From: Symbiodinium sp. CCMP2592
Lineage: Eukaryota; Sar; Dinophyceae; Suessiales; Symbiodiniaceae
Length of the DNA: 64,000 nucleotides
Reading direction: 5' to 3'
Assembly: GCA_905221615.1 (NCBI GenBank)
Contig: CAJNDT010005813.1
Location: forward strand, 476,968-540,967
The notes under the pieces were generated by a model that saw only the letters and a list, made by a program, of their open reading frames with translations, searched no databases and was not told the origin of the DNA. Shown here in pieces: positions 1 to 64,000 of the stretch. Position 1 is the first letter of the stretch, and every line of letters starts with the position of its first letter. A program made the position numbers and the translations under genes.

Positions 1-2037
1 ACAGGCTCGAAAGAAATGCAGTCGTGTGCCCCATTCTGACGACTGCATCAGCGGAGCTTGCGAGGGACCCGTGCAACCTGTGGGGGAAGCAGTTCAACAA
101 GGACAGTGTCGGCACGCGTTCTGTGCATTCTGCAGAGCCCCCGAAATGACAGAGCGGTGCCCAGGACGTTTGACCTCTTGGCAGCCGATGGGCACTGACA
201 AGCAGTGGCACGAACGTTTCACCTTGACGGGCACCTGGTAGCCGAGACAGAGGATGTTGAAGCAGGGTACACCGTGGCACCATCTTCGGTGCAGAAGCGC
301 CCACGATTTTCACCGCCTTCAAGAGTGAGGCAACGAGGCTCAGGGAAGCTCTGGTGTACAGTGGATGTGGGCGAGTTGTGGCGATCTGTTCCCTCGCATG
401 TCGCTCCGCCGCCACGAGAAAAGCTGTCTTGGGCAGCATGAGGTCAAGGTCTTCTGTTAGCGGGAGTGGGCAGCAACACGAAGAAGGGCCACACTTGCAA
501 CGCTTTTCTCCAACCATGACAACACGAGCCCCAGCACACCAGCGTTTTCTGCGCGATCCGCTCCACAACACCACGACCAGTCAACAGGGGGCTCGAATTC
601 GCACGTGAGAATTTCTCGGGCCCTTCCCTAAAAGCACCACTGCCCAAGGGTCAAACCTTCACAGTTCCAGATCGCCTCGTGACTACAGCTTGGAATTGTT
701 GCGTAGAGTCTCTTCCTTGAATTTCCTTGCTTCCATGTGTTAAAGATGTACTGCCTCTACGTTTACTTGGGCGTCTTGGCTGGTGGAGGGGACGCAATGC
801 CTTGCATCTTGGCAGCTGGGCTTATGTTGGCCGATAGGCAAGGGAGAAGATTCCCAGGCCAGCGCTAGCGACACCTCACAGGCGAACACGGGGGATGAAG
901 CACCCCGGCCGGAGGCTAGCATGAACTTTGGGGAAAGTCTAGCTGCGGAGCAGCTAGGGCCATGTCCAGGGATAGCACCGCTGTGGGCTCAACAGAGTGC
1001 CGGCAGGAAACGTCGCAGGAAGCGGAAATTACATTCAAGGCAGCACGCGGCACAGGGAACACGAGTGAGCGGCGGCATCAACGCTCACTTGGCATTTCTT
1101 CGACACGTATGAGCTCCACCACTGCTGTCAACAGAACTTTTCCATGCATTTCATTCAGCCGCGTCTTGATATTGATTGTAGCTGTAGATTCAATTTTCCC
1201 GGACTGTGCGGACGGATGCCGTGGAACTGCTGGGAGCAAGGGTGGGGCTACATGTCGGTTCGCAGTGTTTCTGCTCCCGTCCTGACCGTCCGCGCAGCTC
1301 AGGCCCAAGCAAGTCTTCCCCATTGCAAACCGCTCAATTTGGATCTTTACCTGCAGTGAGGCAATGAAGGTCTAAGGACACTGATGTCTAAGTCACGGAA
1401 CTTGCTCCGGGCCGAAGTTCGCGCCGCATGAATGCGCTTGGCGACGCCATGGTCTCAGTCGGCAATCCGGCATTCAGCTGGAGTAAGGCAGCCCACAATA
1501 CATCTGAGCCTGGTGTCGGTCTGGACTGTGAGGTGGCTTGCGATTCCTGCGATTCGTTCGCCACCCTATCAAGGGAATGCTCGAGTTTATGCCGGTCTGT
1601 GGATGCGTCAGCCACGAGCTGACAAAGCGTGATAACGGCTTGCAGCTCACAGCGCGCTTGCTATAGTGCTGAAGCTTTGAGGCTTTGGAGACGGTTCTCC
1701 AAAGATGTGCGTCTGCAGGAGTCTGGGCAGAGCGATGGCCTGAGCAGTGAGGCAGTGCACCAGCCGGCACGGCGCGCGCGCGCGCGCGACGGCACGGTCC
1801 TTCGCTTTCGCCATGAGGCCTCGGAAGCCTCAGAAGCCGCAGCGCGGTCGCCTCCGCCGTCGCCGCCCAGCGCCGGACAGCCCGCAGGGACCCCGCCAGT
1901 TCTAGGAGTCCCCGCGTCCCCACGCGGGGTTTGCAAGTCTTTTCAGGCTGGGAGCTGGCGGTGAAGCTTCTGGGAGAGATGCCCGAGGCATGCACCCCCG
2001 CCCCCCCCCCCCGCCCACTCGTGCTCGTGCCGTGCAG
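1..2037. other. No gene recognised (possible upstream part of the PPR gene)
   Basis: No ORF in this stretch has a motif I recognise. Short open frames exist on both strands but none gives a convincing domain. A GC alternating run (about 1770-1790) and a poly-C run (about 1995-2012) are present. It may hold upstream exons and introns of the PPR gene that follows. Confidence 0.4.
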
Positions 2038-5000
2038 GCATCGCTTCAGCCCGACACCGTGAACTTCAACGTCTGCCCCTCCGCGATCGCCATCGCCTCT
2101 CGCTTTTTTTGGTGTGTGTTTGTCGTGGTCCGAGGCGACTCTCCTGGTGTGCGCCTCCGCTTCCGCTTGGAACACTGCAGTGGCCTTGCTCGAAGCCATG
2201 CCCAGCAAGGAGGCGGAAGCGTGGGCGGACTTCAGTCGCCGTGAGACTCGGAATACGGCGCTGGCCGGCAGGTGCTGCCCGACACCAGGAGCCATGCGCT
2301 CGGTGCCAGGCTCCGGTCTACGTCACACTGCCTCTGCCAAGGCTACAACTCTGTGCTCGCTGCCTTGGATCATGCAGCCAGCGGGCCTAGCGGGCTGCAG
2401 CGAAGCTCCGCGAGAAGACAGTACTCAGATTCGATGGCTCGGTCGCTGGCAAAGGCAGAGGCTGGACAGGCTGTGCCAGGTACTGAGATCGCCATGTGGC
2501 CTCGCGTCGCAGTTCTCTGCCGGGAAATGCAAGCTGCAAGGCAGTGCATGGCGCAGATGCGTCTCTTACGAGTGCCACCAGATGCTGCCAGAGCGGCCCT
2601 CAGTGCTTTCCCAGGTGCACTCTCTCTCAGCTCAGGGGCCCTCTTTTTTGCTTCCAGGCTACAGCAGTCTTATGAGTGCCCTGACACGATCTGGCGAGTG
2701 GCAGGCAGCGCCAAAGCCTCGGAGGGCCTTTCGCAGTGACAGTCTTCAGAGAAGTGGCTGGCATTGTGCAGAGTTCGGCTGCGTGGTTTGCGCTTCGCAG
2801 TGCTCCCGTCGCCACGACATGTTTACAAGCACCCAAGGATTCAGGTCTTTGCTGAGATGAGGGTCTGCAACTCAGCAACTCCGCAACTCCAAGCGAAGGC
2901 TGTTCAACATCTCATCACACTGCAGCCCAGGGATGCAGTTCCAACTTTGTCGAAGTTGAATTTGCTTCTCTGACTCTGGCTACCCGCAGCAGCATCAACG
3001 TACTTCAAAGCCCAGAGCCCTGATGTTGAGAGACTGTCACCATGCAGAGTTGCGATTGATCTCGCCTAGTCATGTCCTAGTCCCAGTTTCAGGCAGTGCG
3101 ATGCTTCTTGTCATCACAAACAATTACAGCTGCAGGATGTTGTGTTGAGTCCCTCGCCTTCACAAGCAGGTGCAACGAGATGCGGTCTGCTTCAGCGTTG
3201 CCATGGGCGCCTGCGAGAAGGCGCTGGATGCCGCCCCGCCGCAGCAGCTCTGTCTCCTCCGCACTCTCAGCACGAGGCCAGCGAGTGGGCCAAGGCCCTG
3301 CGGCTCTTCCAGGCCCGGGCCGGGCGACGCGGCGAAGGGCTTCGCCGTGAGACACGTGGTGCGTGGTGCGCGAAGTACACGACTCGCAGTTTTGTCACAT
3401 GGTTTTTTTTTGGCGGCAGGCGCTGGCTGAGCAACGGCTCCGGCAGGACGCCGTGACCTTCGGCAATGCCGTGTGTGCCTGGGCCCTTCAAAGCGGCTCC
3501 AGCTGTCATACTTGTACCACGGTACAGCGCCGGCTAGCCGGCTCGAGAGAAAGATGCATTAAGGCCATGACGAAAGGGGGCCACTGGCTGGGCGTTTTGG
3601 AGCTCCTCCAGCGCATGCAGAGCGAGGCAGGCGCCGCCCGCGCGCAGCCCGCGTGCCCAGGCGGCGGCCGCTCTTCAGCGCGCGGGGAGCGCTTCCGCCG
3701 CTTAAGTTTAAACCTTCGAAGCTCCCGAAGGCGGTGAAGCTGGACACCGTGGTCTGCAACAGCGCTCTGACCGCTTCTGCGAACCACTCTCGCTGGCAGG
3801 CGAGCACCACATTTTTTGAGTTCGCTTTGAGGAGCGGTTGTTCTCTGTTCTGATTCCCACTGCAGGATGCCTTGCACTTGGCAGAAGCCCCAGTCGCAGA
3901 AGCAAGCTTCTGATTCAGTGGGAGTGAGATGCTCGAGAGGTCAGCATCATGACCGAGCTCAAACTGGCAAAAACCACTGCCACCTGCGACATAGTTTGCA
4001 CTTGGCTTGTGTCACACTTGCTTCTTGCCTCCGATTTCTTTGTGACTGTGTCCTTCTAAAGGTAATGCCACCATTCGATCCCTCGAGAAAGCTGGGGCAC
4101 CCCTGGCATGGCCCCATCGATAAGACAGAGGCTGATGGAAAAGGTCCTTTTTCCGGTAATATCCGGTGCTTTTCACGACCTTTGCACAGTGCTCCGTGCC
4201 AGGAGCACCGTCGAGCCGTGGAGGTTCTGTTGCACGAGTTTGCATTAGAGGACGCCGGGCATCGGAGCAGCGGAGTTTTGAGTGAGAAGCCTCTGCGATC
4301 TTTTGCGCACCCGGACTTACCACAGCCAGAAGAAGGCTTGACTTTGTCAGGATCCTCTGGATCAGGGGTTTGCGCGCCCCAGCATGTTCAGGACAGCCCC
4401 TTTCCCCCTGCGCCCACACCTGCATATACTGTCTTATACTGTCAGCTGCCTACTAGGTCACGTTCCTTTCCCATGCTGTCGGGCAGCGAGCAGCTGCTAT
4501 GCGTCCTTCCTCGGGGTCGAAGCGGCTGAGCATCGGGTCACGTTTGTCTCTCTGAGGAGCACCCGGCCGGTGAAAGTGACAGCGGCGCTGAAGGAGGCGC
4601 TGGCTGAGCGCCTGGAGCGGGCTTTGAGGCCGGGAGTTGAGTGTTCTTCTTGACTTCGTGAGACTCGAGTGTTGGAAGAGCCAGGCCGGGAGACTACCGC
4701 AGGCTCGAGGCCCATGGCTCGGAGCTCAGCTCGCAGCAGAGCAGCGTTTCGAGAATGGGGCCCCACGGGTGGCACAAAACGAGACTCGACTCCTTCGGAG
4801 GTGCGTCGGACAAACCGCAGAAGCCACCGCGTCCTGTGGTGGCCGTGGAGGCGCGGCAGCGGAACCGCGTGTCCGCGGCGGTGCTCAGCTTCGCAGCTTC
4901 GCAGAGGCGGCCTCCGCCTTCGCCCAGCCGGGCCCGGCCCCGGCAAGCGAGTGGTGCACGCCCCGGGCCAGGGAGGCGCGCTTTTGCAGCGCAGCGCAGT

Positions 5001-5245
5001 TCCCCCCCCCCCCGCCCCCCCCTCCGCTTTCTCGCAGAGCAGTCCCACGTTTCTGCAGGCTTTCGACTCTGTGTTGGAGAACCTCCGCCCCAGCACGGAA
5101 GCTGCACTTCAAGAGGTGGAATTACAAGGTTTTTTTTCAAGATCCGCCTGTTTTGCAATTCCAGGCTCATGATCTGGCGCAGAAGCTGCAGGCGATCGTG
5201 CCTGCAAACTATGTGGACGTCAAGGCGGAAGGGGTTTCGTTGTGA
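2038..5245 (+). CDS. Pentatricopeptide-repeat (PPR) protein gene, multi-exon, approximate model
   Basis: PPR proteins are helical-repeat RNA-binding proteins, mostly acting in plastids and mitochondria. Separate open segments on the + strand carry PPR-like helices of the dinoflagellate type: ASLQPDTVNFN (from 2038, after a CAG acceptor), AWNTAVALLEAMPS (about 2165-2210), YNSVLAALDHA (about 2342), YSSLMSALTRSGEWQ (about 2660), RDAVCFSVAMGACEKAL (about 3175), SEWAKALRLFQ (about 3280), LRQDAVTFGNAVCAWA (about 3437), GHWLGVLELLQRM (about 3577) and LDTVVCNSALTASA (about 3740). The last exon ends in DLAQKLQAIVPANY and stops at 5243-5245, after an intron beginning at a GTTTTTTTT donor near 5129 and ending at a CAG near 5163. 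Segments change frame, so introns must separate them; exact boundaries are not resolved. The N-terminus is not identified. It could be a decayed copy. Confidence 0.55.
3003..3105 (+). repeat. Dispersed ~95-bp repeat in a PPR-gene intron
   Basis: This intron-located stretch (CTTCAAAGCC...CAGGCAGTGCGATGCT) is clearly similar to the sequence just upstream of each kinase copy (7517-7606, 11638-11727, 16205-16294), with several substitutions and two short indels. The shared core includes CCTGATGTTGAGAG, CTGTCACCATGCAGA and TTGCGATTGATCT. Confidence 0.75.
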
Positions 5246-5679
5246 TGTGAAGTCTTCGGATACCTGGCGAAACTCTCATGGGCAGCGTTTGCAGAGTTTC
5301 GGGGAGCCTAGGCCTCGCGCGTAGAGATCAGCTGAAACCAACGGATCGTGGCATCTGAGAAAGGTGATGGTTTACGGATCCGTGACGGGCCGGTTCGCGG
5401 CCCAGGACGCGGATGCTGCCGGGTGCCCGGCGCAGGGTAATTCGGCCCCAAAGCGATATCTCCCCCCACGTTCCCAGGACTTCACCGTCCTCCTTCCCTG
5501 GGAGGAAAGGGACTCCGCAGGGGGCCCCTTGCGAGCCTTCCAGCAGCGCGCCGCAGCTCTCAGCTGCCTCAGCTCTGGACTCTGGGCATCGCAGCGAAGC
5601 CGCGAAGCGAAGTGAGCGAAGGTTCTGGTGGAGCTGAGGAGGGAGCCCGGGCCCCGGGCCACTCCTTGCGAAAAACGCG

Positions 5680-5697
5680 CGCGCGCGCGCGCGCCGC
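5680..5697. repeat. (GC)n microsatellite
   Basis: A run of alternating GC within the tail of the PPR region. A similar run lies near 1770-1790. Confidence 0.8.
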
Positions 5698-7516
5698 ACA
5701 CAAAGCTCTGAGGCTCCTTGCACGAGGCTGGCACGTTTCGACGGTGGGCCTTGGAGGGCGGGCGCTTGGCCCAGGGGAGGTTCCCTTCATGTGAGTAGCA
5801 TTAGGAAAATGCCGACAGGGAAGCATCGGTCGCCCAAGCTCGTCCGAATCATGTCGGGATCACAAGATCGCTTCCGCCGAGCATCGCCTTGGCAGCCGCA
5901 AACATGCGTCCTACGAATCATACTCATACGCAAGCATGCAGCATTGCTCGCAACTGCCGGTGTTTAGCTGTGGGAGCATCCCAAAACCGACGAGGTGCCG
6001 GTGCTGACTTTCCACTGGGGCCCGGGCTTGAGCCGGAGTGCCGATGCTGGGAGTCTCAGGGGAGCTGCAGTTGACACTGCTTCTCACCGCCTGCAGATGC
6101 ACGCATCAATTGAGGTTACCGTCAGAAATTACCTCGGCCTCTACAAGAGCGCCCTTCTTCGAGAGCAGCTTGTCTGTGCCGGTGCATGGTGCTTGTATAG
6201 TTCTCAACCCTTGCTGCACATTGCGAGGGTGGATTTGGATTTAGCAGCTTTTTGCTGTCACTAGTTATTAGTTAGATCACGCTTAAGCCTGAGCTCGGGC
6301 TCGTGACAGTGTTGCAGTGACCTTACGTGTAACGGCGCGAACGCGACGAGGAGAGTGTTCCCGTCCCAAGATGACCAAGCTCGAAGTGTAACCTCGCTGC
6401 TGCTTGAAAGCCAGCCGCGCGTGCCGGCTTGTCATTGCACTTCTGCTCTGGTGTTCGCGATGCGTGCTTGTAAGGCGAGTGCGAGTGAAAACAGCCCCAC
6501 GAATGCTGCTAACACGGTTGGGTCAGGCTGGGATTTGAGCTTGGCGGCCGTTTAGGTTGTCGTGGTCTGGGATGCGGTGCAGCCTCGGCGACCCCAACAA
6601 CAACAAGAGGGAGCAAAAGGTAGGAGCTCAGCAGCAGCGAGTGCTCACAGTGGCGCGGACAACTGTCCAGGAGGAGGAGGAGGAGGAGGAGGAGCCACGT
6701 CCTTTCGAGGGTCTTCCTCGTGCCAAAAGACTCTCACTGTTTGCCAAAGCTCGTTTAGCGGCAACGGCCCACCACTCTGACTCTCATGCATGTCGAAGCC
6801 AAGGTATTCCTTGCTGGATGAGCGCCTCTGCGATCTGGTGGTTGCCGTCAAGCGCCCGGGGCCCGGGACTAGCGGCGAGTTTGGTCGCATCACTGGCAGT
6901 GAGCTCTCAGGCTGGGCAGAGCTGCGAGGCCTGAGCGGCCAGACCAGGCCGGCCTTTGAGGGTGGAGCCGGGAGTGGAGACGTGGAGACTTGCCTCACTT
7001 TGCCTCTTTGCCGGCGCTGAAGCTTCGCAGGGGTTATCCGGGCGGGTACTCTTGGAGCCTCTTGGCCGTGGCCTTCGCTCAGCGGGCGGCTCCACCACTG
7101 GTGCCTTCGCTGCAGGCCACGGATCTGAGGGTCGAACAGCGGGGAAGCGCAAGCAAGTCATCAGGCTTCCCTAAGTCATTGATCCCGGCTTGCAGATGCC
7201 GAGAGCTTGAGGGCAATAGGTGCGAACAGCTTTGTGTGACGATTTAGTGGGGACACAGGGAGGAGCGTCTTCACGCCCTGAGTGTCGAAGAGCGTGGCAA
7301 GAAGGACCAGAGGTTGCCGCAGTACCGTAGTTGCATTTGTCTCAATCGAATGCCTCCTTTGACCGTGCCGGTGAGCAATCTCAGCCTTCATCCAATGAGC
7401 GGGATCGATGACACAGGAGTGCTTCAGTTCCCTGCGGCTAGTGATTAAGGGAGCATATAGCAGTTGATAGCAGCCGATAGCAGTCGGTCCAAGCTTCTCC
7501 GGAAAGCAATAAGCAG

Positions 7517-7606
7517 CTTCAAAGCCCTGATGTTGAGAGGCTGTCACCATGCAGAATTGCGATTGATCTTGCATAGGCATGTCCCAGTACAGGCAGCGAA
7601 ATGCTG
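7517..7606 (+). repeat. Dispersed repeat upstream of kinase, copy A
   Basis: Homologous to 3003-3105 in the PPR gene. It lies immediately 5' of the kinase coding exon. Equivalents in the other units are at 11638-11727 and 16205-16294. Confidence 0.75.
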
Positions 7607-7643
7607 CGCAATCGCAACAGTACGTAAGTAGGTGTCCGAAGCC

Positions 7644-8696
7644 ATGTGGGACGTCGGATTCAGCATCCTGCAGCTAGGCGCGAACCTGCCCCTCGTTGCA
7701 GGTGCTCTTGGGGAACTTGTCAATGCCCTGGCCAAACCCAGGGATGTGTCAGATTTCCTTGCCATGGAAAACCCTATCTTGAAGCCGTGTGCACTGCAGC
7801 TACATGGCAAAGCTGAAGCGCCGCTTGTGCAGTCGTTGGCAACACAAACAGTGATTGCGGCGATGCGCATCCAGCACTTTGTGCGCAGTTGCCTCACGAA
7901 GCTGGGACAGAACCGGTCTTTGCGCGCGGACAGAGCTGCCAGAAAGATCCAACGCTGCGTGCGGCTGCACCAAAGCATGCCCAGAGTCCCGTTGACATGG
8001 CAAGGCTTTGAATTCGGCCAGCTGCTGGGCTCAGGTGCCAGCGCCACTGTGCATGCCGCAATCACACCAGACGGCTGGCCCGTTGCGGTCAAGCGGCTCC
8101 GTCCCCACCCCATGGACATGGACCAGGAAGAGCTCAAGCACGAGCTTCGCATGCTTTTGCATTGCGAACACGCAAACTACATCATCCAAGCATATTACGT
8201 CATCGACAACATTTGGACTGGGCTAGTCTTGGAGAAGCTTCGAGACAGCCTTTTTCATTTCGCCGCAGAGCAGTGCATCTCCGTCGTGGACTTTCTGGCA
8301 GCTGCCGGGCAGCTCGCACAGGCTCTACATTGGCTGCAAGGCTGTGCAGTGGTGCACGGCGATGTTAAGGCAGCCAATGTGTTTCTGCAGAGCCTTTCAT
8401 GTGATTGGCCCAGATCTTTGAAGTTGGGGGACTTTGAATCCGCTCAGTTTGCCGGGGCTGGACTGCTTACCAAGAAAGTAGGCACAGTTTTCTACTGGTC
8501 GCCGGAAATGCTTGAGGGACGGGGCTACTCCTTCGGCCATGACGTGTGGAGCCTCGGAAAGCTTCTTGGTGATCTTCGCTGCGAAGACTTCCGCGCGGAG
8601 GCACTAGCCAGGAACATCCTCGTGCACAATGCCGAGGAACGGCCTTCGGCCCTCGACGTGGCATTTCAGGTGCACAGAGTCCAAAGTGCGATGTGA
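7644..8696 (+). CDS. IQ-motif protein-kinase-like protein, copy A
   Basis: A 350-residue reading frame; start taken at the first ATG (MWDVGF), since the frame upstream offers only GTG. Residues about 76-86 fit an IQ calmodulin-binding motif (IQHFVRSCLTK), followed by a second partial IQ (IQRCVRLHQ). The kinase fold starts near residue 122: glycine loop LGSGASATV (128-136), VAVK lysine 150, catalytic loop HGDVKAAN (238-245, Asp240), DFE (263-265) instead of DFG, SPE (286-288) for APE, the HDVWSLG helix, and the closing Arg333 in EERPSA. The lobe is short. HGD and DFE suggest altered or weak catalysis, but Lys150, Asp240, Asn245 and Asp263 remain. It appears to be a single exon, though upstream exons are possible because an AG lies just before the start region. 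The protein is identical in all three units. Confidence 0.85.
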   Translation: MWDVGFSILQLGANLPLVAGALGELVNALAKPRDVSDFLAMENPILKPCALQLHGKAEAPLVQSLATQTVIAAMRIQHFVRSCLTKLGQNRSLRADRAARKIQRCVRLHQSMPRVPLTWQGFEFGQLLGSGASATVHAAITPDGWPVAVKRLRPHPMDMDQEELKHELRMLLHCEHANYIIQAYYVIDNIWTGLVLEKLRDSLFHFAAEQCISVVDFLAAAGQLAQALHWLQGCAVVHGDVKAANVFLQSLSCDWPRSLKLGDFESAQFAGAGLLTKKVGTVFYWSPEMLEGRGYSFGHDVWSLGKLLGDLRCEDFRAEALARNILVHNAEERPSALDVAFQVHRVQSAM

Positions 8697-9719
8697 GTGT
8701 GGAAAGATTTTGAGGATATTGAGGATACCTGCGCTTCGTTTTTTCTGCACATGGGCTCCGCTTGATGTCACGTTGCCGGCGAACTGGTTTCTGAATGGCA
8801 TCCTGGACAGATGCTGCGGACCCGGCCCATGTGTGAAATCAAGAGAAATTCCATGCCCCCTGCGCTAGCTTTCTGCGAATCAAAAGGAGTGTTGCAAGCA
8901 CTTAGGGTGAAACATGCCTCGAGGTAACAACTTGCTGCTGCTCAGCAGCTAACCACGTTTGCTTCCCAAAGTAAGGTCGGCTAATTTTTTAACGGAAGCA
9001 GCCCTAGACCCTAGACCTAGATGTCACGCCTAACGATAGTTGCCAGTACTATGCGGCACAGATCCCACCGAAACTCGGAGACATGAACGGCCATGCATGA
9101 CCCAAGGTTGCAATGACTTCAGTTGCTAGTTTGAGTAGCAGAGCTTCTTGTTAACAGAGCACACCCCGAAAGCAAGATGCCACAAAAACGTTCCTCCTCC
9201 CTGCATCGAGGGGTTGGTCTTGAGGGGTCAGACTCGTTGAGAGGCCCTGGCTGCTTCGAAGAGACGGCTTTGGGAAGAGTCGGGCGAGTGCTACAACGTG
9301 GCCTGGGCATCGGCCGCAGATGCGGGGGCCCGGGCCCCAGTAGGTGTCACGCTTCCGTTTGTGCCGGCTAGGTTTGTCGGAGTATTTCTTAGTTCAGCGA
9401 AAGCCTTGGTCAAAGGGGCCGCGAGCCTTCAGCACGAAGTCAAAAGCATGACGCCAAACTGAATACGGAGCAGCTTACGCTACGGGAAAGCCATGCTGCA
9501 AGGTGAAGCTGGCATCTGGGTCTCCCGAGCCGTGGACCTCGCCGGCGCGGCTTGACAGCACACATGGACGTAAGTTGGGGGGTGGTCCCAGGCTCTACTA
9601 AAACAGTCGACTCACAGTGAGGCTCCTGGAAGCCTTCTTCCGCTTCTTTGCATACGGAACCGGCCTCGATGGGAGGGCAGTAGCAAAGGCAGAGCGAAAG
9701 AGAGAGGGACTCGCCCGGA

Positions 9720-10393
9720 AGAAAAGAAGAGTGCACTATGCAACGAAGTAGAGGAAGAGGGGGAGCTGCTGCAACGATCACTTCTCAGAGGCTACGACTT
9801 CAATGTCGAGGCCGCATCGGTGCGTGTGGCCGAGCGTGTGGGTGCCTCAGCCCCTTCTGTGTTTCTTACAAATCTTACCTCTACAGTACACCCCAAAAGG
9901 CTCAAGGCTCAGCTTCAGCGTGTTCGCGGTTGCAGAGGCCCGGCGGAGCGTCTTCGGTCGCCCGGCTCTGGCCCTGGAAGACCCTCTGGAAACGGAGACT
10001 TGGCCAAGGGAAATATTCCTGACGGAATATCACGCCATTTCTGTTGGTTTCTTTGAGGTGGAATATGGGGGCCTACAAAAATTACCAATACTATTTTGGG
10101 GATTCGAGGACTGGGACCTGGGCCGCCTGCTGGACGAGCAGCGCCTGGCACGACTCCGTGCGGAGTTGCGCCGCGCCGCGCGCAGGCTGCGTGGAGGTGC
10201 CGGGGGGAGATGGTAGAAGCGGCGATGGGATCGAGAGCTAAACCTTGCCTCCTAACGATCTTCGCTGTTGTTTCTCAGGTCCTTCGGAGTCCTCTCTGAA
10301 GGCAGTCTTCGCCCGGCGTGGGCTCAGGCTCGGCGGCTGGCCTCGCTCTCTCCCTCAAGCCTTTGCTTCCGGGGCGTTGTGGCGTTGACGGCG
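9720..10393 (+). CDS. Possible second multi-exon gene in the tandem unit (hypothetical)
   Basis: Three stretches look coding but lie in different frames: one around 9740-9915 reads GYDFNVEAASVRVAERVG and TVHPKRLKAQLQ; one around 9932-10213 reads EARRSVFGRPALALEDP and later DWDLGRLLDEQRLARLRAEL, ending at a stop at 10214-10216; and one after a TTTCTCAG acceptor at 10278 reads FARRGLRLGGWPRSLPQAF before a stop. They could be exons of one gene. No family is recognised. Equivalent positions are 13841-14514 and 18408-19081. Confidence 0.25.
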
Positions 10394-10421
10394 TCTCTGC
10401 CACGTTACGTTTTGTCACAGC

Positions 10422-13400
10422 CGGGATCACAAGATCGCTTCCGCCGAGCATCGCCTTGGCAGCCGCAAACATGCGTCCTACGAATCATACTCATACGCAA
10501 GCATGCAGCATTGCTCGCAACTGCCGGTGTTTAGCTGTGGGAGCATCCCAAAACCGACGAGGTGCCGGTGCTGACTTTCCACTGGGGCCCGGGCTTGAGC
10601 CGGAGTGCCGATGCTGGGAGTCTCAGGGGAGCTGCAGTTGACACTGCTTCTCACCGCCTGCAGATGCACGCATCAATTGAGGTTACCGTCAGAAATTACC
10701 TCGGCCTCTACAAGAGCGCCCTTCTTCGAGAGCAGCTTGTCTGTGCCGGTGCATGGTGCTTGTATAGTTCTCAACCCTTGCTGCACATTGCGAGGGTGGA
10801 TTTGGATTTAGCAGCTTTTTGCTGTCACTAGTTATTAGTTAGATCACGCTTAAGCCTGAGCTCGGGCTCGTGACAGTGTTGCAGTGACCTTACGTGTAAC
10901 GGCGCGAACGCGACGAGGAGAGTGTTCCCGTCCCAAGATGACCAAGCTCGAAGTGTAACCTCGCTGCTGCTTGAAAGCCAGCCGCGCGTGCCGGCTTGTC
11001 ATTGCACTTCTGCTCTGGTGTTCGCGATGCGTGCTTGTAAGGCGAGTGCGAGTGAAAACAGCCCCACGAATGCTGCTAACACGGTTGGGTCAGGCTGGGA
11101 TTTGAGCTTGGCGGCCGTTTAGGTTGTCGTGGTCTGGGATGCGGTGCAGCCTCGGCGACCCCAACAACAACAAGAGGGAGCAAAAGGTAGGAGCTCAGCA
11201 GCAGCGAGTGCTCACAGTGGCGCGGACAACTGTCCAGGAGGAGGAGGAGGAGGAGCCACGTCCTTTCGAGGGTCTTCCTCGTGCCAAAAGACTCTCACTG
11301 TTTGCCAAAGCTCGTTTAGCGGCAACGGCCCACCACTCTGACTCTCATGCATGTCGAAGCCAAGGTATTCCTTGCTGGATGAGCGCCTCTGCGATCTGGT
11401 GGTTGCCGTCAAGCGCCCGGGGCCCGGGACTAGCGGCGAGTTTGGTCGCATCACTGGCAGTGAGCTCTCAGGCTGGGCAGAGCTGCGAGGCCTGAGCGGC
11501 CAGAGCCTTCATCCAATGAGCGGGATCGATGACACAGGAGTGCTTCAGTTCCCTGCGGCTAGTGATTAAGGGAGCATATAGCAGTTGATAGCAGCCGATA
11601 GCAGTCGGTCCAAGCTTCTCCGGAAAGCAATAAGCAGCTTCAAAGCCCTGATGTTGAGAGGCTGTCACCATGCAGAATTGCGATTGATCTTGCATAGGCA
11701 TGTCCCAGTACAGGCAGCGAAATGCTGCGCAATCGCAACAGTACGTAAGTAGGTGTCCGAAGCCATGTGGGACGTCGGATTCAGCATCCTGCAGCTAGGC
11801 GCGAACCTGCCCCTCGTTGCAGGTGCTCTTGGGGAACTTGTCAATGCCCTGGCCAAACCCAGGGATGTGTCAGATTTCCTTGCCATGGAAAACCCTATCT
11901 TGAAGCCGTGTGCACTGCAGCTACATGGCAAAGCTGAAGCGCCGCTTGTGCAGTCGTTGGCAACACAAACAGTGATTGCGGCGATGCGCATCCAGCACTT
12001 TGTGCGCAGTTGCCTCACGAAGCTGGGACAGAACCGGTCTTTGCGCGCGGACAGAGCTGCCAGAAAGATCCAACGCTGCGTGCGGCTGCACCAAAGCATG
12101 CCCAGAGTCCCGTTGACATGGCAAGGCTTTGAATTCGGCCAGCTGCTGGGCTCAGGTGCCAGCGCCACTGTGCATGCCGCAATCACACCAGACGGCTGGC
12201 CCGTTGCGGTCAAGCGGCTCCGTCCCCACCCCATGGACATGGACCAGGAAGAGCTCAAGCACGAGCTTCGCATGCTTTTGCATTGCGAACACGCAAACTA
12301 CATCATCCAAGCATATTACGTCATCGACAACATTTGGACTGGGCTAGTCTTGGAGAAGCTTCGAGACAGCCTTTTTCATTTCGCCGCAGAGCAGTGCATC
12401 TCCGTCGTGGACTTTCTGGCAGCTGCCGGGCAGCTCGCACAGGCTCTACATTGGCTGCAAGGCTGTGCAGTGGTGCACGGCGATGTTAAGGCAGCCAATG
12501 TGTTTCTGCAGAGCCTTTCATGTGATTGGCCCAGATCTTTGAAGTTGGGGGACTTTGAATCCGCTCAGTTTGCCGGGGCTGGACTGCTTACCAAGAAAGT
12601 AGGCACAGTTTTCTACTGGTCGCCGGAAATGCTTGAGGGACGGGGCTACTCCTTCGGCCATGACGTGTGGAGCCTCGGAAAGCTTCTTGGTGATCTTCGC
12701 TGCGAAGACTTCCGCGCGGAGGCACTAGCCAGGAACATCCTCGTGCACAATGCCGAGGAACGGCCTTCGGCCCTCGACGTGGCATTTCAGGTGCACAGAG
12801 TCCAAAGTGCGATGTGAGTGTGGAAAGATTTTGAGGATATTGAGGATACCTGCGCTTCGTTTTTTCTGCACATGGGCTCCGCTTGATGTCACGTTGCCGG
12901 CGAACTGGTTTCTGAATGGCATCCTGGACAGATGCTGCGGACCCGGCCCATGTGTGAAATCAAGAGAAATTCCATGCCCCCTGCGCTAGCTTTCTGCGAA
13001 TCAAAAGGAGTGTTGCAAGCACTTAGGGTGAAACATGCCTCGAGGTAACAACTTGCTGCTGTTCAGCAGCTAACCACGTTTGCTTCCCAAAGTAAGGTCG
13101 GCTAATTTTTTAACGGAAGCAGCCCTAGACCCTAGACCTAGATGTCACGCCTAACGATAGTTGCCAGTACTATGCGGCACAGACCCCACCGAAACTCGGA
13201 GACATGAACGGCCATGCATGACCCAAGGTTGCAATGACTTCAGTTGCTAGTTTGAGTAGCAGAGCTTCTTGTTAACAGAGCACACCCCGAAAGCAAGATG
13301 CCACAAAAACGTTCCTCCTCCCTGCATCGAGGGGTTGGTCTTGAGGGGTCAGACTCGTTGAGAGGCCCTGGCTGCTTCGAAGAGACGGCTTTGGGAAGAG

Positions 13401-14542
13401 TCGGGCGAGTGCTACAACGTGGCCTGGGCATCGGCCGCAGATGCGGGGGCCCGGGCCCCAGTAGGTGTCACGCTTCCGTTTGTGCCGGCTAGGTTTGTCG
13501 GAGTATTTCTTAGTTCAGCGAAAGCCTTGGTCAAAGGGGCCGCGAGCCTTCAGCACGAAGTCAAAAGCATGACGCCAAACTGAATACGGAGCAGCTTACG
13601 CTACGGGAAAGCCATGCTGCAAGGTGAAGCTGGCATCTGGGTCTCCCGAGCCGTGGACCTCGCCGGCGCGGCTTGACAGCACACATGGACGTAAGTTGGG
13701 GGGTGGTCCCAGGCTCTACTAAAACAGTCGACTCACAGTGAGGCTCCTGGAAGCCTTCTTCCGCTTCTTTGCATACGGAACCGGCCTCGATGGGAGGGCA
13801 GTAGCAAAGGCAGAGCGAAAGAGAGAGGGACTCGCCCGGAAGAAAAGAAGAGTGCACTATGCAACGAAGTAGAGGAAGAGGGGGAGCTGCTGCAACGATC
13901 ACTTCTCAGAGGCTACGACTTCAATGTCGAGGCCGCATCGGTGCGTGTGGCCGAGCGTGTGGGTGCCTCAGCCCCTTCTGTGTTTCTTACAAATCTTACC
14001 TCTACAGTACACCCCAAAAGGCTCAAGGCTCAGCTTCAGCGTGTTCGCGGTTGCAGAGGCCCGGCGGAGCGTCTTCGGTCGCCCGGCTCTGGCCCTGGAA
14101 GACCCTCTGGAAACGGAGACTTGGCCAAGGGAAATATTCCTGACGGAATATCACGCCATTTCTGTTGGTTTCTTTGAGGTGGAATATGGGGGCCTACAAA
14201 AATTACCAATACTATTTTGGGGATTCGAGGACTGGGACCTGGGCCGCCTGCTGGACGAGCAGCGCCTGGCACGACTCCGTGCGGAGTTGCGCCGCGCCGC
14301 GCGCAGGCTGCGTGGAGGTGCCGGGGGGAGATGGTAGAAGCGGCGATGGGATCGAGAGCTAAACCTTGCCTCCTAACGATCTTCGCTGTTGTTTCTCAGG
14401 TCCTTCGGAGTCCTCTCTGAAGGCAGTCTTCGCCCGGCGTGGGCTCAGGCTCGGCGGCTGGCCTCGCTCTCTCCCTCAAGCCTTTGCTTCCGGGGCGTTG
14501 TGGCGTTGACGGCGTCTCTGCCACGTTAGGTTTTGTCACAGC
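10422..14542 (+). repeat. Tandem unit copy B (4121 bp, internally deleted)
   Basis: Second copy, 446 bp shorter than A and C. It lacks a 440-bp block equivalent to 6943-7382 (junction at about 11503, inside the text GGCCAGAGCCTTC), and its GGA run is two triplets shorter. It shares the three single-base variants with copy C against A. The kinase frame is intact. Confidence 0.95.
11765..12817 (+). CDS. IQ-motif protein-kinase-like protein, copy B
   Basis: The predicted protein is identical to copies A and C (350 residues from the ATG at 11765), with the same IQ motif, HGD catalytic loop, DFE and SPE. The difference lies upstream: the 440-bp block that begins about 700 bp before the ATG in copy A is absent here. 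If that block holds a promoter or a 5' exon, this copy would be regulated differently or would have another N-terminus. The sequence alone does not decide this. Confidence 0.85.
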   Translation: MWDVGFSILQLGANLPLVAGALGELVNALAKPRDVSDFLAMENPILKPCALQLHGKAEAPLVQSLATQTVIAAMRIQHFVRSCLTKLGQNRSLRADRAARKIQRCVRLHQSMPRVPLTWQGFEFGQLLGSGASATVHAAITPDGWPVAVKRLRPHPMDMDQEELKHELRMLLHCEHANYIIQAYYVIDNIWTGLVLEKLRDSLFHFAAEQCISVVDFLAAAGQLAQALHWLQGCAVVHGDVKAANVFLQSLSCDWPRSLKLGDFESAQFAGAGLLTKKVGTVFYWSPEMLEGRGYSFGHDVWSLGKLLGDLRCEDFRAEALARNILVHNAEERPSALDVAFQVHRVQSAM

Positions 14543-17500
14543 CGGGATCACAAGATCGCTTCCGCCGAGCATCGCCTTGGCAGCCGCAAACATGCGTCCT
14601 ACGAATCATACTCATACGCAAGCATGCAGCATTGCTCGCAACTGCCGGTGTTTAGCTGTGGGAGCATCCCAAAACCGACGAGGTGCCGGTGCTGACTTTC
14701 CACTGGGGCCCGGGCTTGAGCCGGAGTGCCGATGCTGGGAGTCTCAGGGGAGCTGCAGTTGACACTGCTTCTCACCGCCTGCAGATGCACGCATCAATTG
14801 AGGTTACCGTCAGAAATTACCTCGGCCTCTACAAGAGCGCCCTTCTTCGAGAGCAGCTTGTCTGTGCCGGTGCATGGTGCTTGTATAGTTCTCAACCCTT
14901 GCTGCACATTGCGAGGGTGGATTTGGATTTAGCAGCTTTTTGCTGTCACTAGTTATTAGTTAGATCACGCTTAAGCCTGAGCTCGGGCTCGTGACAGTGT
15001 TGCAGTGACCTTACGTGTAACGGCGCGAACGCGACGAGGAGAGTGTTCCCGTCCCAAGATGACCAAGCTCGAAGTGTAACCTCGCTGCTGCTTGAAAGCC
15101 AGCCGCGCGTGCCGGCTTGTCATTGCACTTCTGCTCTGGTGTTCGCGATGCGTGCTTGTAAGGCGAGTGCGAGTGAAAACAGCCCCACGAATGCTGCTAA
15201 CACGGTTGGGTCAGGCTGGGATTTGAGCTTGGCGGCCGTTTAGGTTGTCGTGGTCTGGGATGCGGTGCAGCCTCGGCGACCCCAACAACAACAAGAGGGA
15301 GCAAAAGGTAGGAGCTCAGCAGCAGCGAGTGCTCACAGTGGCGCGGACAACTGTCCAGGAGGAGGAGGAGGAGGAGGAGGAGCCACGTCCTTTCGAGGGT
15401 CTTCCTCGTGCCAAAAGACTCTCACTGTTTGCCAAAGCTCGTTTAGCGGCAACGGCCCACCACTCTGACTCTCATGCATGTCGAAGCCAAGGTATTCCTT
15501 GCTGGATGAGCGCCTCTGCGATCTGGTGGTTGCCGTCAAGCGCCCGGGGCCCGGGACTAGCGGCGAGTTTGGTCGCATCACTGGCAGTGAGCTCTCAGGC
15601 TGGGCAGAGCTGCGAGGCCTGAGCGGCCAGACCAGGCCGGCCTTTGAGGGTGGAGCCGGGAGTGGAGACGTGGAGACTTGCCTCACTTTGCCTCTTTGCC
15701 GGCGCTGAAGCTTCGCAGGGGTTATCCGGGCGGGTACTCTTGGAGCCTCTTGGCCGTGGCCTTCGCTCAGCGGGCGGCTCCACCACTGGTGCCTTCGCTG
15801 CAGGCCACGGATCTGAGGGTCGAACAGCGGGGAAGCGCAAGCAAGTCATCAGGCTTCCCTAAGTCATTGATCCCGGCTTGCAGATGCCGAGAGCTTGAGG
15901 GCAATAGGTGCGAACAGCTTTGTGTGACGATTTAGTGGGGACACAGGGAGGAGCGTCTTCACGCCCTGAGTGTCGAAGAGCGTGGCAAGAAGGACCAGAG
16001 GTTGCCGCAGTACCGTAGTTGCATTTGTCTCAATCGAATGCCTCCTTTGACCGTGCCGGTGAGCAATCTCAGCCTTCATCCAATGAGCGGGATCGATGAC
16101 ACAGGAGTGCTTCAGTTCCCTGCGGCTAGTGATTAAGGGAGCATATAGCAGTTGATAGCAGCCGATAGCAGTCGGTCCAAGCTTCTCCGGAAAGCAATAA
16201 GCAGCTTCAAAGCCCTGATGTTGAGAGGCTGTCACCATGCAGAATTGCGATTGATCTTGCATAGGCATGTCCCAGTACAGGCAGCGAAATGCTGCGCAAT
16301 CGCAACAGTACGTAAGTAGGTGTCCGAAGCCATGTGGGACGTCGGATTCAGCATCCTGCAGCTAGGCGCGAACCTGCCCCTCGTTGCAGGTGCTCTTGGG
16401 GAACTTGTCAATGCCCTGGCCAAACCCAGGGATGTGTCAGATTTCCTTGCCATGGAAAACCCTATCTTGAAGCCGTGTGCACTGCAGCTACATGGCAAAG
16501 CTGAAGCGCCGCTTGTGCAGTCGTTGGCAACACAAACAGTGATTGCGGCGATGCGCATCCAGCACTTTGTGCGCAGTTGCCTCACGAAGCTGGGACAGAA
16601 CCGGTCTTTGCGCGCGGACAGAGCTGCCAGAAAGATCCAACGCTGCGTGCGGCTGCACCAAAGCATGCCCAGAGTCCCGTTGACATGGCAAGGCTTTGAA
16701 TTCGGCCAGCTGCTGGGCTCAGGTGCCAGCGCCACTGTGCATGCCGCAATCACACCAGACGGCTGGCCCGTTGCGGTCAAGCGGCTCCGTCCCCACCCCA
16801 TGGACATGGACCAGGAAGAGCTCAAGCACGAGCTTCGCATGCTTTTGCATTGCGAACACGCAAACTACATCATCCAAGCATATTACGTCATCGACAACAT
16901 TTGGACTGGGCTAGTCTTGGAGAAGCTTCGAGACAGCCTTTTTCATTTCGCCGCAGAGCAGTGCATCTCCGTCGTGGACTTTCTGGCAGCTGCCGGGCAG
17001 CTCGCACAGGCTCTACATTGGCTGCAAGGCTGTGCAGTGGTGCACGGCGATGTTAAGGCAGCCAATGTGTTTCTGCAGAGCCTTTCATGTGATTGGCCCA
17101 GATCTTTGAAGTTGGGGGACTTTGAATCCGCTCAGTTTGCCGGGGCTGGACTGCTTACCAAGAAAGTAGGCACAGTTTTCTACTGGTCGCCGGAAATGCT
17201 TGAGGGACGGGGCTACTCCTTCGGCCATGACGTGTGGAGCCTCGGAAAGCTTCTTGGTGATCTTCGCTGCGAAGACTTCCGCGCGGAGGCACTAGCCAGG
17301 AACATCCTCGTGCACAATGCCGAGGAACGGCCTTCGGCCCTCGACGTGGCATTTCAGGTGCACAGAGTCCAAAGTGCGATGTGAGTGTGGAAAGATTTTG
17401 AGGATATTGAGGATACCTGCGCTTCGTTTTTTCTGCACATGGGCTCCGCTTGATGTCACGTTGCCGGCGAACTGGTTTCTGAATGGCATCCTGGACAGAT

Positions 17501-19109
17501 GCTGCGGACCCGGCCCATGTGTGAAATCAAGAGAAATTCCATGCCCCCTGCGCTAGCTTTCTGCGAATCAAAAGGAGTGTTGCAAGCACTTAGGGTGAAA
17601 CATGCCTCGAGGTAACAACTTGCTGCTGTTCAGCAGCTAACCACGTTTGCTTCCCAAAGTAAGGTCGGCTAATTTTTTAACGGAAGCAGCCCTAGACCCT
17701 AGACCTAGATGTCACGCCTAACGATAGTTGCCAGTACTATGCGGCACAGACCCCACCGAAACTCGGAGACATGAACGGCCATGCATGACCCAAGGTTGCA
17801 ATGACTTCAGTTGCTAGTTTGAGTAGCAGAGCTTCTTGTTAACAGAGCACACCCCGAAAGCAAGATGCCACAAAAACGTTCCTCCTCCCTGCATCGAGGG
17901 GTTGGTCTTGAGGGGTCAGACTCGTTGAGAGGCCCTGGCTGCTTCGAAGAGACGGCTTTGGGAAGAGTCGGGCGAGTGCTACAACGTGGCCTGGGCATCG
18001 GCCGCAGATGCGGGGGCCCGGGCCCCAGTAGGTGTCACGCTTCCGTTTGTGCCGGCTAGGTTTGTCGGAGTATTTCTTAGTTCAGCGAAAGCCTTGGTCA
18101 AAGGGGCCGCGAGCCTTCAGCACGAAGTCAAAAGCATGACGCCAAACTGAATACGGAGCAGCTTACGCTACGGGAAAGCCATGCTGCAAGGTGAAGCTGG
18201 CATCTGGGTCTCCCGAGCCGTGGACCTCGCCGGCGCGGCTTGACAGCACACATGGACGTAAGTTGGGGGGTGGTCCCAGGCTCTACTAAAACAGTCGACT
18301 CACAGTGAGGCTCCTGGAAGCCTTCTTCCGCTTCTTTGCATACGGAACCGGCCTCGATGGGAGGGCAGTAGCAAAGGCAGAGCGAAAGAGAGAGGGACTC
18401 GCCCGGAAGAAAAGAAGAGTGCACTATGCAACGAAGTAGAGGAAGAGGGGGAGCTGCTGCAACGATCACTTCTCAGAGGCTACGACTTCAATGTCGAGGC
18501 CGCATCGGTGCGTGTGGCCGAGCGTGTGGGTGCCTCAGCCCCTTCTGTGTTTCTTACAAATCTTACCTCTACAGTACACCCCAAAAGGCTCAAGGCTCAG
18601 CTTCAGCGTGTTCGCGGTTGCAGAGGCCCGGCGGAGCGTCTTCGGTCGCCCGGCTCTGGCCCTGGAAGACCCTCTGGAAACGGAGACTTGGCCAAGGGAA
18701 ATATTCCTGACGGAATATCACGCCATTTCTGTTGGTTTCTTTGAGGTGGAATATGGGGGCCTACAAAAATTACCAATACTATTTTGGGGATTCGAGGACT
18801 GGGACCTGGGCCGCCTGCTGGACGAGCAGCGCCTGGCACGACTCCGTGCGGAGTTGCGCCGCGCCGCGCGCAGGCTGCGTGGAGGTGCCGGGGGGAGATG
18901 GTAGAAGCGGCGATGGGATCGAGAGCTAAACCTTGCCTCCTAACGATCTTCGCTGTTGTTTCTCAGGTCCTTCGGAGTCCTCTCTGAAGGCAGTCTTCGC
19001 CCGGCGTGGGCTCAGGCTCGGCGGCTGGCCTCGCTCTCTCCCTCAAGCCTTTGCTTCCGGGGCGTTGTGGCGTTGACGGCGTCTCTGCCACGTTAGGTTT
19101 TGTCACAGC
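14543..19109 (+). repeat. Tandem unit copy C (4567 bp)
   Basis: Third copy, full length, followed at 19110-19115 by the first six bases (CGGGAT) of a further unit and then unique sequence. The left flank of the array is ATGT followed by CGGGAT, and the right flank is CGGGAT followed by GGGTTCC, so the original single locus and both duplication junctions share this 6-mer. Confidence 0.95.
16332..17384 (+). CDS. IQ-motif protein-kinase-like protein, copy C
   Basis: The predicted protein is identical to the other two copies (350 residues from the ATG at 16332). The unit keeps the 440-bp upstream block that copy B lost, so copies A and C share the same upstream context. The kinase motifs are as described for copy A. 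Confidence 0.85.
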   Translation: MWDVGFSILQLGANLPLVAGALGELVNALAKPRDVSDFLAMENPILKPCALQLHGKAEAPLVQSLATQTVIAAMRIQHFVRSCLTKLGQNRSLRADRAARKIQRCVRLHQSMPRVPLTWQGFEFGQLLGSGASATVHAAITPDGWPVAVKRLRPHPMDMDQEELKHELRMLLHCEHANYIIQAYYVIDNIWTGLVLEKLRDSLFHFAAEQCISVVDFLAAAGQLAQALHWLQGCAVVHGDVKAANVFLQSLSCDWPRSLKLGDFESAQFAGAGLLTKKVGTVFYWSPEMLEGRGYSFGHDVWSLGKLLGDLRCEDFRAEALARNILVHNAEERPSALDVAFQVHRVQSAM

Positions 19110-19115
19110 CGGGAT

Positions 19116-20700
19116 GGGTTCCAGGCGAAGGCTCGGGAGTGGCGGGCAGCATACCTTGGGAGTCCGAGCGCTGAGGAGTTGGGTAAAGCGAGATAAAGTG
19201 AGCTCCTGTGATTGCGTGGCAGCGCCGGTGCCGACTTCAAGAGATGATCAAGATTTAGAGATGATAATAAGAGATGATAATGCCTCCCAGCAAGCGGCGC
19301 AACTCCCGAAAGCCTTAGCCGGATTTGGGGATTGCAGGTCGGAGGCGAGTCGGACCTGATTGGGTGCCAAGCGGAGGTCCTGCCAAGGTTTGGAGAGTTC
19401 AACTTCCAGCTTTATTGTGGTCCCGAAATATGCCAGGTGGGCGTGGCAGCTTCTGCACCGGCTTGAAGAGAGGCAGCGCGCGACTTGAGTCAGTTTCGTG
19501 GCGCACTGCCTTGGGCTCGGAGTGATCCCGAGTGCCTCCCACGTTTGGCGGGCTGGTGGAGGGTTGTTGCTTCTTCGCCCGAGCAGCATGCTGATGCCCA
19601 AAACATTCTGTCACAGCCCGCAATAGCTCCCTTCATGCTGTGGTTTTCGCGGCAAAACGCGCTATGGCCGCTATGAAGGGAAGGGGTAGCTCCCTTCACT
19701 CCGGGGCAAAACATGCTATGAGGGAGGGGGTGGCTCCCTTCACTGCATGGTTGGGGCAAGACATGCTATGAATCCCTTCATTGCATGGTTTGGGAGCAAG
19801 GCACGCTACCCTTCATAGTTTCGGGGGAAAGCAGACTATGAAATGAAGGAGTGGAGGAAACTCGGAAGTGGGCTTTTCAAACTTCCCAGAAGCGGGCAAG
19901 AGACGGTGGCGCTGAAATGGGTGCGATCATGGAAACCACTGGGCGTCGTGTTTGACAAACGTCCCGGACATTTGCGAAGCCTTGTATGCTCAATCCGCTT
20001 GAAAAGCACATGTCCGCATGTCATTGTCATGGGAGGGCGCAGGTTGCTCCCAAAAGCAGCGCTTGCACATGCAACACACTCGTTTTTCGAACCTCGCATG
20101 GCATGCCGAAACCCTCCGATGAAACTTGAGTCCGGGTTTAACACGCACAGTACACGTCGAGGAGGCTGTGCGTGAGGCATGAGCTGAGCTTTGAAGCTCA
20201 TTCTTCTATCGTGAGCATCCTCGAGGCGAGAGTGCCACATTCTGACAGCTGTGCATGTTCTATGCCCTTGATGCGAGTGATTTGATGGATCGACATGATT
20301 TGCGGTTTCATCAAGCTTAAACCCGCCCCCTCATGAGGCGATGGTTGTTGATCGATCTATGTCGACCCTCCTCCCTGGTCAGGCGATGGCGATTGGTCGT
20401 ACAGTGTTGAAGCCTCCCCTGCGTTAGTTTATGCCGGTTGATCCCATTTCTTACACCCGCTGGCTCATGGTTTATTATGTTCCTCGTCGTCGTCGTCGTC
20501 GGTCACGGTCGCGCTGCTGGTCCGTTGTTGGTGTTCTGTGGTGGGTATGTTTCGCCTCCGTCGTGCTTTTAGTCGTCCTCATTGCCTGCCGGACCTTCGT
20601 CTTCGTGATTCTGTTGTTGTCGAATGCTCTGTTTCAAGAGTTGTGATGATCCTTTTGTTCGATTCTGAACTTTCACCCCATGTATTCCCAGACCTTGCAG
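19116..20700. other. Unique flank, no gene recognised
   Basis: Short open frames occur on both strands without recognisable domains. It contains the imperfect repeat cluster at 19618-19850 and a (CGT)n run near 20482-20501. Confidence 0.4.
19618..19850 (+). repeat. Imperfect minisatellite, CCCTTCA...CATGCTATGA
   Basis: About five degenerate units with alternating motifs CTCCCTTCAYTSCATGG and GGCAAGACATGCTATGA. Because CCCTTCAT and ATGAAGGG also occur in inverted order, parts can fold into hairpins. Confidence 0.7.
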
Positions 20701-20836
20701 GAATTGAGATGGGGCGGTGGCGGGGAGCTTGAACCCTCAGCATTGGGCCAAGGCCAGGGCCGAGCTTGGTGCCAGTGGCGATGCCTTCCAGGGACGAGGA
20801 GTCTTTCCCTGGTCCCAAGCTCAGAAGAAGCCAAGC

Positions 20837-21493
20837 ATGCATGTGACCTTGTCCACGTCCTACATTGCGAACTTGGTCGGAGTTCGAGGTATGCACCACC
20901 GGAGGGAAGCCAAGCAGTTTTGGCCTCAGAACACTTGCCTTTCGGCCTTCAGCGTCCGAGGAGAGTTTGAAATTGCCCTTCGCGACCCTGAAACTTCGAA
21001 GATCGTGTCAGACATGCAGATGCCTGATGGCTGTGTTTGCTGCCCGTTGTCGCGCCTCCTTGCCCATGGATCACGGATGATCACAGACATGTTCAGCGCC
21101 AGCACCAGGCAGAGGACTCTGACAAGGATGGGTGGCCGGCCGCCTCAAAGCCTCAGCGCACGCTTTGCCTTGGAGTGTGAGCAGCGAGACAGCGAGGTTC
21201 CACACAGGCGACATTGGACTCATAATCCGAGCAGGCTCCCCAATGATCATGCCTTCGGTCGCTTCTCTTTCCGTTTCGGGGTTGAGTTGTTTCTGCCCTT
21301 GGCAGGTCAAGTCCGTGGAGGCCAGCCCTGCATGATGCCCATAGTCAAGCTCGACTACAAGTTGCCCATTGCCAGGCTGGGAAAGATGGGGCCTATGGTT
21401 CCTGCACAATCAACCGACGCACGTCCGCACAGTCACACAAGCCTGTCCCACACATTACTTGTCACCTTTGCTTGTCATTCCAAGGTTGCCTGA
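20837..21493 (+). CDS. Hypothetical protein (uncertain)
   Basis: An open frame of 218 residues from the first ATG, continuing a longer open frame from about 20717. The part around MHVTLSTSYIANLVGVRG and GEFEIALRDPETSKIVSD reads like a folded protein; the second half is less convincing and probably includes intron sequence (an acceptor-like CAG near 21307). No family is recognised. There is no supporting neighbour, so it may be a chance frame in GC-rich DNA. Confidence 0.3.
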   Translation: MHVTLSTSYIANLVGVRGMHHRREAKQFWPQNTCLSAFSVRGEFEIALRDPETSKIVSDMQMPDGCVCCPLSRLLAHGSRMITDMFSASTRQRTLTRMGGRPPQSLSARFALECEQRDSEVPHRRHWTHNPSRLPNDHAFGRFSFRFGVELFLPLAGQVRGGQPCMMPIVKLDYKLPIARLGKMGPMVPAQSTDARPHSHTSLSHTLLVTFACHSKVA

Positions 21494-22520
21494 GTGGGCA
21501 AAGCCGTGGCCTCAAAGCAACTCTCAGCGTCTCAGCAATGTCAGAGCCATATATGCTGTTCGTTTGATTTGTACCACAACTACAATCCACGAGAGATGTG
21601 TGCTAGATCCATTTCAGCCGAGTGTGCCAAGATTCAACTTCACACCCAATGTGAGTACACTCGTGCAAAGAACCTAACGCATTTTCAAGAGGAGCGGGTT
21701 AGGTATGTGCAGGTGGTGCTGCGGCCGTCGCCACACCTACAAATCACGAAAGCTGGCCGGGTTTTGGAACCCCCGTCCGCCGCCTCCCCCCACCCCACCC
21801 CCACTTGCCGTGGAGCTGTGCTGTCGTCGGTTCATGATGAAGGTGTAGAACTGTTGATTTACAGTTGAGCTTAATTATTTTTGGTGATTCTTATGATGAT
21901 GTTGATGCTGATAAAACCTCACAGAGGTGATGTGGACACTAGTTCTGCCGTTGCGGTTGCTGATGAGGATGAGGATGGTACTGCTGATGATGGTGATTCT
22001 GACGGTGGCGATGATGACAACGGCTCAACATGATGGGCACGGAGATGGTATCTTTAGAACCCGTGCGGGGCGTGAAAGTCATGATTTGCTGTGGCTGGAC
22101 ACTCCCAAGACATGCCATTTGAGCTCTTGGCCCCCCGGCGCCCCTGCACCCACCACCCCCACCATTTGCACTGCCGTCACCACTTACACCGCCATCACCA
22201 GGGATCCGGTGCTTTTGATTTTGATGATCTGACGACAGCAATGAAAGTCGTGGATGCTGTAAATGATTCTGATTGTTATGTTATGTCAGCGCTGATGTTC
22301 ACGATGATGACGACAATGACTTTCATGATGGTGACCTTCTTTCCTGTCCACCGACGTGAAGAATCCACCTTGCGAGATACGCGGGCCCCAATGGCGCACG
22401 AGACGCGGCGATTTTGCCCCCTGCAAACACTTGGTGAGCTGAGCAGATGCGCTGATCCCTAAAGCCCTCGAGCAGATCAGCCCAACAGATAAGTACAACC
22501 AACCACTGCAATTGCTTCTT
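21494..22520. other. No gene recognised; ATG/GAT-rich low-complexity DNA
   Basis: Roughly 21890-22030 and 22260-22340 are rich in GATGATG-type triplets. Short open frames here encode Met- and Thr-rich low-complexity peptides and are not credible genes. Confidence 0.4.
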
Positions 22521-22524
22521 AATT

Positions 22525-23560
22525 TCTTTTCGCCTCTGGGGCTGAACAAGTGTAATTCATTGTAGTTCCGTCTCAATTTCGTTTCAGTTCTGGGCTGGAA
22601 CAAGTGTAGTTCCTGTCTTATAATTTCGTTTCACTTCTGGGCTGGAACAGGTGTAGTTCCGTCTTAGTTTCCGTGTCGGCTCTTTGCTGGAACAGGTGTA
22701 ATTCCGTTTGAATGTCGTTTCAAGTCTGGGCTGGAACAAGTGTAATTCCGTTGTAATGTCGCTTCAATTCTGGGCTGCAACAAGTGTAATTCCGTTTCAA
22801 TCGCGTTTCATTTCTGGGCTGGAACAGATTTTAATACCGTCGTAGTTTCGTTTCTGGGGTGGAACAAGTCTATTTCCGTTTCAATTTCGTTTCAGGTATG
22901 GGCTGGAACAAGTGTACCTCCGTCTTAATTTCGTTTGTTCTGAGCTGAAACAAGTGTAATTCCGTCTTGAGTGTGTTTCAATTCTGGGCTGGAACAGATG
23001 TAATGCCGTTTTCAGTTTTAACTTCGTTTCATTTCTGCGGGGGAACAGGCGTAATTGCGTCTTGATGTCGTCTCAATTCTGGGCCGGGGCAAATGTAACT
23101 CCGTCTTAATGTCGTTTCAATTCTGGGCTGGCAGAAGTTGTTTGTCCGTCTTAATTTCGTTCAATTCTGGGCTGGAACAAGTGTATTTCCGTCTTATTTT
23201 CGTTTCAGTTCTGGGCTGGAACAAGTTTGATTGCGTCTTAATTCCGTTTCATTTCTGGGCTGGAACAAGTGTAATTCGTTTCAGTTCTGGGCTGCTACAA
23301 GTGTATTTCCGTCTTAATTTCGTTTCAATTCCGGGCTGGAACAGGCGTAATTGCGTCTTAGTTTCGTTTCAGGTCTGGGCTGCAACAGATTTAATGCCGT
23401 CTTAGTTTCCGTGTCGATTCTGGCTGGAACAAGTGTATTTCCGTCTTAGTTCCGTTTCAATCCGTTTCAAGCATTGGCCTGGAACAACTGTAATTCCATC
23501 TTGATTTCGTTTCAGGTCTGGGCTGGAACAAGTGTAATTGCGTTTTGATTTCGTTTGAAG
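22525..23560 (+). repeat. ~44-bp minisatellite, block 1
   Basis: About two dozen degenerate head-to-tail units, each built from TTCTGGGCTGGAACAAGTG, TAATTCCGTCTTAA and TTTCGTTTCAAT. Unit length varies by a few bases. The same family recurs in the same orientation at 26310-27290. Confidence 0.9.
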
Positions 23561-23611
23561 ATGGCTTCTTTGGTTTCTTCGCCATGCTGCGCGCACTGAG
23601 CTCAGAAGTCC

Positions 23612-23860
23612 TTGGTGTCGAAGATCCACCGAAATCCTGCCGTTCTGTGCAAATGGCTGAGGCGTATTGCTGCTGCTGCCGTTGAGGCAGCGTTGTTTAA
23701 AGCTGTGAAAGTTGGATTTGAATGCAACATGCCCCTGGCCGAATTTGCAAAGGGCTCGAGGCAGGCTTGCTCAGCTTTTCAGAAAGCCATGGCCACTTTC
23801 CGGCTCACATCGCTTGAACGTTTTCAGCCGGCCACCCAACCGCAATCATTTGATATCTGA
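23612..23860 (+). CDS. Possible exon, unknown product
   Basis: An open frame directly after the minisatellite includes AFQKAMATFRLTSLERF and an Ala-rich helix-like stretch. There is no ATG near its start, so if real it is an internal exon. No family is recognised. Confidence 0.22.
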   Translation: MVSKIHRNPAVLCKWLRRIAAAAVEAALFKAVKVGFECNMPLAEFAKGSRQACSAFQKAMATFRLTSLERFQPATQPQSFDI

Positions 23861-24344
23861 TGGCGAGCTGTGGGCAATAAGGACGGTGGGAGTGCTGGAC
23901 GTCGACGTCAAAGATCCGTTTCTCCTGACTGCACTCTCTTCAGGCATACTCTGATGGTGGCTGAAGTGTTCAACTTCTGCAAGCTATTGGCCGCGTCCTG
24001 CTGCAGGAAGCGTTGTCGTGTTCGATGTCAACAGCCAACGCATCATGGCAAAGATCGAGGCTTTGGGCCCACATGCTCAATAACATAGTGGAACGCATGC
24101 TGATACACAGAGGTCGATGTGACGCGGCCAGCGAGCTGCAGCAAGTTCGCTCATGGCAAGATGATCGTCGCTGCTGCTGATGTTCATGCTGGCCCTCTGG
24201 CAGACATACCTGTGATGTTAACACTCTGACAGGGGGTGCGATTTGATACATACATTGGGTTCTACATCTTGTGATATCACACGAGATGGGTGGAACGACT
24301 TGTTACGGGCGTTGGGTTCCGCATCTTGAAATGGCACGCACAAG

Positions 24345-24743
24345 TCACGGTGTACGATTTGTTACGGACATCTGTGCCTGTGCTTCGATACAACTCCCGT
24401 AAAGCAAAGCAAAACGAGAGAGAGAGAGAGAGAGATTGAGGCGGATATTCGATATAGAGACCGTAGCACAGAACAATGGGAATCTTTCGTTCGCGGCGAA
24501 TTCAGCCGGATCTGCCATCTTATTTATGTCAGGTTCGACGAGAGTGCCTGCGTTTGGAACGCGCGCACTGTAGAAGTCAGCGACGCCGAGAGCGAGCTCT
24601 TCTTTGCAACGAAAGAGGTGCGCCTTGGTGACGATGACCAGCTTCATTGTGATTGGGAGATCGCCGCAGGCCCGTTTCGTGGACTTGTTCCAGTCATGAA
24701 TTTTTGGTAAGCTTCTCCATTTCATCATGGTATGCTTGGGCAT
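24345..24743 (-). CDS. Hypothetical protein, minus strand (uncertain)
   Basis: A 132-codon frame on the minus strand that begins with ATG at 24743. The middle (ELALGVADFYSARVPNAG, then DINKMADPAEFAANERF) reads more like protein than most frames around it, but the end runs through the (GA)n tract, which yields Leu/Ser repeats. No family is recognised. Confidence 0.22.
   Translation of the reverse strand: MPKHTMMKWRSLPKIHDWNKSTKRACGDLPITMKLVIVTKAHLFRCKEELALGVADFYSARVPNAGTLVEPDINKMADPAEFAANERFPLFCATVSISNIRLNLSLSLSRFALLYGSCIEAQAQMSVTNRTP
24416..24437. repeat. (GA)n microsatellite
   Basis: About eleven GA dinucleotides. Confidence 0.9.
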
Positions 24744-26309
24744 GGCTATGCCAGGTGGCGATACGGCTGACTACCCTGCTGACCCTGTGGTGTCCTTCTG
24801 CGGTGCTCCCAGTTGGCTACGGGCCATGGGGTCGCCAGAAGAGGGCATGGCGGACATAATGAGGCATCACCGCTTTTGGGGCCGCGGACTCAATGTAAAC
24901 TGTTGCAACATTTGACTGAGATTCATGTCAAAGGTTTCGATTGCTCCGAGAAAAGGAACTGTGGGCATCAGACCGCAAACATAGTTTCGCCGACGTTTCG
25001 TTGTCGCTGTCTGGCCTCTGGACCGTGATCACATGTTTTTGTTGGAACTTGGGCCATGTCTTCTGGGTTCTCGCCGACTCTCTCACCTTCTCACATTTCT
25101 TGTCACAACGTCACCCTCCCCCCCTCCAGCCCACGCAGCACTAGAGGTCAAAACGTCCGTGGAAAGTTGTTGGTCTGGCATGTGATTGCTGTCAACGGAG
25201 CGTGTTCGGAGCGCTGCTTGGGACTGTTAGTTAGCTGTGTAATTAGTTGGTTTTAAGCATACAAGTGGCGGTGCTGGCGCCTTGCGCTGACTGCGCTTTC
25301 CAGACTGAGTCGTGAGAATCTGAGCTTGTTTCATAATTAGTCGCTCACGTTGTTTGCTGTTTGTCTCATCTAGCTGGTTGGAACTGTTGTTTCTTGAGGT
25401 GTCGCAGCCCAGACTTTAATGCGCCTTCGGGGTGCTCGGCTTGGAACGGTACGATGCAAAACAGCTTTTCTGATTGAACATGCTGTGTGCCGAGGTGGAT
25501 CTGTGCGGATGTTGTCGTGCACTACTGGCAGCGCCGCGCTCACGGCACAACGTTCGCGGCGTCGTTGCACCACGGCGTGCTACCTTGGTCGCTGATGCGG
25601 ACCTTGGCTGCTCATGGCTGGACCTTGCACCGAATTCGTTAAGTGGTACGGCCCACCGTGTGACAAGGTGGGACTCATATCGGACAAGCTAGAAGAGACT
25701 TCAGCATGCTGTCAAGCTCAGATGGCCTTCGCACGCTGTGAATCCGCCACAAGCAATGCAGACCTCCTAGTCGTAGAAAACTGAAGCTGAAGCAAAGCGG
25801 GATGATTACCATGCAGCGTCCCTTGGCCTTGGCCTGTCTGGCTTGCAAGTGCAATTACCCTCGGCACCGTTCCAAGGCACAGACCTGCAGCGTGTACGAG
25901 TGTGTAATGTGCCATGATATTGCGTAAATTATGGCGTGTATGTTGACTGTACCATGCAGTCTTCCGTTGTGGCCTGGAGGCCAAAACGAAGGCTGGATAA
26001 TTCCGTCGGTTGCTCACTTCGTGCCTAGCCCAGTGCCAATCTCCACGGTCATCATGGCCTTGGAAAGCACGCAAGCTGGCTTGCGGTCAATTTATTGCAA
26101 AAAGTCGATCCAGAATGCTGGAGGCGCAGCTTCCTCTCGAAGCCTAAACCCTAAACCGTCTTCAGCCCAGGTGCTGCCGTGCTTCCTCAGGAGATTGTCC
26201 GATTCCTAGGTCCACTTCCTCGTGCTCAGCAGTCTTAGCAGTCTTGGGATTCAGGGTTTAAGGTTGCGAAGGCTTGGTTCGGTTTACGGTTTAAGGTGGG
26301 GGCGAAAGT

Positions 26310-27290
26310 AATTTTATGTAGTTTCAGTTCTGGGCTGGGCCAAGTGTAATTCCGTCTGAATGTCGTTCCAAGCCTGAGAACAAGTGTAATTCCGTGTTAA
26401 ACTTTAGTTTGATTTCTTGGCTGGAACAGGTGTAGTTCCGTCTTAGTTTCCGTGTCAGTTCTTTGCTGGAACAGGTGTGATTCCGTTTTGGTTTCCGTGT
26501 CAATTCTGGGCTGGAACAGGTGCAATTCCGTTTGCGCTTCCGTGTTAATTCTGGGCTGGGACAAGGTAAGGGACGGGTGTGATTCCGTCTTAGTTTTCGT
26601 GGCAATTCTGGGCTGGAACAAATGTATATCCGTCTGAAATTTCGTTTCATTTGCTGGGCTGGAACAAGCGTATTTCCGTCCTAATTTCGTTCCAACACTG
26701 GGCTGGAACAAGTGTGTTTCCCTCTTAGTTTCGCTTCAATTCTGGGCTGGAACAAGCGTTCTTAGTTTCGTTTCAAGGCTGGGTAGTTCTGTTTTAAACA
26801 AGTGTGATTCCTTCCTGATTTCGTTTCAATTCTGGACTGGAACAAGTGTAATTTTGTTTGAATTTGGTTTCATGTCTGGGCTGGAACAAGTGACATTCCG
26901 TCTTAGTTTCCGTGTTCTGGGCCGGAACAAGTGTAACTCTGTTTTTTCGTTTCAATTCTGGGCTGGAACACATGTAATTCCGTCTTAAGTTCGTTTCACG
27001 TCCGGCCGGAACAAGCGTATTTCCGTTTTTTTTCATGCTGGGCCGGAACAAGCGTAATTCCCGTACCGTACAATTTCGTTTCAATTCTGGGCTGGAACAG
27101 GTGTAGTTCCGTCTTAATTTCGTTTCAATTCTGGGCTGGAACAAATGTAGTTCCGCTTGAATTTCGTTTCAAGTCTGGGCTGGAACAAGTGTAGTTCCGT
27201 CTTTATTTCGCTTCAAGCCTGGGCTGGGACAAGTCTAGCTCCGTTTTTATGTCGTTTCCATTCTGGATTGGAACAAATTTTAAACAAATT
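26310..27290 (+). repeat. ~44-bp minisatellite, block 2
   Basis: Same family and orientation as block 1 (motif TCTGGGCTGGAACAAGTG plus TAATTCCGTCTTA), about 2.75 kb downstream. Units are somewhat more diverged. Confidence 0.9.
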
Positions 27291-30200
27291 TTACAGCATA
27301 TTTGTATATGCGTGTCCACAAGTGACAGTGCCTTCGGGTCGCCCTCTGGTGCCATTGAGGCTTTATTGGGGTTCCGGTTGGAGCACTGCTCGGCTGGGCC
27401 TTCGGTTTCAGGTCATTGTGCTTGGCTTTCGCCAGTTATTGCATGACCTGCGTTATGATTAGCTATTGAAGTGTTACAGTGTTGATGTACAGGTTACAGC
27501 AACACGACTGGGAGTTTCATGAATTTTGTATTTGGTCGGGAAGTCGCGGCATTCGCGCCGGTCTCCTCTGGCCCCATAATTTTGGCAAACCTGGTCCTGC
27601 AAAGCCGGCTCAGCTGCCCAGCGCCGCAGACTCTGCAGACTGCGGTTTTTCACCGGGCTGGCTTTGCGGTTTAAACGAGTGTTTCAAGTTCAGAGTGAGA
27701 AAACTGGGGCCCGTGCAACAACACCCCTCAGTCAGCAGAGCCCAGAGCCCTCCGCCTGAAAGCGAAGCCCAGAGCGTTTTTTTGCTCGAGGCTGACAAAA
27801 GAGACGCGTCTTGTCCGCCTCGGGCCTTGGCCTTGGCCTCGTCTCTTGCAGAGAGTGAAAGGGGGTAACTCCAGGAGAGATTCTATTTGTTCCCTCCAAG
27901 ATGTTTAGAATTTTCAGGTTTGGGGACAAGGCCCTGAGAAGGCCAGAGTTTCAACAGAGGCGATGCTGAAGCCGCGCAGTGAGGGAAAGACCGTAGATCA
28001 ACAAAGCTCTGACTTCTGAATGGTCTGTTTTGTTGTGATATATTATGCTATATGGCTACCTGGAATATTCTATGATACGATATACTACAATATGTAACAC
28101 ATTGGACGCTGGCAACCCGGAGCACTTCCTTGGAAGCACCTCAAAGCTTAGGAATGTGGGTGAATCGTTGTTCTGTGGTACTTTATCATTTCTGCTGCCA
28201 CGACCACCACCACGACGGGACCTTCCAAGAGATGTGTTTTGGATTGCACGCAGGCTGGGTCAAACTGCGCTCAGCGGCCAGAGTCGACCCAGAAACGTTT
28301 TGGAGAGGTGCCGAAAAGGATAACTCTGGGAAACACACCTCTACTTTTTAAGTGCTGGCTAGCTTCCGTGAGCTTTGTTTGGGGATTGTATTGCGACCAC
28401 ACGAACCGGCCGCCGCGACATGTTGTCATTATTGCTGACCTCTAAACCATCGTAAACCCCCCCAAGAAAGAAAGGAGAAGGAACAGAGAAGATGAGGGCA
28501 GCTGACATCGAAGGAATGCTTTGCCCATCGATTCACGGCCCCTCCCCGGTCTCCACACTCCCATCGCTGCGTAGATTTCTTTGAGTTTCTTTCTTGAGAG
28601 AAGCGGAGGCACAGCACCTTGGTACCCCTAACTTCTCCATCGAAAGCTCACCTCCTTGTGCACCAAGTCCTTTACGATGGCCTCCATCTCCGTAACGCTT
28701 GAATCTGCTCCGGAGAAGTCGAACCAATGCGAGCGAAGACTGAGCCTAAGAGCTGCAAGAGCCGACAAGTGCCCCCTGTTTCCTTTAGACCAGAACCTTT
28801 CACATCATTGCCATTGCAAAGGAGTTGTGTTGGAGGGTGCAGTAATTGCTCGTTGAAGAATTACAAGGACCCTTCTAATCCCTGCGCCCCTCAACCTTTA
28901 TAAGGAACCAACCGCAGAACCTGGGGTTGAAAGGCCCAAGCGAAACCGCTCCAAGTTCTTCCGGCAAAGGCCTTGGGAGATCCTCGGAGTCCAGTGGCGA
29001 CGACAGCACCTACCCAGGCACACGGGGGGTGCAGGGTTTGCGGTTTAGTGGGAGTGTGGGGTTTCGTTTGATGGTATTCAGGAGCTTGGTCCTTCGTTTG
29101 GAAAGTTGTAGGTGTTTTGGATCGGGCTGCTCAGGGGTCTGGGGCATGTCGATTAGGGAATAGGCCTTGGATGTTTCTGGCCTGGGTGTCAAATCGTGAG
29201 TGCTTTAGGATGAGTCTGGTCCACCACTTGACCTTGCGATGTCAGCATTCGAACGCACCGGCAACACGAAAGCCTAACCCCCTGCTCCCAACCAGCCCTC
29301 AATCCTACTTCCTAAACTAAACGCTGAACCACATACCAATACCATCCCTATCTTTAAAACAGCCCTCAGCCCCAACCGCAAAACCGACATCAAGAATTCT
29401 CGGTGCTAAGCCCGAAACCCAAACGGACTGTTCGCAGTCGGAAAAGAGTCACAAAAAAGAGTGCAAACTGAACTCCCTAAACGCAGAAAGCCGAACTTTG
29501 ACTTGGCAGGAGACAGCCTGGCGTTGACCTGACCTCTCGTGCTGCCGGGCCGGCGATTCAGCCATTTCAGGGCGGTTTTTTCGGGACTTCGGTAACATAG
29601 CAGAGTCCTGAGATTAGAGTTTAGGATTTCAAGACCCGCAATCTACGGCACAGAGCCCCCCCTTCAGCACCTGAAAGGCTAAGGTCGTGGGGTTTCTGTT
29701 CGCAGCAGAGTATAGCCCCGCTCATAGCCTGCGCACCAACCTTTTTTGTTTCAGGCTCGCAAGCCCAAATCCCTCAACCCGAACTATGGCAGCATATGGT
29801 CACAATTCGGAGTGGCGATATCCACCTGATACACAGCCGCAAAGTCGTAGGCAGTGTGATCAGAAAAAGCCTTGTTGCACCCCTTCTCTTGGTGTGTATT
29901 GTGAGAAAGATCATTTTCTCGAGCTTGTGGAACACGCATTGTCCACGTGGCCAAACAGTCAAAAGGTTCATCCCTGCCAAGGTATGGAGCTTACACCGTG
30001 ATGCTCAAGCCACGTTCCGAGCTGGGATCGTGCCGCGATGTTTTCGCAGGACCACCGAAGTTCCAAGGAATTGCCTAACACTCAGCGATTGCCTGCCATT
30101 CCGACGGCCTGTTGACCGACTGCACGAAGCCTGTGCGCCATGACCGCATTTGGATCGGGGAGTGTTCCAGCGCAAACTTGGAAGTGAAGGCCGGCTGATC

Positions 30201-30740
30201 TGACTGGCTATGATCTTCAAAGGCCGCAGGCCCAGACTCCCGGACCTTGTGCTCCCGATCTGCGCTTCACGGTGCCTCGCGGGAGGCAGATCTGCGGCCT
30301 GCACTTCGAGGCGAGGGCGGAAGCGCCCCTTCGCAGCGAGTGCTAGTGCTAGTGCACATCGCGACGAGCCGAGAGGGCAGCACGATCGCCTCGGCGACCA
30401 CTTGCCCAAAGGACCGTGCCTGAGCTCCGGTCCGGTCGAGTCCAAGGCTTTTTCGTACTATTCGGGGGGTCAAAGATCAACCAGGGGATCCTGTTTCAGC
30501 GGAGCTTGAAAGGAGCATCGCCGCGCCGCCCACCAGAGACGAGCGCCGATTGAAAAAAAAAAAAACCTACGACACCCTAAGGCCTCAGCTATTATACTTG
30601 TTAATTTAATTTAAATTAAATTTATATGAATTTTAAATTTTAATATTTCTCCTGTTCCTGCTCTCGGGGTTGGGCAGGCTTCGGGGAGACGGGAAGAAAG
30701 AAAGAAGCGAGAGAGAAGGAGTGTGAGAGGAGAGAACCAC
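27291..30740. other. No recognised gene
   Basis: About 3.4 kb with many short frames but no domain. About 28030-28100 is AT-rich with short palindromic TATA-type words. About 29250-29520 contains decayed telomere-like CCTAAAC words. An A-run followed by AT-rich DNA lies at 30552-30660. Confidence 0.4.
30552..30660 (+). other. Poly-A tract followed by AT-rich stretch
   Basis: A run of 13 A is followed by about 90 bp of A/T-rich sequence built on TTTAAATT words. The GC-rich DNA to its left could be a retroposed transcript with its poly-A tail, but no target-site duplication was identified. Confidence 0.4.
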
Positions 30741-30742
30741 GT

Positions 30743-31152
30743 TGTTGCACTTGGTGGCTTTCTGTGCTAAGGGCGTAGGCTGAGAGGTCCAAGGCAGAGG
30801 TCGTCTGCACTGCAAGTTGCGAGGCAGGCTGGGCAGGGCTTGCTCTCTGGGGCTAGTTGTCGCGACGCCTTAGGTAGTCAGTCTCAGTGTGCTTGCAAGG
30901 GACCGGGATTGCAGTACCAGCCGAGATTGCCGCAACCACTGCTGGCTTGTTGCACTTGCTGGCTTTCTGTGCTAAGGGCGTAGGCTGAGAGGTCCAAGGC
31001 AGAGGTCGTCTGCACTGCAAGTTGCGAGGCAGGCTGGGCAGAGCTTGCTCTCTGGGGCTAGTTGTCGCGACGCCTTAGGTAGTCAGTCTCAGTGTGCTTG
31101 CAAGGGACCGGGATTGCAGTACCAGCCGAGATTGCCGCAACCACTGCTGGCT
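30743..31152 (+). repeat. Direct tandem repeat, two 205-bp units
   Basis: Units at 30743-30947 and 30948-31152 are nearly identical (TGTTGCACTTG...ACCACTGCTGGCT). The end of the unit plus flanking sequence reappears at about 32935-33035 (GGATTGCAGTACCAGCCGAG, then GGTGGGAGGTAACGG). Each unit contains GTAGGCTGAGAGGTCC, which resembles the left arm of the hairpin element. Confidence 0.9.
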
Positions 31153-31246
31153 TAAGGTGGGAGGTAACGGCCCCACAGTGAAGAACTTCAGGGTGTCTGT
31201 CGGCTATCAATGTCAAGCTCTATAGCTGCTAATAGCTGCATACTAT

Positions 31247-31318
31247 CGCTGCCATGTAGAAATCATGACCTATCACAGATTACTACTCGCTGCCATGTAG
31301 AAATCATGACCTATCACA
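31247..31318 (+). repeat. 31-bp direct repeat upstream of the 31341 gene
   Basis: CGCTGCCATGTAGAAATCAT plus GACCTATCACA occurs at 31247 and again at 31288, ending 22 bp before the ATG. It could be a 5'-UTR or regulatory repeat. Confidence 0.8.
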
Positions 31319-31340
31319 ATAGACAACTAGCAGCGCAATA

Positions 31341-31820
31341 ATGTCGTCGTCGTCGCTGGTCCCGTGCGACGCAGAGACGCAGTACCAACAGTGCTTTCAG
31401 TGGATCAAGGAAAGGCCACAAGAGTTTCGGTTACGTCTTGTGACAGAATTGACGGAGTGGGAGCAATCTTTGCCGCCAGACAACAGCCCGACACGCGGCA
31501 TGCGCGGCGACCTCTTGGAGGGCACGATCATTGAGACAGAATGGGGTGATGTGACCGAGTACATGATGCCGCCGTCTGGGGTCTTCAGCTTCCGGGCCCC
31601 GGATGACACGATCACTCAGCATATTGCAGGCGAAAAGTATTACCACAGGTATGTGCCGCACCTGCAACAGTGTTGGTACTTCGTGGCCTGCAATCATTGC
31701 AGGAAATGTGTCGTGACCTTTGCTGACAAAGGCGGCTCCTGGCCTAAGGCATTGAGGGAGATTGGTTGGTCAGGCGCTAAGTGGTACAAAGCCTATTGCC
31801 CTAAATGTACGGGAAAGTAG
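31341..31820 (+). CDS. Hypothetical zinc-ribbon-like protein; frame ends at a hairpin element
   Basis: A 159-residue frame that begins with ATG (MSSSSLVPCDAE). Near the C-terminus, CNHCRKC and, about 40 residues later, CPKC could form a treble-clef or ribbon zinc site. The family is not recognised. The apparent stop TAG (31818-31820) is part of the GTAGGC that opens a hairpin element, exactly as at the proven-looking intron of the DUF7869-like gene. The protein may therefore continue after splicing (exon ending GGGAAA before GTAGGC). If not, the element has supplied a new stop. A 31-bp direct repeat lies just upstream. Confidence 0.6.
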   Translation: MSSSSLVPCDAETQYQQCFQWIKERPQEFRLRLVTELTEWEQSLPPDNSPTRGMRGDLLEGTIIETEWGDVTEYMMPPSGVFSFRAPDDTITQHIAGEKYYHRYVPHLQQCWYFVACNHCRKCVVTFADKGGSWPKALREIGWSGAKWYKAYCPKCTGK

Positions 31821-32425
31821 GCCGAGAGGTTCGGAGCCTCGCTCTTGTCTCGGCCGAACTCCTTATTTTTAAAGATGAAACTAGGCCGAGGGGTTCAGAG
31901 CCTCGCTCTTTGCCTCGGCCGAAATCATCCTTCTTCTGGAAAGTAGGCCGACGAGAGATGGAATCGGAGCCCTGCTCCTTGTTTTGCGCCTAGTTTGGGC
32001 CAGAGTTCTCGAGAGTAGGCTGAGAGGTTCGGAGCCTCGCTCCTTGTCTCGGCCAAACTCCAAGCTAAGGACAAAAGTTGCGGCATGCAACAAGTGAGAC
32101 TTGTTACCCTTTACTCCCAGCTGCAGTAAACATTATATTATTTTGCCTTCCAGAAGCGCATGCCGAAATCGTCCTTCTGATCTTCTGGAAAGTAGGCCGA
32201 CGAGAGGATCGGAGCCTCGGTCCTCGTTTTTCGCTTGCTAGTTTGAGCCAGAAATCTCCAGAAGCGCATGCCGAAATCGTCCTTCTGATCTTCTGGAAAG
32301 TAGGCCGACGAGAGGATCGGAGCCTCGGTCCTCGTTTTTCGCTTGCTAGTTTGAGCCAGAAATCTCGAGAGTAGGCTGATATGATCGGCGGAGCTTCGCC
32401 TCACTCTGACTGTCTCGGCCGAAAT
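31817..32425 (+). repeat. Hairpin-element cluster 1 (about 7 copies)
   Basis: Copies begin near 31817, 31882, 31943 (degenerate), 32012, 32189, 32297 and 32369 (degenerate). Typical copy: GTAGGCCGAGAGG, TTCGGAGCCTCGCTCTTG, TCTCGGCCGAA. The copies at 32189 and 32297 lie in a 108-bp direct repeat (32150-32257 and 32258-32365). Confidence 0.9.
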
Positions 32426-33114
32426 CCAAGGACCAAAGTTGCTAAGTGTCGTGAAGCTTGTTACTCTTTGCTCCGAGCTGCAGTAGACAATTTAGTTTTG
32501 CATTCATCCGGAAGCGCTTGGCATGTCACTTGTGTTGGAAATCGGTAGCTTTGTGCGCTTACCTCCTGGCCTTGTTCAGGGACCCAGGCTGGCAGATAGA
32601 CTGGGTCCAGGTTCCGCAGCCATGCGCGAGATTTACGACCGAAGTCCACAAACAACCCAGGCCAAAGCTCAAGGCAATTATAGCTTTAGACGACACGCAC
32701 TCTGAGCCCGAATTCAACAAGCCAGCCATAAATCAGCAGTAAGTCCAGGCACTGATTGATTGCCGTTGAGGCGCGAGTTGAATTGATTTTTCAGTGCTTT
32801 CTTTTGGAGGGCTTGACATTGACCGACTCATCAGGCCATGGAACCCAGACGTGGTGGAGCCGTCGAGGCGGGTACTTCTGGGGTTCGGGGTCGGTTGACA
32901 TTGATTGACTGCTCTGCCAGATTCTGACTGTCAGTCTGTGCTTGCAAGGGATTGCAGTACCAGCCGAGATTGCCGCAACCACTGCTGGCTAAAGTGGTGG
33001 GAGGTAACGGACCCACAGTGAAGATCTTGAGGCTACTAGCCCACTTTGAAGCTTTACCGAGAGGCGTTGTGTGAGGTAAGAGCCACAGTTGGAGCCAGGA
33101 TGACAATGATTGAC

Positions 33115-33252
33115 ATTGAAGAAAGTTTGAATCTGAATCTGAGATTCTGCCATTATTATTGTGAGATTCTATCAGTACTATATTAGGATAAAATTATTTA
33201 GTAAGACATTGAAGAAAGGTTTGAATCTGAGATTCTGCCATTATTATTGTGA
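33115..33252 (+). repeat. Direct repeat, about 45-50 bp, two copies
   Basis: ATTGAAGAAAG, TTTGAATCTGA and GATTCTGCCATTATTATTG occur at about 33115-33165 and 33206-33252, just upstream of the 33342 gene. Confidence 0.8.
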
Positions 33253-33341
33253 TTATTACCGTCACAGCATAACATAATAAGTTATGATCTTGGTCTGTGT
33301 TTCGAAATTCGTCAAATTGTCTTTTGAATCCCAAGCCCGTC

Positions 33342-33905
33342 ATGCCGCCGGCTGATGATGAGAATGGCGGCCGTGAAGTCGGGGCCGTCGGGGACCCTCT
33401 GACGGGTGGCGTGGTGGCACAGCCCAGCAAGGGGCAACCGTGTGCAGAGTGTGGAATCGTCAAGAAGAGGAAGCAGATGCTTGTGTCCGACTCGGACGAA
33501 CATGGGGGCATGAAGATCTGCGTGGATTGCATGGCGGAGCTAAAGTTAAAAGCAGGGGAAGACGTTGACATGGACGAGCTGAAGAAGGAGGCGAGGTGGC
33601 AAGCCCAGTCCGCCAACGCCGGATTGCGCGTGGCAGCGTACCAGGAGGCCATCAAAGCGGTACAAAGGATGAATCTTCCGAGTACGCAAAGGAAGAGGCA
33701 AAAGGCGCTCGTGTTCGCAAGCAGGTTGGCCAAGGCCATCCAGGATGGCAAGCTTTGGGAGGCCTTCAGCCGGGCAAACCAGCGCATGAAAGCAGCGGTG
33801 GCAATTCATGAGAAGATCCAGGAGATGGAGAAGGCCCTCGAGAAGTTGCGCCCGGGCGATGCTCCATATGAACAGGCTCTGAGTGCCTTGATGTTCTTCT
33901 GGTAG
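33342..33905 (+). CDS. Hypothetical Cys4 zinc-finger, coiled-coil protein
   Basis: A 187-residue single-exon frame from ATG at 33342 (MPPADDENGG); the upstream continuation of the frame lacks an ATG. Residues about 33-63 hold CAEC and CVDC separated by about 25 residues, a Cys4 zinc-binding arrangement. The rest is charged and helical: about 70-110 with KKEARWQAQSA and AYQEAIKAVQRM, then EKIQEMEKALEKL, which favours a coiled coil. It ends in ALMFFW and TAG. The family is not recognised. The next gene begins 137 bp downstream on the same strand, after a 90-bp repeat that also occurs at 35146-35237. Confidence 0.6.
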   Translation: MPPADDENGGREVGAVGDPLTGGVVAQPSKGQPCAECGIVKKRKQMLVSDSDEHGGMKICVDCMAELKLKAGEDVDMDELKKEARWQAQSANAGLRVAAYQEAIKAVQRMNLPSTQRKRQKALVFASRLAKAIQDGKLWEAFSRANQRMKAAVAIHEKIQEMEKALEKLRPGDAPYEQALSALMFFW

Positions 33906-33930
33906 AATTTAAATTCAATAATTTTTTAAT

Positions 33931-34020
33931 TTACTTGACTCTTAAAAGTTTCTAGAACTATAATAATAATGGAAGCTCAAAGTATAACTTTTAGGAGGGG
34001 TTCAGAAGTCAGCCAATTTG
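33931..34020 (+). repeat. ~90-bp dispersed repeat, copy 1
   Basis: Similar to 35146-35237. The shared right end is AACTTTTAGGAGGGGTTCAG followed by AAGTC and GCCAA. Confidence 0.85.
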
Positions 34021-34042
34021 CCAAGGCACCCTGGAGAAGTTG

Positions 34043-34732
34043 ATGGAGGAGGAAGAGCAGGCGTATGACTACCAAGTGTTCAAGGACCACCCTGAGCAGG
34101 ACCGCATGGTCAAGGCAATGGACTATGACGACCGAATGGAAGTGAATGAAGATGGTGAATGGTCCATGGCGCTTTTCTACATGTGCCGTGCCAAGTGTGG
34201 CGACGGCAAGACATGCGGCCTCTACCGGGCAGGGAAGCTTTGGGACAAGCAAGGGTCCCGGTGGTATTGCCGGCAGCACAAACCCAACTGGGAAAAGTAC
34301 TACCCGGACATCCCCTTCCCCGCTGAGTTGGGTTGTGGCGCACGGTTCGTCCCTTGGAAGAGGGGAGAATCTATGGTGCTGGAGGTCAAGAAGAACAAGA
34401 CGGCGTGGTATGAGGGGCTCAACAACATGAGCCCGCAGCAACTTTACGACCTTGTGCCGGTCATTGTCCCGAAGGTCTACGCCATTGAAGGATGCCCGCA
34501 GATTGGGCGCTTCCCTGTTGACGAACACATCAACAAAAAAGAGCCGAAGCTCACTACTGCAGGCTGGTGGCGCCTCGCCCGCTACATCAGCGAGAAGGAC
34601 GGCAACCTAAACACGATCCTGGATCTCTGCGACAAGCACGACCCCGGAGGCAAACGAAGCCAGGCATCGACCACGGGGTCCAGTGCCGCTAGCGGCAGTG
34701 AGCGAGACTCCTCGCCAAACTCCGGAAAGTAG
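34043..34732 (+). CDS. Hypothetical protein with Cys-rich motif; frame ends at a hairpin element
   Basis: A 229-residue frame from ATG at 34043; the frame is open further upstream to 33995, so an upstream exon is possible. Residues about 48-80 carry CRAKCGDGKTC and WYCRQH, a likely zinc-binding cluster. A middle region (QQLYDLVPVIVPKVYAIEG) and WWRLARYISEKDGNL look folded. The tail is Ser-rich and ends SPNSGK. The apparent stop TAG (34730-34732) belongs to GTAGGCTGAG of a hairpin element, so this may be an exon end rather than a true stop. The family is not recognised. Confidence 0.6.
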   Translation: MEEEEQAYDYQVFKDHPEQDRMVKAMDYDDRMEVNEDGEWSMALFYMCRAKCGDGKTCGLYRAGKLWDKQGSRWYCRQHKPNWEKYYPDIPFPAELGCGARFVPWKRGESMVLEVKKNKTAWYEGLNNMSPQQLYDLVPVIVPKVYAIEGCPQIGRFPVDEHINKKEPKLTTAGWWRLARYISEKDGNLNTILDLCDKHDPGGKRSQASTTGSSAASGSERDSSPNSGK

Positions 34733-35330
34733 GCTGAGGGGTTCAGAGCCTCGCTCTTTGCCTCAGCCGAAATCCAAGGAGAGTAAGCTGAGGGGTTCAG
34801 AGCCTCGCTCTTGTCTCAGCCGAAATCCAAGGACAGGAGTATTTCGGCGGAGTTGGCGTTTTTTGCAGGCTGTTTTAAAGCCAGAGTTCTGGAGAGTAGG
34901 CTGAGAGGATCGGAGCCTCGCTCTTGTCTCAGCCCAAATCCATGAACTCTACAAGTCACAGCCTGCCGCTTCGCTTGGCTGTCGAGGCTGCCCACTGTAA
35001 GAGCGAATCATAAAAGCCATCTCAGAGTCCTCCGTAGGATCAGAGCCTCGGCTGCCAACAGCGACTCACAGTAAGAGCAAGAGTTCTGGAGAGTAAGCTG
35101 AAAGGATCGGAGCATCCTTGGCGTTCTTCTGGTTGGCTCTTTAGACTTTAACTGACTTTTAAGGGTTTCTATATGAGCTATAATATATAAGGAGGCTAAA
35201 AGTTTAACTTTTAGGAGGGGTTCAGAAGTCCGCCAAGCCTCGCTCTTGTCTCGGCTTAAATCCATGTGCTTTCTGAGTTCTGGAGATTAGGCGGAGAGGT
35301 TCGGAGCCTCGCTCTTGTCTCGGCCGAAAT
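34729..35330 (+). repeat. Hairpin-element cluster 2
   Basis: Copies start near 34729, 34784, 34896, 35091 (truncated) and 35284, with a 5'-truncated piece at about 35236. The first two have GGCTGAG paired with CTCAGCC, a compensated version of the GGCCGAG/CTCGGCC stem. The interval between them contains the frequent flank AGAGTTCTGGAGA. Confidence 0.9.
35146..35237 (+). repeat. ~90-bp dispersed repeat, copy 2
   Basis: Second copy of the repeat at 33931-34020 (TTTAGGAGGGGTTCAGAAGT, then CCGCCAA). Here it is followed by a truncated hairpin element instead of a gene. Confidence 0.85.
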
Positions 35331-35681
35331 CCATCCAACTCCCAATTAATCTAGCACAGACTCACCACAGATTCTGATTCGAGCAGTTTGAATGGTGCAA
35401 AACACGTGCCCTTGCCATTATTCTTGTGCTATTGCGCGTCTGCATGCCAAGTAGCTGTGAAGTTTGCAGCTGAAGTTCAAGTAAAACCGGACGTCGTTTG
35501 CTACGACCTGTCATGCTTGTCACATTGTATGCCCCGCACTTGGCCAGGATGCGCAGAGTCCGAGGCGGTCTTACAGGACCAGCAGAACCGGCATTCATTC
35601 GGGTTAGGTCCAGGGGATTATTTTAAGGTTGAGGCCGTAATGGTATTGGATTGGCAGGGGGTCTGTCTGACTGACTAGTAG

Positions 35682-35757
35682 TCTAGTAGTAGTAGTAGTA
35701 GTAGTAGTAGCAGTAGAGTAGTAGTAGAGCAGTAGTAGTAGTAGTAGTAGTAGCAGT
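35682..35757. repeat. (AGT)n microsatellite
   Basis: Runs of AGT with AGC and GAG interruptions. Confidence 0.9.
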
Positions 35758-35759
35758 TA

Positions 35760-36254
35760 CGGCTCCCAGGCACCCGGATAAAGCTTTGGCTGAAATCCAA
35801 GGATCCCCCGTGTCACAGCCTGTTGACTGCCTTGCTTGAGGAATCAGAAGCGAAGTCCAAGCGAACCAGTTCCAACTGTCCCATCCCTCGGCGAGCCGGG
35901 GCCTTGTGGCACAGTGTTGCCATGTAAGGCTGCTGTGTGTGGTTTTGGATTCAAATTTCCAGCTTGACTTCAGGACAGCACCCTTCCAGCAACTTCGTGT
36001 GTCATCCCTGAACGACAAGCCGGAGCCTTGTGGCACTGACTGTCTGACCGCCTTCTGCATTCCAGGGAGTCTTTGAGTATTCTCTGACTGCTTTGCTGCA
36101 GGAAGCCAGCCCCCGTCGCACGACTTCCCAGTGTGACAGCTCTCTCGGAGTCGGGGCCTCATTATAATGTAGCCTGCCATTTGCTGTCCATTAGTAGCGC
36201 TCCAACTTCAAGGTTGAAGCTTTTTAAATTTTGTCATAATACATTGTCGCGTGC
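35760..36254. other. No gene recognised
   Basis: About 500 bp between the (AGT)n tract and the inverted hairpin element, with no convincing reading frame. Confidence 0.4.
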
Positions 36255-36256
36255 TT

Positions 36257-36294
36257 TTGGCGGAGACAAGAGCGAGGCTCCGAACCTCTCCGCC
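36257..36294 (-). repeat. Hairpin element in reverse orientation, fully compensated stem
   Basis: Read on the minus strand this is GGCGGAGAGGTTCGG...CTTGTCTCCGCC. The C-to-G change in the left arm is matched by G-to-C in the right arm. It is the only clearly inverted copy I found. Confidence 0.9.
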
Positions 36295-36298
36295 TAAA

Positions 36299-39108
36299 AG
36301 GTTACGATTAGGGTTAAGTTAGGGTTTAGGCTTAATACCTACAACTGCCGGGTCTCCGGTGCTTATTAACCCTAAACCCAAAAACTGCCGGTACGGCGCC
36401 TAAACCCTAAAACTGCCGGCACGGCGCCTAAACCCCAAAACTGCCGGTACGGCGCCTAAACCCTAAAACTGCCGGTACGGCGCCTAAACCCTAAACTGCC
36501 GGTACGGCGCCTAAACCCTAAACTGCCGGTACGGCGCCGGTACGGCGCTTAAACCCTAAACTGCCGGTACGGCGCCTAAACCCTAACCCTAAACCCTAAA
36601 ACTGCCGGGTCTCCGGTTAACCCTATAAACCTTAAACTAAACCCTACAACTGCCGGTACATCGCCTAATACTAAACCCTAAACCCTAAACCCCAAAAGTG
36701 CCGGCACGGCGCCTAAACCCTAAAACTGCCGGTACGGCGCCTAAACCCTAAACTGCCGGTACGGCGCTTAAACCCTAAACTGCCGGTACGGCGCCTAAAC
36801 CCTAACCCTAAACCCTAAAACTGCCGAGTCTCCGGTGCATAATCAGCCTTTAACCCTATAAATTTTTAAACCTTAAACTAAACCCTACAACTGCCGGTAC
36901 ATCGCCTAATACTAAACCCTAAACCCTAAACCCCAAAAGTGCCGGTACGGCGCCTAAACCCTAAAACTGCCGGTACGGCGCCTAAACCCTAAACTGCCGG
37001 TACGGCGCTTAAACCCTAAACTGCCGGTACGGCGCCTAAACCCTAACCCTAAACCCTAAAACTGCCGGGTCTCCGGTGCATAATAATAATCAACCTTTAA
37101 CCCTAAACCTGAAACTAAACCCTACAACTGCCGCTACATCGCCTAATACTAAATCTAAACCCTAAACCCCAAAAGTGCCGGTACGGCGCCTAAACCCTAA
37201 AACTGCCGGTACGGCGCCTAAACCCTAAACTGCCGGTACGGCGCCTAAACCCTAAACTGCCGGTACGGCGCCGGTACGGCGCTTAAACCCTAAACTGCCG
37301 GTACGGCGCCTAAACCCTAACCCTAAACCCTAAAACTGCCGGGTCTCCGGTTAACCCTATAAACCTTAAACTAAACCCTACAACTGCCGGTACATCGCCT
37401 AATACTAACCCTAAACCCTAAACCCCAAAAGTGCCGGTACGGCGCCTAAACCCTAAAACTGCCGGTACGGCGCCTAAACCCTAAACTGCCGGTACGGCGC
37501 TTAAACCCTAAAGTGCCGGTACGGCGCCTAAACCCTAACCCTAAACCCTAAAACTGCCGAGTCTCCGGTGCATAATCAGCCTTTAACCCTATAAATTTTT
37601 AAACCTTAAACTAAACCCTACAACTGCCGGTACATCGCCTAATACTAAACCCTAAACCCTAAACCCCAAAAGTGCCGGTACGGCGCCTAAACCCTAAAAC
37701 TGCCGGTACGGCGCCTAAACCCTAAACTGCCGGTACGGCGCTTAAACCCTAAACTGCCGGTACGGCGCCTAAACCCTAACCCTAAACCCTAAAACTGCCG
37801 GGTCTCCGGTGCATAATAATAATCAACCTTTAACCCTAAACCTGAAACTAAACCCTACAACTGCCGGTACATCGCCTAATACTAAATCTAAACCCTAAAC
37901 CCCAAAAGTGCCGGTACGGCGCCTAAACCCTAAAACTGCCGGTACGGCGCCTAAACCCTAAACTGCCGGTACGGCGCCTAAACCCTAAACTGCCGGTACG
38001 GCGCCGGTACGGCGCTTAAACCCTAAACTGCCGGTACGGCGCCTAAACCCTAACCCTAAACCCTAAAACTGCCGGGTCTCCGGTTAACCCTATAAACCTT
38101 AAACTAAACCCTACAACTGCCGGTACATCGCCTAATACTAAACCTTAACCCTAAACCCCAAAAGTGCCGGTACGGCGCCTAAACCCTAAAACTGCCGGTA
38201 CGGCGCCTAAACCCTAAACTGCCGGTACGGCGCTTAAACCCTAAACTGCCGGTACGGCGCCTAAACCCTAACCCTAAACCCTAAAACTGCCGGGTCTCCG
38301 GTGCATAATAATAATCAACCTTTAACCCTAAACCTGAAACTAAACCCTACAACTGCCGGTACATCGCCTAATACTAAACCCTAAACGCCAAAAGTGCCGG
38401 TACGGCGCCTAAACCCTAAAACTGCCGGTACGGCGCCTAAACCCTAAACTGCCGGTACGGCGCTTAAACCCTAAACTGCCGGTACGGCGCTTCAACCCTA
38501 AACCCTAAAACTGCCGGGTGTCGGTGCTTAAACCTTAATACCATAACTCATAAACCTTACAACTACCGTTACATGGCCTAATACTAATCTTAAACCCTAA
38601 CCCTTTTAAACCTTAAAACTGCCGGTACGGCGCCTAAACCCTAAAACTGCCGGCACGGCGCCTAAACCCTAAACTGCCGGTACGGCGCCTAAACCCTAAA
38701 ACTGCCGGTACGGCGCTTAAACCCTAAACTGCCGGTACGGCGCCTAAACCCTAACCCTAAACCCTAAAACTGCCGGGTTTACGGTGCAAGGACCTTTAAC
38801 CTTAAACCTTAAATAAAACCCTACAGCTGCCGGTACATCGCCTAATACTAAACCCTAACCCTAAACCCTAAAAGTGCCGGTACGGCGCCTAAACCCTAAA
38901 ACTGCCGGTACGGCGCCTAAACCCTAAACTGCCGGTACGGCGCCTAAACCCTAAAACTGCCGGTACGGCGCTTAAACCCTAAACTGCCGGTACGGCGCCT
39001 AAACCCTAAAACTGCCGGTACGGCGCCTAAACCCTAAGCCTAAACCCTAAAACTGCCGGGTTTATGGCGCCTAAACCTTAAACTAAACCCCTAAAACTGT
39101 CGGTTGTC
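36299..39108 (+). repeat. Interstitial telomere-motif satellite with higher-order structure
   Basis: About 2.8 kb made of CCTAAACCCTAAA heptamer blocks alternating with CTGCCGGTACGGCG. The marker CTACAACTGCC occurs at 36643, 36885, 37122, 37378, 37618, 37855, 38111 and 38347, giving spacings of 242, 237, 256, 240, 237, 256 and 236 bp. This is a three-part higher-order unit of about 734 bp. The left edge (about 36304-36332) carries the opposite-strand motif TTAGGGTTTAGG. Confidence 0.95.
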
Positions 39109-39131
39109 CCTCTGCAGCTGTCGAGCTTCTC

Positions 39132-39647
39132 ATGCTACAAACTGGCCTTCCCTACAATAGCTTTGTCATGGTCAAGTGTGAGCAAGCATTCATCAAGAAG
39201 GAGCTGCAGATGGTTTCGACGATCAAGCAGAGGCCGCGGCGTCAGCAACAGATCATAAAGAAGGAGATCATTGAGTCGGAGCCTGAGGAGGACTCTGATG
39301 CCGACTCCAAAGTCATGTCAAAGATCAAGCGCAAGGAAAAGCAACGGGACTACGAGAAGAACAGACAAAGTCGCATAAAGCCCCTAGGAAGGAATTTCAT
39401 AATAATAAGCCACTTAGGAGAGACTAAGAGTTTTCAATGAATTTTATCAGACACCATGCAACTCAGGACGGCAACCATCAGGTGCTTAGAGCTCGACAGC
39501 CAGCTGAAGGAGATGACTTTGGACAGGGACTTCGCTCTCCATCAAATCAACATCCTTCGCCAAAACCTGAAAGCCGCTGAGTCTAAAATAACGGCCTTGC
39601 AGCTGATGCTGCCTCTGGTGGAGTTCGAAGGTGAGCTGCGGGAGTGA
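39132..39647 (+). CDS. Hypothetical basic, coiled-coil protein, two exons
   Basis: Starts at ATG 39132, just after the satellite. Exon 1 (39132-39369) contains an acidic stretch (ESEPEEDSDADS) and a basic stretch (KIKRKEKQRDYEKNRQ). An 81-bp GT-AG intron (39370-39450) joins it in frame to exon 2 (39451-39647), giving 144 residues. Exon 2 is a clear amphipathic coiled coil (LELDSQLKEM, then ALHQINILRQNLKAAE). A basic region before a coiled coil recalls bZIP organisation, but the conserved bZIP Asn/Arg spacing is not met, so I do not name it. Alternatively it is part of a larger coiled-coil protein. Confidence 0.5.
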
Positions 39648-39778
39648 GGCTTTCAATCACTGTACAGAAGGACCAGTCACTGTTGGTGAGTGCTAGGGGT
39701 TACCAGACCGTTCCTGTTTTTTGCCATGCCTTGTAAGGGGACGAGGTGTGCAATAACTTGTAAAGGATGTGAGACTTT

Positions 39779-40075
39779 CATCTCGGCCGAAATCCATGGA
39801 TTCTTTCAGAGTTCTGGAGAGTAAGCTGAGAGGATCGGAGCCTCGCTCTTGTCTCGGCCGAAATCCATGGATTCTTTAAGAGTTCTGAGAGTAGACTGAG
39901 AGGATCGGAGCCTCGCTCTTGTCTCGGCCGAAATCCACGGATTCTGTGCGAAAGTAGGCCCAGAGGTTCAGAGCCTCGCTCTTGTCTCGGCCGAAAGCCC
40001 AGGTGTTTGAGCCAGAGTTCTGGGGAGTAGGCGGAGAGGATCGGAGCCTCGCTCTTGTCTCGCCAGAGATCTCGG
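39779..40075 (+). repeat. Hairpin-element cluster 3
   Basis: A 5'-truncated piece at 39779, then copies starting near 39819, 39888, 39953 and 40027, separated by short AGAGTTCTGG-type spacers. The last copy ends 20-25 bp before the ATG of the next gene. Confidence 0.9.
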
Positions 40076-40097
40076 CCCAAACTTCGTAGGTCAAAAC

Positions 40098-40392
40098 ATG
40101 GAGCGCACGCCGCTACCAAAGAAAAGACGTTTGGATGCCCCAAATCCAGCAGAACCTGTGGCGAAACGACGTAAAGGAGATCCACCTGAAACCCGGGATG
40201 TGATGGAGGACTTGCCGGGTGTCTTTCTCCGAGTCCTGACCCTGGCAGATGATGTGGCGAGGCGTATTTTTGGATCGCATGAACTTTCAGCCTGCGCTCC
40301 ATGACCACCCTATGGACGATGCAGAGACAGTCGCCCCTGAACCTGGCGAGGAAATCAACGACCCTGTAGACGAGAACCTTTATGCCACATAG
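40098..40392 (+). CDS. Small hypothetical protein with bipartite nuclear-localisation-like signal; frame change inside
   Basis: The ATG at 40098 opens a 68-codon frame with KKRR and, 13 residues later, KRRK, a classic bipartite nuclear localisation pattern. The middle (VFLRVLTLADDVARRIFGS) is helical. This frame stops at 40304. A second, overlapping frame, shifted by one base, starts at ATG 40279 and runs 37 codons (acidic, DPVDENLYAT) to TAG 40390-40392. They may be one gene with an unrecognised junction or a frameshift near 40275. The family is unknown. Confidence 0.4.
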
Positions 40393-40393
40393 T

Positions 40394-40455
40394 AACATTG
40401 AAGTCCGGATAGTAGGCCGAGAGGTTCGGAGCCTCGCTCTTAGTCTCGGCCTCAA
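40394..40455 (+). repeat. Hairpin element, variant subfamily (CTCTTAGTCTCGGCCT)
   Basis: The flank TTGAAGTCCGGATA is followed by GTAGGCCGAGAGGTTCGG and CTCTTAGTCTCGGCCT. The same flank and loop variant recurs at 62420-62481, so the flank moves with the hairpin. Confidence 0.9.
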
Positions 40456-40701
40456 TCCTGTCAGACTCAGTACTGATCGGGATCTGTGATAGCTTTGATC
40501 GTGGCTTGCGAAAAAAGTGAGGATGAGTTGAGTGAGATTCAGATAATAATTTAATGCGTCTTACTTTGATTTGGCAGACAAAGCGCTTTAAGTCACATGC
40601 AATCACTTGCCAATTTCAATGCCCGTTGCAGTCTGTCAGTGACGTCACTTCCTCTATAGCTAACACTGTAGTGAGGTCAGTTCGTTTCTTTCGTATTTGT
40701 A

Positions 40702-40983
40702 ATGAAAGTTGATCCATGGCGGACCTGGTTGGCCATGCAGCCATTGCTGCATCCGGAGCACGAGGAGACGACGAGTAAGAACTGTGACAAGAAGAAGCAC
40801 GGTGGCACGAAGAAGAAAGACAACCAGAAGAAGGCCGTCATGAAGAAGGACACTCCCTCAGCGGCGGACATTGCAGCGGCAGAGAAGGCTGCAGCGGCTT
40901 GGTTGGCTCGGCGGTCGGCGAAGTCGGTGTCAAAGAAGGCTGCAGCTGCATGGTTGGCTCAGCGAAAGGCAAAGTCCGAGTAG
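40702..40983 (+). CDS. Small Lys/Ala-rich basic protein
   Basis: A 93-residue frame from ATG at 40702. After MKVDPWRTWLAMQPLLHPEH comes a Lys-rich linker (KKKHGGTKKKDNQKK) and two copies of KAAAAWLAxRxAKS. The composition suggests nucleic-acid binding, possibly a histone-tail-like or nuclear protein. No family is recognised. The ORF is complete (ATG to TAG) with no hairpin element at its end. Confidence 0.5.
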   Translation: MKVDPWRTWLAMQPLLHPEHEETTSKNCDKKKHGGTKKKDNQKKAVMKKDTPSAADIAAAEKAAAAWLARRSAKSVSKKAAAAWLAQRKAKSE

Positions 40984-41132
40984 ATCGTAGATCAGATCCG
41001 TAGCATCAGACTCAGATTCATGGTTACCATGGTCCAGAAAAATTTGGTGTGCCCCATTGCTGCATGCGTTTCGTCTGACTGTCACGGTTATTATCCTGAT
41101 GCCGCCCAGTTCCCCTGCAGCAGCGTCGCAGT

Positions 41133-41290
41133 CACTGGATCTGAAGAGGCTGGCTGGCGCTTGTCTTCCGCCCGTATCTAAGAACAAGACATTGCGTCCT
41201 CCAGGCATGACGAAAAAAAGAACAAGCCGGCTGTCGTCCCTGAGGCTGGAAAGTAGGTGCATGACGCAGGATTTGATTATTATTCATTGA
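41133..41290 (+). CDS. Possible exon, unknown product
   Basis: After a CCCTGCAG acceptor the frame reads SLDLKRLAGACLPPVSKNKT and PPGMTKKRTSRLSSLRLES. It resembles coding sequence but is not linked to a specific gene. It contains GGAAAGTAGGTGC near 41252, similar to the exon ends that precede hairpin elements. Confidence 0.25.
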
Positions 41291-41942
41291 TCATTGTCAT
41301 GTTTGATTTGTTTCATGCTGAACGGCCCGTCAGGCTCCGGGCCAGGATGGTCCCGGAGATGTTAGTTTTTATCATCTTCATTACGAGCCTCAACAACCCT
41401 TGCCGAAGTTTGGCGAGCTGGTTTATAGGGTGAGTGCCTCGGGGGGCATTCATAAAAGCGTGGCCGTGGGTTCTTGGACTCCCTACTTTGGCCCCGCTCC
41501 ACGGCCAATGCCGCTGAACCTGAAGATGGTGTCTGTGGCGGCAACAATGATGGATTATTGATTGTATCATTCCATAATTCATGCAAAGTATGTTGAGGAC
41601 ACAGTTTTTAAACCTTCCCAGGTGCCGCCGAAGCATCAGCCCAGATCGTGCAAGACCAAAGTGGCCTTGCTAAAGCGGCCCCACATATTCCAGACATGGG
41701 GTACTATACGTTGCGGCCCCGGGTAGTAAAGTCTTGTCATTGTCACGTCATTTGGTCTTGATGCTCAGAGCACTGATTATAAAGTTTCAATCTGACCGCC
41801 GACTGTCCTCAGGATGCTTTGGTGCCACAATCCGAGCAAACCCGAAGTATCTGAGTGTCAGAGCCAAACAGGACGACGAGTGCCCGTAAAGTTTCTTTGC
41901 TGCATTTAATTTTTAAGATCGCATCAAATTTAATTACGTCAC

Positions 41943-42085
41943 AGCACCAGCAGGACTTTGCGACGCAAATTTACTACTCGGAGTCTTTCCAGAAGGCACG
42001 CAAGCTCCGAAAAGTAGTTGATCCTGGCAAGTATGTCAACCCGCACGTCGCGGAGTACATCTGTGGCACCTTGGTTGCAGACTGA
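41943..42085 (+). CDS. Possible upstream exon of the methyltransferase gene
   Basis: After a CAG near 41942 the frame reads HQQDFATQIYYSESFQKARK and LRKVVDPGKYVNPHVAEYIC, which is convincingly coding. It lies about 260 bp before the first certain methyltransferase exon on the same strand. I cannot show that it is spliced to it. Confidence 0.4.
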
Positions 42086-42346
42086 CTGTTGAGGGAATGG
42101 ACGTTGAAGTCTCATTGTATTCTCCTGCCTCTTCGGGGGGCCTTCAGTTCGCAGTCTGTGTCCAGGCTTGCCGCTCGGGTGGACCAAGCCCGTTGCGGGC
42201 TGTGCACGATCGGTCGCCTTCGACACCTTGTTTGCGAGGCCTTGCGAAACAGACAAGAAGGCCAGATCTAATTTGGTCTTCGTGCACTACTAAACTCAGA
42301 CTAGACTCAGACTCTGTTTCATTGCTCACGACATGCATTGTTTCAG

Positions 42347-42831
42347 ACGCTATGGCCGGTCATCAGCTTGTTTTCGGGCGTGCTCGGTTTGGACCTGGCG
42401 CTCTCCGGACTGTGCCGCTCGATCGCGTACGCTGGAAGCTGAGATTCAAGCTGCAGTTACTGTTAAGTGTGCAATGTGACAGCCGTTTGATTGCTGTCGC
42501 GCGATGAGACCGCCGTCTGAGGTGGAATCCAACTCGTATTGCCAGGATGTGATTCGGGCAAGAATTGCGGATGGCATGGCCTGGGACGGCCCAGTTTACT
42601 CCGATGTCAGATTGTTTCATGCAACGGACATGAGCGGCGCTTCTGGTCTGATCGGGGGCTTCCCGTGCCAGGTTGGCATTGGGGCGTGTCGTGCAGTCAT
42701 GCGTGCATGAGACATTCATTGGCTTAGGGCAAGGGACCCGTTGCTCAGGGGGTGAGCCGGGCCGGCTCCAGAACTGGGCTCAGCCACAAGGAGACCTGTC
42801 TGTTGGCGGAGATATGGAGAATATTCGACAG
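42347..42831 (+). CDS. C5-cytosine DNA methyltransferase, N-terminal exons (motifs I-IV)
   Basis: DNA C5-methyltransferases transfer a methyl group from S-adenosylmethionine to cytosine. Three exons join in frame. Exon 42347-42430 has the AdoMet motif I (VISLFSGVLGLDLALSGL) and ends SIAY. A 91-bp GC-AG intron leads to exon 42522-42671 (VESNSYCQDVI ... GLIGGFPCQ), where GFPCQ is motif IV with the catalytic Cys at 42666-42668. A 77-bp GT-AG intron leads to exon 42749-42831 (GVSRAGSRTGL ... AEIWRIFD). The remaining motifs VI, VIII and X are found only at 48214-48899, so the gene is split by about 5.4 kb. The start codon is not identified. The compact design resembles the methyltransferases reported in dinoflagellate retroelements (recall). 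Confidence 0.75.
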
Positions 42832-43320
42832 CAGTCCTTCGCTCCTCTGCTGAATTGACAAGTCTAAGTCTAAGTTCTTTTCATTTAATTTCCAAGCTCC
42901 GGCACCCGAAGCTCCATGCGCCGCTGCAGCCAGTAATAAGTGACCTTAAACATGACGTTTGAGTTGTTGTGCTGCTTTCAAATTTCCTGTGACTGCCTTG
43001 CAGCGTTGTTTTGCCGAGAATAATTCCACGTGGTGTTTGTTCACTCCGAGAACTGTTGGCATTGTTGTTGCGGAACCCTGATAATCAATGCAAATCCAAT
43101 GATGATGAGGACAGTCTCAGTGACAAGAATGTTGAGCATTGCAGGCCTAGCCTAGTAATACTGGCCTGGGGCGTGTCCATGTTTCCAGCAAGTGCTGCTC
43201 AGCACGCTGTGAATTTGCCGGCACAGCGGGTGGAAATGGCACTGGAGGACCTGCTGATGGCCTAATCTGTGTGGATGGCTGTACTTTTCATATGTGGCTG
43301 CCATTGATAGACGGCTGCAA

Positions 43321-46300
43321 ATGACAAGCTCGGCGCTGGCAGCAGTGGTGGAGTTGTCTGATGACGATATTGCAGGACCCACTTCAAGAGATAGGGCTGT
43401 CCATTCAGAAGGCAGGAGGCATGATGCTTCATGTGTTTCGTTGGCAGCAGTGGCGGAATTGTCTGGTGCTGATGTTGATGACACTGGGCCCAGTTCACGA
43501 GACAAGCCAATGCTGCCGGTGGCTGAAGGCACATCATCCGGCAAACGGAAGCGTCCAGCGGCGAATTATCACGCCGTTCGCAGGCAGGTGCTTTCTCTGA
43601 TGAACAAGAGATGCTACTGCTCAAGGAAAAACAAGACTCGGTCTTCCTGCTTGGAGCAGTTCCGGGGGCAAGCGGACGCATTGGTTGAGTTGCAGCTGCG
43701 CTTACGTGCTCTCGGCAAGCACGACATGGACAAGGAGGCCATTCAAATTTAATTTCATATTCATTCCCCAGCTAGCAGGACCGTGACTCTGACTCCGCGT
43801 GTCTTGCTGCAAGCTTTTTAATTGCAACAGGGTTGATTTGGAATGTGCTGCTGCACGGCATTCGACGTTATTATTGTGCCTTGTCCCTGTCCTGTGAATA
43901 GTAACAGTGCAGTTGCTGAATAGGCTTTTTTCCTTCCTGAACGGGTCCGACCGAGTCCGTGATAATGCTCGTTGTGCAGGTCGTGAATATGATCACTTCC
44001 TGCCGCAAGAGAAACACCACGGAGGACCGCACCACATTCAGCCAGTCCATCCTGGACACTCCTGTATGCCAGGATGCTTTCGGGCGACTGCTGTTTATCG
44101 GAAAGGAACGAATGCAGAAACTTTGGAAAGCTGTGAGATCGGGCGTCCCTCCACCCAGGGATGGACGCTTCTTGAAGCAAACTCGTCAGTACCGGAAGAT
44201 GCAAGGATCCACGGAGAAACAGCAGGCGGTGGTCGAGTTCTTGACGGAAATGCATGCCACTGTGGCTGAGTACATGCCCGAGGCAAACCGTGCCCGGGAC
44301 ACCGCCAGCCCGGTTCCCAAGACGACTGAGTCTCAGAATGGCAATGACACTGTGCCAATTGGTCTGCGTTTTCGAAAAAGGACAGGCAAGCGTCCTCGGA
44401 AATCCGTGTCTATGAATTTTGGCAAGGACACGACAGCATTGAAAATGCTGCCACCTGGCACATTCACAGGATACTTGGCTCTGCTCAACGCCCGCAGAGA
44501 AGGCAAAGACAAGATCAGCCTGAAGATGTTCAACGAAGCAGCTTGGCAGTGGACTGACAGGCAATCCGCTTTAAATCACTACTATGCATTAGTTACGTCA
44601 TCCTGAATCATAGTCTAACTTAGCCTTATGACCACGGCACACCTGCACCTTCAACTCATGTTGGAGTTTATCCTTTGTCATAGGTTTGGGCCGAGTCCTT
44701 TGGCACCCGCCTGGCCATCCGACCTGTCAGCCGACACGCGCTTTGCTCTGTGTGTCTACGGCACAAGCTCATCATTCGAAAATGTGGTGCAGACGAGGTG
44801 GCGAGGGACATCCAATGCCGTCAGTACGAGCAGCACTTGAAACTGCAGTACAAGGACCGTACTTGCTACTGGGAAAAGAGGGGCCTCGCCAGGCTGAGAT
44901 CCTTGCAAGGCAATGGACTGTATCCATTGAGCCTCATAATGGACGGTGCAGACCACAGCAAGTTCGCCTGCCCAAGATCAGGAGTCTTCTCCGGAAAAGA
45001 CTTCTCCTCTTTGCACCGACCGACCATGGACCTGGTTGGATGTCTGCTGCACGGGCAGTCAGCCTGCCTGGCGTTGAGCCACCCGCGCCTGGCGAAGGAT
45101 TCGTCCTACTCGACGGAGCTCCTCTATCACATGCTCCACCGCGTTTCCAGCCGCGTGGATCTTCGTCAAGCTGAGCTCTTCCTTCAAGCTGATAACACGA
45201 CTCGCGAAGTGAAGAACAATACTCTTCTGAGAGCAATCAGCTTGCTTGTGGCATGCCATCGGCTGGCACGGGGGCAGCTCAGCTGCCTTATGTCTGGTCA
45301 CAGTCACGAGGACATCGACCAGCTGTTCGCATCAATGAACACATTCATCGAGCGACACAGCGACATCCCCACGCCGTCAGCCTTCAAGGAAGTCTTGGGG
45401 GAGTTTTTTTGGCCGCAGCAAGCTGGAGAGTAGGCTGAGAGGTTCGGAGCCTCGCTCTTGTCTCGGCCGAAATCCACGGATTGATTCTGACACGCGCTGC
45501 CTGCCATGTGTGCTAGCCAGCAAGTAGGCTGAGAGGTTCAGAGCCTCGCTCTTGGTCTCGGCCGAATTTGCTGGCTAGCAAGACTCATTGGAAACTAGGC
45601 AGAGAGGATCAGAGCCTCGCTCTTGTCTCTGTTCAGGTTCCTGCGCCCGGAGACTTGCCGGCCGAACGAGCCAGACCGAGAGGTGTTTGAAGTTCACTCT
45701 GTCCGAGATTGGCTCCCTGTGTGCACTGAATCAGTTCTTATTTACTTGTTAATTTCAAGTCTATTTGTGAATGCCAATGCTTTAATGTTTTTGCCAAAGA
45801 TCTGCGTAGATTTGAATTCATGGTCCTACGGTAACATTTCGTGCTCCACTTGAACTGACGTTCGTGCAAAGGAAAATGAAACTGCAGCTAGCTTGCTGCT
45901 ACAGTCACCTCGGTGGAATAGCTGGGCCCGGCGCACCACACGTGTTCGCATTTGATCGCATTGGCACGCTGCGTTTTTTGGACCGCAGCAAGATGTGAAG
46001 TGTTCTTGGTGACGGGACCAGACACAAACATTGTTCAAAGCAGCATTAAATTATCATTGGTCTGACTGAGGCATTGATCGTGCCGACGTGGACTGCCGCT
46101 ACTGGAACAAATTGGGATATGGAACGAAGATCCCGCACCACGATTCTGATGTGGTTCTCAGGTGGGATTCAGGGAGGGGAGCCTGCTCGGCTGTCATTGC
46201 CAGTTGGAAGTAGAAGTGGACATTGAGTGCCCGTCGTGATGTTGCCTGCAGGACCAAGCAGAACATGTCGGACGAGCGTTGGGGCAGACCAATCCTGCAT

Positions 46301-46434
46301 TTGCCGTATGCGGTGGCTCAAGTGGCAGCTGCTGAAGGAGCACCTAGAGGCCAGGCTACTGAGGTTCTGTTAGAAGTTGAACTGCAAGTCCAGCTTTGTC
46401 TTTCTCCCCGCATGTCATCCCCAATTTAAGTTGA
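43321..46434 (+). CDS. DUF7869-like (transposase-like, RNase H-fold candidate) protein, seven-exon model
   Basis: Exon 1 (43321-43737) and exon 2 (43980-44560) carry the N-terminal region (YHAVRRQVLSLMNKRCYCS; ILDTPVCQDAFGRLLFIG). A 170-bp GC-AG intron precedes exon 3 (44731-45429), with HALCSVCLRHKLIIRKCG and the core signatures LIMDGADHSKF (Asp at 44942), LFLQADNTTREVKNN (Asp at 45191) and GHSHEDIDQLF, typical of DUF7869-type proteins as I recall them. Intron 45430-45636 is GT-AG and consists of three hairpin elements. Exon 4 (45637-45720) reads FLRPETCRPNEPDREVFEV then VRDW; exon 5 (45905 to about 45990) GGIAGPGAPHVF; exon 6 (about 46080-46161) ends DSDVVLR; exon 7 (46252-46434) starts TKQNMSDERWGRP. 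The boundary between exons 5 and 6 and the true start are uncertain. The gene lies inside an intron of the methyltransferase, same strand. Confidence 0.65.
45430..45636 (+). repeat. Intron built of three hairpin elements
   Basis: Copies at about 45430-45477, 45523-45567 and 45594-45636. The intron starts with GTAGGCTGAGAGG of the first copy and ends TCTCTGTTCAG at the right arm of the third. The third stem is GGCAGAGA with TCTCTGTT, again base-paired through changes. The second copy has an extended stem: GCTAGCCAGCAA to its left and TTGCTGGCTAGC to its right. Confidence 0.85.
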
Positions 46435-46589
46435 GCGCGGCAGTTCTTTGCAGCGACCGGGCCAACGACGAGAAAAGCAACCAGAACTGGCTGAAGATGG
46501 CATCAATTCTGCGTTTCTCAGCTGCGTTCACACACGGACCAACTCATCATGAATGAGAGCGACCGCAGCCAGGCAGCGAGCCCTACCAT

Positions 46590-46778
46590 ATGACGGATGC
46601 TGCGGGATTTCTCACCAACCTTGCCGAAAGGACGGACGTTCGGTCCCCGCCACTGCCAGTGAGCCAGGCTCTTGCAACCCCTGGGCCGTCTGTGGGTCGT
46701 GGCCCTGCTGGACGGCCGCCCACGCCGGAGGTCGTTTTCCGCCCCGTGCCCGGGCTCTATGCCACGCTTTCTTTTTGA
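46590..46778 (+). CDS. Possible exon, unknown product
   Basis: An ATG-started frame of 62 codons (AGFLTNLAERTDVRSP, then a Pro-rich tail). It may be a later exon of the DUF7869-like gene or unrelated. No domain is seen. Confidence 0.2.
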   Translation: MTDAAGFLTNLAERTDVRSPPLPVSQALATPGPSVGRGPAGRPPTPEVVFRPVPGLYATLSF

Positions 46779-46824
46779 AGCAGTAAATACTAACCATCCA
46801 ATGTCAATGTGAGATTGGCTACGC

Positions 46825-47010
46825 ATGAATGCATCCTCAGCTCAGGATCCAAACATACTTCTTTTGCGGCAGGAGTTACCCAACAAAAAGCATTTGCAGA
46901 GATATCGGCAAAGTTCGGCCAAACAGAGTATGTATGCAGCAGCCGCAAAGATGTGGGCGGCGGGTGTCCCATGGCCTCAGGCACTTTCAAAGTTTCACAT
47001 TGTCTTGTGA
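46825..47010 (+). CDS. Small hypothetical protein or exon (AxxMWxxGVPWPQAL motif)
   Basis: A 61-codon frame from ATG at 46825. The stretch SMYAAAAKMWAAGVPWPQAL resembles a helical motif I associate with recurrent dinoflagellate hypothetical proteins (recall only). It is complete as a short ORF, but an exon of a larger gene is equally possible. It lies inside the large methyltransferase intron. Confidence 0.35.
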   Translation: MNASSAQDPNILLLRQELPNKKHLQRYRQSSAKQSMYAAAAKMWAAGVPWPQALSKFHIVL

Positions 47011-47171
47011 GAATGACAGGGTATTGCAGCAATTTGAAATAAACTTACGGTGTGATGTGTGTAACATGGCATGATTAAGCATGACATACATCATTCATTG
47101 TGCAGGCTTTGCACATCATGAAGGAGGCCTTCGCGGCTGTGGACTGTTGACGGGGAGCCAGAATTTTGGAG

Positions 47172-47357
47172 AGTAGCCTGAGAGGATCGGAGCCTCGCTC
47201 TTGTCTCGGCCGAAACAGGAGATTCTGATTCTGCGCGAAAGCAGGCGGAGAGGATTGGAGCCTCGCTTTTGTTTCGGCCGAAATCCATGGAATCTGGCGC
47301 GAAAGTAGGCTGAGAGGTTCAGAGCCTCGCTCTTGTCTCAGCCGAAATCCAAGGAAG
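47172..47357 (+). repeat. Hairpin-element cluster 4 (three copies)
   Basis: Copies start near 47174, 47240 and 47306. The third has a compensated GGCTGAGA/TCTCAGCC stem. The second has TTTCGGCC in place of TCTCGGCC. Confidence 0.9.
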
Positions 47358-47478
47358 CAGAATCTTTGTCCACGCAAGAACAACAAGTTTGTCTCCATGC
47401 TCTGGCTTTGGGCAGCTCCATGCCGATGAATGAACTCAAAATAATTCAACATATGATTGTTACCTGGTTTTATTTTTC

Positions 47479-47489
47479 TTTGGCTCAAG
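47479..47489 (+). other. Possible relict spliced-leader 3' end
   Basis: TTTGGCTCAAG matches the 3' end of the dinoflagellate spliced leader (known ending TTTTGGCTCAAG) and sits 46 bp before the ATG of the 47535 frame. Only 11 bases match, so chance is possible. Confidence 0.3.
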
Positions 47490-47534
47490 ATGCACTTTGA
47501 CAAGTTGATCCTTATTATATAGGCCCAAGCCTGC

Positions 47535-48032
47535 ATGGCGGCTGTTAGCATCCTCCCGCTAGCAAGGCACTGTCCTTTGAGCATGGCTCACAAGCCAGGC
47601 CTGCTGGGGAAATCGTCGAGCAAGTTCAACAAGATGACACGTGCCTGGCGCGAGGTGCCAGCAGCCTCGGGGTACAATAAGATCAATGTCAAGCCAACTA
47701 CTACGTCAAGCCATCCACCTCAGCTCCAAGGTGGGAAAAAAGAGATGGCTTCGCCAGGGGTCAGCGAGAAGCACATCCCTTTCACAGGGGTCACCCAGAA
47801 TCAGATCCGGAAGCGCAGCAAAGCCTGCCAAGATCTCCTTCAGCAGACACGGGAAGAGGTGGAATGCCTTGACCTAAAGCCGGTGGTCCGTTGCGAGCTC
47901 ATTGAGCTGGCTGAAAGTTATTTGCCTGACCCGGCTAGTAATGTTCCCAAGGTGCTTTGGGAGGATAATTTCTACTGTGCCAAGGAACGGATCCGAAGGC
48001 TCAGGGAGAGCCAGGTCTGGAGCGTAGGCTGA
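47535..48032 (+). CDS. Hypothetical protein; frame ends in a hairpin element
   Basis: A 165-residue frame from ATG at 47535. Its Lys/Ser-rich N-terminal half (KSSSKFNKMTRAWREVP) is followed by a helical C-terminal half (QIRKRSKACQDLLQQTREEV, then LKPVVRCELIELAESYL). The family is not recognised. The frame runs into a hairpin element (GTAGGCTGAG at 48022) and stops at its TGA (48030-48032). By analogy with the 45430 intron, the coding exon probably ends near 48021 and continues elsewhere. A possible relict spliced leader lies just upstream, which would fit a retroposed transcript. It is located within the large methyltransferase intron. Confidence 0.5.
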   Translation: MAAVSILPLARHCPLSMAHKPGLLGKSSSKFNKMTRAWREVPAASGYNKINVKPTTTSSHPPQLQGGKKEMASPGVSEKHIPFTGVTQNQIRKRSKACQDLLQQTREEVECLDLKPVVRCELIELAESYLPDPASNVPKVLWEDNFYCAKERIRRLRESQVWSVG

Positions 48033-48070
48033 GAGGTTCGGAGCCTCGCTCTTGTCTCGGCCGAAATCCA
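48022..48070 (+). repeat. Hairpin element at the end of the 47535 frame
   Basis: GTAGGCTGAGAGGTTCGG, then CTCTTGTCTCGGCC and GAAATCCACGGATTGATAC. The same 3' flank (CCACGGATTGAT) follows the copy at 45430, so flank and hairpin are copied together. Confidence 0.9.
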
Positions 48071-48213
48071 CGGATTGATACTGAGACGCGCAGCTTGCCC
48101 TGTTTGCTAGCCAGAGTGACATGCGATGGAAGCGTGCACGAAAAAAGATATGAAGTTATTAAGAGTTCAAATGAACCTCACATGGACTTGCTGCTGTTCC
48201 CGTGTGGGCTCAG

Positions 48214-48899
48214 GTTGTTCTTCTGCGTGCTCGAGAACGTCGGTAATCTTCGTTGCGGCAAGCTCCGGCATGTGATGGAATATGTGACTCATGACAGGGT
48301 TTCTGCCCGTGGTTTCGGTTCCCATATTATTTATTATTATGCGAGGCTAAGCATGAGGAAAAACGTCGTCAGAGTCAGTCCCTGGCAGGAGTGTGCAAAA
48401 CGAGACCTTTCGCTGCGCTGGGCAACAGTGACTGGGAAAATGGTGGGTGTCAGTGTATCTCGGTCGCAATTAATTTGTCGTTTTATGTCTAGACTCGGAC
48501 GCAGTTTGCAGCATGAATGTTCAGGTCTGGCGTGAAAGAGTTTTTCTGCTGTGCTGCAAGCGTGGCAGAGAGCAAGAGTTGTTCCAGGTGCATGCTGCAG
48601 TCGACATTGATTTCTTATTATTTCTCATTGCTTAGCAGGTAATGTATGGTAACCGTGCTGCAAAGTTTCATTGACTGACCGCCTGTCTCGATCAGTTTTA
48701 CGACTTCCTCGATTGCGACACCACGCACCAAAGGGCAGCTAAGCCGTGGAACACCAAAGGAAAAATACCACTGCACCGCTGGATGCAGAAGAAATGCAGC
48801 GCAGAAGATCTGTTGCGACTGCGAGCTTGTGGCAACATCGTCATACCTCGTTGTGGCGAGCTAGCGCTGAATGCCCTGGGGCACAGCTATGTCCTTTGA
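48214..48899 (+). CDS. C5-cytosine DNA methyltransferase, C-terminal exons (motifs VI-X)
   Basis: Exon 48214-48298 reads LFFCVLENVGNL and LRHVMEYVTHDR, where ENV is motif VI. A 90-bp GT-AG intron leads to 48389-48448 (ECAKRDLSLRWATVTGKMVG). A 76-bp GT-AG intron leads to 48525-48587 (VWRERVFLLCCKRGREQ, motif VIII). A 108-bp GT-AG intron leads to the last exon 48696-48899 (KPWNTKGKIPLHRWM, then GNIVIPRCGELALNALG, motif X), stop TGA 48897-48899. Frames are consistent through all junctions. Joined to 42347-42831, the model gives 242 residues with motifs I, IV, VI, VIII and X in order. The join at the 5.4-kb gap keeps phase (AG plus G), but its donor side (CAGTCC) is not a normal splice site. Confidence 0.75.
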
Positions 48900-49049
48900 G
48901 CTCATTGTGGCATGATGCTCCTTTCCCAGGCAGGCCGGGGCTTTACAGATACTCTGCAAAGAGACACTCGACAGCGAAGCTGAATGTGCTTTAGATCTTG
49001 AAATAAGAGTGAGTGCTACCTAGCTCTGGAAAAATATGAGTCTCAACGC
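48900..49049. other. Short spacer
   Basis: Nothing recognised between the methyltransferase stop and the minisatellite. Confidence 0.4.
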
Positions 49050-50960
49050 TATATTTTGTGACACAGGAGCTATGTTTTGTGACTCAGGAGCTATTTTTTG
49101 TGACACAGGAGCTAAATTTTGTGACACAGGAGCTATGTTTTGTGACACAGGAGCTATGTTTTGTGACACAGGAGCTATATTTTGTGACACAGGGCTATGT
49201 TTTGTGACACAGGGCTATGTTTTGTGACACAGGAGCTTATTTTGTGACACGGACGGACTCCTCACGTCACAAAATCGCAGGCCAAGCCGGGGCCAAGGAG
49301 GTGAGAAGACCTATAAATTGTGACACAGGAACTATATTTTGTGACACAGGAGCTATGTTTTGTGACACAGGAGCTATGTTTTGTGACACGGGACCTATAT
49401 TTTGTGACACAGGGCTATGTTTTGTGACACAGGAGCTTATTTTGTGACACAGACGGACTCCTCGCGTCACAAAATCGCAGGCCAGGCCGGGGCCAGGGCA
49501 GAGGGTCAGGGCCAGGGCCAGGAGCAATATTTTGTGACACAGGAGATATGTTTTGTGACACAGGACTATGTTTTGTGACACAGGGCTATGTTTTGTGACA
49601 CAGGAGCTTATTTTGTGACACGGACGGACTCCTCACGTCACAAAATATTGCACGCCAGGCCGGGGTCAGGAGGTCCTAGGAGCTATGTTTTGTGACACGG
49701 ACGGACTCGTCCCGTCACAAAATCGCAGGCCGGGGTCTGGAGGTTGCCGGTCGGCCCAGCTCAATCCGCATGCTTCGTTTTGATATGTGTGTTGTTTATA
49801 CGGAGGGGGGCCCGGCATCACGAAAAGCATGCTTCCAGCATGGCCAAACCCAAGAACGGGGGGGTCAGCGCCCCGTTCTTGAGTTTGGCCATGCTGGAAG
49901 CATGCTTTTCGTGATGCCGGACCCCCCTCCGTATAAACAACACACATATCAAAACGAAGCATGCGGATTGAGACACAGACAGGCTTCGCAAACTGCTCCC
50001 GCTGAGCTGGGCCGACCGGCAACCTCCAGACCCCGGCCTGCGATTTTGTGACGGGACGAGTCCGTCCGTGTCACAAAACATAGCTCCTAGGACCTCCTGA
50101 CCCCGGCCTGGCGTGCAATATTTTGTGACGTGAGGAGTCCGTCCGTGTCACAAAATAAGCTCCTGTGTCACAAAACATAGCCCTGTGTCACAAAACATAG
50201 TTCCTGTGTCACAAAACATATCTCCTGTGTCACAAAATATAGCTCCTATGACCTCCTGACCCCGGCTTGGCCTGCGATTTTGTGACGTGAGGAGTCCGTC
50301 CGTGTCACAAAATAAGCTCCTGTGTCACAAAACATAGCCCTGTGTCACAAAATATAGCTCCTGTGTCACAAAATATAGCTCCTGTGTCACAAAATATAGC
50401 TCCTATGACCTCCTGACCCCGGCTTGGCCTGCGATTTTGTGACGTGAGGAGTCCGTCCGTGTCACAAAATAAGCTCCTGTGTCACAAAACCTAGCCCTGT
50501 GTCACAAAATATAGCTCCTGTGTCACAAAATATAGCTCCTGTGTCACAAAACATAGCTCCTATGACCTCCTGACCCCGGCTTGGCCTGCGATTTTGTGAC
50601 GTGAGGAGTCCGTCCGTGTCACAAAATAAGCTCCTGTGTCACAAAACCTAGCCCTGTGTCACAAAATATAGCTCCTGTGTCACAAAATATAGCTCCTGTG
50701 TCACAAAACATAGCTCCTGTGTCACAAAACATAGCTCCTGTGTCACAAAATAAGCTCCTGTGTCACAAAACATAGCCCTGTGTCACAAAATAAGCTCCTG
50801 TGTCACAAAACATAGCCCTCACAGAAAACAAGCTCCTGTGTCAGATAAATATAGCTCCCGTGTCACAAAATATACTTCCTGTGTGACAATATATAGTCAT
50901 AGCTCTTATGTCACTGTATCATAGCTCCTGCATCACCAATCAAATAGTCTTAGCTCCAGT
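49050..50960. repeat. 21-bp GTGACACAGGAGCTA minisatellite, both orientations
   Basis: Left half (49050-49690): units of TATTTTGTGACACAGGAGC. Right half (50050-50960): the same unit reversed (GCTCCTGTGTCACAAAATA). Longer spacers containing GACGGACTCCTCACGTCAC and GGCCGGGGTC recur in both halves, giving a higher-order pattern. The short frames it creates encode repetitive CDTGAMF peptides and are not genes. Confidence 0.95.
49525..50240. repeat. Large near-perfect palindrome (foldback), axis near 49866
   Basis: Left arm GGCCAAAC (49842-49849) pairs with GTTTGGCC (49883-49890); the innermost stem is AAGAACGGGG/CCCCGTTCTT with a loop of about 10 bases. The arms pair outward through CATGCTTTTCGTGATGCCGG, the CATATCAAAACGAAGCATGC stretch and the minisatellite. 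The right arm has about 31 extra bases near 49975-50008, and there are single-base differences. Confidence 0.9.
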
Positions 50961-50999
50961 GTCACAAAGCTCCCCGCTTTGCAGAGGCTGACTTCTGCA

Positions 51000-51645
51000 A
51001 GAGGTATGCTACAGCGTGTTTTGCAGTGGTTCCCAACAAACATGACAGGTTCTTCATGAATTTGTCAAGGGTGGAGGCCTGAGGGTGAAGGCGACCGAAA
51101 ATCGAAAATAATTGAGGTGCGGCATGGACATTTAGGACCATTGCTTGCGAGGGGAAGGTATTAGTGTGAGCCGCAGGCAATGTGTATCCAGTATTTCCGG
51201 TTGTGCCATACAGGGGCCGCCCACGTCACAAAATACAGCGCCCGCGCTTCGGAGCGAACTCGGCAATTTTGCAAAGCTTCCGGCGTTCGAAACTGAGGGG
51301 ACTGAAAATAAAAATAATTGAGGTGCGGCATGGACATTTAGGACCATTGCTTGCGTGGGGAAGGGATTAGCGTGAGCCGCAGGCAATGTGTATCCAGTAT
51401 TTCCGGTTGTGCCATACAGGGGCCTCCCACGTCACAAAATACAGCGCCCGCGCTTCGGAGCGAACTCGGCAATTTTGCAAAGCTTCCGGCGTTCGAAACT
51501 GAGGGGACTGAAAATAGAAAATAATTGAGGTGCGGCATGGACATTTAGGACCATTGCTTGCGTGGGGAAGGGATTAGCGTGAGCCGCAGGCAATGTGTAT
51601 CCAGTATTTCCGGTTGTGCCATACAGGGGCCGCCCGCGTCACAAA
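51000..51645 (+). repeat. ~206-bp tandem repeat, about three units
   Basis: GAGGTGCGGCATGGACATTT occurs at 51114, 51320 and 51527. Each unit includes GCAGGCAATGTGTATCCAGT, a CACGTCACAAAATACAGCG segment and CGGCGTTCGAAACTGAGG. The first unit is diverged in its left part. Confidence 0.9.
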
Positions 51646-51684
51646 AACAGCGCCGGGGGATTGACACGACAGGTCGAGGTCTAA

Positions 51685-51689
51685 GTTAG
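51685..51689. repeat. Target-site duplication GTTAG (left)
   Basis: GTTAG immediately before the 5' LTR matches GTTAG at 60252-60256 immediately after the 3' LTR. Confidence 0.9.
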
Positions 51690-51869
51690 TGCAAAACTTT
51701 GCACACCTTGTATATGTACTCGTACAGTATGTACACGTATTTTCCATTTGTTTTCCTGGCCGGTATTTACATGTGCATTTGTTTTACTTGAAGAGCTCCC
51801 TAATTCGTTTGAGCCCAATGTGCTGACTTCGCTACTCCGCAGGCGCTTGTGTTTGAGTGAAAATTAGCA
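51690..51869 (+). repeat. 5' LTR (180 bp)
   Basis: Starts TGCAAAACTTTGCACACC, ends GAGTGAAAATTAGCA. Identical to 60072-60251 by eye. It contains TATATGTACTCGTACAGTAT, which could host transcription signals. Confidence 0.95.
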
Positions 51870-51881
51870 TGGTAGCGGAGC
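51870..51881 (+). other. Primer-binding site (initiator tRNA-Met-like)
   Basis: TGGTAGCGGAGC directly follows the LTR. It matches the common Copia site TGGTATCAGAGC (complement of the initiator tRNA-Met 3' end) at 10 of 12 positions. Confidence 0.75.
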
Positions 51882-52075
51882 GCTTACCGGTTCATTCCTT
51901 TGGGTCTGGCCGACAAGCGTCTCCTGGGAGCCGAAACCTCACTCCCTTGCTACACGTAGCACAACGAGCAACATACACGTGCAGCCTTCGGGGTTCTTTG
52001 GAAGGGCCCAGGCTTTTCAAACTTGGAGTTTGTTTCTTCGGTGAAAGTAGCGCCTCTCGTCCTTAGCTTGCAGTG

Positions 52076-53743
52076 ATGGCTGCATTGCCCGCGGCACAAG
52101 CTGTGCCAGATGATGACGATGACGACCTTGGGGGTCCAGTGCTCCCTCCTTTGCAGCCGATACTTGAGACTGTGTCTGGCAATCCTTGGCCCGCTGCTGG
52201 CAGTCCTGTCTCGAGCGATCAGGTGACCGCGTTGTTGCATCAGCTGGGCAACACAACAGCTCTCCTGGGTCAGGTGATAGGGCAGCGCAGTGCCAGTGAT
52301 TCTTCGGTGTCGGGACTTACAGGCAAAGACATGTCTCGCATCATGCCCCGTCCAGAGCCCTTCCGTGCTGCAACGAGGGAACAAGAGCATTCTGCTTGGC
52401 CTTCATGGCTTTGGTCTCTTGAGCAGTATTTGACTGTCTTAGACCCCAAGTTCGGAGAAGAGATCGATCAGCTGAAATCAAACTTGCACCGGCAGGTGAA
52501 CATTTCTCCCGCAGCCACAGACATCGTCGCGCGCTCGCGGCAGCTCTTCGCTTTGCTTTCGGTGTTGGTAAAGGGACGTGGGTTTCTTGTGATCAAGTCG
52601 GTCTCTGGGAACTGTGGGTATGAAGCCCTTCGGCAGCTCATTTCCTTGTATGCACCGCAGAGCAAGTCACGCAGCCTTGGCATCTTGACGGCCCTGACAC
52701 AGGTCAGTGCTTTTAAATCTGGCGAGGCAATGTTTCCACAGATTCTTGAGCTTGAACGGGTTTTTACAGAGTACGAGAGCGCTTCGCAACAGCTTCTTCA
52801 GGAGGAGCTCAAGACGGCGCTCCTTTTGCGTTGTTTGCCCGCTGCTTCGAGAAATCAGGTTCATGCCACCCTTCCAGAGGATGCTTCGTATGCTGCAGTG
52901 AGGGACTGTGTCTTGCGCATCGAAAGGCAGCAGTTCAAGTGGCAAGGCGTTTCATACTTTGGTGATGTTGCGCAGGGTTCAGGTGCAGGGACTGGCGATG
53001 GTGCCACTCCTATGGAAATCGACCGTGTTGCCGGCAAAGGCAAGAAGGGCAAAGGCAAAACGAAAGGCAAGGACAGCAAGGGCAAAGGAAAGCATGGCAA
53101 GGACAACAAAGGCAAGGGTCATCATGGCAAGGACAAAGGTCAGTCCAAAGGCAAGCAAGGTGACAAGCCTGCAGCTGATAAGTGCTTGTACTGTAACAAA
53201 TCTGGCCACTGGAAGCGCGATTGCAGGAAGTACAAGGCCGATTTGAAGGCAGGCAAGGTGCAGGCTGTGTCCGAGGAGTCGGGATCTACCGTCTCGACGG
53301 TGACTCCGTCTCAGAGTGCCTCTCAGGTTGGTGCAAAGGGTCGGGTTGCTAGGCTTGCGGAGATAGACCTTACAGCTTTTGATGAGTGTGATGAGGAGTT
53401 TCTTGATGGAGACACCCGCGTTTGCATGATCCAGTGCAGCATGGAACGAGTTGAGCACTTTTCGATCAGTGACCCCTCTGAGGTTCGTTGCAACGCTTGG
53501 GATACGATCTGTGAGTACGAGCTTTTGAGCCTCCCGAGTGATGTGCTCTTGAAGCTGTGTGAAGCCAAGCAGCTGGAGTGCCATGCGGATCATTCCAAAT
53601 CCCTTGCAGATCCTTCAAGTGCCATGCAGATCATTCCAGATCCCGTGCAGATTCCTTCAAGTGCCCTGCAGATCAGTCCAGATCCCTGGCAGATTCCGTC
53701 AAGTGCCCCGTGCATCAGGTCAGTTGTGATGCCGATCAGGTAA
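52076..53743 (+). CDS. gag: Gag-like protein of the Copia element
   Basis: A 555-residue frame from ATG at 52076 (MAALPAAQAV); GTG at 52073 is in frame but not a likely start. The first 320 residues are a helical Gag domain (PSWLWSLEQYLTVLDPKFGE). A Lys/Gly-rich linker (KGKKGKGKTKGKDSKGKGK) follows from about residue 318, then one CCHC zinc knuckle CLYCNKSGHWKRDC (370-383). It packages element RNA. The last 40 residues carry short repeats (IPDPVQIPSSALQISPDPWQ), where the pol frame overlaps in the -1 frame from 53542. The stop is TAA 53741-53743. Confidence 0.9.
   Translation: MAALPAAQAVPDDDDDDLGGPVLPPLQPILETVSGNPWPAAGSPVSSDQVTALLHQLGNTTALLGQVIGQRSASDSSVSGLTGKDMSRIMPRPEPFRAATREQEHSAWPSWLWSLEQYLTVLDPKFGEEIDQLKSNLHRQVNISPAATDIVARSRQLFALLSVLVKGRGFLVIKSVSGNCGYEALRQLISLYAPQSKSRSLGILTALTQVSAFKSGEAMFPQILELERVFTEYESASQQLLQEELKTALLLRCLPAASRNQVHATLPEDASYAAVRDCVLRIERQQFKWQGVSYFGDVAQGSGAGTGDGATPMEIDRVAGKGKKGKGKTKGKDSKGKGKHGKDNKGKGHHGKDKGQSKGKQGDKPAADKCLYCNKSGHWKRDCRKYKADLKAGKVQAVSEESGSTVSTVTPSQSASQVGAKGRVARLAEIDLTAFDECDEEFLDGDTRVCMIQCSMERVEHFSISDPSEVRCNAWDTICEYELLSLPSDVLLKLCEAKQLECHADHSKSLADPSSAMQIIPDPVQIPSSALQISPDPWQIPSSAPCIRSVVMPIR
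53542..53740 (+). promoter_or_regulatory. gag/pol overlap, putative -1 frameshift region
   Basis: The pol frame opens after a TGA at 53539-53541 and gag closes at 53741. No canonical X XXY YYZ slippery heptamer was found in gag frame. The overlap is made of 24-36-bp repeats (CAGATC.TTCCAGATCCC words) that could fold. Confidence 0.5.
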
Positions 53744-56700
53744 CGCCTCTCAAGCCGTCTGTGTATGTGCATGGCAGTGTCCGTGCTCTTGCTAGTGTCA
53801 ACGGTGAAGACATCATCCTGGACTCAGGAGCGGATATCAGTGCACTCCCTGAGACGTACGCCCAGGTTGGTGAGCCTGCTCCATCGTCGGCTCAGAGGTT
53901 CGTCGATGCTTCAGGCCGTTTGCTGCAGTCCAAAGGCATACGCATTGCAGAGGTTCGTGTTGGTTCCATCAGGTTCCGTGAAAAGTTCTTGATCGGAGGA
54001 GTTACTTGCCCTCTCCTTTCTTTGGGCAAATTGTACAAGGCAGGATTTTACGTAATCCCCTCCACTTCAGGTGACAGTGACTTCATCCTCACCAACGGTG
54101 ATCTGTCCGAACCGGTCAGGTTGAAGAGGCAATCTCTATGCGCAACGGGCAGTGTGCGTGTCCTCAACGCTCTACCTTCAGCAGTGCGGGCGGTGAGTGC
54201 AGCATTGCATGGTCCTTTGCTCCGTCTTGACGCGTCAGGGTGGCAAAGGATAGGTTCCAGACGCTATGCGCTTCTAAGTTTTGGTCAGTCTTATGTCGAC
54301 AGCACGCTGATTCCCTTGACTGAGTTGCTTTGGTATCGCACCACACTTGTGCGCAGAGATGGCCGGTGGACTGTTGCTGAGTTGGCAGCCGATGTGAGCT
54401 CTTTGACGGATCGTACGTTGCCGCTTGGGCCCCCGGCTGTCGAACAGGTTATCACCATTGCGTATGACGATGCCTCCCTAAGTCCTGAGAGCCTAGGGTT
54501 TAGTCCTTCTGATTCCGATGACGTGCCAGGTTCCCAAGGTGCAGGTTCTGTTGAGGCTCCAGAGGTTCCAGTGCCAAATGCCGCCGATCAAGGTCCAGAG
54601 GTTCCAGTGCCAAATGCCGCCGATCAAGGTCCAGAGGTTCCAATGCCGGATGCCGCCGATCAAGGTGCAGGTGTAGGCGGACTTGAAGGTGATAGCGATC
54701 TCCCTCCGAGTGCTGATCAAGCGGCTCCAGTCGCTCCTGCGGCTGATGGAGGTGGAGAGGCAGCTCCATCTGAACGTGAAGTCATTGACAGCGTCACTGT
54801 GAACGGTGTTGTGATTGACCGCAACTCTTCGCTTCGGGTCATGCGTGCTGCCCTTGTCAGCCTTGGCTTAGGTAAGAATGGGTCTAAGAGCCAGTGTTGG
54901 GAGCGCTTGGTGCGCCATCTGCGTGAGGCCGATCTTTTGCGTGAGCATCAGGTCCATCACAACTTGAGCGCCGAGCTGAGTCGGCCACCACATGCACCAC
55001 CAGTTCCTGCAGCTCCTTCGGACCACGACCGTGCACAGCATGTGCTGACACATGAACCGTACCAGCCCTGGTGCGATGCTTGTGTCAAGTTTCGAGGAAG
55101 ACAGGATCGCCACCCGTCTGAGGCTTCGCATGATCCTGGCTCTCGGTCTGTCCTGTCTTTTGACTTTGGATACTGCTCGAGGGAAGCCGATGACGGTGTT
55201 CGAGAAGCCAAGGACCGCCTGACAGTCTTGTTTCTTCATGATCGTCACACCAAAGCCGTGCATGCCATTCCCACGGCTCAGAAGGGCGGCAGCAGCCTCA
55301 GTCACTTGGTTACAGAATCCGCGAGGTTTGCGATATGGTTGGGTCACCGGTCCCTCAGACTCCGATGTGATAATGAACCCGCTATCCTTGCGGTGCAAGC
55401 CGGTCTCTTGAAGGCCCTTCGGAATCTTGGTGTTGACGTGTCCAAGGACACCGCTCCTGTGGAGTCTCACCAGAGCAATGGTCCGGTTGAGCAGGTTGTT
55501 GGGAGCATCAGGCAGCATGCCGCTGTGCTGATGCATGATCTCGAGCAAGCTTGTGGAGCCAAGGACGATCAAGTGTTGTTTCCACCGCTGCATCCGATCT
55601 ACGGATGGGCTCTTGCCCATGCCTGCTGGCTTCGCAACCGTTACACGCCTGTGCATGGCACTACTCCGTACGAGGCTGTGACTGATTCGGCGTACAGCGG
55701 CACCATCTGTCGCTTTGGAGAAAAGGTCCTGGGATACCTCAAACCTGACGGCAAATCCTCGGCGCGCTGGCGCCATGGCCTCTGGCTTGGAAAAGCTATA
55801 GGCAATGACACCCACATTTTGGGTTTGGTCGGTGGCGTCTTCGTGACGCGCTCAGTGCGAAGGTTTGAAGACAATTTCGATCCGGACTTTGCAGCCAGCT
55901 TTGATGTGAGTGTTTTCGAGCACGGGCTCTCGTCCATAGGGGGGAAACTTGTACTTGGGCACAAGAAGCCAGCCGCTCCTGTTGCAATGCCTATCCCAGC
56001 TTACGTTGGCCCTCCTCCTTCACCACCAGCCGCTGCAGAATCGCCTCTTCCTCACGAGGCTCAAGGCTCTCCTTCACAGATTGCAGGCACCGACTCGCCA
56101 GTGCGGTCTCCAACATCCATCAACTATAGCCCTTCTGATGGCATGAGTGCCACGGAGGATGCTGCTCTTTCTGATCGTCACGGTGATGTGTTGTCCACTG
56201 ACGCAGGTGAACCCAGCTCAGCCGAGGCGGGGATGCCCGCAATTCCTGCCGAGGCGGGGGCAGCTGCCTCATCCGCTCCTCTGATTTCTGAGGCTCTGGG
56301 CCTCAGTGAGAATCCTCGACCAGCCAAGGTCGCCCGCAGGTCTGATGATGACCAAGTGATGGCTCTTGAAGGGCAGATTTCTTTGATTACCGCCCCTGGG
56401 TGCTGTGCGGATGAAGTGCCAGCTGGAGATTTGCTTGTAACCTCTGGAGAGGAGTCTCCCTGCGTTGTGCACATCAGGCAAGTGTGCTATGAACATGAGG
56501 ATGAAAATGTCACTTTGACGTTTGATGGTGACACGCTTGATGAGCTCGAGGATTACGACCAAAGTTTTCTTGAGGATCAGTCTGGTGACACTGAGTTGCT
56601 GCCTGAGCTGTGTCGGCCCCGCACTTCAGACATTGAGCCAGAGCTCTCTCCGGAGGAGCTCGAAGCTTTGGATGTGATTGCTGATGGAGTTGAGATTGCT

Positions 56701-59190
56701 AGGCTAGAGGGCATGACTGTGCTGCTTCCTGAGTCAGCAGCTCATAACGATGAGTACGCAGGTCAAGAGGCCACTCACCTCACCACGCGCATGGTGCGCA
56801 CGTGGCGTGAGAAGGAGCTTGGTGGCTCCCCAGTTTGGTACCGACGCAGCCGGTACGTGGCCCGAGAGTATGCGTGGCTCAATGAGCGTCATGACCTCTT
56901 TTCGCCCGCTTCCACAGCACTTTCGAACCGCTTGCTGCCGATCCACTACCTGTGTCACGAGCCTGACCCTGATGATCCTTGGGTCATGGTCGCCCTCGAC
57001 ATCAGTGATGCTTACCTTAGCGTCAAGCAGACCCGCCTGGTCATTGTGCAACATGCAGGTGTCCGCTACGTGCTGGGACGAGTCTTGCCCGGACAGCGGG
57101 ACGGATCCAAGGAGTGGTACTTGGCATTTTCCAGTTTTCTTGATGAAGCCTTGGGTTTTAAGAAGTGTGATGCTCTGCCCTCGTTGATTCGCGAGCCAGC
57201 TTTCAAGTTCAGTATGCAGATGCATGTCGATGACTTGTTGGGTGCAGGCAGCAAGCGCTTTCTTCTTGAGCGCCTCCGGCCCACGCTTGAATCAAAGTAT
57301 TGTGTAAGCATCCGCATCCTTGAAGCTTCGGGGGACACGATTTCGTTCTTGAAGAGGCATCACACACTTCTTGCTGACGGTAAAATGCTGCTAACACCCT
57401 CGGCCAAGCATTTTGAAAAGCTGTTTTCTGTGATGAAAATCGATGAACGGAGTGCCCCGAAGAAGACTCCTTATGCGCCGCAGCTTGATGAAATAGACAA
57501 CAGCGAGCTTCTCACGTGTGCAGATGCAAAGGCTTTCCGCTGTGCCATTGGCATTCTTTTGTACTTGGCAGTGGATTTGATCGAGTGTCAGGGTGCCATC
57601 CGTGCGTTGAGCAGCTACATGACTTCGCCAACACGCAATGCACAGGCTGCTTTGAGGCATCTGTTGAAGTATCTTCTTGAAGGCCAACACCATGGTCTCT
57701 TGCTTGATCGCAGAAACTGTTACAACGGAGTTTCCGGCGAGATTCCGAGACCGAGCCAGCCGATCTTGTGCTTAGAAGCCTTTTCGGACGCCAACTGGGC
57801 GGCGCATCGCGGCTCTCGCAAATCGGTTAGCTCAGGGATGGTGTTCGTAGCAGGTTGCCTTTTGTACAGCTCTAGCCGGACACAAAGGGTGATAGCTTTG
57901 AGCTCAGGGGAATCGGAATTGCTTGCGGCGACGTCTACACTTTGTGACGCTTTGTTTGTTCGGCAGCTGCTCGCTTTCATTGCTGACGATGAGCCACCCC
58001 AGATTCATCACTTCCTCGATGCCAGCGCTGCCAAAGGCATCATGGAGCGAAGCGGCGTCGGCCGCGTCAGGCACTTGAGCGTCCGAGTCTTGTGGACTCA
58101 GCAGCTTGTTGCAGATAAGATCATCATGCTTCGCAAAGTTGCAACATCGATCAATGTGGCCGACCTGAACACCAAAGGCCTTTCTCGGAGCCGCATGCTC
58201 ATGCTTTTGCACATCATCGGTTGCTGGCATACTGTGTATGAGTGCTTTGTTGGAGAAGATGAGATTGCTGATCTGCGCTACAAGCAGGCAATGAAGGACG
58301 CTGTGCGTGCCGTCCGCTCCACATCGAGTGCGTCCGTGAGCAAGCCTATGATTCAGGCCATTGTCATCGCTGTTGTGAGCGCCTTGAGTCGTGCTGCGGA
58401 TGATGCTGACGGTGACAACGGCTTGGATGACTCAGGAGCTGACCTTCCTGACTGGGCCAACCGGGTCCTTGTGTGGTTCTTGGGACTGTGGGTCCGCGAT
58501 GACACTGGTGTGTCTGTCATCGACATGCTTGTGCAGCCCCATGCTTTGATCCTTGCGTGCGTGACAATGCTGATGCTTGTGTTGTGCATCCGCACTTTGT
58601 GCTGCAGGGCATCTGATCGCGGCCAGGTCAATGTGCAGATCGCTGGCCCTCGTGATCATGTTTCCTTTCAGTTTGATCGCCAGCTCAATTTGCATGTTGG
58701 AGTTGGTGCGCCTGGGACCCCTACGAATCCTTTGTCTTTCGACTTTGACGGTGATGACAGCCCTCCACATGTTTTGTCCGCGCTACGCAAAGGTGCAAGG
58801 TCCAAAGCTTCTACCAGACCAGGTCCGAGGTACGACGATGAGGATGCTCCTCATCCCGACGCGAGTTCGTCAGCAGCACCGCCCACTGGTGCGATGAATG
58901 CAGTGCAGGCTCATGTGCCTCCTGCTGACCATGCATCAGCACCTGGAACACCAGCAGAATCCATGAGTTCGCAGCTTTCGACGCAGTCGTTCCGCGAGCT
59001 GCACGGGTACCCTATCGCTGTGGCACGGAGGATGAACCACCGTGGGAGCCTCGTGTGGGTGTCGCACACAGGCCACTGCTACCATCGTCTCCGGTGCTTT
59101 AAGCTTGATGGGTGCGATCGTGTGAAGGCGTACGAGCGCCACGAAGCACAGAACCGCGGACTCCGTGCATGCAAGAAATGCAATCCTTGA
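53542..59190 (+). CDS. pol: Copia Pol polyprotein with C-terminal membrane and zinc-like extension
   Basis: Open from 53542 and overlapping gag by about 200 nt in the -1 frame; no ATG at its start, so it is probably expressed by frameshifting. Numbered from 53578 it has 1870 residues: protease DSGAD (Asp82); a Pro/Ala repeat EVPVPNAADQGP x3 (about 328-363); a SAP-like segment (about 417-449); integrase with zinc-type WCDAC and catalytic Asp529, Asp598 and Glu638; reverse transcriptase ALDISDAY (Asp1141) and HVDDLL (Asp1218-1219); RNase H FSDANW (Asp1404) and SSGESE. After RNase H come about 330 more residues with a hydrophobic, membrane-like helix (about 1655-1675) and a tail with YHRLRC (1835-1840) and CKKCNP (1865-1870). 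No internal stop; all key catalytic residues are present. Confidence 0.95.
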
Positions 59191-60063
59191 GTGACGGTGC
59201 ATGATGTGTGTGCAAAGCCTCTCTTGATGGCCACTTGAAATGCTCTTGATGCGATGCTTTCTTGGTGTCAACACTCGGCGTGTTGATACCATGGGGCATC
59301 TTGTATATATCCACCTGTATTATAGCTTGGATGCTCATGTTGCTGGGTCCTGGACCCTTCTGTCAACTTCAGGTGCCGATGATCTTGAGCATATACTTGT
59401 ATGGCTTTCTTGAATGTGCATATGGTGCATTTTGCACCATCAATACTTGTGACGCATGCCATTTTGGCAAACCCGAGAATATGTGCACTTTGAGTGCACT
59501 GCTGACACTTGCAATGGCGATGATGCATTCCGCCAATGCTGGACCTTAATTAGGAGGTTCTAATACTTTTAGTCGTTGGTTGTAGGCTTCCTTCGGCTGT
59601 TTTGCGTACAGGGCAGACACTTTCTTGATTATCAACTTGTGTTTGCATGATCCCGCATGAATCGCGCTTTCCTCACACTTTTTGCGTCCTGCTGCAAGTC
59701 AGGTTTTCTTCACTTCTGTTGAGCGCTGCCAGTTTGTTGCTTCACGACCGCGGGTCCGCTTGCCTGAGTCAAGCTTGCAACAACAGGAGCACACTGCTAC
59801 GGCGAGTGTGTTTCTGTTTCCGTAGGCAGCTGGTGCCACTGCACCCGTAGGGTAGCAGGTAGCTGTAGCCAGTTCAAGCCAAAGACCTTTCGGCAGTGCT
59901 TGTGAGCAGAGGTGCACGTTCGTGGGAGCAGTAACCACTAGTTACTTTGTTGTCGTATTCGTCATACCGGCCCTAGCGTAGCTTTGAGCTTTCGTACAGT
60001 GTGGCTTTGGAAGTCGCAAAGTTATGTGAAAGCATTGGCCTTAGTTGGACTTCGGCATGCTTT
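59191..60063. other. 3' untranslated part of the retrotransposon
   Basis: About 870 bp between the pol stop and the purine tract. Short frames but no domain. It contains TATGGTGCATTTTGCACCAT at 59422-59441, a perfect 20-bp inverted repeat. Confidence 0.5.
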
Positions 60064-60071
60064 AGGCGGGG
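60064..60071 (+). other. Purine-rich tract before the 3' LTR
   Basis: AGGCGGGG abuts the 3' LTR, in the place of the plus-strand priming tract. Confidence 0.55.
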
Positions 60072-60251
60072 TGCAAAACTTTGCACACCTTGTATATGTA
60101 CTCGTACAGTATGTACACGTATTTTCCATTTGTTTTCCTGGCCGGTATTTACATGTGCATTTGTTTTACTTGAAGAGCTCCCTAATTCGTTTGAGCCCAA
60201 TGTGCTGACTTCGCTACTCCGCAGGCGCTTGTGTTTGAGTGAAAATTAGCA
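60072..60251 (+). repeat. 3' LTR (180 bp)
   Basis: Identical to the 5' LTR by eye and followed by GTTAG (60252-60256), the right target-site duplication. Confidence 0.95.
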
Positions 60252-60500
60252 GTTAGGCTGAGAGGATCGGAGCCTCGCTCTTGTCTCGGCCGAAATCCAA
60301 GGAGAAAAAAAAGCTGAGGCATTGAACAAAGTGTCATGAAACTTGTCCGCAGGTACGCTTTGCTCCGGCCCAGAGTTCTGGAAAGTAGGCCGAGAGGTTC
60401 GGAGCCTCGCTCTTGTCTCGGCCGAAATCCAAGAAGAAAAGCAAAGCCAAAGTTCTGGGAGCCTCGCTCTTGTCTCGGCCGAAATCCAAGATCAAAAGCA
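60252..60500 (+). repeat. Hairpin-element cluster 5, with ATGAAACTTGT companion repeat
   Basis: Copies near 60254 and 60386, plus a 5'-truncated copy at 60459. Companion text AAAGTGTCATGAAACTTGTC at 60330 and 60517 resembles sequence after hairpins at 32075-32110 and 32440-32475, so the mobile unit is longer than the hairpin. Confidence 0.85.
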
Positions 60501-60582
60501 GAGGCGCGGCATTCGCAAAGTGTCATGAAACTTGTCGGGCAAGGCAGCTTAGGCTTTAGGAAAGGCTGCAACACAGCCCCAG

Positions 60583-60627
60583 ACAGACAGACATACAAAC
60601 AGACAGACAGACAGACAGACACGACAG
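60583..60627. repeat. (ACAG)n microsatellite
   Basis: CAGACAGACAGACATAC and five further ACAG units. Confidence 0.9.
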
Positions 60628-60791
60628 AGGCTTTGTTGTTTCCCGAAACGAAACCAATAATTATAGTACCCAAACCATCTCTAGAGTCCCGGGCAGGTAC
60701 CTTTTGCTGTGCAATGTCGTGCACACCCAGAGGCCTGCGGTTTCAGTGGTGCAGCTTGCACTTTGTTTATCAGCCAGAGTTAGTTCTGGAA

Positions 60792-60995
60792 ACTAGGCCG
60801 AGAGGATCGGAGTTGCGCTCTTGTGTCGGCCGATAGTTTTCTTTTATTTTGTAGCCAGAGGCAGAACAGTTATGGAAAGCAGGCCGAGAGGTTCGGAGCC
60901 TCGCTCCTGTCTCGGTCGTTTTGCTAGCTAGCCAGAGGCAGAGTTAGGAAAGTTGGCCGAGAGGTTCGGAGCCTCGCTCTTGTCTCGACCGAATC
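60792..60995 (+). repeat. Hairpin-element cluster 6 (three copies)
   Basis: Copies near 60795, 60879 and 60954. The first is diverged (GTTGCGCTCTTGTGTCGGCC). Confidence 0.85.
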
Positions 60996-62228
60996 CAAGA
61001 CCCAGCGATGGTCCTACCAGAGGGGTGTGGTGCTTCCCATACGAAGACACCTCTTCATGCCACTGGCCGGGCATGGGACTCCCGGGACTGGTCGTCTGCC
61101 ACAGTTGGCCCGCTATCATCGCGACAGTCACAGTGGCCGAGACCCTTGGGGCCAACCAATCCACGGAAGGGATTGATGACAGCCAGGCGATGCGCTAATG
61201 CGCTGGCTGGGGGTCAGGGAGTGGCGGCACGGGGGATAGCTCCGGGACAGACCGGCTTTCGTCCGTAAACAGTCCCCGGCATGCATGGGAGGCTGTTCGT
61301 TGCTGCTTTTTGCTTTCCCGCGAGGTTTCATGTCATTTCGAATCTGGGTCGATGTCCTTACCCACAGTGAAAGCTGAACACCGTTGGCCGGGTGTTGGGA
61401 CTGATGTGCCAAGTTCCTGTTTCTGGCCAACCCACAGAACTTCTGTGGATGACAACAGAGCAAATGGGCTAATGCGTCTGTTGGGCAGGATCCTGTGCTC
61501 ACCCGTCTCGACGATCCTCTCCCCCTGACCGTGCGGCCGGCGGTCACATAGGGGTGCAAGCTTGCCGAGCGGGGACAGCGCCAGTGCCCTGTCGCCCACT
61601 TGGGGTGGAAGGGCGAGGGTTGCACAGTGCCATCAGATTGCAGGGGAGGCCCTTGGATCATTGGATCCAATGACAACTGTATTGTCGCAGACTGTGTAGT
61701 AGTAGTAGACTAATGACGACTGCATGGTCACATCAATTTTCAATAATTATTGCTGATTGCTTCCAACCAACATTAATAAGAATAATAATACTGAATGTTC
61801 AGTCACGGTGTCATGGATTGATTTATAGCTCGCGGATTGGTTGGGAAGAAGGATGAAACTTATTATTATGTAGGACGACATTGACTGAGAACCGAAGGCC
61901 GTAAGTTAAACCCTGGGCCCTTCGAATCAGAGTCTAATCAGCAGCAGCCTTGACCTGACCTGTGCAGCGGGCTGGCCGAGGGGGCCCTAGAGACCTGCCA
62001 GGTTCCACCTTGTGGCCGTTGGTGGGGGCAGCGATCCATCCGCCGGACCTTGTTGATGCCACTGACGCCACTGCGTGGCCACTCGTGGCGGCCACCCTTG
62101 AGGCCAACGCCCCAAAGCCCGGGGGTATGACAGCGGGGCGATGCGCTATGCGCCCGCTGGGGGTGGCCTCAACGGAGGACGGTGCGTCCGGACCTCCCCG
62201 GGGGGATCCAAAGAGGGAGGCCTAATAA

Positions 62229-62481
62229 TAGTAGGCCGAGAGGTTCGGAGCCTCGCTCTTAGTCTCGGCCTGTCTTCATAATTTTGCTGTTAGTTATTAG
62301 TCGGCGTTAAGTAGTATTGACGTCCGGATATTAGGCCGAGAGGTTCGGAGCCTCGCTCTTAGTCTCGGCCTCAGTCCTGCCTGTCTTCATTTACTGTTAG
62401 TTAGTAGTCGGCGTTAAGTAGTATTGAAGTCCGGATAGTAGGCCGAGAGGTTCGGAGCCTCGCTCTTAGTCTCGGCCTTGT
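62229..62481 (+). repeat. Hairpin-element cluster 7 (three copies, CTCTTAGTC variant)
   Basis: Copies near 62231, 62332 and 62440, separated by about 100 bp of repeated TTAGTCGGCGTTAAGTAGTA and GTCCGGATA. Confidence 0.9.
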
Positions 62482-63841
62482 CCTGTCAAACTCCAGAGTC
62501 GAAGTCAGAATCAGTCCCAGTCGTATGTCGAAGCTATGCCTTAGCTAAGGAGTCGGAGTCGAATCGAATCCTTGGCCCGCTATCGCGACAGTCACAGTCC
62601 CCGGCATGCATGGGAGGCCGTTGGTTGCTGCTTTTTGCATTCCCGCGTTTAGTCTGTTTTTGCATCCGATCCCTTTTTCAGAAGTCAGTATTATTATTTC
62701 AACACAGAGGTTAAATCATGAGTGCTGTGTGGACTGTGTGGAATCCTTTGGTCACTTCTTGAGGTTTCATATCATGTCGAATCTGGGTCGATGTCCTTAC
62801 CCACAGTGAAAGCTGTACACCGTTGGCCGGGTGTTGGGACTGATGTGCCAAGTTCCTGTTTCTGGCCAACCCACAGAACTTCTGTGGATGACAACAGAGC
62901 AAATGGGCTAATGCGTCTGTTGGGCAGGATCCTGTGCTCACCTGCAGCGACAACCAGGGGCCCCTCCCTCTGACTGTGTTTGGCAGTCATTGGCGGGGGC
63001 ACGACACCGCCGTGCAGGGACAGCACCAGTGCCCTGGTGCCCTCTTGGGGTGTAAGGGCGAGGGTTGCACAGTGCCATCAGATTGCAGGGGAGGCCCTTG
63101 GGTCATTGGACCTGGATCCAATGACAATTATAATAATACTGTTACTACTACTCAGCAGACTCAGACTGTCACTGTGTAGTAGTATTAGGAGTGACTGCTG
63201 TAACGTTGACTGACTGCATGGTAATGGTCACGTCAATTTTCAATGTCAATCAATGAATGTTCAGTCACGACATATGACACGGTGTCTCTCACGAATTGAC
63301 ATTGATTGTCTTGTCAGTTATTATTATTATTACTCTTATTGTAATTACTATACAGATCTGATGTGGAATCGCTTATTATTATTATTATTATCATCACTTT
63401 GCAGACAGTGTCACTGTGGCTGTGTGGTTTTGTGGGAAGTTGAAATAAAATAAGATGATAAGACTAAGATCTATTATGACGTTGTCATTGTACGACGATT
63501 GACACTGAGAACCTAAGGCCGTAAGTCAAACCCTGTGAAGCAGAATCTAATCAGCAGCAGCCTTGACCTGACCTGTGCAGCGGGCTGGCCGAGGGGGCCC
63601 TAGAGACCTGCCAGGTTCCACCTTGTGGCCGTTGGTGGGGGCAGCGATCCATCCGCCGGAGCTTGTTGATGCCACACGCCTGCGTGGCCTCTCGTGGCGG
63701 CCACCCTTGAGGCCAACGCCCCAAAGCCCGGGGGTATGACAGCGGGGCGATGCGCTATGCGCCCGCTGGGGGTGGCCTCAACGGAGGACGGTGCGTCCGG
63801 ACCTCCCCGGGGGGATCCAAAGAGGGAGGCCTAATAATGGA

Positions 63842-63985
63842 TAGTAGGCCGAGAGGTTCAGAGCCTCGCTCTTAGTCTCGGCCTGTCTTCATAATTTTGC
63901 TGTTAGTTATTAGTCGGCGTCAAGTAGTATTGACGTCCGGATATCAGGCCGAGAGGTTCGGAGCCTCGCTCTTAGTCTCGGCCTC
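63842..63985 (+). repeat. Hairpin-element cluster 8 (two copies, CTCTTAGTC variant)
   Basis: Copies near 63844 and 63944, equivalent to the first two of the 62229 cluster in the duplicated block. Confidence 0.9.
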
Positions 63986-64000
63986 AGTCCTGCCTGTCTT

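Follow-up and report, generated by a model that had tools for sequence, protein, structure and literature searches.

A putative derived intron composed largely of hairpin repeats in a DUF7869 gene of Symbiodinium

The DUF7869 gene and its insert

The window analysed here, a 64-kb stretch of DNA from Symbiodinium sp. CCMP2592 (listed as an S. tridacnidorum strain in the excerpt of PMC11114475), contains a gene with a DUF7869 domain (Pfam PF25273, 3.9e-24, on 44684-45430) whose coding sequence runs into a group of hairpins. In agreement with the initial annotation, we found the exon open to ...PQQAGE ahead of the hairpins, three hairpin copies (at 45433, 45527 and 45598), a TTCAG that ends at 45636, and a joined frame that reads FLRPETCRPNEPDREV...VRDW past this putative acceptor. 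The annotation had also taken GGIAGPGAPHVF as the continuation of the VRDW frame, but this segment lies in another frame with stops between, and a further intron is therefore needed. The features discussed below are as follows.

44684..45402, + strand: DUF7869 exon, from VWAESF... to VLG plus the first two bases of a GAG codon
45403..45636, + strand: putative gained intron of 234 nt, GTTTTTTTGG...CTGTTCAG, proposed from the top in-frame join and homolog spacing
45403..45429, + strand: probable intron start ahead of GTAGGC, 27 nt, taken as exon by the initial annotation
45423..45520, + strand: 98-nt element, CTGGAGAG...GCTAGCCAG, containing hairpin 1 (45424-45476)
45511..45580, + strand: hairpin 2, with extended outer arms and a core stem
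45595..45636, + strand: hairpin 3, core stem 45598-45605 with 45626-45633, then directly the candidate acceptor CAG
45637..45712, + strand: next exon as far as VRDW, reading G + FLRPETCRPNEPDREVFEVHSVRDW, placed by the joined frame and the homolog profile
48017..48114, + strand: the 98-nt element again, in a dispersed copy adjoining another ORF

The start of the first exon agrees with the public protein P0001, likewise from Symbiodinium sp. CCMP2592 (KMFNE joined to VWAES), and its end was placed at 45402 by the homolog profile. P0001 was reported as 100% identical to the host-gene protein with 90% of the query covered; because one S/W difference separates the two, it is probably another gene copy. 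It ends ...PQQAGE, at the TAG of the first hairpin. Beyond the insert, the following exon retains the family pattern RPNEPDREV..VRDW. No relatives of the exon were found in a search of viral and prokaryote contigs.

The fold of the entire insert, 45403-45636, has a z of -3.34. Hairpin 2 folds at -46.5 kcal/mol (z -6.85), with a predicted 15-bp outer helix, an 8-bp core helix and a small internal loop, and its outer arms are complementary at 13 of 13 positions in the inverted-repeat listing. Hairpins 1 and 3 are unremarkable on their own, with z of -1.62 and -1.14, and 14 and 31 of 200 shuffles, respectively, folding as well. An A-T pair replaces a C-G pair in the stem of hairpin 3, so that pairing is kept, and the right edge of this hairpin is not sharp, because imperfect pairing can extend to 45641, five bases into the exon. 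Between 45395 and 45645 we detected four pairs of inverted repeats, none linking the two ends of the insert. The 98-nt element that carries hairpin 1 is 93% identical, without gaps, to 48017-48114, and the match stops at both element ends. Its termini are CTGG and CCAG, and CAGCAAG on both flanks (45416-45422 and 45518-45524, recognised by eye and absent from the repeat-family listing) suggests a nested insertion. The 20-mer 45403-45422 is nearly repeated in the same gene at 45973-45992, with two differences (2 matches compared with 0.05 expected, for a pattern written post hoc from both places); judging from its placement past the GGIAG exon, the second occurrence may lie in another intron.

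Hairpin copies across the window

The motif GTAGGCYGAGAGG, at up to two mismatches, has 38 matches in the window, whereas 100 shuffles averaged 2.59, which rules out a chance origin. A two-part pattern found 30 hairpins between 31.8 and 64 kb, 29 on the + strand and one on the - strand (31 rows, of which 60367 was dropped as a duplicate of 60388), and some of the copies form tandem series that repeat every 64, 70 or 107 bases. None of the 30 could be placed in another proven intron. The only minus-strand hairpin, at 36294, adjoins a 2.7-kb array (36371-39037) in which telomere-like CCTAAACCCTAAA units are mixed with CTGCCGGTACGGCG. Long ORFs at 31820, 34732 and 45433 all end in the TAG of the first hairpin of a cluster, in the same frame (GGA RAG TAG), an ending that could reflect genuine stops, introns or coincidence. 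A search of viral and prokaryote contigs gave no exact copy of the hairpin pattern, and no open-licence paper contained two of its three 9-10-mers. Rfam matches on 45300-48600 were too weak to be accepted, namely mir-3926 at 45509-45582 (27.4 bits versus a gathering threshold of 82) and sR28 (15.5 bits versus 39).

We aligned 29 hairpin copies, leaving out hairpin 40030 with its displaced right arm, the broken or divergent copies 31951, 32198, 32306, 32374 and 35096, and the half copies 35235, 39781 and 60459. Eleven cells were changed on both sides, compared with 0 of 500 shuffles. Six of these 11 double changes fall on column pair 14-44, where there is CpG on both arms, three of the four T-A copies (34732, 34786, 34899) lie next to one another, two copies have an unpaired G-G, and the only double transversions holding up are those of 45598 and 36294. 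CpG decay on both arms could mimic some of the double changes, and the hairpin copies are also related. With over half of the double changes at this one CpG column pair and the copies related, covariation is weak as proof of RNA function.

Several other repeats lie in the window. An LTR retrotransposon at 51690-60251 is a very recent insertion: its 180-bp ends (51690-51869 and 60072-60251) are identical, it has GTTAG on each side (51685-51689 and 60252-60256), and its insertion point is the beginning of a hairpin copy (60256). Two similar stretches, 33883-34025 and 35117-35237, have CTTGG/CCAAG-like ends, with boundaries drawn by eye; the latter interrupts a hairpin copy, and the former could represent an introner-like intron of a different type, the relative P0066 reading PYEQVLQNLERLM across the site. 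A protein search with the ORF at 33995-34729 returned one partial match, again P0066, which is uninformative on the hairpin. Three copies of a 354-aa ORF, the first encoding a protein kinase domain, are arranged in tandem at 7632-17384, with units of about 4.1 and 4.6 kb, and at 49048-50896 the 21-bp repeat GCTATGTTTTGTGACACAGGA forms two arrays in opposite orientation.

Position of the splice sites

An open joined frame alone can misplace a donor. The initial annotation had proposed that the first hairpin brings its own donor, GTAGGC at 45430, and had pointed to relatives lacking the element as a check. Sixty-five homologs were aligned with the joined protein, and the 59 that have GHxHED were counted, the six without it being excluded. 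The exon is uninterrupted across the site in 48 of the 59, and because these homologs run straight through, we take the exon to be normally continuous and the insert to be derived. Four further homologs with a variant motif (P0038, P0047, P0062, P0064) span the site by eye. Of the other seven outside the count, P0001 stops at the TAG, and in P0011, P0015, P0020, P0032, P0063 and P0065 the sequence ends or diverges close to the site or ahead of it; homologs with an intron at the site would appear truncated and may thus be undercounted. After VRDW the 48 spanning homologs have 47 distinct continuations, counting an empty one, as expected for unspliced ORFs, presumably genomic in origin, that enter the next intron.

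The distance from GHSHED to VRDW in these 48 homologs is 53 (n = 6), 54 (n = 29) or 55 (n = 13). In the gene studied here it is 63 with the donor at 45430 and 54 with a donor 27 bases upstream, at 45403, which gives ...KEVLGEFLRPETCRPNEP...; read as exon, 45403..45429 would add nine residues, FFWPQQAGE, and none of the spanning homologs has an addition of such length. We also scored joins with a profile of the 48 homolog segments, using G(T/C/A) donors at 45370-45444 and AG acceptors at 45500-45679. Again, 45403-45636 (GT-AG) came first of the 47 in-frame joins, with 89.7 bits, followed by a join with 83.8, while 45430-45636 received 77.3, which is 12.4 bits below. Two further GT-AG joins, 45376/45606 and 45376/45612, restore a distance of 53-55 with lower scores (73.1 and 75.9). 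Judged by these alignments, the donor is probably ordinary sequence upstream of the first hairpin, at 45403, and if anything it is the third hairpin, rather than the first, that contributes a splice site, at its acceptor end. Restoration of length is weak evidence by itself, because shuffled inserts and other joins restore 53-55 too: some GT-AG join did so in 376 of 500 shuffled inserts, and 20 of 300 contained a join scoring at least as well. Provided that the intron is spliced, the homolog profile decides which donor is the right one; as evidence for splicing itself it is weaker.

The copy of the 98-nt element at 48017 favours neither a donor like 45403 nor one of the GTAGGC type. A homolog search with the ORF beside it gave no matches, and removing GT 48015 to AG 48114 leaves the frame open, but the same place allows 21 further in-frame G(T/C/A)-AG joins, two of them with GT donors (48015/48085 and 48024/48085).

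An intron of 45430-45636, with the GTAGGC of the hairpin as donor and an mRNA that keeps the nine extra codons, would likewise be GT-AG with an open frame, and one of the 21 joins at the 48017 copy (48024/48085) starts at GTAGGC too. GTAGGC is also closer to the general donor consensus than the GT at 45403. Excerpts of published work describe codon-adding introners in Aureococcus. Nevertheless, the spacing of 63 and the lower score, together with a GT retained at this position in 21 of the 30 hairpin copies and a site that is paired from its fourth base onward in the predicted fold, make the hairpin donor very unlikely. Other boundaries, such as GC 45422 with AG 45652, would not be foreign to the Symbiodiniaceae, for which the excerpt of PMC11453091 gives 25-74% GC/GA-AG boundaries, and this join has the second-best profile score; it is, however, 5.9 bits lower and loses the family-like FLRPE beside the site, and we regard such boundaries as highly improbable. 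There might also be no splicing, the insert having broken this gene copy so that the protein ends at the TAG of the first hairpin. We consider this unlikely, since exact GT-AG excision gives both the native length and the best score and RPNEPDREV..VRDW is still present downstream; it is nonetheless a serious rival, because excision by chance is not rare in shuffled inserts, and because P0001 stops at this TAG, as do the ORFs at 31820 and 34732.

Intron gain and known introners

The source of new introns is still unsettled, and dinoflagellates rank with the groups in which they arise most actively; Roy et al. 2023, cited in PMC11453091, is probably the main paper on dinoflagellate introners. 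At the present locus the insert is missing in 48 homologs, its GT-AG excision restores the family length and its hairpins belong to a repeat family; splicing, the target duplication and the order of insertions are inferred. The reading that we prefer, with a probability of roughly 0.6, is that 45403-45636 is a derived spliceosomal intron in a once continuous DUF7869 exon, with its GT from the target and its acceptor from the insert. The earlier proposal of an introner-like intron would stand as to a derived GT-AG intron made largely of hairpin copies, but not as to a donor taken from the hairpin.

In the mechanism that we propose, an insertion into the continuous exon of this Symbiodinium gene would have created the putative intron. 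The GT of the 5' splice site would derive from target sequence, as GTT occurs at 45403 and again at 45637, consistent with a target duplication; against this, the direct repeat is no longer than GTT, the following base being T in one case and C in the other. A precise insertion at GTT would imply an empty site reading ...GGGGAGTTCCTG.... The 3' splice site would close the insert, immediately past the right arm of the third hairpin (CCTCGCTCTTGTCTCTGTTCAG), which is usable as a tract because it is pyrimidine-rich and the acceptor CAG follows the core without a gap. The 98-nt dispersed element with the first hairpin probably came later, as a nested insertion. It is distinctly unlikely that the hairpin represents an undescribed introner family, in which the right arm gives the pyrimidine tract and acceptor, selection keeps the stem paired and arrays of several hairpins form introns. 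With its many intron-free relatives, the locus offers a clean case for telling the splice site that an insert supplies from the one that it takes over from its surroundings.

MITEs are short, non-coding elements present in several copies. The 98-nt element is likewise short, non-coding and multi-copy and has CTGG...CCAG ends, but these ends are only 4 bp, and the search for a transposase or source element covered the window only.

Introners in Symbiodiniaceae have already been published (PMC9860276, PMC10522408), and the excerpt of PMC10522408 reports that 3.2-6.3% of genes carry introner elements in the Symbiodiniaceae covered there. By their description in the excerpt of Gozashti et al. (2022; PMC9860276), the introners of Symbiodinium microadriaticum, of the same genus, resemble 45403-45636 in being derived introns in which the insert ends with the 3' splice site and the GT comes from a short direct target repeat. 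They have, however, clear 4-bp duplications, whereas only GTT is repeated here and the fourth base differs (T versus C), and they have terminal inverted repeats, of which there are none between the ends of our insert. The introner elements of Amoebophrya, also a dinoflagellate, are defined among non-canonical introns and have two intron ends that pair, as described in the excerpt of Farhat et al. (2021; PMC7789003), whereas the putative intron here is GT-AG and contains three separate hairpins; the two share short direct repeats and inverted repeats that form hairpins.
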